32,118 nt of DNA from a bacterium (GCA_900299215.1 OMIY01000217.1:1-32118), one strand, 5' to 3'; counted from the first letter of the stretch, positions 1 through 32,118 are shown. The notes: generated by a model from the letters alone, not told the origin. Translations and numbers: made by a program.

Positions 1-214
1 AAGTTGCGAAAAAAAATAATGTGGGCGTATCAACAAACCTAGCCTGGGCCAGGTAGTTACGCATAGGGAGAAGTCCATTCTCACCGATCAATGCCTTTGC
101 TTGGTTGAATGCAATAAGAAATGCGTTCAGATACATGAGTCCAAGTAGGCGTTTGACCCAAATTCTTACTAAATTCCAATCTTGTGTCGACGATCTCAAA
201 ATTAATTTGCTCAT
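1..214 (-). CDS. Lipase maturation factor family protein, N-terminal fragment
   Basis: This gene runs off the left edge, so only its first 71 codons are present and the frame stays open to base 1. The translation begins MSKLILRSSTQDWN and continues with RLLGLMYLNAF, then LIGENGLLPMRNYL, then DTPTLFFFAT. A first membrane helix followed by a loop with LIGxNGLLP is characteristic of the LMF1 family. In animals LMF1 is an ER membrane protein that matures lipases; bacterial members are uncharacterised multi-spanning membrane proteins. The ATG at 214 is used because it leaves a family-like N-terminus. An in-frame ATG at 274 would add 20 residues, and neither has a clear Shine-Dalgarno. The gene is divergent from the small heat-shock gene. 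The family call rests on one helix and one motif. Confidence 0.72.
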   Translation of the reverse strand, partial: MSKLILRSSTQDWNLVRIWVKRLLGLMYLNAFLIAFNQAKALIGENGLLPMRNYLAQARFVDTPTLFFFAT

Positions 215-249
215 TTTCAAGTCCAACTGAAGTCTTAGACCATCATATC

Positions 250-280
250 TTGACAGCTCAAAAATCGAACTCATCTTTAA
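250..280 (+). promoter_or_regulatory. Possible promoter for the small heat-shock gene
   Basis: A perfect TTGACA hexamer lies at 250-255. Downstream candidates for the -10 box are poor: CATCTT at 16 bp spacing, or TTTAAA at 20 bp. The 139 bp between the two divergent genes must hold promoters for both, and nothing else there stands out. I see no convincing heat-shock sigma-32 pair. Confidence 0.25.
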
Positions 281-353
281 AACGTAGGCAGCTATCGAGA
301 TGATGCTGTCGATGTTTAAAAGGTAAATGATTAACCGATTAAGGAGACAATCT

Positions 354-902
354 ATGTTAACTGTTTTTAATAGAAACCTCGAACCTCGTCGTTTTGGCTA
401 TCTACGTCCGTGGTTTAGCGACCTTGATGAATGGTTTGCTAACGAATGGAGCAATTCTAGTAGTAGTGTTGCTGCTGTCCAAACCAAGACGCCACGCGTA
501 CATGTCGACGAAGATGACGACAAATACACACTAAACATGGAAATACCAGGAGTGAGTCGCGACCATATCGAAATCGAGTTAACAGCTAATAACTTGCTGG
601 TAACCGCTGAACGCAAGCTGGAAGGTGATGACGGCCGACGCAGTTACGCAAAGTTTGAGCGTGCCTTTACACTTCCAGAGGGGACCAAGGCCGAGGATAT
701 AACAGCCGATCATCGTGATGGAGTTTTGAGACTTTTTGTCAAAAAACCAATCGCGGTCAAACCGGTGAAAATCGCCATCGGTGAAGGCAGCACTGAAAAA
801 GGAGGATTTTTGAAAAATTTCTTAGGTGAGAAGAAACCTAAAGAAACCACTCAACCTAGCTCTGGGTGCTGTGGTGGGTCTGACAGCGGTCAAACCACTT
901 GA
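354..902 (+). CDS. Small heat-shock protein, Hsp20/alpha-crystallin family
   Basis: An ATP-independent holdase chaperone that binds unfolding proteins in the cytoplasm. The 182-aa product has a hydrophobic N-terminal arm with FSDLDEWF, an alpha-crystallin domain at about residues 47-133 (VDEDDDKYTLNMEIPGV, then the signature GVLRLFVKK near 123-131), and the C-terminal I-x-I oligomerisation motif KIAI at 139-142. The start is the ATG at 354 because AAGGAG lies 7 bases upstream; an in-frame ATG at 327 has no such site. Unusually, about 40 residues follow I-x-I, ending in a Gly/Ser-rich tail with adjacent cysteines (GCCGG, residues 171-175). The 3' end overlaps the convergent thioester reductase gene by 13 bp. 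The family call is secure; the role of the cysteine tail is unknown. Confidence 0.95.
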   Translation: MLTVFNRNLEPRRFGYLRPWFSDLDEWFANEWSNSSSSVAAVQTKTPRVHVDEDDDKYTLNMEIPGVSRDHIEIELTANNLLVTAERKLEGDDGRRSYAKFERAFTLPEGTKAEDITADHRDGVLRLFVKKPIAVKPVKIAIGEGSTEKGGFLKNFLGEKKPKETTQPSSGCCGGSDSGQTT

Positions 903-2089
903 ATAGACCGTGCAGGTAGATAATAGGAATATTCAGGCAGGGGCAAGCGCTTGCCCCAGCGCGTAGCGACGCAGAAATTTAGTATTTCCTGTTTATAGTC
1001 TTGCCAGTCGGGTGGCTTTATTCCGTATTTAGCTAAGACCTTCAAGCTCATGCGCGAGTCAAACCGCACAGCGTTACCTCGAAGATAGGGGAAGTACGGC
1101 TTTGCAGCCTCTACTAAAGCCCAAAACTGCATCGGCAACATTCGGGCAAACGGGGTCCGGGCCAAAACTTCAAACAACCAGAAGGGAATCACAGGACGAC
1201 GCTTAAGTCCGGCAATTTCATAGGCATCATGCAATATGTCTCGAATACGGATTTCTTGACCAATGCCAGCTGTGAGCAGAAAGGTTTGGCCTACTGCCTT
1301 AGACACATTCATCAGAGTAGAAATGCTGTCAGCGACAAAATCCACCGGGACAATGTCGAGGTAAGCTTGCGGATTACAAACGACGAAAGGCAACATATCC
1401 TTAGCTAACAGTAGGATTGGCCAATAAAGTACCTTAAAGTTGGGAGTGTATCCGTTATATGAGTGCCCAACCATGATTGATGGCCGGTGTACACAAATCG
1501 GGAGTCTCGCCGCGTACTGTCGCACAAGGATCTCCGCTTCGAATTTACTTTGTTCATAGTAATTCGAAAAGGTTTGACCACGCTCGAGGTCGTCCTCAGT
1601 CGTGACTCCGCGTTTACGGCCGCAAACGTAAGCACTTGAAACATAGTCTAAACGTCGCAACTTACCATGGCGATGCAAATCCTCGGCCAGTTGCAGAACA
1701 TGAAGCGTACCTTCTGTGTGAATCCGGCGGGATTGTTCCAAACTTGCACTGAGGTCAGTGTTATCACCGCAATGTAAAATTTGATGCACCTGATCTCTGC
1801 ATAGACTCAGACCCTCGGGAGCGATACCGCAGCCCGGCACTGTAAAATCTCCAGTTAAACAAAAGATGCGATCGCGCAACTCGTTCGCCCGCCAAAGGGG
1901 AAACATCTGACGCAGTAGCACTTCCACTGGAGCTGAATCAGTGTCCTGATCGTCACCTGCTAAAAGCAAGTAAATGCGACCGATATGAACCTGATCGACA
2001 AGCCTAGCAAGAATGGCCTTGCCTAAAAAACTGGTGACGCCAACAATTAGGACATTGGTGTCACCAGCGGCAATGGGTGTACCGTTCAT
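890..2089 (-). CDS. Thioester reductase-like SDR (NAD-binding male-sterility type)
   Basis: An extended short-chain dehydrogenase of the type that reduces acyl thioesters on carrier proteins or CoA to aldehydes or alcohols with NAD(P)H. The 399-aa protein opens with a nucleotide-binding loop, GVTSFLG (residues 17-23). The catalytic serine region YVSSAYVCG and the Tyr/Lys pair in YYEQSKFEAE follow. The order matches thioester reductase domains and fatty acyl-CoA reductases, but here the domain stands alone without an adenylation or carrier domain. The ATG at 2089 is chosen because it overlaps the preceding stop as ATGA and has GAGGA upstream; a longer frame to 2116 would need a TTG codon. It is the last gene of the operon and could release the finished chain from the ACP encoded upstream. 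Release as aldehyde or alcohol is inferred. Confidence 0.77.
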   Translation of the reverse strand: MNGTPIAAGDTNVLIVGVTSFLGKAILARLVDQVHIGRIYLLLAGDDQDTDSAPVEVLLRQMFPLWRANELRDRIFCLTGDFTVPGCGIAPEGLSLCRDQVHQILHCGDNTDLSASLEQSRRIHTEGTLHVLQLAEDLHRHGKLRRLDYVSSAYVCGRKRGVTTEDDLERGQTFSNYYEQSKFEAEILVRQYAARLPICVHRPSIMVGHSYNGYTPNFKVLYWPILLLAKDMLPFVVCNPQAYLDIVPVDFVADSISTLMNVSKAVGQTFLLTAGIGQEIRIRDILHDAYEIAGLKRRPVIPFWLFEVLARTPFARMLPMQFWALVEAAKPYFPYLRGNAVRFDSRMSLKVLAKYGIKPPDWQDYKQEILNFCVATRWGKRLPLPEYSYYLPARSIQVV

Positions 2090-3327
2090 GAGTCCTCGCG
2101 CTTCACCACGATGCAACTATATTCACCCCAAGCACTGATCCGCATAACTAAGGCGTAAGGCCTATCTTTGTCGATTTTTGACTCAAATTTTGCACTTTCC
2201 AAAGTGACAGCCATAGCCGATGGGACGGTACCATGTTGGTATAGGTCACTTACAAGGCCAAGCTCAATCACTCCGCCAGCCTCGATAAGATTACCCCAAA
2301 GCTTTGACGGCACGGCTAAAGCTGGACGCTGCTCGACATTAGCAAAGAACTGGTCAAGTGCGTTTAATTCTGCCAGGTCTAGTTCAGTTATACCAACAGC
2401 ACCGCTTACTACTAAGCCCACTTCGGCAGGAGAGATACCAGCTTCGGCGCATACTTTTTGCAGTAGCCTCAGGATGGACCTGCCATCACTATGAAAACGC
2501 TTAGGACCCAACCCATCGCTCGTTATGGCTCCAGCCGTTAAAGTGGCAAGAGGCTTCGCTCCGCGGTTGCGAGCCCCGTCGCGGCGCTCGATAGCCAAAA
2601 AAGCCGCGCCGTCGGCCAACACCATTCCGTTCGTTGCGGCATTGATACCATAAGGGGTTGTTTCATAACTCTGATGAGCATCAGGCTTTCGCACTTGGCC
2701 ATGCTGAGTCAACATCGCAAAGTAAATGGGATCAGTGCCGAACCCAAAACCCCCTGCAAGGCCAAGGTCAATCTTGCCACGGCGAATGCGTTGCATCGCG
2801 TTGATCACCGCCATCGGGCCGGCGACTGACGAGGCCATATAGCTTGAATTCGGTCCGCGCGCATCCATCAGAAGCGAGGTGTAACAGAGCACGTTATTTG
2901 TGAGTCCGGTAAGCAAGGTAACCGGTCTGGCTTCGTGACTTAGGCGTGAAAAAGTACTTAGGTCGTACAGTCCCTGCCCCTTGCTCGAGGCTTTGATAGC
3001 GTCTTGGTAAGCATCGTTATCGCTTGCACACGGTGACGGCGCTCCCACGTAAACACCGATTCGACTCGCTTCGTAGGATCCAACTTGAAGATTTGCGTCA
3101 TCTAGCATGAGGGAGACACCGGCCATGCCAATGCTGTCGACATGCGATATGCTTTTCAAATGGCGTTTGTCACGCATGAGTGGCATCGCTTTGAAACTAG
3201 CTAAACTGTAATCCTGGGGCTGCCGTAAAGATGGCGTTGACTGAGCAGCCTGAAGAGCGCCACTGCGACCAGTGGCAAAACTGGTGACAACCCCGAGTCC
3301 CGTGATGACTAAATCTTGATCGCTCAT
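2086..3327 (-). CDS. Chain-length-factor-like ketosynthase without catalytic residues
   Basis: A 413-aa protein with the thiolase-fold ketosynthase layout (start ITGLGVVTSF, later LADGAAFLAIERRDGA). All three catalytic residues of an active ketosynthase are replaced. The nucleophile position reads SSYMASSVAG, so Met164 stands where Cys belongs. The first histidine motif (NAHGTST in the partner gene) reads SGAVGIT, giving Ala310. The second (GHMIAAAGA) reads GNLIEAGGV, giving Asn346. Loss of the Cys with retention of the fold is what defines the chain length factor (KS-beta) subunit, which pairs with an active ketosynthase and shapes the product tunnel. Its start overlaps the upstream active ketosynthase stop as ATGA, with AGGGGAG before it, which favours equal synthesis of a heterodimer. 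The CLF role is inferred from this pairing and these substitutions. Confidence 0.85.
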   Translation of the reverse strand: MSDQDLVITGLGVVTSFATGRSGALQAAQSTPSLRQPQDYSLASFKAMPLMRDKRHLKSISHVDSIGMAGVSLMLDDANLQVGSYEASRIGVYVGAPSPCASDNDAYQDAIKASSKGQGLYDLSTFSRLSHEARPVTLLTGLTNNVLCYTSLLMDARGPNSSYMASSVAGPMAVINAMQRIRRGKIDLGLAGGFGFGTDPIYFAMLTQHGQVRKPDAHQSYETTPYGINAATNGMVLADGAAFLAIERRDGARNRGAKPLATLTAGAITSDGLGPKRFHSDGRSILRLLQKVCAEAGISPAEVGLVVSGAVGITELDLAELNALDQFFANVEQRPALAVPSKLWGNLIEAGGVIELGLVSDLYQHGTVPSAMAVTLESAKFESKIDKDRPYALVMRISAWGEYSCIVVKREDS

Positions 3328-4604
3328 ACATCTCCCCTACCAGCGATGATGGCTGTGTTGGAGCCGCCGAAGCCGACTGAGTTTGACAGAGCGTAGCGCA
3401 TTGAATGACTGCTAACTTTAGCTGGAGTCAAGTTGACGCGACAGTCCGGATCGGGATTAAAAAGGTTGATTGACGGAGGCAGGACCTGGTGCTCCAGAGC
3501 CTTAACACAAAAGGCGAACTCAATAGCTCCAGCCGCGGCAATCATGTGCCCTGTCATACTTTTAGTTGAGCTAACATAGGTACCCGGCGCAAACTCGCCG
3601 AAAACTCTGGAAATCGCCAAAGCTTCAATCCGATCATTGAGCTGGGTTGATGTGCCGTGCGCGTTGATGTAACCAACATCCGACGGAGCAATACCAGCGT
3701 CTTCCAGGGCCATTTGCATCGCTTCAATTGGCCCAGTGCCCTCGGGATGAAGATCGGTAATGCGATAAGCAGACTCCGTTACACCGTAGCCGCATACTTC
3801 ACCCAAGATTTTGGCACCTCTTGCCTTGGCGTGCTCGAGTTCTTCAAACACAAAGACACAGGCACCTTCGCCGAAGACAAATCCATCGCGATCACGATCA
3901 AAAGGTCGCGATGCAGTTTTGGGCGAGTCATTACGCTTTGATAAGGCACCAAGTAAATTGAAACCCGTATGATAGAACGGACTAATCATCGAGTCGGTGC
4001 CGCCAGTCAGCACCACGTCGACATCGCCGGAGCGAATTTGCTCAAAAGCCTCGCCCATCGCTTGTCCGGACGAAGCGCAGGCGGTATGGATCGACGTGAT
4101 CCCTCCACCGGCGCCGGCAAGCCTACCCAGAATCGCCGACATTTGGTCTGGGAAGTACTGGATATGCGGAATCAGACTAGGGTCGTCAAAGCGACGTGGT
4201 AGGTGAACTTGATCGTACCAAGCTAATTCTGGACACTTAAGACCGACACCGAAACAGACCGCAGTTCGGTCCGATACCGGACCTGCAACTGGCAGTTTTG
4301 CCTGCTCAAGCGCCTCTTTCGTAGCGTTAACAGCAAAAGCACATATACCGCTGACATGCGGAACTTCGTGCTCAAGTACCAGCTCTTTAGCCAACGTAAA
4401 TTCAGCGACTTCATAGGCCATGGTTACAGGAAAGCCGCTGGCATCAAATTGTTTAACTGGACCAGCAACAGAGATTCCCTCAACGAGTCCATTCCATGTA
4501 TCTTGCATGGTTAGGCCCAAGGGTGTCACTGCTCCAATACCCGTAATGACGACGCGACGACGCGATGACGATTTAAGTGCGGCCAAGTTCATCCCTCTAG
4601 TCAT
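3324..4604 (-). CDS. Beta-ketoacyl-ACP synthase, FabF type (active KS subunit)
   Basis: Condensing enzyme that extends an ACP-bound acyl chain by decarboxylative addition of malonyl-ACP. In the 426-aa protein the N-terminal strand RRVVITGIGAVTPLG is typical of FabF. All catalytic residues are present: Cys176 in HTACASSGQ, His316 in NAHGTST and His353 in GHMIAAAGA. It lies between the dehydratase gene, whose stop it overlaps by 8 bp, and the catalytically dead partner, overlapped as ATGA. That points to a KS/CLF heterodimer in a dedicated pathway and not to the housekeeping FabF. The start at 4604 has no clear Shine-Dalgarno; an ATG at 4592 removes four residues and is also possible. The family is certain; the substrate cannot be read from sequence. 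Confidence 0.93.
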   Translation of the reverse strand: MTRGMNLAALKSSSRRRVVITGIGAVTPLGLTMQDTWNGLVEGISVAGPVKQFDASGFPVTMAYEVAEFTLAKELVLEHEVPHVSGICAFAVNATKEALEQAKLPVAGPVSDRTAVCFGVGLKCPELAWYDQVHLPRRFDDPSLIPHIQYFPDQMSAILGRLAGAGGGITSIHTACASSGQAMGEAFEQIRSGDVDVVLTGGTDSMISPFYHTGFNLLGALSKRNDSPKTASRPFDRDRDGFVFGEGACVFVFEELEHAKARGAKILGEVCGYGVTESAYRITDLHPEGTGPIEAMQMALEDAGIAPSDVGYINAHGTSTQLNDRIEALAISRVFGEFAPGTYVSSTKSMTGHMIAAAGAIEFAFCVKALEHQVLPPSINLFNPDPDCRVNLTPAKVSSHSMRYALSNSVGFGGSNTAIIAGRGDV

Positions 4605-5532
4605 TTAATTCGTAAAAGAAATCACCGCGCAAGATTCTCTTGCCGTCCTTTAGGAGCTCAGCAGTAGTGTCGACCAGTCGCCGATTGCCGACCGTTCTAA
4701 CACCCGGGCAAGTGACGATCATTTCCGAGATATCTCCCGGTGCCACGAACGACCTGATTTTGAGCCGACTTATGCCACGTAGCATTACGTCTTGGTCGTC
4801 TTTGGCTCCAATCATGCGCCTGACCACCTGTCCCAACATTTCATTGAGGATCACCGCTGGAGTCACTGGAAATCGCGGAAAATGATCCGCGTAAAATGGT
4901 TCATCCCGGCTGAATAGGTGCCGAGTGTGAATGCGGCGCCCCGGATCAAAGCTCAGCACGTCACCGACCAAATCCTCAAATGGATATGCAGGCCCTTCCG
5001 ATCCGGTAAGGATGAGCCCCCCATTGGTCAAAGCGTCGAAGCGGGATCTTGTGACTTCCGGGTCCTCCAGATCAGCGAGCGGCATAAACATTCCGCCGCA
5101 ATCATTTAGCTTCAATATCGCCTCGCCATCGATCAGGGCTTCGCCACTGAAGCGAAAGGCGTCTTCCCCTAGGTCGTGAATCGTAGCTCGCAGTTCTACC
5201 GTCGATCCAATCGGTACGGGCTGCCTTGCTTCAACACTCTCCATAAAGAGAAAAACGGGACGTGCCGTAAAATTGTTTTTCTTAAGTCCGTACCAAGAAG
5301 CCAGCTGTCCAATGGCCTCAAAAATAGCACCGGGAGCAACGTGAGCATGTCCTTTTCGAGACGGGTACCGCATGGGCTCTGTGATCGGAAAATGCCTTCG
5401 ACCAACAATAGAACCGTCGCCAACACTAGTAATCGCATCTACGAACAAAAGCGCATCACGTCCTCCCAGTGGCAGTAAACTGAAATCAGAGGGAAGCAGG
5501 TCTCTCCGTGCCACCAGTAGGCAACACACCAT
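4597..5532 (-). CDS. Double-hotdog 3-hydroxyacyl-ACP dehydratase-like protein
   Basis: A 311-aa protein with two hotdog-like halves, about residues 45-150 and 185-305, resembling fused FabA/FabZ dehydratases that convert 3-hydroxyacyl-ACP to trans-2-enoyl-ACP. The second half carries a recognisable active site, YADHFPRFPVTPAVILNEML, with His217 and Glu231 at the FabZ spacing of 14. The first half keeps the helix motif PGAIFEAIGQ (Glu72), but the matching histidine position is Ser58. The halves therefore look like one active and one structural or substrate-shaping unit. The frame starts at an ATG at 5532, inside the last 47 bases of the ACP gene, with GGAG directly against the ATG; this start is uncertain and a downstream GTG is possible. 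Dehydratase function is inferred from the second half and the operon. Confidence 0.72.
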   Translation of the reverse strand: MVCCLLVARRDLLPSDFSLLPLGGRDALLFVDAITSVGDGSIVGRRHFPITEPMRYPSRKGHAHVAPGAIFEAIGQLASWYGLKKNNFTARPVFLFMESVEARQPVPIGSTVELRATIHDLGEDAFRFSGEALIDGEAILKLNDCGGMFMPLADLEDPEVTRSRFDALTNGGLILTGSEGPAYPFEDLVGDVLSFDPGRRIHTRHLFSRDEPFYADHFPRFPVTPAVILNEMLGQVVRRMIGAKDDQDVMLRGISRLKIRSFVAPGDISEMIVTCPGVRTVGNRRLVDTTAELLKDGKRILRGDFFYELND

Positions 5533-5914
5533 CTCCAGCGACTAAACGCTCATCGACCATGCGCACAAAGGTCTGGACGGTAAAGAGAGTTGGAATTTCC
5601 CTCAGGTGTAGTCCTGGACGGAACGCAGTATCTTTGACTTCGGGCAGCATTGAGCGCAGATTTGCCAGCCCAGCATCAGTCAAGCGGCCATCAACGGCAA
5701 ACTCAGCGTCACTGAGCTGTCCGCGAGCTTTTTGCTCGATCTCACCGCGCGGCAGTTTGATGTTAAATTCTTTTTCCAAGCGGAACATGATGTCGAGAAA
5801 GTCGATACTTTCAGCGCCCAAATCGGCCATCAAGTTGGCACTTGGCTCGACTTGCTCGAGATCCACATAAAGTGCGTCAGCAATAACGGCTCTAACGCGG
5901 TCAACGGTGTTCAT
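5486..5914 (-). CDS. Acyl carrier protein with long C-terminal extension
   Basis: Carries the growing acyl chain on a 4'-phosphopantetheine arm. The attachment site is DLGAESIDFLD with Ser36, and the helix before it (ALYVDLEQVEPSANLM) fits ACPs. At 142 aa it is far longer than the usual 75-85. After the third helix the frame continues with RGEIEQKARGQLSDAEF and DGRLTDAGLANLRSMLPEV, and ends with a segment containing REIPTLFTVQTFVRMV that looks like the normal last ACP helix moved downstream. The domain thus appears to hold an insertion of about 50 residues. AAGGAG lies 8 bases before the ATG. The ketoreductase gene is 54 bp upstream and the dehydratase start overlaps its end. No phosphopantetheinyl transferase is encoded nearby, so one must act in trans. 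Confidence 0.88.
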   Translation of the reverse strand: MNTVDRVRAVIADALYVDLEQVEPSANLMADLGAESIDFLDIMFRLEKEFNIKLPRGEIEQKARGQLSDAEFAVDGRLTDAGLANLRSMLPEVKDTAFRPGLHLREIPTLFTVQTFVRMVDERLVAGDGVLPTGGTERPASL

Positions 5915-5968
5915 CAGACTCTCTCCTTCACAAAGTTAATCAGTCCTAAACTAGAATTAGGACATCAC

Positions 5969-6724
5969 TCAAACTATAAGTCCGCCATCAACATGGATCA
6001 CTGATCCCGTGATGTAGGATGCTGCCTTACTGCTCAGGAACTTGACCACGGACGCCACCTCTGTCGGTTGGCCGTAACGCTTCAAAGGTATCCTCTGCAG
6101 AATTTCGTCACCAGCAAGGGCTCGAATTTCCTTGCTCATGTCTGTTTCAATGAGGCCAGGCGCTACGCAGTTGACGCGAATGTTGCGAGGAGCCAGCTCG
6201 ATCGCCAAAGCCTTGGTCATCGCTTCAAGGCCACCCTTGGAAGCTGCGTAATTGCAGTGCCCGCGCCCTGGTCGTGTCGCTACTAGCGACGAGATATTAA
6301 CGATCGCCCCCTGGCGACGCCTCATCATAAGTCGCGAAACCGCACGGCAGAAGTGAAAAGCTCCACTGAGGTTGGTGGCCAAAACGTCAGACCATGCTTT
6401 TTCTTCCATCGTCATGATCAATCCATCCTGGGTAACGCCAGCATTATTTATGAGAACGTCGATGCGGCCGTACTCCTTTTCAACAACTTCTATGGAATCA
6501 TCGACCGATTTTTCGTCACGAACATCAACCATCATAGCCTGCGCACAAAGCCCCTGGTCGCGAAGCGAGGTCTCTAACTGTCGAGCAGCGTCAGCGCCAT
6601 TGACGTAAGTAAAAACTACCTTTGCACCACTGTGCGCAAAAGCCTCAACCATAGCTTTGCCGATTCCTCGGCTCCCACCTGTGATCACAACCACTTGGTC
6701 GGCAAATTCCAAATTTCCAGTCAC
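5969..6724 (-). CDS. fabG: 3-oxoacyl-ACP reductase (FabG-like SDR)
   Basis: Reduces 3-ketoacyl-ACP to 3-hydroxyacyl-ACP with NADPH. The 251-aa protein has the classical SDR order: cofactor loop TGGSRGIG (residues 15-22), NNAG (93-96), catalytic Ser146 and the YAASK pair Tyr159/Lys163, and the C-terminal [12 protein letters not shown] typical of FabG. The start is the GTG at 6724 because GAAGGAG lies 6 bases upstream and the length then matches FabG; a longer frame to 6799 would add 25 residues unlike the family. It is the first gene of the minus-strand operon, so its promoter lies in 6725-6980, facing the sigma-54 activator gene. It probably serves this operon and not bulk fatty acid synthesis; that is inference from position. 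Confidence 0.88.
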
Positions 6725-6884
6725 AAAGTTCTCCTTCAGGATCACGAATACTGAAATCGGCAGAAGTTGAGCTGATACACCATTTATTGAGTGGTCCACT
6801 GTGCAGAATCCATGCCATGGCTCGACGTGTTGCTAAGTCCCTGAAAATCGGATTCTTCAGAGTAGGAGTTCCGCAGCCATACCT

Positions 6885-6950
6885 GCCAAATTTGGCCGAT
6901 TACAATTTTTTGACTGCCAGATTAGGCAGGTCATGGTATAGACTACTGCC
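6885..6950. promoter_or_regulatory. Cluster of CTGCCA palindromes between divergent operons
   Basis: Two inverted repeats lie 17 bp apart: GCCAAATTTGGC (6885-6896, perfect 12-bp palindrome, preceded by CT) and CTGCC-AGATTA-GGCAG (6914-6929). A third half site, CTGCCA, is at 6946-6951. All share the core CTGCCA, as operator sites for one dimeric regulator would. They sit 160-240 bp upstream of the ketoreductase start and just before the activator gene. They could be sites for the activator itself or for a repressor of both directions. Confidence 0.45.
6910..6942 (+). promoter_or_regulatory. Possible promoter of the sigma-54 activator gene
   Basis: TTGACT at 6910-6915 and an extended -10, TGGTATAGA (6934-6942), face the activator gene. 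The 21-bp spacer is too long for a good -35/-10 pair, so if real it would work mainly through the TG-extended -10. The CTGCC inverted repeat lies inside the spacer, where a bound protein would interfere with polymerase. Confidence 0.3.
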
Positions 6951-6980
6951 ATCTCTTATTTGCAGATTCCGGAGCGGTTT

Positions 6981-8747
6981 TTGGAGACCACCCCCACATC
7001 AAACCAGACACTTCAAGTGCCTAATCGAAAGGGCAACTCTAGTATTGGTGATGGTCGTTACGAGCTATGCGAGCTGGTGGGCCGAGGCTCACTTGGGCTG
7101 GTTTATAAAGCCATCGACCATGAACTGAACCGCAGCGTCGCGATCAGCTGCATTTTTGATGTGGGACAGCCGGAAGTACGCGTAAGAACCTTAGCTGAAG
7201 CGAAAGCTCTAGCTGCCTTGAACCATCAGCATGTGGTTCAAATTTATGACATTTTATCCGGTGATGATGGAATATTCGTTATTACTGAATGGTTTGAGGC
7301 GCAGCACCTAGCTGATCTGCAGATGCCCCACTCCCCAAGTGTCGCAATTGCCCTAATGATTCAGATCTACGAAGGACTTGCGGCTGCACATGCAGCCAAC
7401 CTCTCGCACCGCGGTCTCAACGCGGACCTAGTCCTGGTTAGCCCTCAGGGACAGGTCAAACTCATTGGATTTGGCGGGACTTGGCAGCGGCATCGGCCTA
7501 ACGGCAATAATTCAGCCCGTGCGGAACGCAAAGTCGACCGCTCGCCAAGTAGCCACCATCTTAGCAGCTGCTCTATCAAGGGCGATCTCATCGCGGCCGA
7601 GCAATTAATGCATAACCTTGGGGCCTCCTTACTTGGCAAAGCTTCAAGCAGTGCTAGAACGATGGCCAAAGACCTCCGACTACTGCTGACGACGTTAACT
7701 GATGAGGATCCCGCCACTCACATTAGGCGCAACCTGCAGGGTAAAACTACCCATCAGCCTACAGCCACAAAGCGCGCCAACGCTGAACGCTCACGTCTGC
7801 CTGCAGATAGGCTTATGGTGGGCAATTCCGCCGGCTTGCGCGCGGTGTATCAGCTGATCACCAGGCTCGCACCAGTAAATGTGGCAACTTTGATCATCGG
7901 CGAAACCGGCACAGGCAAGGAGCTAGTCGCTAGAGAAATTCACCGATTATCACCGCGCTCTGAAAATCCATTAATTACGGTCAGCGCTGTAGCCATGCCC
8001 TCTGATTTGATTGAAAGCGAGCTCTTCGGTCACAGGCGCGGAGCCTTCACAGGGGCAGTCACTGATCGGATCGGACTTATTGAGAAAGCAGATGGCGGCA
8101 CACTGTTTTTAGATGAAATTGGTGAACTATCACCGGCGGTGCAAGCCAAACTTCTAAGGGTTTTACAAGAGCGAAGTTTCACCAGAATTGGCGAAAACAT
8201 TGCGAGAAAAAGTGATTTTAGGCTGGTCACCGCAACGCACCGCAACCTCCAGGATTTGATCGCCAGCGGAAAATTTCGCGAAGACCTTTATTACAGGATT
8301 GCAGCAGCGACCATTCAGATGCCCCCTCTTAGAGACAGGCGTGAGGATATAGTTCCACTTGTGCAGCATTTCCATCGAAGCTTCACCGAAGAATATGGAC
8401 TAAATCTCAAACGTTGGTCGATGAGCGCCCTTAAGCTTCTCACAGATTTAGCTTGGCCGGGCAACATCCGAGAGCTAGAGCACTGCGTGCGTCGCGCCCT
8501 TGTGATGTGCGACGGTCCCGTAGTGCAACCAAGCCACTTGGATGCCAATCTAAATGCGGGACACTCGGGACTAGCAGGCTCCGACACGGAGCAACCCACC
8601 TTGGATGAGGCTAGAAACGCCTGGATGCGTCGTTTTTTGGAGCATTCCCTGGCGCGTCATAACGGCCGACGCAGCGAGACGGCAAAGGCACTTGGTATTG
8701 GCGAACGTACTCTCTTTCGCTACATAGAACAGTTTGGCATTTCCTAA
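6981..8747 (+). CDS. Sigma-54 activator with N-terminal pseudokinase domain
   Basis: A transcription activator that remodels sigma-54 RNA polymerase using ATP. Counting from a TTG at 6960, residues 33-175 resemble a Ser/Thr kinase (glycine loop VGRGSLGLVYKAID) but lack its chemistry: VAIK reads VAIS (Ser63), HRD reads HRG (Gly152), the metal-binding Asn is Leu157 and DFG reads GFG (170-172). A linker leads to a complete AAA+ domain: Walker A GETGTGKE (314-321), the sigma-54 loop GAFTGA (361-366), Walker B TLFLDEIGEL and the arginine region FREDLYYR. The end is a Fis-type helix-turn-helix, RRSETAKALGIGERTLFRYI. I prefer the TTG at 6981 (CGGAG 6 bases before, giving 588 aa) over 6960, which has no ribosome site; there is no in-frame ATG nearby. 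Two further genes follow almost without gap. Confidence 0.92.
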   Translation: METTPTSNQTLQVPNRKGNSSIGDGRYELCELVGRGSLGLVYKAIDHELNRSVAISCIFDVGQPEVRVRTLAEAKALAALNHQHVVQIYDILSGDDGIFVITEWFEAQHLADLQMPHSPSVAIALMIQIYEGLAAAHAANLSHRGLNADLVLVSPQGQVKLIGFGGTWQRHRPNGNNSARAERKVDRSPSSHHLSSCSIKGDLIAAEQLMHNLGASLLGKASSSARTMAKDLRLLLTTLTDEDPATHIRRNLQGKTTHQPTATKRANAERSRLPADRLMVGNSAGLRAVYQLITRLAPVNVATLIIGETGTGKELVAREIHRLSPRSENPLITVSAVAMPSDLIESELFGHRRGAFTGAVTDRIGLIEKADGGTLFLDEIGELSPAVQAKLLRVLQERSFTRIGENIARKSDFRLVTATHRNLQDLIASGKFREDLYYRIAAATIQMPPLRDRREDIVPLVQHFHRSFTEEYGLNLKRWSMSALKLLTDLAWPGNIRELEHCVRRALVMCDGPVVQPSHLDANLNAGHSGLAGSDTEQPTLDEARNAWMRRFLEHSLARHNGRRSETAKALGIGERTLFRYIEQFGIS

Positions 8748-8750
8748 CCG

Positions 8751-9293
8751 ATGGCGAGAGACCATGAAAACCCAGGATTTAGTAACGCCTTAGCCTTCGG
8801 CGTCCTGGCTATAGTGCTCTTTTCTTTTGGGCTAAGCTTACGGCCCACTACAGTGATAATCCCGGGAGCAAACGCTAGTTTCGCGAACCTAATCGATCGG
8901 TGGTGGGATGAATCATTTAGCGATCCAAAAATGCGATCAAGGTCCTTCGATGAACGCTTTGGCTCTCCCTTCGAAAAATTTCCGATGCGCATTCAATCTA
9001 CCATCGCCAGCATCAGCCTAGGAACATTGGTAACAAAAATCAGCGAGCCGTATTACGGTGAACCCCTAGAAACCGCTGCGCTTGTGCGAAAATTTCCTTT
9101 GATCAAACGGATATCAGTATCGTCGCAGCTGGCAGCAAAAGATGAGCTTTACCAGAGACTTTTTGAGGGGCTTTACCCTGTCCTTGTAAGTGAAGGCACC
9201 GAGAGCAACGCCAAACTTCTCGCTCTTGACGAGCCTACAAACTGTTCCATCTTGGGCCAGACCAAGGAGGCTCAACTTGTACTTTGCCCTTAA
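8751..9293 (+). CDS. Hypothetical membrane-anchored protein
   Basis: I do not recognise this 180-aa protein. A single hydrophobic helix at about residues 12-30 (ALAFGVLAIVLFSFGLSL) follows a short charged N-terminus, so it is probably anchored in the inner membrane with about 150 residues outside. The soluble part has acidic and aromatic stretches (IDRWWDESFSD) and no catalytic motif I can name. It starts 3 bp after the activator stop and its end overlaps the next gene by 17 bp, so the three are very likely cotranscribed. The tight link to the glycosyltransferase-like gene suggests a partner or accessory subunit of it; that is inference only. Confidence 0.7.
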   Translation: MARDHENPGFSNALAFGVLAIVLFSFGLSLRPTTVIIPGANASFANLIDRWWDESFSDPKMRSRSFDERFGSPFEKFPMRIQSTIASISLGTLVTKISEPYYGEPLETAALVRKFPLIKRISVSSQLAAKDELYQRLFEGLYPVLVSEGTESNAKLLALDEPTNCSILGQTKEAQLVLCP

Positions 9294-10650
9294 ATTCTTC
9301 GCCGTTTTTATGGGTCTCGGTTCGCTGTTTTATGTCTCAGGAAGAAGTTTTCTTGGGTGGCGACGAAGCCATTTACCATCGACCGCTTGCGCGGCAGGTT
9401 TGATCCTTAATTTAATCTTTGCCATGCTCACCTCGCACATTGTCGGCGCTATTCTCGCGCAAATTATTTTGGCCTTGGGCTTATGGCTGGCTCAAAGAAG
9501 ACACCCGCCAATCCTGGCGCCAAAATTGACACAGCCAAAATCACACCTGATGTTGGCGGGACTGGTCTTACTTGCATTGGGTTTTCTGATGCTTTGCCTG
9601 GTGGAGCCAATTAAAGATTGGGACGCTCGGTCGATGTGGTTTTACCACGCCAAAGTGATTTACCACATGCAGAGTATTTGGGCTGGAGGCGCCTGGGCTG
9701 AACAAGCGAATATTTACACTCATTTAAATTACCCTAAGTTGTTCCCCTTGCTAGCTGCTGAGGTTGCAACGTTACTAGGCTTTTGGAACGAATTTGCTCC
9801 CAAGATGGCCATTGCTTTACTAGCACTTCCTTTACTTAGTTTTTATGTAGAAGCGTGGCAATGGGATGCTAATCACAAGTTAGGTTCCGCGCTAAAGATT
9901 GCCATGCTAACTTTGCTACTTTTCGGGTTCGACGGATCAGGTTTCTTCCTTTTTAACGGGTATATGGACGGCTGGATTGCACTTTACACATGTTTAGCTG
10001 TCCTGGCTTGGGCACAAAATAGAAACCAGTGGCAAGCTATAGTCTTCTTGTGTTTGCTCACAGAAATTAAGCAAGAGGGGTTAATGGTTGGCGCCATTGT
10101 GCTGATCATCGCCACTTTGTTAGATGCGAAACGTTGGCGGAATATCTTTAAGGGTGAGACTTGGAATAAACTCCGACCTCAACTCATGAGGGGATTTGTC
10201 TTAATTGCACCTGTTTTTGTCTGGCTAATTGCGGTCAAAATTCAAGGTCTATCTAGGAACCATTTTGGCGGAAACACTCTAGAACGCATGATCACCCGAC
10301 TAGCAAATCCGAGTGACTGCATCTGGATAGTGGCCAATATCCTGTTACATAACGCCATAGTCCTACCTGCGTTGCTGCTCTCAGTATTTTTGTCAGTATT
10401 AATTTTCAGGAATAACATTCAAATGCCACTGATAATGGCTCTGCCATCGGTGGCGGCTCTCGCCTACTCAGCCGTGATATTTTGTGTGTATTTGGCGACC
10501 AATGCTGATCTTCATTGGCATATTGGCGCATCGGCAGGACGCGTTGGCCTAACGACCGGCCTACTTTTCTCTACTTTTAACATGTTGGCTATTCAGGAAC
10601 TGGTCCCAAGTAAGCGACGAGCATCGTCGTCACGACCCAACTTCTTATAA
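9277..10650 (+). CDS. GT39/ArnT-like integral membrane glycosyltransferase
   Basis: A 457-aa protein with about ten hydrophobic segments, of the GT-C type that uses polyprenyl-phosphate sugars outside the membrane. The key sign is KDWDARSMWFYHAKVIY near residue 115, the first extracytoplasmic loop, where GT39-family enzymes carry their acidic D-x-D/D-A-x-x-W motif. LTEIKQEGL and HWHIGASAGRV later in the chain also recur in such proteins. The start is the TTG at 9277: AAGGAGG lies exactly 6 bases upstream, while the longer frame from 9190 lies mostly inside the previous gene and encodes a hydrophilic stretch before the first helix. The 3' end overlaps the convergent TPR membrane protein gene by 58 bp. 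The sugar and acceptor are unknown. Confidence 0.72.
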   Translation: MYFALKFFAVFMGLGSLFYVSGRSFLGWRRSHLPSTACAAGLILNLIFAMLTSHIVGAILAQIILALGLWLAQRRHPPILAPKLTQPKSHLMLAGLVLLALGFLMLCLVEPIKDWDARSMWFYHAKVIYHMQSIWAGGAWAEQANIYTHLNYPKLFPLLAAEVATLLGFWNEFAPKMAIALLALPLLSFYVEAWQWDANHKLGSALKIAMLTLLLFGFDGSGFFLFNGYMDGWIALYTCLAVLAWAQNRNQWQAIVFLCLLTEIKQEGLMVGAIVLIIATLLDAKRWRNIFKGETWNKLRPQLMRGFVLIAPVFVWLIAVKIQGLSRNHFGGNTLERMITRLANPSDCIWIVANILLHNAIVLPALLLSVFLSVLIFRNNIQMPLIMALPSVAALAYSAVIFCVYLATNADLHWHIGASAGRVGLTTGLLFSTFNMLAIQELVPSKRRASSSRPNFL

Positions 10651-12461
10651 GTTTCCGCTAAATCGTTTCTGAGATCGCGGTCATAAGGCATCATTCGCGA
10701 TAACACCTCTAGCTCTAAGACAAGCTTGTCCCATTTGGACTGCATTTTAAGTATGCGAATCAAGTTTAATCTGGGCGGTATATCAGTAGGCGCAATACGC
10801 ATTGCGGATCGAAAGTTTTTTTCAGCTTCCTCAAATTTGCCTTGTTTGGCAGCGATGTAACCGAGATTCTGATAGGACATATAGAACTCTGGCGCTAAGT
10901 TTAGAGCTTGATGACAGGCTGCACTCGCTTCATCCCACATTTCACGTCTCGCCAAGGCTCCGCAAAGATTATTGTAGGCAAGTGGATATGCTGGAAAAAC
11001 TGCGATAGCCTTTTTCAGTGCTTCTGTGGCCTCAACCAGACGATTTACATTAATGTAACTGTTACCAAGATTGTTGTGAACCCTGCCCCAATCTGGTCTT
11101 AGGGCTAATGCGCTACTGAAATATTTGATGGAATCGTCCCAACGCTTATTGTTCGCCGCATCGTTACCGAGGCCCACCAGCGCCATAACTCCATTTGGCT
11201 CAACGTCAACGCTATGTTGAAACAATGCTCGTTCATTTGCCCAGTAGCCAACCTGAACGAGACTCAGCAGTCCGCAAAGTAATAGAAATGCGGTGGCAGC
11301 AAACTTAACCTGACTTTCTTTGACTCGGGGCAAAAGCTGTTGAACCTTAGCAAAATCTATCCTGGTCAAAAGAAAGGCAGGGACTGTCATCGCCAGATAG
11401 GCATAGCGATCACAGACCGTTGTCAGAAATTGATTGGAAAACATCATTAGTCCGAGATTTGGCGCAAGTAGCAGAGCAAACGCAATAAGCGATGCAAGCA
11501 AGACTGGAAATCGCCGACGTCGGCGCCATAGATAAATAAGTACCAAGGCTGGAATTAGCGCCAACGCACTTAACAGAAGATTATTAGCAACCATATCGGG
11601 CCGACGCGCATAGTCCACAGCGTAGCCAAATGGGAACAAAATCTTTTGCGCATAGAATAAGATAGCATCGCCTGCTACAAATGGTCGCTGCCACCATGCC
11701 ACTACTGGCAATGGCCCCTCAGGCGCCTGAATACCACTGGTCAGTTTTGCGATGTATCCACCCACGCCTATAGGGATGGCCACGGTTAGCAACGCACGCC
11801 ACCAGGGACGCTTAGCCCAGATTACCGCAAGAAATCCCATCAATACCGGCACCACCACTGCGGCGGGTTTAGCTAAAATGGCGAAAATGGCAAGTGCCAC
11901 GGCAGCCCCATAGCCAACAAGGATTTGTAGAGGTGTTCGCTCTTCCGAAGCTGTCAACTGGCGCAAGTAAACATGCACAGCACTCAATGATAGAAAAGCA
12001 CACAGTAAATCTTTGGCCCCGGTAATCCAACTCACTGCTTCAACCTGCAAGGGATGAAGGATAAAAAACAAGGCCCCAAACAAAGCTAAAAGCTCGGAGG
12101 CTCCAAGCTGGCAAAGTATGAGCCAAAGAATGTAGCCATTGGCAGTATGCAGGATCACATTGCCAAGATGAAAAAAGCTAGGGTTTGGTATTTGCGGAGT
12201 ATTAGGATCTTGTCCGATTCTTGACAGAGCCACACCGCCAGCCCAATAAGAATAGGTTACTGGGATGTAAAGGCCCAGATGGGGCCTTACCCAAAACGCT
12301 CCCAGCTCGTCCCAGCTCAAAGATTGCAAATTAGGATTTTTGACGATGTTTTGATCGTCATCATGCTCAAGGAAGCCGTAGCGTAAGGTCGAACCATAAA
12401 TCGAAAATACTAGCGCTGCCATTAGTAGCAGCACGCGCGGCCGCATTCCCAAAGCCATCAT
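10593..12461 (-). CDS. TMTC-like membrane protein with C-terminal TPRs (paralogue 1)
   Basis: A 622-aa protein: residues 1-415 form many membrane helices and residues 420-622 about six TPR units (for example VHNNLGNSYINVNRLVEATE). The acidic motif HDDDQN (33-38) follows the first helix, where GT-C glycosyltransferases bind the sugar-phosphate donor. HPLQVEAVSWITG (136-148) and DRYAYL are shared with three paralogues downstream. This architecture matches animal TMTC1-4, which O-mannosylate cadherins, and many uncharacterised bacterial proteins. AGGAG lies just upstream of two consecutive ATGs; the second (12458) has the better spacing. The gene begins 23 bp after the class II aldolase-like gene and probably shares its transcript. 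A glycosyltransferase role is likely, but the acceptor is unknown. Confidence 0.83.
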   Translation of the reverse strand: MMALGMRPRVLLLMAALVFSIYGSTLRYGFLEHDDDQNIVKNPNLQSLSWDELGAFWVRPHLGLYIPVTYSYWAGGVALSRIGQDPNTPQIPNPSFFHLGNVILHTANGYILWLILCQLGASELLALFGALFFILHPLQVEAVSWITGAKDLLCAFLSLSAVHVYLRQLTASEERTPLQILVGYGAAVALAIFAILAKPAAVVVPVLMGFLAVIWAKRPWWRALLTVAIPIGVGGYIAKLTSGIQAPEGPLPVVAWWQRPFVAGDAILFYAQKILFPFGYAVDYARRPDMVANNLLLSALALIPALVLIYLWRRRRRFPVLLASLIAFALLLAPNLGLMMFSNQFLTTVCDRYAYLAMTVPAFLLTRIDFAKVQQLLPRVKESQVKFAATAFLLLCGLLSLVQVGYWANERALFQHSVDVEPNGVMALVGLGNDAANNKRWDDSIKYFSSALALRPDWGRVHNNLGNSYINVNRLVEATEALKKAIAVFPAYPLAYNNLCGALARREMWDEASAACHQALNLAPEFYMSYQNLGYIAAKQGKFEEAEKNFRSAMRIAPTDIPPRLNLIRILKMQSKWDKLVLELEVLSRMMPYDRDLRNDLAETYKKLGRDDDARRLLGTSS

Positions 12462-12484
12462 CTGCTCCTAATCTTAGCCCTGCG

Positions 12485-13405
12485 TCAACGTCGTCTAAAA
12501 AGCAAATCATCATCTTGCAAGGTCCGACTTCTGTGTATAAATGCCGCTGATGCAGTCGAAGGCAACTCTGACAATGCTGGACACTCAGCAAATAGAATTT
12601 GATGCGCTTGCCAGAGTTCGTTCACGCACGGATCATCAGAGTGCAAATGAAACTGCTTTTCGGCCTGCCTTTTTACGACTCCCTGCCTAGCTTTCGCGAC
12701 TTCGGAAAGCGCATTTGCAGGGACAAATTTATGCCGACGCGGCCCACCCAAATAGTTTCGCTTTGGTGCAGGCGCTTCGGTAACTTCAGCAATTGAAGCA
12801 CCTCCGAGGTGTTTGAGCAAACGCAGATAACCTAGACGTTCACAGAATTCTCTCTCGACCGCCTGCCAATTTGCGATGATATCAGTGGTCTCAGCCTGAA
12901 GAAGGACCCCGTAATTGGCAATAATAATTGCAGACTTATTGATGTGGAGGCAAATGGAAGTAAACAGATCATTGAGGGACTTAGGGTAAGGAACTATCGC
13001 AACTTCGCCCTGCAGGCGCTCAGACAACCAACATGGCACGTTCATATCATTATTGTGCTCGTGAGCCATGAGCAGTGCAACTAAAGAGGTCAACTCAACA
13101 ACGACGGATCCCGGTAGCAGAGAGTGAACGCTAGCATGGTGACTATCCAACCACTCAGACACCAATGGTTCATCGAGTTGGGTTAAGAGTTTATCAACCG
13201 GAAACTCGTGCCAGCCAAAGTCTGAACTGACCTCAGTAATCCGAACCGCAGGTTTTTTAATCAAAATATTGCGGCCGGATCCTCGTGCATACTTGATTGA
13301 TACATAGCCCGAATCTCCCTGACACCAATGCGGGCACGACGCTCCAACACGTTGTGAAACAGTAAGGAACTCTTGCAACGCTGGGGCGAGCTGATCAGTA
13401 CGCAT
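12485..13405 (-). CDS. Degenerate class II aldolase/adducin-like protein
   Basis: A 306-aa protein whose residues 1-210 resemble class II aldolases (RhaD/FucA/adducin fold). There is an early GDSGYVSIKY, a central SVVVELTSLVALLMAHEH where active aldolases place the zinc-binding H-x-H, and a late IIIANYGVLLQAETTDIIANW matching the usual HGV(V/L)..G.T segment. The zinc histidines appear replaced (VELTS for VxHTHS; ANYGV for GHGV), so metal-dependent aldol chemistry is doubtful. The last 100 residues are basic and polar and I do not recognise them. The start is the ATG at 13405 with AGGA 7 bases upstream; the frame extends to a TTG at 13420. It lies directly upstream of a TMTC-like gene and divergent from the GT2 gene. 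The fold assignment is moderate; the function is unknown. Confidence 0.58.
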   Translation of the reverse strand: MRTDQLAPALQEFLTVSQRVGASCPHWCQGDSGYVSIKYARGSGRNILIKKPAVRITEVSSDFGWHEFPVDKLLTQLDEPLVSEWLDSHHASVHSLLPGSVVVELTSLVALLMAHEHNNDMNVPCWLSERLQGEVAIVPYPKSLNDLFTSICLHINKSAIIIANYGVLLQAETTDIIANWQAVEREFCERLGYLRLLKHLGGASIAEVTEAPAPKRNYLGGPRRHKFVPANALSEVAKARQGVVKRQAEKQFHLHSDDPCVNELWQAHQILFAECPALSELPSTASAAFIHRSRTLQDDDLLFRRR

Positions 13406-13463
13406 AGAACTTCCTGTCAAATCGGTTGCGGTGAAATAAGGGCAATGTTTGGCTTATTGCGAG

Positions 13464-13469
13464 ATTATA
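13464..13469 (-). promoter_or_regulatory. Possible -10 box for the class II aldolase-like operon
   Basis: The minus strand reads a perfect TATAAT here, about 60 bases upstream of the ATG at 13405. The hexamer 17 bases further up (CCGCCA) is a poor -35, so the call rests on the -10 alone. The rest of the 232-bp divergent region 13406-13637 is AT-rich and shows no other clear promoter. Confidence 0.3.
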
Positions 13470-13608
13470 CTAAATTTTTGGCGTAGTGGCGGTGAGAAGA
13501 TACGAATTTTAAAAATACTCGTAATACCAAGTAACCATTAGATAATTCGCGATACCTTATGACGCGCCCAACCTCCTCGGATTTAATCATCCGCCCAAAT
13601 TGACCGTT

Positions 13609-13641
13609 ACATAGGACACGGAGGCTGCGTAAGTCCTATGT
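13609..13641 (+). promoter_or_regulatory. Hairpin enclosing the ribosome site and start codon of the GT2 gene
   Basis: A perfect 9-bp inverted repeat, ACATAGGAC (13609-13617) and GTCCTATGT (13633-13641), would fold the mRNA leader with a 15-base loop. The loop holds GGAGG (13620-13624) and the right arm contains the ATG at 13638. The start codon would be paired while the Shine-Dalgarno is exposed, a layout suited to translational control. Confidence 0.45.
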
Positions 13642-14474
13642 CAGGTTCATGGAAAAACCCACATGAGCACCGCGCGACGTTGTTCAAATCGTTGCGCGAT
13701 CTAGACCTATCGGTCATAGTCCCCGTTTTTAACGAGGCTACCCACATCAAGGCAAACCTTGATCTGTTGCTGGCTGAAGTCGTTCCTTATTTTTCAAAAT
13801 TTGAAATTTTAGTCGTTTGTGACGGCAGTACTGATGGCACAGAAAAAGTATTGAGCTCTTATGTACATCCTCAAATCAAACTGATCTCCTACCAGGAAAA
13901 TCACGGCAAAGGCTATGCAATACGCGAGGGCTTTAAACGAGCTCAAGGTGACTTTGTCCTCTTTATTGACGGTGGAATGGAGCTTCACCCACGCGAAATT
14001 CGTATCTTCCTTGGCCTCATGGAACTATATGATGCTGACGTGGTCGTAGCTTCAAAGCGCCATCCGCAATCACAAATCGATTATCCGACGATTAGGCGAG
14101 TCCTCAGCTTCATCTACCAATTACTGATTCGTTACCTCTTCAAGATGAACGTCACTGACACCCAGGTGGGACTCAAACTATTCAAGCGAGATGTGATAAA
14201 AGCTGTTCTTCCGCATTTACGTCTGGACCGATATGGTGCAGATCTTGAAATCTTAGCACTTGCCCGTGCAGCCGGATTTCAGAGGTTTTTAGAAGCACCG
14301 GTTCGACTTGATTATTTCAGAACCAACTCTCGCCCATTCATTCGAGAGATGCTGCATATTTTTCGTGTCGGAGCTTCGGTGATCCTTGATACACTGCGAC
14401 TCTACTCAAGGATTCGCAAACTAACTATTACAGCACCTTCAACTACTGATAAGAATCATGACATTGCGGCTTGA
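13638..14474 (+). CDS. GT2 glycosyltransferase, polyprenyl-phosphate sugar synthase type
   Basis: Probably transfers a hexose from a nucleotide sugar to polyprenyl phosphate at the cytoplasmic face, like dolichol-phosphate mannose synthase. The 278-aa protein has the GT-A start SVIVPVFNEA (residues 25-34), CDGSTDGT (61-68), GKGYAIREGF (90-99) and VTDTQVGLKLFKRDV, which recurs in DPM1-type enzymes. One oddity is the metal-binding motif, usually DAD or DxD, which reads FIDGGMELHP with only Asp111 kept. There is no C-terminal pair of membrane helices, so it is a short, peripherally bound form. The ATG lies 13 bases after GGAGG and inside an inverted repeat. Its place between clusters of TMTC-like genes makes it the obvious donor-producing enzyme for them; the sugar is not known. 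Confidence 0.88.
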   Translation: MSGSWKNPHEHRATLFKSLRDLDLSVIVPVFNEATHIKANLDLLLAEVVPYFSKFEILVVCDGSTDGTEKVLSSYVHPQIKLISYQENHGKGYAIREGFKRAQGDFVLFIDGGMELHPREIRIFLGLMELYDADVVVASKRHPQSQIDYPTIRRVLSFIYQLLIRYLFKMNVTDTQVGLKLFKRDVIKAVLPHLRLDRYGADLEILALARAAGFQRFLEAPVRLDYFRTNSRPFIREMLHIFRVGASVILDTLRLYSRIRKLTITAPSTTDKNHDIAA

Positions 14475-14500
14475 TCACTTTAGTAAGAGTTTATAGACCG

Positions 14501-15478
14501 ATGAAGACCCCAGCGTTCGTACCACATCCGCTCCTCAAGCATCCACAAGCTCAGACTACGTTTGCTGCTTTCATAGCTAGTCCAGTTAAATTGCAGAGGA
14601 CACTTAGACTGTGGGTTGACATGGGTGATGGCGACTCACTTCTATTAAATGAGGAGCCTGCGGAAAAAGATAGTAGTAAGAAGCCACTGGTAATTTTTCT
14701 GCACGGACTGGGCGGATCTGGCGATGGTTCTCTCATCGTCAGACAAAGCGCGAAGCTAAACGATCTTGGCTACACGGCGCTCAGATTTAATCATCGGGGC
14801 TGCGGCACCGAAGTTAAAGGTAGAGCAAAAAAAATCTACCACTCCGGCAGGACGGATGATCTCATTGGCACACTCAAGTTTCTCGATAAAAGATGGCCCG
14901 GTCGACCCGTATTAGCGGTCGCATATTCACTGTCAGGAAACATTCTCCTCCGTATGCTTGGCAGCACGGACATGAAACAAATCCCAAACCTGACGGCTGC
15001 ACTTGCAGTTTGCCCTCCCATTGACCTGGAGGCCGCATCGCATGCACTTTCAAATCCAAGAAATAAACATATTGATATTTTTTTTAGCCTGCTAGTCACA
15101 AGGCAGGCTTTCGAGCGTGAACGTCTATTGAACCAAAAGCCGAGAGCTAAATTGAAATATGGGTTAACACTTCGCGAATTTGATGAGATCTATACAGCTC
15201 CTGAGGCTGGCTTTGCGAGTCGTCTGGAATACTATCAAAAATGCTCTTCAGCTCCTGTATTACCAAAGATCACACTGCCGACGACCATCTTAGCGGCAAA
15301 AGATGACCCTATCATTCCGGCTGCAAGTCTTGTCGATAAAGTCCCAAGTCACATCACCTTCCGCATGGAGGACTACGGTGGACATGTGGGGTTTTACTCC
15401 GCCAATGTTACAGAGTACGGAGATCGCAGGTGGCTTGATGCCTACGTGCTTGATTGGGTGCAACATAATACTCCCTAG
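14501..15478 (+). CDS. YheT-family alpha/beta hydrolase
   Basis: A 325-aa serine hydrolase of the YheT/ABHD1-3 group, some members of which act on lipid esters. The N-terminal FVPHPLLKHPQAQTTFAAF matches the family signature (F.P...L..PH.QT). The oxyanion region HGLGGSGDG (68-76) and NHRGCG follow. Likely triad: Ser143 in AYSLSGN (the family usually has G-x-S-x-G; here the glycines are partly replaced), Asp268 or 269 in AAKDDP, and His295 in YGGHVGF. I start at the ATG at 14501. A TTG at 14471, overlapping the GT2 stop, would add ten residues but has no ribosome site. It is 26 bp after the GT2 gene, so they are probably cotranscribed, and its stop abuts the convergent TMTC-like gene with no gap. 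Confidence 0.85.
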   Translation: MKTPAFVPHPLLKHPQAQTTFAAFIASPVKLQRTLRLWVDMGDGDSLLLNEEPAEKDSSKKPLVIFLHGLGGSGDGSLIVRQSAKLNDLGYTALRFNHRGCGTEVKGRAKKIYHSGRTDDLIGTLKFLDKRWPGRPVLAVAYSLSGNILLRMLGSTDMKQIPNLTAALAVCPPIDLEAASHALSNPRNKHIDIFFSLLVTRQAFERERLLNQKPRAKLKYGLTLREFDEIYTAPEAGFASRLEYYQKCSSAPVLPKITLPTTILAAKDDPIIPAASLVDKVPSHITFRMEDYGGHVGFYSANVTEYGDRRWLDAYVLDWVQHNTP

Positions 15479-17134
15479 CTACCTACACCACTGTTCTGCT
15501 GGCAACTCAAGACCCAGTTTTCCCCCGAGATATGGGAAGAAGCTAGGTAAATCCTGGTGCTCTGGATAAGCAAACCGTGCCAGACAGGCAATCTCGAAGC
15601 TCTTCTTATAATCGCCTAGTTGCATAAGCGCAAAAGACAACACAACGTACTGGCCACCTATGGTTGACCGCGAATTTGGGTTTGCCAAGATCTGTTCTTT
15701 AGTCAGCATATGACCCGGCATATCACTGGCGACCTCCTGAAACCTGCCCAATTTAACGTAGAGTAACCATTTATCGAGCAGTGTAACTACGTTTGTAGGC
15801 TCTAATCTTTCGGCCTCACGCAGATAAGGTATGCCGTCTTGAAATCGCTCTTCACGCATCGCGATCGCTAGCATACCAATATTGGCACCATAACTTTCGG
15901 GATTAGATGACAACATAGACGAAAACAGAGTCTTATCATTCCGCCAAACAGGCAATCGTCTTAACGTCAAAATTCCACCGATACTACCGAGGCTTATGAC
16001 TAAACAAAGTAACCAGCTCTGAGGCATCCTCGAAGCCAAAGACATGACAAAAACAGCAATTCCAACAAGTGGCAAATACATATAATGATCTGCCACCGTA
16101 GATACATGCTGATAAGCAAACCGCACGATACCGGATGTAGGGGCTAGGGCGATGACAGCAAATGCTAGCGCCGCGATTTCTTTTTTAGTTAATTTTCGCA
16201 ATGCTGCTGCAAATATCGAAGTTGATGTGATTAAGATTATAACCGGCCAGACATACAGTGTTTCGTTAACCATCTTTTCTGGTGTCCGACCATAGTCGAC
16301 AGCCAGATTTAGTGGCCAAAATAATTTTCCAAGGTAAAATCCGTAACTATCCATAGCTACCAAGACGCGTGTAGGCCAGGGTAGATCTGGTACAGCAAAA
16401 CTGATTACTTCTGTCTGAATGTCTTTGGTAGCTATAACAGCCACCAGACCCAGGACTAACCAGGGAACATATCTAACCAGTACGAGACGCCAACTACGAT
16501 GATCCTCTGCTAGTGCCAATAGACCTAAAGCTACTGGCACCACCGCTGCAGAAGGCTTGCATAAGAGCGCGAGAATATATGCCAGCGAGGCAATGATTTC
16601 TCTCCACAAAACCCAGCGTTGAGATAAGCTGTATTGAGCCGCCACCAGAACCAAAAAACAGCAAAGCAAATCCCGTAGACCAGTAACCCAACCCACTGCT
16701 TCTACTTGCAACGGATGCAGTCCGAAAAGTACCCCCGCTAACACGATGGCCAACTTTATTTTCGGGTCTTTCCTCGCATCTCGCGGCACAAAGTTATACG
16801 CAAAGTAACAAACCATTCCAGTATTAACGGCATGGATGACGACATTGAGACCATGAAAAAGTCGCGGATCTGGTGGCTTAATTTGGCTAAATAAAGCGTA
16901 CCAAACTGTATAAACAACAGGAACGAACATACCGACAAAGTGCTCGTACCAAAAGCGCCACCACTCACCTTTTATGAACCAGGGATTCTGTGTGATATTT
17001 TGGTCATCATCCCAGCTGACGAAGTCAAACGTCACAGACCAAGAGTAAACGGCAAAGGCAATTATCACAGGTACTAAAACCGGCCAAAACCTAGTCCAAG
17101 ATTTGGTTGCACGGGCATTTTCAGCCAAATTCAC
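15479..17134 (-). CDS. TMTC-like membrane protein with TPRs (paralogue 2)
   Basis: A 551-aa member of the same family as its two upstream neighbours. The first helix is followed by WDDDQNI (41-47) as the probable donor or acid site. HPLQVEAVGWVTGLRDLL is the shared membrane-domain motif and DHYMYLP the shared later one. The C-terminal soluble part is short, about 150 residues with two or three weak TPR units (for example FQDGIPYLREAERLEP), so it probably presents a different acceptor surface from paralogues 1 and 4. The start is a GTG at 17134 overlapping the upstream stop as GTGA, with AGGAGG 6 bases before. It is the last gene of a four-gene minus-strand operon. Catalytic activity is inferred from GT-C-like motifs. 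Confidence 0.83.
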   Translation of the reverse strand: MNLAENARATKSWTRFWPVLVPVIIAFAVYSWSVTFDFVSWDDDQNITQNPWFIKGEWWRFWYEHFVGMFVPVVYTVWYALFSQIKPPDPRLFHGLNVVIHAVNTGMVCYFAYNFVPRDARKDPKIKLAIVLAGVLFGLHPLQVEAVGWVTGLRDLLCCFLVLVAAQYSLSQRWVLWREIIASLAYILALLCKPSAAVVPVALGLLALAEDHRSWRLVLVRYVPWLVLGLVAVIATKDIQTEVISFAVPDLPWPTRVLVAMDSYGFYLGKLFWPLNLAVDYGRTPEKMVNETLYVWPVIILITSTSIFAAALRKLTKKEIAALAFAVIALAPTSGIVRFAYQHVSTVADHYMYLPLVGIAVFVMSLASRMPQSWLLCLVISLGSIGGILTLRRLPVWRNDKTLFSSMLSSNPESYGANIGMLAIAMREERFQDGIPYLREAERLEPTNVVTLLDKWLLYVKLGRFQEVASDMPGHMLTKEQILANPNSRSTIGGQYVVLSFALMQLGDYKKSFEIACLARFAYPEHQDLPSFFPYLGGKLGLELPAEQWCR

Positions 17135-18744
17135 GGCAACCTCCTAAGTTTATCCTGTAGATCAATCACACGCGAAAGTAGAAAGCGGTACCTTTGGTTG
17201 CTGCTTTCGCCTATTTTTAGGCGGAGATCTTCAAGGGTTTTAATACCGTTAGGGACATCTCCCATTTGCAGCTCTACAAGCGCCAAATTATACCTCAGGA
17301 CCAAACTGTCGTCGGGTCGAGCGACTTTGGCTATGCCATCCTCAAGTAAAGATTTGGCAAGCGGCAAGTTCAGGTACTCAGGATATTGTTTCGAACTATA
17401 AATCGTCGCCAGATTATTAATAGCAAGATTTGCCAAATAACTATCTGCCAGCGAGAGACTCTTTTGGAAATTCGTGATCGCCTGTGAGATTTCACCACGT
17501 TCCTGAAAGGCCTGGCCCAAGTTATTAAACGCTAAACTGCTCTGAGGCACTTTTTGAACGGTGTCACTCCAAAGACTCACGTTATCATGCCAAACCTGAG
17601 TACGGTGAAAACTGGCGAAGGCCAGCGCGGACCCCGCAGTGATAGCAACGGCGACCAGCGCACGTACATTGGTAACTAATGTGCCCATCATCACACCCAA
17701 GGCGATGATAGGAAGATAAAAATACCGATCATTTACAAAATTAATCCGAGGAACCAAATTCATCACTGGAGCAAGACTGAGCAAGAGAAACATAAGCCAC
17801 ACGATTAGATCTTGTCGCCGTCTAAGCCACATAACTGCAGACAGCAAAGCAGCAAATACGGATCCAACTGCCAGCTCCAGCTCCCACCCTCCTGAAGCAA
17901 AGTAAGATGGATAAATAATTGAAAGATTAGTCGGCACAAAAAACTTATGAATATAAAAGCCAATGCTAGTGAGAATCATTTTCGGCCAGCCGACGATCCG
18001 TTCTGGAGTTAGCATGACCGTTCCCAGTTGTGGTACTGCACTGGCATATGCGCTAACGCGCACGAAAACTGCTGCAAGCATAAGTAAACTTGCAATTAGG
18101 TGAAGTCTCCAGTCCTTAGGTATTAGTCTACGCTCAAGAAGACATACTGATAATGCGACCCAAATCGGCAAAAAAACACCATTTGCCTTTGTCATCACTG
18201 CGAGTAGATAGAACCATAGGTAAAGTCCTGACCACAGGAATCTCCTATCTAATGTTTTGCTACGCTGCTCAAATGCAAGAAGAGAAGCTAGGTAGAACGT
18301 TGTTGCTAATAGTCCCTTGCGTTCACTAATCCACGCCACTGATTCAACCTGCAATGGATGCAGCGCAAAAAACAACACAGATAAAACCACTGCAAACTTA
18401 TTTGGCAGCAATCGATTTAACCAGATCCAACACAACACCACGTTAATACAATGGATTAACAAATTGCTTAGGTGTTGCACACTTGATTGGTAACCCGCGA
18501 ATTTGATCTCAGTCCAATAAGACATTAAGGTGATTGGCATGTAATCACCGTTGTAATAGCCAAGGAACGATGCGCGCAACGCCTGAGCGAATGGCAAGCG
18601 TAATATCTCGTTGTCGGTAATTAGCAGGTCATCATCCCATAACACATAGCTCATACCACTAACCTGCCAAAACGTCATGACGACAGCACACAGAATTAGA
18701 ATTAGAGGAATGAAATTCCAACTCGGCGCTAGAGGGCGTCTCAT
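17131..18744 (-). CDS. TMTC-like membrane protein with TPRs (paralogue 3)
   Basis: A 537-aa protein of the same architecture: the first helix, then LWDDDLLI (35-42), the motif HPLQVESVAWISERKGLL, and DRYFYLP further on. ISERKGLL is the form common in bacterial TPR membrane proteins, whereas its three neighbours read TG[LA][KR]DLL, so it is the outlier of the set and probably comes from an older or separate duplication. The C-terminal region from about residue 400 has two or three TPR-like units, the clearest being AFNNLGQAFQERGEISQAIT. The start overlaps the preceding stop as ATGA with GGAGG upstream, and its own stop overlaps the next gene as GTGA. Such strict coupling suggests that paralogues 2, 3 and 4 are made in fixed proportion. 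Confidence 0.83.
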   Translation of the reverse strand: MRRPLAPSWNFIPLILILCAVVMTFWQVSGMSYVLWDDDLLITDNEILRLPFAQALRASFLGYYNGDYMPITLMSYWTEIKFAGYQSSVQHLSNLLIHCINVVLCWIWLNRLLPNKFAVVLSVLFFALHPLQVESVAWISERKGLLATTFYLASLLAFEQRSKTLDRRFLWSGLYLWFYLLAVMTKANGVFLPIWVALSVCLLERRLIPKDWRLHLIASLLMLAAVFVRVSAYASAVPQLGTVMLTPERIVGWPKMILTSIGFYIHKFFVPTNLSIIYPSYFASGGWELELAVGSVFAALLSAVMWLRRRQDLIVWLMFLLLSLAPVMNLVPRINFVNDRYFYLPIIALGVMMGTLVTNVRALVAVAITAGSALAFASFHRTQVWHDNVSLWSDTVQKVPQSSLAFNNLGQAFQERGEISQAITNFQKSLSLADSYLANLAINNLATIYSSKQYPEYLNLPLAKSLLEDGIAKVARPDDSLVLRYNLALVELQMGDVPNGIKTLEDLRLKIGESSNQRYRFLLSRVIDLQDKLRRLP

Positions 18745-20786
18745 GACTTTCCTCCAAGAACTCGAGCAAGTCCTTCTCTAGCGTCCAGTCGATTAGACTC
18801 AATAGCCAGAGCTGCCTTATATGACTCAGCAGCATCGCCAAGTAATCCGCGGCGCTCGAGCACCATCCCTAGATTGACATAAGACGTAGCAAGCCTAGGA
18901 TCAAGTCGGATACCTTCTCTTATCTGCTGCTCTGCCTCTGGATAGCGACCTAAAGTAGCAAGTAATGCGCCAAGGTTTATCTTTGGCGGCACCGCGTTTG
19001 GATCGATAGCAATGGCTCTATGGTAGGCACTTACGGCTGCTTCGGGATCACCGTGGTCAGAGAGAAAGTCGGCGTATATGGTCTGATTTTCGAACGAGTT
19101 GGGCTGCCTATTAAGTGCCTCAAGGTAATAGCGATTGGCGGCGGAAAAGTCTTTAAGTGAGACCATCGTATCACCCATGAGGCGAGCTGTTTCTGCTCGA
19201 CCAGGGAACAAAATCTCAGACTTTAGTAAATAGTTCTTTGCCGCTTCAAATTGCCCTAGACGACTGGCTGTGCGCGCAGCTCCTTCAAGAGCCACTGCGG
19301 ATGGCGCTCCGCTGTTAATGATCTTTTCAAATTGCTCAAGAGCAGGCTCATAAAATCCCTGCCGCTCTTGAGCCAAACCAAGATTGTAGATTCCATCACG
19401 AAACCGAGGTCTCAATGCAAGTGCCGACGTGAATGCCTTAGTTGCGTCGGACCATCTCTCGGAAGCCATGTACCCGGCGCCTAGCGATTGCCAAGCAACC
19501 AAACTGCCAGGATTGCGCGATAAAGTGTGTGAAAATAGGGTATCTGAACTTTTCCAAGTCGCTACTTGCATTCCCGCCAAGATGGAAAAGCCAAGCAGCA
19601 TAGCTGCTGCGATCGAAGCAGCCAGTTGCGGCAATCGATTGAGCGACCAAGCAAAAGACAAGGCGACTCCCAGCATTGGAATATACATATAGCGATCGGC
19701 AACAGTGGAATGACTTTGAAACTCAAACGGAATAAGCCCTAAGACTGGCGATAAAGCTGCCAGGGCAATGCCGATGCCCAACCAATACCCGGATGACCTA
19801 AAATGCCAAAGTGAGAAAAACAAACAGACGCAAAAGAATGCTGCAAACCAAACTTGAGTTTGCTGCAGCACCCATTCAGGAGTTGCTCCATAGTCGATAA
19901 GAAGTCCGATGGGTAGTAGGATTTTAGCTGAATAAAAGCTGATCGCGTCTGCCATCACAAATACGCGACTTGTCAGAGGCACCACTTTAGCGGCTTGCTG
20001 AGATTGCGATTGCCAAGTTAGAAATACGAACGGCATACTCAGAGCGCCCCAGATTGAAATTAGGGCTACTACTCGATGCCAGGGCCACTTTTGGAAAATT
20101 GCGATGACCAAAACCATGAGTGGAACAGCAATGGCTGCCGGCTTCGCCAAAAGTGCAAGCAAAAATAGGATCGTTGCAAGTATGGACCGCAACCAGAACC
20201 GCCGATCGTCAGTACCGATCTTTGTCACCAGATAAACTGCTGGAAGGGCAAAGCTCGCACACAACAGGTCTTTAAGGCCCGTAACCCATGCTACTGGCTC
20301 AACTTGCATCGGATGCAAGGCAAAAAGAGCAGCCCCAAGAAAGACGTAAATCTCACGCCGCAGAAATTTGCGGATGATTGCAGCTACCCACAGGGTGTTG
20401 CATAAATGCAGCAAAATATTCAGGCCATGAAACTTTACTGCTGAGTAGACGTTGTAGCCATCGCCGCTAATACCAACTTGACTGACTTTTGCAATCACAG
20501 CCCACAAGCTATAGGTCACAGGTATGTAAAGCTTGTGAAGGGGAGCTATCCAAAACCGCAGCCAATGCTCCGACCCACTAATCGCAAAATAAGGATTTTC
20601 CGTGACGTTGAGGGCGTCATCATAAGGAACAAAGTCAAAGCTTAAAGTCCGGCCGTAAACGGCTAAAATCCACAGCATCAAAAGCAACGAAGACACGGCA
20701 ATCTTGCCAAGTCGTCGATTTCGACTTGATTTGATGGATTCTCCGACATTATTGATGTTTACTTTAGTCCGAATAGCGTCGCCCAT
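18741..20786 (-). CDS. TMTC-like membrane protein with long TPR domain (paralogue 4)
   Basis: At 681 aa this is the largest of the four. About 30 cytoplasmic basic residues precede the first helix, then PYDDALNV (55-62) at the expected acidic site; the triplet Asp of the others is reduced to two. HPMQVEPVAWVTGLKDLL and DRYMYIP are the shared motifs. Residues from about 425 to the end form around seven TPR units, such as YPEAEQQIREGIRLDP and SYVNLGMVLERRGLLGDAAE. The ATG at 20786 lies inside the last 28 bases of the lipoprotein gene and has only a weak AAGAG upstream. The downstream gene overlaps as ATGA. By analogy with TMTC proteins the TPR part would face the periplasm and bind acceptor proteins. 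Confidence 0.83.
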   Translation of the reverse strand: MGDAIRTKVNINNVGESIKSSRNRRLGKIAVSSLLLMLWILAVYGRTLSFDFVPYDDALNVTENPYFAISGSEHWLRFWIAPLHKLYIPVTYSLWAVIAKVSQVGISGDGYNVYSAVKFHGLNILLHLCNTLWVAAIIRKFLRREIYVFLGAALFALHPMQVEPVAWVTGLKDLLCASFALPAVYLVTKIGTDDRRFWLRSILATILFLLALLAKPAAIAVPLMVLVIAIFQKWPWHRVVALISIWGALSMPFVFLTWQSQSQQAAKVVPLTSRVFVMADAISFYSAKILLPIGLLIDYGATPEWVLQQTQVWFAAFFCVCLFFSLWHFRSSGYWLGIGIALAALSPVLGLIPFEFQSHSTVADRYMYIPMLGVALSFAWSLNRLPQLAASIAAAMLLGFSILAGMQVATWKSSDTLFSHTLSRNPGSLVAWQSLGAGYMASERWSDATKAFTSALALRPRFRDGIYNLGLAQERQGFYEPALEQFEKIINSGAPSAVALEGAARTASRLGQFEAAKNYLLKSEILFPGRAETARLMGDTMVSLKDFSAANRYYLEALNRQPNSFENQTIYADFLSDHGDPEAAVSAYHRAIAIDPNAVPPKINLGALLATLGRYPEAEQQIREGIRLDPRLATSYVNLGMVLERRGLLGDAAESYKAALAIESNRLDAREGLARVLGGKS

Positions 20787-22372
20787 TCTATGACTCTTTG
20801 AGGTGCAATCAATTTACAGTAATTCGCGCCCGCGAATTGCTGAATCACAGCCGTCTTACCTGTGACAAGCTCGGCAGTGTCAATCATCCAGCGATTCTTA
20901 TTCTTGCCATCGACCTCAAAACGAAAGCTACTTGCCACAAATTGCTGACCTGTTGATTTGCGACTGCTTAGGACAACAAATGGACCGAATGTCACACGAT
21001 TTTCGGATTCATTTGATTCTTGTTCTAAATCCCATTTGCTCGGATCTCCAAATTTATCTCCTAGACGCTCTAATTGATTTGGATCAGTGATTAAAGCCAG
21101 GGATGCTTTTATGATCTTTTGATTCATCAGGGCGCAATTTATCGGTGGCTCTACACTTTTAAGTCCAGACTCAGCGACGAAGGCCTCTTGGCTGCGCATT
21201 TTGCATGCCACGGATCGCGGCGACAGGTATCGGTCGCGCGATACATCGGTGATGTTGCGATCGTAGTCGACGAACATTGGAATATGCAGCTTGATGCGAT
21301 CCCCGACCATACTCGCTGAGGACTTGTCAAAGATAAAGGCAGGCTGACTAAGTAAAGTGGAATAAGTTTTGACATCAAAATCCACCTTGGCCCACCCCTC
21401 CCCTTCCAAAGCAAAGGCTTCACGTTGTGTCGATGGACAAAGATTGATTAGCTCTAACTCACTGGCAAAAAATGGCTTTAAAATCTCTTTAGTTTGCGAA
21501 ACCGCCTGTTTGACTAAATTGGCAGCATCGGTTTTAGTTACTGTTGCAACGGCACCATCTTGTGATTGAGTAGCGATGAAATTGACGATTGATTTTGCAA
21601 TAAGGCTCTGCGCCTCCTGATAAGCGATAGCACCATCAATCACATCCCCGTCGGCCGGCATGCCATCAGCGAACTGAGAGTGTTTGACCCCACGCAACAC
21701 AATTACTGGTTTATCAACCAATGCAACTGGATTGCTGGTGGCAAGTTTGTCCATCACGGCGTATTCGCGAGCCATATAGTTGATGCCGGTTAGCCCATCC
21801 AGCTCTCCGCCCAAGGTTAAAACGGGGCGTTCGTAGTCGGTAAGATTTTTTCCGATGACTGGGGTTCGAGGGAGGTAACTGGCTAGCAGTATCAAACCGG
21901 GCAGTTTGAATCGCAGCGGTGCATCGGAGGCAAAGATCCCGCCGGCGCTGTGACCAGCTAGGAACACATGGTTAGTAGCCTGGTCAATTCCACGTTCTTT
22001 CAGATACTTAACTGCCTCATTGACCGCCCCATCGCTCTGTAGTGGGTTTGAAAAGTCGCCAAGAAAGTGGGGCACAAACACCCCTACACTCCCGCCAGAG
22101 GCTTGGACAATCTCACGGGCAAGATTGGTGTAAGCCTGGGGCTTCATGTAGGCGCCGCCAAATATCACTAAGATCGTCCTTGGGTCACCCGATAGGACGC
22201 GCAGGGAGGATGATGTGTCCGCCACTTCAACTGGAACCTCTGTCGGCTTACTGCCCCCGCCAGAAGTTTTGCAGGCTGCAAGCCCTAGAGCAGCCAGCGC
22301 CGTCATCGTCACCAAAAAAATCAGAGCTATGCGACTGCTACCCCAGGATCCGTCAGACTTCGCTACGCCCAT
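20759..22372 (-). CDS. Lipoprotein alpha/beta hydrolase
   Basis: A 537-aa exported lipoprotein. A hydrophobic helix, IALIFLVTMTALAALGLAAC, ends in the lipobox LAAC with Cys34, followed by a Ser/Gly/Pro linker. Residues 60-290 form an alpha/beta hydrolase: VIFGGAYMKPQAY near the oxyanion hole, Ser142 in GHSAGG, Asp192 in GGELDG and His231 in GVKHSQF. The remaining 240 residues are a separate domain I do not recognise. The ATG at 22372 is chosen because GGGGA lies 7 bases upstream and gives a proper signal peptide; a frame from 22411 would add 13 residues without a ribosome site. It is the first gene of the operon that continues with three TMTC-like genes, so it could process or receive the glycan or lipid they handle (inference). 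Confidence 0.82.
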   Translation of the reverse strand: MGVAKSDGSWGSSRIALIFLVTMTALAALGLAACKTSGGGSKPTEVPVEVADTSSSLRVLSGDPRTILVIFGGAYMKPQAYTNLAREIVQASGGSVGVFVPHFLGDFSNPLQSDGAVNEAVKYLKERGIDQATNHVFLAGHSAGGIFASDAPLRFKLPGLILLASYLPRTPVIGKNLTDYERPVLTLGGELDGLTGINYMAREYAVMDKLATSNPVALVDKPVIVLRGVKHSQFADGMPADGDVIDGAIAYQEAQSLIAKSIVNFIATQSQDGAVATVTKTDAANLVKQAVSQTKEILKPFFASELELINLCPSTQREAFALEGEGWAKVDFDVKTYSTLLSQPAFIFDKSSASMVGDRIKLHIPMFVDYDRNITDVSRDRYLSPRSVACKMRSQEAFVAESGLKSVEPPINCALMNQKIIKASLALITDPNQLERLGDKFGDPSKWDLEQESNESENRVTFGPFVVLSSRKSTGQQFVASSFRFEVDGKNKNRWMIDTAELVTGKTAVIQQFAGANYCKLIAPQRVIEWATLFGLK

Positions 22373-22532
22373 GTACGTTCCCCATGCTAATGCCCTCGGG
22401 GGCGGGCTCATCGATGTTGATTGTGATTCATCAATGATAGCGGTTATTTGGGGGATGGTAGAAGCAGGTATTCGATAACCAGCTGAAATCTATGGACATT
22501 ATTCCTGACCTGCAAATTGACGCGATGAGTTT

Positions 22533-22562
22533 TTGACTATTAATGCCCAGAAAGGCTATAGG
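22533..22562 (+). promoter_or_regulatory. Possible ffh promoter
   Basis: TTGACT (22533-22538) and TATAGG (22557-22562) are separated by 18 bp and precede the ffh ATG by 44 bases. A second TTGACG at 22517 has no good -10. The rest of the 234-bp divergent gap (22373-22606) shows no other clear element; the lipoprotein operon promoter must also lie there. Confidence 0.35.
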
Positions 22563-22606
22563 CATACTGGCCTTTTTCCCTTTTTGAGATCCTGGAGAGA
22601 CGCACA

Positions 22607-24190
22607 ATGTTGGACGTCCTGAGCGAAGGGTTCCGCCAGGCGCGGGATAAGTTTCGCGGCAAAACGACCCTGTCCGATGAGAATATTGACGAAGCACTGA
22701 CAGCAATTCGGCAAAGCTTGCTAGAAGCAGACGTCGAGTATGGTGTCGCCAAGAAATTTTTGGCTGACGTTAAAGAACAGGCGGTAGGGACCCAGGTACA
22801 GCTCAAGGCTGGCGGTGGGGCCATGCGCGTTAGTGCTGGCGATCATTTCGTTAAAATCTGCCAGGACGAGCTAGTTAAGTTGATGGGGCCGGCTGATTCG
22901 ACGCTAAATTTTGTCGGCAATCGCCCAACCACCGTCATGATGGTCGGCTTGCAAGGGAGTGGTAAGACCACCACCACCGGCAAGCTAACAAAATATTTAA
23001 TCGATCAGCACAAGCGTAAACCGCTTCTAGTAGCTGCCGACATTTACCGCCCTGCGGCCGTTGATCAGCTGCAGGTACTTGGAAATACCTTAGCTGTGCC
23101 AGTTTTTCATGTGACTGGCGCATCACCGGTAGAAATCTGCAAGCAAGCGATGCAGAAGGCCTATGATTTAGGCTGTGACACGATTTTGATGGATACGGCA
23201 GGCCGATTAGCCATCGACGAAGCTCTGATGAAAGAGCTCGATGACATCAAGGCGATCACCAAGCCAGACAATATCCTGCTGGTTTGCGATGCGATGATGG
23301 GGCAGGACGCAGTAACCACCGCTAAGTCATTCAACGATCGCCTTGATTTAACCGGCGTCGTGATGACAAAACTTGACGGCGACGCTCGTGGTGGCGCGGC
23401 ATTAAGCATCAAAGAAGTCACGGGTAAACCGATTAAATTCCTTGGTATGGGCGAAAGTTTAGACCGCCTTGAGGAATTCAGGCCGGATGGGCTTGCCAGC
23501 CGTATTCTAGGCATGGGCGACATTGTCGGCCTAGTGAAGGATTTCGAGCGAGTAGCAACGCAAGACCGTGAAGCCGATGCGTTGCGTATGCTCCAAGGTC
23601 AATTCACATTGCGGGATTTCTACGAGCAGATCGCCATGATTCAGAAGATGGGGCCGCTCAAAGACATCCTCGCTAAGATGCCAATACCCGGACTACCGAA
23701 AGACATCAACGTCGATGATCGCCAGCTGCTCAGAATAAGAGCTATCATCGATTCGATGACCAATGAGGAGCGCGTAAACCCCAAAGTATTTAACGACAGT
23801 CGCATACGTCGCGTGGCTAAGGGTTCAGGACGGGCTCCCAAAGAAGTCAGTGAGTTGCTGAAGATGTTCAACGGCATGCGCCAGATGATGGGCATGTTCG
23901 GTAAAAATATGGGTCTCCTCGGCAAGATTCCCGGGATGGGCGGCCTGGCTCAACTAAACAACATGCGCAAGATGGCCCAGCAGATGGGTGGCGCCGGTGG
24001 TATGTCTGGCATGCCCGGCATGCCCGGTATGTCTGGCATGCCCGGTATGTCTGGCATGGGCGGCATGCCCAATCTCGGAATGTTCGGTGACGGTGCCGGC
24101 GGTATCGCCCGCCGCAGTGTTGACCGCGATAAACAGCGCAAACTTCGTAAAGACGCCAAAAAAGCGCGCAAAAAGAACCGTAAAAAGTAG
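22607..24190 (+). CDS. ffh: Signal recognition particle protein Ffh
   Basis: The GTPase subunit of the signal recognition particle. It binds 4.5S RNA and signal sequences of nascent membrane proteins and delivers ribosomes to FtsY. The 527-aa protein has the helical N domain (MLDVLSEGFRQARDKF), G1 GLQGSGKTTTTGKL, the RPAAVDQLQ insertion-box region, G3 DTAGRLA, G4 TKLDGDARGG, and the M domain with YEQIAMIQKMGPL and RIRRVAKGSGR, which contacts RNA. The protein exceeds the usual 450 aa because of a Gly/Met/Pro-rich tail (about residues 457-495) and a very basic end. The ATG at 22607 has GGAGAG 8 bases upstream. MiaB follows 12 bp later. Identity is certain. Confidence 0.98.
   Translation: MLDVLSEGFRQARDKFRGKTTLSDENIDEALTAIRQSLLEADVEYGVAKKFLADVKEQAVGTQVQLKAGGGAMRVSAGDHFVKICQDELVKLMGPADSTLNFVGNRPTTVMMVGLQGSGKTTTTGKLTKYLIDQHKRKPLLVAADIYRPAAVDQLQVLGNTLAVPVFHVTGASPVEICKQAMQKAYDLGCDTILMDTAGRLAIDEALMKELDDIKAITKPDNILLVCDAMMGQDAVTTAKSFNDRLDLTGVVMTKLDGDARGGAALSIKEVTGKPIKFLGMGESLDRLEEFRPDGLASRILGMGDIVGLVKDFERVATQDREADALRMLQGQFTLRDFYEQIAMIQKMGPLKDILAKMPIPGLPKDINVDDRQLLRIRAIIDSMTNEERVNPKVFNDSRIRRVAKGSGRAPKEVSELLKMFNGMRQMMGMFGKNMGLLGKIPGMGGLAQLNNMRKMAQQMGGAGGMSGMPGMPGMSGMPGMSGMGGMPNLGMFGDGAGGIARRSVDRDKQRKLRKDAKKARKKNRKK
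23999..24070 (+). repeat. Eight tandem 9-bp Gly-Met-X units in ffh
   Basis: The coding sequence repeats the 9-bp unit GG(T/C)ATG(TCT/CCC) eight times without gap, the seventh with GGC as its last codon. The encoded Gly-Met-Pro/Ser series extends the Met-rich signal-sequence-binding tail of Ffh. The uniform units suggest growth by replication slippage. Confidence 0.75.
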
Positions 24191-24202
24191 GATCTAAAGA
24201 CC

Positions 24203-25606
24203 GTGAGTGAAGTGACTTCGCAATCAGCCTTAACCTCGTCCCCAAAAAAGGTACATGTCGAAACCTGGGGCTGCCAGATGAATGCTGCCGACAGCGAGCG
24301 CATGCTGGCAATTTTGGCCGAGAAGAACTACGCGCTCACCCAGTCTGCCGACGACGCCGACCTAGTTCTCTTAAATACATGCCACATTCGCGAGAAGGCT
24401 AAACACAAGGTACTTAGTCGTCTCGGTATCCTGCGCGAGCTCAAGAAATCACGCCCGGGGATGAAAATAGCCGTGGCTGGTTGTGTCGCCCAAGCTGAAG
24501 GCCGACGCTTGTTAAAGGCAGCGCCGCAGATCGACGTGCTTCTGGGTCCGGGTAAGATTGAGGATTTACCTCGGCTACTGGCTGAACACGAAGCGAGCGG
24601 TCAAAGTTCCGTGGCGACAGGGTTTGCTCGCCGTCACCATCACGAAGATCAGGCGGAGTCTACCTCTGAGACAAACGATCGCACCAAAGATTTGCATGCA
24701 CCTCCGACTCTAAGTGGCAAAAGAGAAATCTCTCGGTACGTAAACATTCAACAAGGCTGCAATAATTATTGCACCTTTTGCGTAGTCCCCTTTACACGCG
24801 GACGTGAGCTGTCTCGAACCATTAATGAGATTGTTGCCGAGTCAAAAGCACTGCTCGCAAGTGGTGCTCGTGAAATCACCCTTCTTGGACAAAACGTCAA
24901 CAGCTACGGAAGCGATCGCGGCGAAACGACTCAGTTTGTTGAGCTACTGAGTGAGGTTGCGAGATTACCGGATCTGGCACGGCTACGTTTTACCACATCC
25001 AATCCACATGATTTTACGCAGGACCTAGCATCTTTATTTGCACGAGAGCCTAAACTTGGACGATACATCCACTTACCCGTGCAAAGTGGAAGTGATCGTA
25101 TCCTGCAAAGGATGCAGCGCAAAGTAACGGCGGCCGAATATCTAGAACGCGTGAACTGGCTCAAAGCTGCAGTGCCTGACATTGCGATTTCCACCGATCT
25201 CATTGTTGGCTTTCCCGGAGAAACCGAAGAAGACTTTGCAGCAACCCTAGAGCTTGTTGAAAAAGTACGCTTCAGCTTCTCTTTCACCTTTAAATATTCT
25301 CCACGTAACAACACTCCGGCAGCGCGTTACTTAGACCAAGTCCCGGAAGATGTGAAAGAGGAACGTCTAGCTCGCTTAAATGGTTTACAAAATCGCATCA
25401 CGGCAGAGCTTAATGCGAGTGAGATCGGTACGACGAGGCAGGTTCTCTTTCTTTATGAAAGTGAGAAACTTCCTGGCCACTTTTACGGCAGGACTGATCA
25501 CTTCCGTTTGGTCAGAGTTGCAGCCCAGCGCAACCTAACTGGTGAAATAGCAAATGTAACGATCACCGATGCAAACAAGACGGCGCTACTAGGCAATCTA
25601 ATTTAA
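24203..25606 (+). CDS. miaB: tRNA-2-methylthio-N6-dimethylallyladenosine synthase MiaB
   Basis: A radical SAM methylthiotransferase that adds CH3S to i6A at position 37 of tRNAs reading UNN codons. The 467-aa protein has an N-terminal UPF0004 domain with the three auxiliary-cluster cysteines Cys24 (WGCQMN), Cys60 (NTCHIREKA) and Cys94 (AGCVAQAEG). The radical SAM motif CNNYCTFC carries Cys186, Cys190 and Cys193, and a C-terminal TRAM domain ends at about residue 467. A polar, His/Asp/Glu-rich stretch at 144-168 separates the first two domains and is longer than in most MiaB proteins. The start is a GTG at 24203, 12 bp after ffh, with only AAAGA as ribosome site, so it is probably cotranscribed with ffh. 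Identity is secure. Confidence 0.96.
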   Translation: MSEVTSQSALTSSPKKVHVETWGCQMNAADSERMLAILAEKNYALTQSADDADLVLLNTCHIREKAKHKVLSRLGILRELKKSRPGMKIAVAGCVAQAEGRRLLKAAPQIDVLLGPGKIEDLPRLLAEHEASGQSSVATGFARRHHHEDQAESTSETNDRTKDLHAPPTLSGKREISRYVNIQQGCNNYCTFCVVPFTRGRELSRTINEIVAESKALLASGAREITLLGQNVNSYGSDRGETTQFVELLSEVARLPDLARLRFTTSNPHDFTQDLASLFAREPKLGRYIHLPVQSGSDRILQRMQRKVTAAEYLERVNWLKAAVPDIAISTDLIVGFPGETEEDFAATLELVEKVRFSFSFTFKYSPRNNTPAARYLDQVPEDVKEERLARLNGLQNRITAELNASEIGTTRQVLFLYESEKLPGHFYGRTDHFRLVRVAAQRNLTGEIANVTITDANKTALLGNLI

Positions 25607-25616
25607 CTCCGTCTGA

Positions 25617-26687
25617 TTAGAGCTGATTAGACCAATCAGCTCTTCCATTTATCATCTTGCTAATCCAGTCCGCTAAGTTGATCTGGCCACTTAATACTTC
25701 GCTCGGTGGTATGTTGTGAAACGTATGGCGTTCACCACCAACATAAAAAACTTTTTGCATCTGTCCTAAATCATGTGCGGCGACGTCACGAATCATACGG
25801 CCTATAGTTGAAAAACCGTATTCAGCGCCTATAATTATGGAAAATGCCGTCATCACCCAGTCATTATACGACGATATAAAAGCGAAACGGTCCTTCGGAA
25901 ACCGCGTCGCGTTGTAGCGGAGCAAACCGGCAAAATCGATAGGACCAGGCGCCGTTACTGAGTAGTCAGGTGGCAAGTTGTCGGCGACTCCCCAGGCGCG
26001 AAAGATGCGGTCCACTCCATCGGCCGACACATAAGGAATCTTAAAAGGCGCCCCCGCATCGGAGATCACGTATGCTGGAGCTCGATCATAAAACTTGCGC
26101 AACTGGTGCAAATTAAACATTGCACCTAGCCCTCCGGCGCTAGAACCCATGATGATGATACTTTCTGGAGCAGGAAATAACTGCTTAGTTGCGGCAAAAG
26201 CTTTGGTGATGTTGCGATAACCAAACTGCCGAATTAACACGGGACGTTTTGGATTACCGAGCTCACGCAAGCGATTACCCATGAACAAATCGCCGGTACA
26301 ATAGGGAACCTCAACCACATTGTACTCTGCCGTGATTGGGTTAGCAGGAACACTAAGATCAGTCCAACCTGAGTGAACATCTTTCGGATCGCGGCGAGTC
26401 AAATTACGAGCGGTACCACCATAACAGCGGTTACCATGGCAGTCACACGAGACTGAATCCCAGCATGCACCGCCGCCCTGAAGGTATATATAAAGTTTAG
26501 TAGCCTTTGGCCGCCGCGTCACATTGATGAACATTGGTGTGCCGTCGGCACACTCAGCCCCGTTTAGCTCAAAAGCACATGTTTCATAATCTGGACAGCT
26601 GTAGAACGATTTAGCATAAAGGTCAGTCGCGGCATTCAAACCAGCGAGAAGAACAACCAGAACACGAGCGAATGACCATCTGATCAT
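25617..26687 (-). CDS. Secreted pectin acetylesterase/Notum-family hydrolase
   Basis: A 356-aa protein with a signal peptide (MIRWSFARVLVVLLAGLNAA and cleavage near LYAKS) and the PAE/Notum layout: LQGGGACWD (oxyanion hole), many cysteines around CDCHGNRCYGG, VPYCTGDLFMGN, and the nucleophile elbow GSSAGGLG with Ser183. The likely acid is Asp276 in SYNDW and the histidine is His321 or His324 in GERHTFHN. Plant members deacetylate pectin, animal Notum removes palmitoleate from Wnt, and bacterial members are mostly untested. The ATG has AGGAG 7 bases upstream. Its stop lies inside a hairpin shared with the end of miaB. It would act in the periplasm or outside the cell on an ester; the substrate is not known. 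Confidence 0.86.
   Translation of the reverse strand: MIRWSFARVLVVLLAGLNAATDLYAKSFYSCPDYETCAFELNGAECADGTPMFINVTRRPKATKLYIYLQGGGACWDSVSCDCHGNRCYGGTARNLTRRDPKDVHSGWTDLSVPANPITAEYNVVEVPYCTGDLFMGNRLRELGNPKRPVLIRQFGYRNITKAFAATKQLFPAPESIIIMGSSAGGLGAMFNLHQLRKFYDRAPAYVISDAGAPFKIPYVSADGVDRIFRAWGVADNLPPDYSVTAPGPIDFAGLLRYNATRFPKDRFAFISSYNDWVMTAFSIIIGAEYGFSTIGRMIRDVAAHDLGQMQKVFYVGGERHTFHNIPPSEVLSGQINLADWISKMINGRADWSNQL
25619..25643. terminator. Hairpin between convergent miaB and hydrolase genes
   Basis: A perfect 10-bp stem, AGAGCTGATT and AATCAGCTCT, with a 5-base loop lies 13 bp after the miaB stop and covers the last codons of the opposite gene. Neither strand has a strong T run after it (TCCATTTATC on plus), so it is a weak or bidirectional terminator at best. 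Confidence 0.42.
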
Positions 26688-26715
26688 ACTAGGCTCCTGG
26701 TAGCCGACAATTATG

Positions 26716-26850
26716 TTAGTGATTCGCGATCTGTGGTTCCGCAGCTTCGTAGATCGAACTCGTGTCGCGGAGGGAGCGCGTCACGACCCAATAGCCAACT
26801 AATCCAGCCAAGAATAGAATCGATGAGACTAAATATATGGCTAACAGCAC
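26716..26850 (-). CDS. Small single-span membrane protein (44 aa)
   Basis: This short frame encodes a 44-aa peptide: a hydrophobic helix (LLAIYLVSSILFLAGLVGYW, residues 2-21), then VVTRSLRD and a polar tail ending EPQIANH. The start is a GTG at 26850 preceded by AGAGGGG with 6 intervening bases, a good ribosome site. It lies 32 bp after the DUF1573 gene and 28 bp before the secreted hydrolase gene on the same strand, filling a gap that would otherwise be empty. The shape, one helix plus a short charged tail, recalls small subunits of membrane complexes, but there is no motif. It is supported only by reading frame, ribosome site and hydrophobicity. Confidence 0.5.
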   Translation of the reverse strand: MLLAIYLVSSILFLAGLVGYWVVTRSLRDTSSIYEAAEPQIANH

Positions 26851-26882
26851 AGCTTACCCCTCTTCACACTATCCACTTCAGC

Positions 26883-27959
26883 TTACCTAAATAAAGCATA
26901 GAAATCGACAGATAGTTCAGGCTGCACAGGATCGGTGGTTTCAATGTAAATCTTACCACGAACGCTGCCAGCTCGAGTGGATGCGTTTTTAAGTTCAACA
27001 TTTATTTGCTGGAGATCATTTTGTGGCGGTACGGATTCGAGCTTTAGCAAGCTTGCCACTTGATCGACTTTTTGTCCGTTAATTTGCATATCGCCACGCA
27101 TACTTACAATCTTGTAGGTGTCAGAACCTCTAAGCGTGACGGTGCGTTGAGCCCCCTCTGTCGTTCCCAGCGAACCAAATTCCAAATAGCTTGGAGCTAA
27201 TTCGAAGTTACTCATTACCTGGCCACGGACTGGAATGGTGAGCTTAGGCAGATGTTGAGAATTGTTGCGTACCACAATGGAGTCCTTAAGAAACCCCGGC
27301 GCGACCTCGGGCAACAATTGCGCTGTCAAGATCCAGTCGTCTTTGTCACGAGTGACCTGAGCAGTTAGCACCTTATCATTGAAATCCAGACCCTTAATCT
27401 CCAGCTGCTGACCTGGTGCGGACCTTATGCGCACGGTGCGCGACTCACCTGTTTTAGGTTTAATGCTGGCAAAATCCAGTAAAGGAGGATCTGCAAAAAT
27501 CTCTGATTTAACGCGGGCTCTAATAGTGAGCGTCCGATCCGGCAACAACCGTTCATTACTGATCACAGTCACAGTTTTGACCAAATTGCCGACGAAGTCG
27601 CTGGTATCCAACGTCACTTCAATCGTACCGCTTTGCCCAGGCTCGTAGCGACGTCCACGGTCGACCTCAACGGCTGTGCAGTTGCAGGCCGCGTGCACCC
27701 CCTGGATAGTCAAGGGTCCTGGACCTTTATTCACAAATCTAAATGTCTGTGTCAGCTGAGAGCCACGGAAGACCTCGCCAAAATCATGGGTACTTTTCTC
27801 AAAATGCAAGGTGCCGTAAGTGAGTCCGGCGGCATGAAGCTGCCCAGCAAGGCCTACAAATAACAATAGGCCCGTGACGATGGTCACGACTGCAACAAGC
27901 CCACCCCGGCACCAACGGTATGATCCCACAGCGCTACCTCCCGGATTTGTGATGTCCAT
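26883..27959 (-). CDS. DUF1573 protein with Ig-like repeats
   Basis: A 358-aa exported protein. After an N-terminal helix (LVAVVTIVTGLLLFVGLAG), residues 50-145 match DUF1573: FEKSTHDFGEVFRGSQLTQTF, then FVNKGPGPLTI and the cysteine signature HAACNCTAVE. Two further Ig-like beta domains follow, each marked by a LLDFASIKP or YLEFGSLGT strand. DUF1573 resembles MSP/HYDIN-type domains and is common in envelope proteins of unknown role. The ATG at 27959 has a weak GGGGTG upstream. It is divergent from the two-gene envelope operon and followed by the 44-aa membrane protein. A structural or binding role at the cell surface is likely; I cannot name the partner. Confidence 0.8.
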   Translation of the reverse strand: MDITNPGGSAVGSYRWCRGGLVAVVTIVTGLLLFVGLAGQLHAAGLTYGTLHFEKSTHDFGEVFRGSQLTQTFRFVNKGPGPLTIQGVHAACNCTAVEVDRGRRYEPGQSGTIEVTLDTSDFVGNLVKTVTVISNERLLPDRTLTIRARVKSEIFADPPLLDFASIKPKTGESRTVRIRSAPGQQLEIKGLDFNDKVLTAQVTRDKDDWILTAQLLPEVAPGFLKDSIVVRNNSQHLPKLTIPVRGQVMSNFELAPSYLEFGSLGTTEGAQRTVTLRGSDTYKIVSMRGDMQINGQKVDQVASLLKLESVPPQNDLQQINVELKNASTRAGSVRGKIYIETTDPVQPELSVDFYALFR

Positions 27960-27989
27960 ATCTTAATCACCCCGCCGCCGAGATGCCAG

Positions 27990-28008
27990 CAAGGAAAATT
28001 TTGCCTTG
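27990..28008. promoter_or_regulatory. Imperfect palindrome in a divergent gap
   Basis: CAAGG-AAAATTTTG-CCTTG lies between the DUF1573 gene and the divergent small membrane protein gene, a 96-bp gap. The arms match and the centre AAAATTTT is itself symmetrical, with one extra base on the right. It could be an operator shared by both directions, but nothing confirms this. Confidence 0.25.
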
Positions 28009-28055
28009 TTAAGCCTGAGCCTCGACACTCCGAAGAGTCAGTCAGGAGGGACACT

Positions 28056-28343
28056 ATGGCAGCGAAAACCGATAACAATCCCGCGGCGGAAAGTTCCACG
28101 TTTTACACACGTCTGATCATAGACAAGGCTAGGCGGCGACTCATCACAATATCGGTGATTACCGGTTTTTTCGCCTTTTGTGTACTTATCAATCAAGAGC
28201 TACGCCAGCCGAATCCGTCGCCGTGGATGCCAGGGTTGCCGATTGTGATCCTAGGACTTATCGTTACAGCAGTACCTATGTCGGAGAGGTGGGAGTATAA
28301 ACCATGGCAAGCGCGAGCACGGCAGTACGAGCGCAACCAATGA
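28056..28343 (+). CDS. Small two-span membrane protein
   Basis: A 95-aa protein I cannot assign. Two hydrophobic helices at about residues 30-47 (LITISVITGFFAFCVLIN) and 59-76 (GLPIVILGLIVTAVPM) are joined by a Pro-rich loop (ELRQPNPSPWMPG). Both termini are polar with basic clusters, so both probably lie in the cytoplasm. The ATG has GGAGGG 5 bases upstream, an excellent ribosome site. Its stop overlaps the next start as ATGA, tying it to the barrel-like protein. No catalytic motif is visible. Confidence 0.75.
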   Translation: MAAKTDNNPAAESSTFYTRLIIDKARRRLITISVITGFFAFCVLINQELRQPNPSPWMPGLPIVILGLIVTAVPMSERWEYKPWQARARQYERNQ

Positions 28344-28888
28344 TACCTCGTGCGATTTGGATACGGATTTGCCTTGCTGGATGCCTCCTGTTGATCTTTG
28401 GTCACAGCCCAAAAGTAGTCGCTAGGACTAGTGATTCCAGCAGTCTGGCAACACCAAATTCCAAATGGTCCCCGAAATGCTCGTTAGGCATTCAGGTCGG
28501 CAACTATAACGCAACTGGCTTCAGTGGGCAGTACTTTGGGGTACTTGGTGGCGCCATTGACGTAGCTGTGGCCATTGGACTCGGCAAGGCTGATTTGGGG
28601 ATTGCTGCTGATTATGTTCGCTATCTAGGATTCGGGCTAAAGCCCATCGCGATCGGTGATTATGAGTCCTACAATAATGTACGCGATAGGATTTTGCCGT
28701 TTGTCGGAGCTGGCTTACAAATTGACGATGGTTTGGGGATCCGCCTCCCTATGGGAGTCCAGTATGCTCTGCCCAAACACCCAATGACACTTTGGGGCGG
28801 AGTGGCTATTTACGTCGGACCATTCATGTCGAGTAGAGTCTTCGGAGCTGAGCTTTGGTTTAGCCTTGGCGCTCGCCTTTTAATTTAA
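28340..28888 (+). CDS. Exported protein, probable outer-membrane barrel
   Basis: A 182-aa protein from the ATG at 28340. It begins with a signal peptide (IWIRICLAGCLLLIFGHSP, cleavage perhaps near VVARTS). The rest alternates polar and hydrophobic residues with many Gly and aromatic residues in short strands (YFGVLGGAIDVAVAIGLG, LPFVGAGLQIDDG, MTLWGGVAIYVGPF). It ends in ARLLI, without the usual C-terminal aromatic. Such a pattern suits an eight-strand barrel or a related lipocalin-like sheet. I prefer this start over 28304 because it forms ATGA with the preceding stop and exposes the signal sequence. The end overlaps the convergent 875-aa gene by 4 bp. No close family is recognised. Confidence 0.68.
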   Translation: MIPRAIWIRICLAGCLLLIFGHSPKVVARTSDSSSLATPNSKWSPKCSLGIQVGNYNATGFSGQYFGVLGGAIDVAVAIGLGKADLGIAADYVRYLGFGLKPIAIGDYESYNNVRDRILPFVGAGLQIDDGLGIRLPMGVQYALPKHPMTLWGGVAIYVGPFMSSRVFGAELWFSLGARLLI

Positions 28889-31512
28889 GTGATACTAGTC
28901 AACTTAATCAAACTATTGGGCACTGGCACTCGGGTTGAGGTCCCCATATCGAGTCTAAGTTTAGAGTAACTGTCACTTAGTAACCATGTCTCTAAATCCC
29001 ACATGATCGCAACTGGTGCACGCATGGACTGAAGTGAGGTCAGAGCCATATAGTGATTGGGGCAAATTACTGTGGCCACACGTGCGACAAAGGCAGCTAG
29101 GTTTGCAACGGCGGTGTTATCATCCAAAGCTCGAGCAAGGGCCGCCATGTCTTGCCAAGCGGTGCGTTGCTCTGGTGTTAGATCCTTCAACCAAGCTGCT
29201 ACCTTTGCTGACTGACGACGCAAATCCTGCCGACTTGCCAGTCTTGGAATGAGATCAGCAATTTGCCCATGTAGCCGACTGAGCCGCCAGCCCCAAGCGT
29301 TAATCCCAAGACGTTCAGCGACACGTGCGACGACTAAACTCCATGCATTGGACGGCAATACCTGCATAAAAGAGGGAAGCGGAGTCCCCCCGAGGGCACT
29401 TTCAAAGCTAAAGCGATAGCGTCGTTTAGGAACAGTCAGCCAATCAATCTTAGCTATGCTTACGTCGATTCGTGCTTCCAAACTATCGTGTGGCGCCGCT
29501 GCCGTTTTAGTCACGCTGGCACCTTGATCAAGTAAGGCCAAAAGCTCAGGCAGCGCCGCTCCAACGGTCAAGCATGCATTCACCAATCGAACCACCGGAG
29601 CAGAGAATCCTACCAAACACGCCTGAATTTGGGATCGGTTGGGAGCGAAAATGCCATATTCAGAGCGCTTCTCTCCTGAAAACTCCCAAGCATGCCTGAC
29701 TGACGGCTGCAAGGCTTGCCTCGCATGTAAAATAGTTGCAGATCGCCAAGCTAGATCATGCTCATTGGCAGTCAAGGCAAATTGCCAAATCTTATTGAGA
29801 TCAAAATTGGTCAAATGGGACTTTGCCGCACGTTTGAGTAATAGCGTGCGGGCTAGCCCAAGGTCCCGCAAGTTCTCAGCCACTCCCTGCAGCGAATTTA
29901 AAACCTCGCGAGGAGAGGCTTCGGTATCGTGCGCGTACTCGACCAAGTCTGCTTTGTTAAGGTGCTCTTGTGGTACTGCAACTCTTAGCTGTCGCAGCAT
30001 CCGCCCGCGTTCCGAATCAAGCAGATGTGGCGCCTTCAAAACAGTGTTGAAAGCCGCCCGGTGAAGCTCTTTCCAAGTGAAAGGAAGATGCTCCGGTGCG
30101 CTCTGCTTCGCATATGTAACCGACGCCAGCGATCGCCACAATTCCACCTCGGCGCTCGCACCTGTTGCGACGTAAAAGTGCAGGAGTCCTACCCCATGCC
30201 AGTAATGATCTAAGGGTGACTGAGGATTCATGGTGAGGACACCATGCCAAATCGCTAAATCTTTTTGCTCCGGTAGGAATTGCAGAGCTTGCTTTTTGAA
30301 TAATGCAACCAAGTTTGGGAGCAAAGATGCTAAATCACGGTTATTTACTAATATCTCTGATAATTTACTATAAATTGTCGTGGTACTTGGTAGCCAACTC
30401 AGAGGATCAGCCAAAAGTTCATTCAATGCCGGTCGACTACGATCCTTGAACCCGCCGAGACCTCGAGAATCCCGAATAAACTTCTCTAATAACGCAAGTC
30501 TTCCTTCACCAGATGACTCAGCCAGCATGAGTTCGACCAAATGACTACGACCGGCCTTATTCTTCTCCACAGTGGCCGTGAGCATGAGTCGTAAAGCTTC
30601 ATCTCTTTCAGGGCTCTCCGCGTCGATACCCTCTAGAATTTGGCCTGCCTCGACTACATAACCCAGATCAATAGCGAGTTGCCCAGCTCGCAGTAATAAT
30701 GTGTCATAGCCAAGACCGACATGCTGTCCCATAGTCTTGGCAGCTGCGGCAAGTTCAGTGTGAAATCTTTTGAAGTAGAGGTAAGGTACAGTTGCATCTG
30801 CAGCAGTAGCCATACTCTGAAAGAGATATAAACGTTCAGCAGGTTGCAAATAGGACTCATCACGCTCCCGAAAGAGGATGGTTGAGAGAGCTTCGCCGCC
30901 GCCTGAATGCCATAGCCTCGCCACTAAATGAACGCGCAACGTAGGGTGTAGGTAACGGTAGAAGCCTGGAGCTTGTTTTTTTGCCCAAACGAGTAGCGGT
31001 TCGATACGTTCCGTTGTCCCATGGACAAAGGCAAGTTCGACCACACGTGCCGCTGCGCTGTCTCCGGGCTGGACACCAAAAAGCTTGATGGCAAGCGGTT
31101 CCATTACATCCCATGGGGCACCTTGATCTATCAGCTGACGTAGCTTCAACTCTAGCTGCGCTGCTCCGAGGTTAGCCGCGGGAGTCGCGTTTGCGGCTGT
31201 GGCCGAAGCTTTTGCAGTCACAGTAGCCACATTTGATGCCGGCACCACGTTGATAGCCACAGTCTTTACTGGAGAAATCGTAGGAATCGAACTATCGACG
31301 GCAGGCTGATAACCCAGACCCAACTCCTGGAAGAGTAATTCTTTAAGGACCATCTTGGTCGATTCGCTGAGCTCACCCTTGGCGGCACTGCGGTAGAGTC
31401 GAGCTAAACGAGCAGCATCGCCCGACAGATTTGACTCGGACCGACCTTCGCTAGGCACCGTTGCCGCTACCTCTTGTTTAGTTTGAGGCTTTTCGCTGGA
31501 GTCAGGACGCAT
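28885..31512 (-). CDS. Large helical protein of unknown function (875 aa)
   Basis: I do not recognise this protein. Its first 125 residues are a polar region rich in Ser and Glu, ending in an Ala/Thr/Val-rich low-complexity segment (about 90-120, for example VATVTAKASATAANATPAAN). The rest is predominantly helical, with amphipathic Leu/Ala-rich stretches that could be degenerate helical repeats (for example ARTLLLKRAAKSHLTNFD), though I cannot align regular TPR units. There is no signal peptide, membrane helix or catalytic motif, so it is probably cytoplasmic. The ATG has GAGGAGG 5 bases upstream. It is divergent from the MFS transporter gene and convergent with the barrel-like gene. A scaffold role is possible but unsupported. 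Confidence 0.85.
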   Translation of the reverse strand: MRPDSSEKPQTKQEVAATVPSEGRSESNLSGDAARLARLYRSAAKGELSESTKMVLKELLFQELGLGYQPAVDSSIPTISPVKTVAINVVPASNVATVTAKASATAANATPAANLGAAQLELKLRQLIDQGAPWDVMEPLAIKLFGVQPGDSAAARVVELAFVHGTTERIEPLLVWAKKQAPGFYRYLHPTLRVHLVARLWHSGGGEALSTILFRERDESYLQPAERLYLFQSMATAADATVPYLYFKRFHTELAAAAKTMGQHVGLGYDTLLLRAGQLAIDLGYVVEAGQILEGIDAESPERDEALRLMLTATVEKNKAGRSHLVELMLAESSGEGRLALLEKFIRDSRGLGGFKDRSRPALNELLADPLSWLPSTTTIYSKLSEILVNNRDLASLLPNLVALFKKQALQFLPEQKDLAIWHGVLTMNPQSPLDHYWHGVGLLHFYVATGASAEVELWRSLASVTYAKQSAPEHLPFTWKELHRAAFNTVLKAPHLLDSERGRMLRQLRVAVPQEHLNKADLVEYAHDTEASPREVLNSLQGVAENLRDLGLARTLLLKRAAKSHLTNFDLNKIWQFALTANEHDLAWRSATILHARQALQPSVRHAWEFSGEKRSEYGIFAPNRSQIQACLVGFSAPVVRLVNACLTVGAALPELLALLDQGASVTKTAAAPHDSLEARIDVSIAKIDWLTVPKRRYRFSFESALGGTPLPSFMQVLPSNAWSLVVARVAERLGINAWGWRLSRLHGQIADLIPRLASRQDLRRQSAKVAAWLKDLTPEQRTAWQDMAALARALDDNTAVANLAAFVARVATVICPNHYMALTSLQSMRAPVAIMWDLETWLLSDSYSKLRLDMGTSTRVPVPNSLIKLTSIT

Positions 31513-31642
31513 AGAGCCTCCTCTGCCGCAGGATTAGAATATGACGCGCCCTGTTGATTTTACCACATTGTCTGGAGCATTTTGTGGCAGACTTGAGACA
31601 ACTGTGGGTGCTGCTCTTAACCGTCGATCGAGTCAAGGCATC

Positions 31643-32118
31643 ATGGAACATAAAACTAGAGCTCCATCTAGAGCTCCATTCGCCGCGTTTAAACACCGAG
31701 ATTTTACTTTTTTCCAAATCATGCGGTTTACTGCCACAGTTGGGCAGCAGATGCAGTCAGTCGCCATTGGATGGCAAGTCTATGCGATCACTGGCCGAGC
31801 TATTGACCTCGGTTATGTTGGTTTGGTCCAATTCCTGCCGGCATTACTACTTGCCCTTGTAACCGGGCATACTGCAGATATTTTTGATCGGCGTCGTATT
31901 CTAGTTGCGCAAAATTGTGTGCTAGTCCTCTGTGCAGCAGCGCTTTATTACTTAAGTGCTTCAGATTTTCTTAGCACCCATGGGGTACTGCCGATTTATG
32001 CAGTGCTACTTGTACTAGGAACGGCGCGTGCTTTTGCCGGACCGGCCGGGAGCGCCCTCTTACCTAGCCTTGTCCCCAAGGAACACTTCAGCAATGCCGT
32101 GGCTTGGAGCTCTACTAC
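31643..32118 (+). CDS. MFS transporter, N-terminal fragment
   Basis: The first 158 codons of a major facilitator transporter that runs off the right edge. The beginning FAAFKHRDFTFF and helix 1 (RFTATVGQQMQSVAIGWQVY) are typical of the EntS/DHA3-type exporters. Between helices 2 and 3 lies the MFS A-motif as GHTADIFDRRRI, and the conserved RAFAGPAGSALLPSLVP follows near the end. The substrate cannot be told. The start at 31643 gives a family-like N-terminus with AAGG 4 bases before it. An in-frame ATG at 31541, with AGGA 7 bases upstream, would add 34 hydrophilic residues and leave only 28 bp to the divergent gene, so I rank it second. Confidence 0.85.
   Translation, partial: MEHKTRAPSRAPFAAFKHRDFTFFQIMRFTATVGQQMQSVAIGWQVYAITGRAIDLGYVGLVQFLPALLLALVTGHTADIFDRRRILVAQNCVLVLCAAALYYLSASDFLSTHGVLPIYAVLLVLGTARAFAGPAGSALLPSLVPKEHFSNAVAWSST
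31656..31679 (+). repeat. Perfect 12-bp tandem duplication
   Basis: CTAGAGCTCCAT occurs twice in direct succession (31656-31667 and 31668-31679), containing the palindrome GAGCTC. In the MFS frame it encodes TRAPSRAP just before the conserved N-terminal motif. Because 12 is a multiple of 3 the frame is kept, so it looks like a recent slippage duplication. Confidence 0.75.

Follow-up and report, generated by a model that had tools for sequence, protein, structure and literature searches.

Four TMTC-related membrane proteins of a lake bacterium as candidate GT-C glycosyltransferases with TPR domains

The stretch of DNA analysed here (the window, G000:C217:1-32118, 32,118 nucleotides from the 3.9-Mb draft genome of a lake bacterium) encodes four related membrane proteins, termed paralogues A to D, which we interpret as GT-C transferases that would use a lipid-linked sugar as donor and act on secreted acceptors docked by their TPR domains, with one acceptor set per paralogue; we give this reading a probability of about 0.55. 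As judged from their sequences, it is very likely that at least A and D are active transferases, and the most likely function of the set is probably protein O-glycosylation, by which the bacterium would decorate its own surface proteins, a protein being favoured over a glycolipid as the acceptor. A preliminary description of the region had counted four such transferases in the interval 10593-22372. All four reading frames are present on the minus strand, and the interval spans A to D together with a GT2 gene, but it also takes in an unrelated alpha/beta-hydrolase-like reading frame, and the count of four, correct for the window, is incomplete for the genome, which holds about 13 such genes. 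The genes concerned are:

9190..10650, plus strand: multi-span membrane protein, conserved beyond A in four species
10593..12461, minus strand: paralogue A, 622 aa, membrane domain and about 6 TPR units; EL1 acid pair at 12357-12362
12485..13420, minus strand: Aldolase_II-like protein, encoded 23 bp upstream of A; this placement is limited to this and the nearest species
13638..14474, plus strand: GT2-family enzyme, 278 aa (PF00535, 1e-27), of polyprenyl-phosphate-sugar-synthase type; candidate donor synthase
14471..15478, plus strand: YheT-like alpha/beta hydrolase, following the GT2 gene; at this place only in this and the nearest species
15479..17134, minus strand: paralogue B, 551 aa, membrane domain and marginal TPRs; EL1 acid pair at 17006-17011
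17131..18744, minus strand: paralogue C, 537 aa, the most divergent membrane domain of the four and one weak TPR; EL1 acid pair at 18631-18636
18741..20786, minus strand: paralogue D, 681 aa, with a membrane domain of GT-C type at about residues 18-410 and about 7-8 TPR units; EL1 acid pair at 20616-20621
20759..22411, minus strand: alpha/beta-hydrolase-like protein, upstream of D with a 28-bp overlap

D overlaps C, and C overlaps B, by 4 bp, and D-C-B therefore reads as a single transcription unit, while B and A are separated by the GT2 and YheT-like genes on the plus strand and the aldolase-like gene on the minus strand. The membrane domains of A-D are mutually homologous, with 25-34% identity and E-values from 1e-17 to 1e-60.

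An AlphaFold model of full-length D (pLDDT 93.8, pTM 0.91) proved unsuitable as a fold query, since the 50 matches listed were all TPR structures, and the membrane domain of B was therefore modelled alone (pLDDT 95.0, pTM 0.94). Comparison of this domain with the PDB by Foldseek returned AftB, ArnT and EmbA at a probability of 1.00, with EmbB, AglB, PglB, DPY19, ALG3, Pmt4, PIG-U and AftD among the further matches. Every PDB match listed at a probability of 0.6 or above was a GT-C protein, and the transporter and pyrophosphatase folds listed had probabilities of 0.33 or less. No match to the B domain reached an E-value of 0.001, the best being 8.5e-3, and the GT-C call is therefore based on all confident matches being GT-C proteins. 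The GT-C fold, on which the preliminary description depended, is thus the one predicted for B, and from the model we regard it as nearly certain for the membrane domains of A-D in general. ArnT, AftB, PglB and Pmt4 resemble the window family in this fold, as predicted, and in the notion that acids in EL1 act with a lipid-phosphate donor; they differ in showing no detectable sequence match to it, a PDB search with the membrane-domain profile yielding nothing at an E-value of 1, and in having no TPR tail. With helices taken from the D model, Lys and Arg amount to 17-18 per 100 residues in the inter-helix loops predicted to lie inside and 4.5-8.8 in those predicted to lie outside, alternating between loops with no exceptions. 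Because the loop charges alternate in this way, the predicted topology comprises 11 TM helices and one surface helix in EL4, with the N-terminus inside and the TPRs in the periplasm.

Animal TMTC enzymes, which glycosylate adhesion proteins by adding mannose to Ser/Thr, are the nearest characterised relatives by family. Animal TMTC1-4 (CAZy GT105) and the window family have in common an 11-helix GT-C domain with the N-terminus inside, an EL1 Asp pair, an EL3 Lys, an HP-x-x-x-E segment before TM4, an acid-Arg-x-x-Tyr segment before TM10 (with His for Arg in B) and C-terminal TPRs on the outer side. The published TMTC arrangement is likewise one of 11 TM helices, with the N-terminus in and the TPRs on the far side, and homologues are known to exist among prokaryotes (PMC7801869). 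A characterised bacterial TMTC homologue was not found in the literature searched. The Pfam family PF08409 (TMTC_DUF1736) gave no match in A-D, elsewhere in their own genome or in 90 relatives. Bacterial proteins above its cut-off were found in three of the 20 genomes reached through relatives (L127, L128 and L129); these share the architecture of the window proteins and match the window-family HMM across the entire membrane domain with 155-162 bits, and a profile-profile comparison (hhalign) of the window family with these three and the sub-threshold L130 gave an E-value of 2.2e-39 over 389 columns. In contrast to the window proteins, however, they retain the set YRP, GRAE, SKE, DYS and AER. 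Relative to animal TMTCs, the window family has SHKSYRP reduced to Y.P, KP for KE, DRYxY or DHYxY for ERxxY and Asp-Tyr for the EL4 Asp-Trp, and each genome of the genus carries 12-16 paralogues rather than four. Thus, while the profiles are homologous over their full length, PF08409 fails and several TMTC motifs are missing, and on profile comparison the window family is a TMTC homologue that forms a separate sister subfamily. The label TMTC-like given in the preliminary description therefore holds for profile-level homology and design but not for strict membership, which the absence of a PF08409 match and the differing M2 and M4 residues do not permit. No PMT (GT39) domain (PF02366 or PF13231) and no MIR domain was detected in A-D; among the 90 relatives PMT_2 was weak in three and MIR was not found.

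The motifs on which the four proteins had been grouped, DD, HP[LM]QVE[ASP]V.W and D[RH]Y.Y, are exact in all of them. The EL1 motif reads HDDD in A, WDDD in B and C and YDDA in D, and the HP motif HPLQVEAVSW (A), HPLQVEAVGW (B), HPLQVESVAW (C) and HPMQVEPVAW (D). The third motif (M7), before TM10, is DRYAY (A), DHYMY (B), DRYFY (C) and DRYMY (D), His replacing the presumed phosphate-binding Arg in B alone among the four and in the B orthologues. A scan of public genomes with a profile of the four sequences led to 161 confirmed relatives, the best of which come from Planctomycetes, Verrucomicrobia, Armatimonadetes, Myxococcota, Desulfobacterota and others, and 90 relatives were used for a residue alignment. 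In D numbering, D57, P89, H158 and P159 are invariant across the 90, D56 is kept in 87 and E163 and Y368 in 89 each, K215, Y285, Y299, D364 and Y366 are also near-invariant, while at position 365 Arg (77 sequences) prevails over His (12). Conservation that is complete for the second Asp and the His-Pro and almost so for the first Asp shows that the motifs are not due to chance, and the acidic site proposed from the window proteins is conserved among their relatives (87/90 and 90/90 for the two EL1 Asp).

The remaining TMTC positions are kept less completely. In the M2 region of A-D only the Tyr and Pro of SHKSYRP are retained, B having Phe, and the Arg of the TMTC RxD (M3) is not at its place. 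The EL3 Lys is kept in all four; the Glu of TMTC M4 is Pro in A, B and D and Ala in C, and Pro is also found there in most of the 90 relatives. The EL4 Asp (M5) is present in A, B and D and absent from C (IIYPS). The motif set of the window subfamily is Y.P, an EL2 acid, KP, DYG and DRYxY. The EL2 acid is found in all four paralogues, as Asp in A, B and D and as Glu three residues earlier in C. The two alternative positions lie one helical turn apart (Asp/Glu at B155, G..D, or Glu at B152, E..G), and exactly one of them is acidic in 75 of 85 aligned relatives, both being so in a single sequence. The state changes at least four times on a tree of 113 rows, so that the pattern looks like the repeated positional swap of a single functional acid. 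Both acids are missing from 31 of the 113 sequences in the tree, among them many divergent paralogues of the genus, and some paralogues may therefore differ in acceptor or activity.

In the mechanism that we propose, A-D, as members of this bacterial subfamily that is sister to TMTC, would be inner-membrane GT-C glycosyltransferases. A GT2, such as the one encoded between B and A, would probably attach one sugar to a lipid carrier, which would be flipped to the periplasmic face. By analogy with TMTC and ArnT, the two EL1 Asp, the acid in EL2 and the Lys in EL3 would make up the active site, with the Arg or His before TM10 holding the lipid phosphate. The periplasmic TPR domain would dock a secreted acceptor, presumably a protein, and a division of labour would assign each paralogue its own set. 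The most likely acceptors would be Ser/Thr-rich envelope proteins, some of them giant fibre-like proteins encoded beside other paralogues.

C-terminal TPRs had been described in all four proteins. They are clear in A (Pfam TPR, 1e-25) and D (4e-26), with about 6 and 7-8 units, respectively, by length and model, but weak in C (one unit, 5e-6) and marginal in B (0.04), the C-terminal domain of B aligning to the TPR region of D with an hhalign probability of 85%. Over four species, orthologues are more alike in the C-terminal than in the membrane domain, with identities of 84 vs 66% for A, which is the best conserved of the four, 73 vs 57% for B, 71 vs 57% for C and 63 vs 56% for D. Between paralogues within one genome, in contrast, the C-terminal domains show 16-27% identity and the membrane domains 27-36%. 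This is the pattern expected from distinct, maintained binding partners, whether acceptors or others, and the earlier proposal of acceptor specialisation thus gains indirect support from the conservation between orthologues and divergence between paralogues, although the pattern is mute on whether the partners are acceptors.

The joint conservation of the gene set in related genomes, named as a check in the preliminary description, was borne out. The order D-C-B, GT2 (on the opposite strand) and A is kept in four species, namely that of the window and G004, G002 and G005, and in the latter three the cluster sits between ffh and the orthologue of the 9190-10650 gene. In G001 and G003 relatives of D and B are still found beside ffh, and in G003 the GT2 and a relative of A lie further along the same contig, where the GT2 is surrounded by genes for an NTP-transferase, a HAD phosphatase, a class II aldolase and other GT2s. 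Transferase copies number 12-16 in each of the six genomes of the genus, whose named records are lake metagenome assemblies, and 0-2 in the other 52 genomes of the phylum. That this phylum has one class and two orders in GTDB would suggest Bdellovibrionota_B/Oligoflexia. The transferase subfamily itself is widespread in bacteria. An expansion unique to the genus holds within the phylum but was rejected as a general claim, since in other phyla 1-29 copies were counted, three genomes having 25-29, in a sample of 20 genomes picked because they held hits. Most copies in the genus fall into orthologue groups common to its genomes, several of which split as (G000,G004), (G002,G005) and (G001,G003). 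Because most copies belong to such shared groups, much of the expansion is, on this sequence grouping, older than the divergence of the species of the genus.

The GT2 gene among the four transferases is of the polyprenyl-phosphate-sugar-synthase type, as had been proposed, its nearest solved relatives including GtrB (sll0501), ArnC and DPMS. Synthases of the GtrB, ArnC and DPM1 type are matched over about 175 residues with E-values from 1e-13 to 1e-9; no NCBIfam equivalog was matched. In contrast to GtrB, however, in which the metal motif reads DADLQ, the cluster GT2 has DGGME in all six orthologues, the DXD motif being DGG (13968-13976) with Gly for the second Asp. Each of the six genus genomes, with their 12-16 transferase copies, has one orthologue, and none was found at E<1e-28 in the other 52 genomes of the phylum. 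Adjacency of a GT2 was considered as a general rule of the transferase family and rejected, since it is rare outside the genus, where the loci contain only eight GT2 genes, five of them within 4.4 kb. The designation of the GT2 as the transferases' own donor synthase, while consistent with synteny and co-occurrence in the genus, is best lowered to plausible, because the second Asp of DXD is missing and a GT2 is rarely found beside the family elsewhere. We put the chance that the cluster GT2 is the donor synthase at about even. Somewhat less probable is that it serves another pathway and that a general DPM1-like GT2 encoded elsewhere supplies the lipid-linked sugar, a view that the altered metal motif, the presence of at least one further, weakly similar GT2 in each genome of the genus and the usual lack of an adjacent GT2 in other phyla would favour, and that the strict co-occurrence and synteny of the cluster GT2 with A and B within the genus would oppose. 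This alternative covers the donor step only and is compatible with the transferase reading of A-D.

Candidate acceptors were encountered beside other paralogues of the family; beside A-D themselves the window holds no gene for a Ser/Thr-rich giant protein. In G004, one paralogue, on C49, adjoins a Ser/Thr-rich protein (23%) at 2 bp in convergent orientation, and another, on C20, lies 32 bp from one on the same strand (27% over the part that was read); in G002 the orthologous place holds a fragment of the latter protein. A third paralogue, on G001:C194, is 218 bp from a Ser/Thr-rich protein. These neighbours form one family, with a signal-peptide-like start and a shared N-terminal GRL...G.P..GPV domain, which occurs 6-47 times per genome in the genus and 0-4 times elsewhere in the phylum. 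The reading frame of the G004:C20 protein runs for 12,490 codons without interruption, and that of a relative on G004:C18 has at least 15,097 codons. Four such adjacencies (three independent) were observed vs 0.7 expected by gene counts (P 0.006-0.04), a statistic computed after the adjacencies had been noticed, and the giant fibre-like proteins are thus suggestive only as candidate acceptors. A 1,516-aa neighbour of one G001 paralogue, also considered as an acceptor, is a glutamate synthase.

The nature of the acceptor separates the preferred reading from its main rival, in which A-D would be GT-C transferases acting on a glycolipid or polysaccharide, such as LPS, capsule or a membrane lipid, their TPRs docking assembly or export proteins. 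In its favour, ArnT and the AftB/Emb enzymes, which act on lipid A or arabinan, are among the nearest solved structures, the G003 GT2 cluster resembles glycan synthesis loci in its GT2s, NTP-transferase, HAD phosphatase and class II aldolase, and the TPR conservation fits any partner protein. We nevertheless consider this reading unlikely, given that the cluster genes of the window include no recognisable O-antigen ligase, polymerase or flippase, that a dozen paralogues with differing TPRs are hard to reconcile with one polysaccharide and that TMTCs act on proteins. That some or all of A-D are non-enzymes, with a GT-C body binding a lipid-linked sugar or a protein and TPRs holding periplasmic complexes, after the manner of PIG-U, a GT-C-type component of the GPI transamidase that is itself among the fold matches, is more improbable still, since the two EL1 Asp, the Lys of EL3 and most of the other site residues hardly vary across the family and occur in all four copies, even though the EL2 acids are missing from the 31 tree members mentioned above, the EL4 Asp from C and the Arg from B.

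Protein glycosylation by A-D would, in a wider form that we hold to be doubtful, be part of an O-glycosylation system of about a dozen TMTC-like transferases per genome, each TPR domain reading its own secreted acceptors, among them Ser/Thr-rich fibre proteins 12,000-15,000 residues long. If this were true, the animal TMTC design would represent one specialised offshoot of a system widespread among bacteria. In the libraries searched, proteins of the window family carry no annotation beyond 'TPR', and their placement in a sister subfamily of TMTC, characterised by a defined set of motifs, would turn them into a class of candidate bacterial protein glycosyltransferases that has a name and can be tested. 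This placement also offers simpler systems for asking how TPR domains select acceptors, and raises the question of the origin of the animal TMTCs.

As for the other neighbours, the multi-span protein at 9190-10650 had been taken as GT39-like, an identity that had to be abandoned, as it matches no Pfam family and has an hhalign probability of 0.3% to A-D. The hydrolase-like protein at 20759-22411 is kept in G004 but was not detected in the G002 and G005 clusters. The Aldolase_II-like protein has ELT where its relative has HLH, and because of this replacement it is probably no working aldolase. The YheT-like hydrolase beside the GT2 gene is probably incidental.

In the alignment of relatives of the four TMTC-like transferases of the window (numbered by paralogue B), an acid of EL2 was found at position 152 or at position 155, the two being mutually exclusive in 75 of the 85 sequences. 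These positions are separated by one helical turn, and the acid was switched between them at least four times on the family tree. The neighbouring GT2 protein, a candidate polyprenyl-phosphate-sugar synthase, is strongly conserved apart from a departure at its metal site, where DGG (13968-13976), invariant across the six species, stands in place of DXD.

The product of 12485-13420 (minus strand) is Aldolase_II-like (E 7e-30 against a PF00596 protein of G003, of the same genus). Since its HLH is replaced by ELT, it is probably a non-catalytic relative of aldolases.

Two giant frames were found in G004, another genome of the genus:

G004:C20:13984-51454, 12,490 codons, uninterrupted (L182/L183)
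G004:C18:2-45293, at least 15,097 codons, uninterrupted (L187-L189), a lower bound as the frame extends past the contig end

Both have 24-25% Ser+Thr, a GRL...GPV domain and a signal-peptide-like start. Members of this GRL-domain, Ser/Thr-rich, fibre-like family number 6-47 per genome in the genus (G000-G005) and 0-4 elsewhere in the phylum.

The G004 copy (L132, G004:C12:53477-54841) of the multi-span membrane protein at 9190-10650 contains an in-frame TGA, perhaps reflecting a pseudogene or an assembly error. The window also encodes:

890-6799, cassette of fatty-acid/polyketide type (male-sterility-type reductase, two ketosynthases, FabA-like dehydratase, acyl carrier protein, FabG)
6960-8747, fused Ser/Thr protein kinase, sigma-54 activator AAA+ and Fis-type HTH domains
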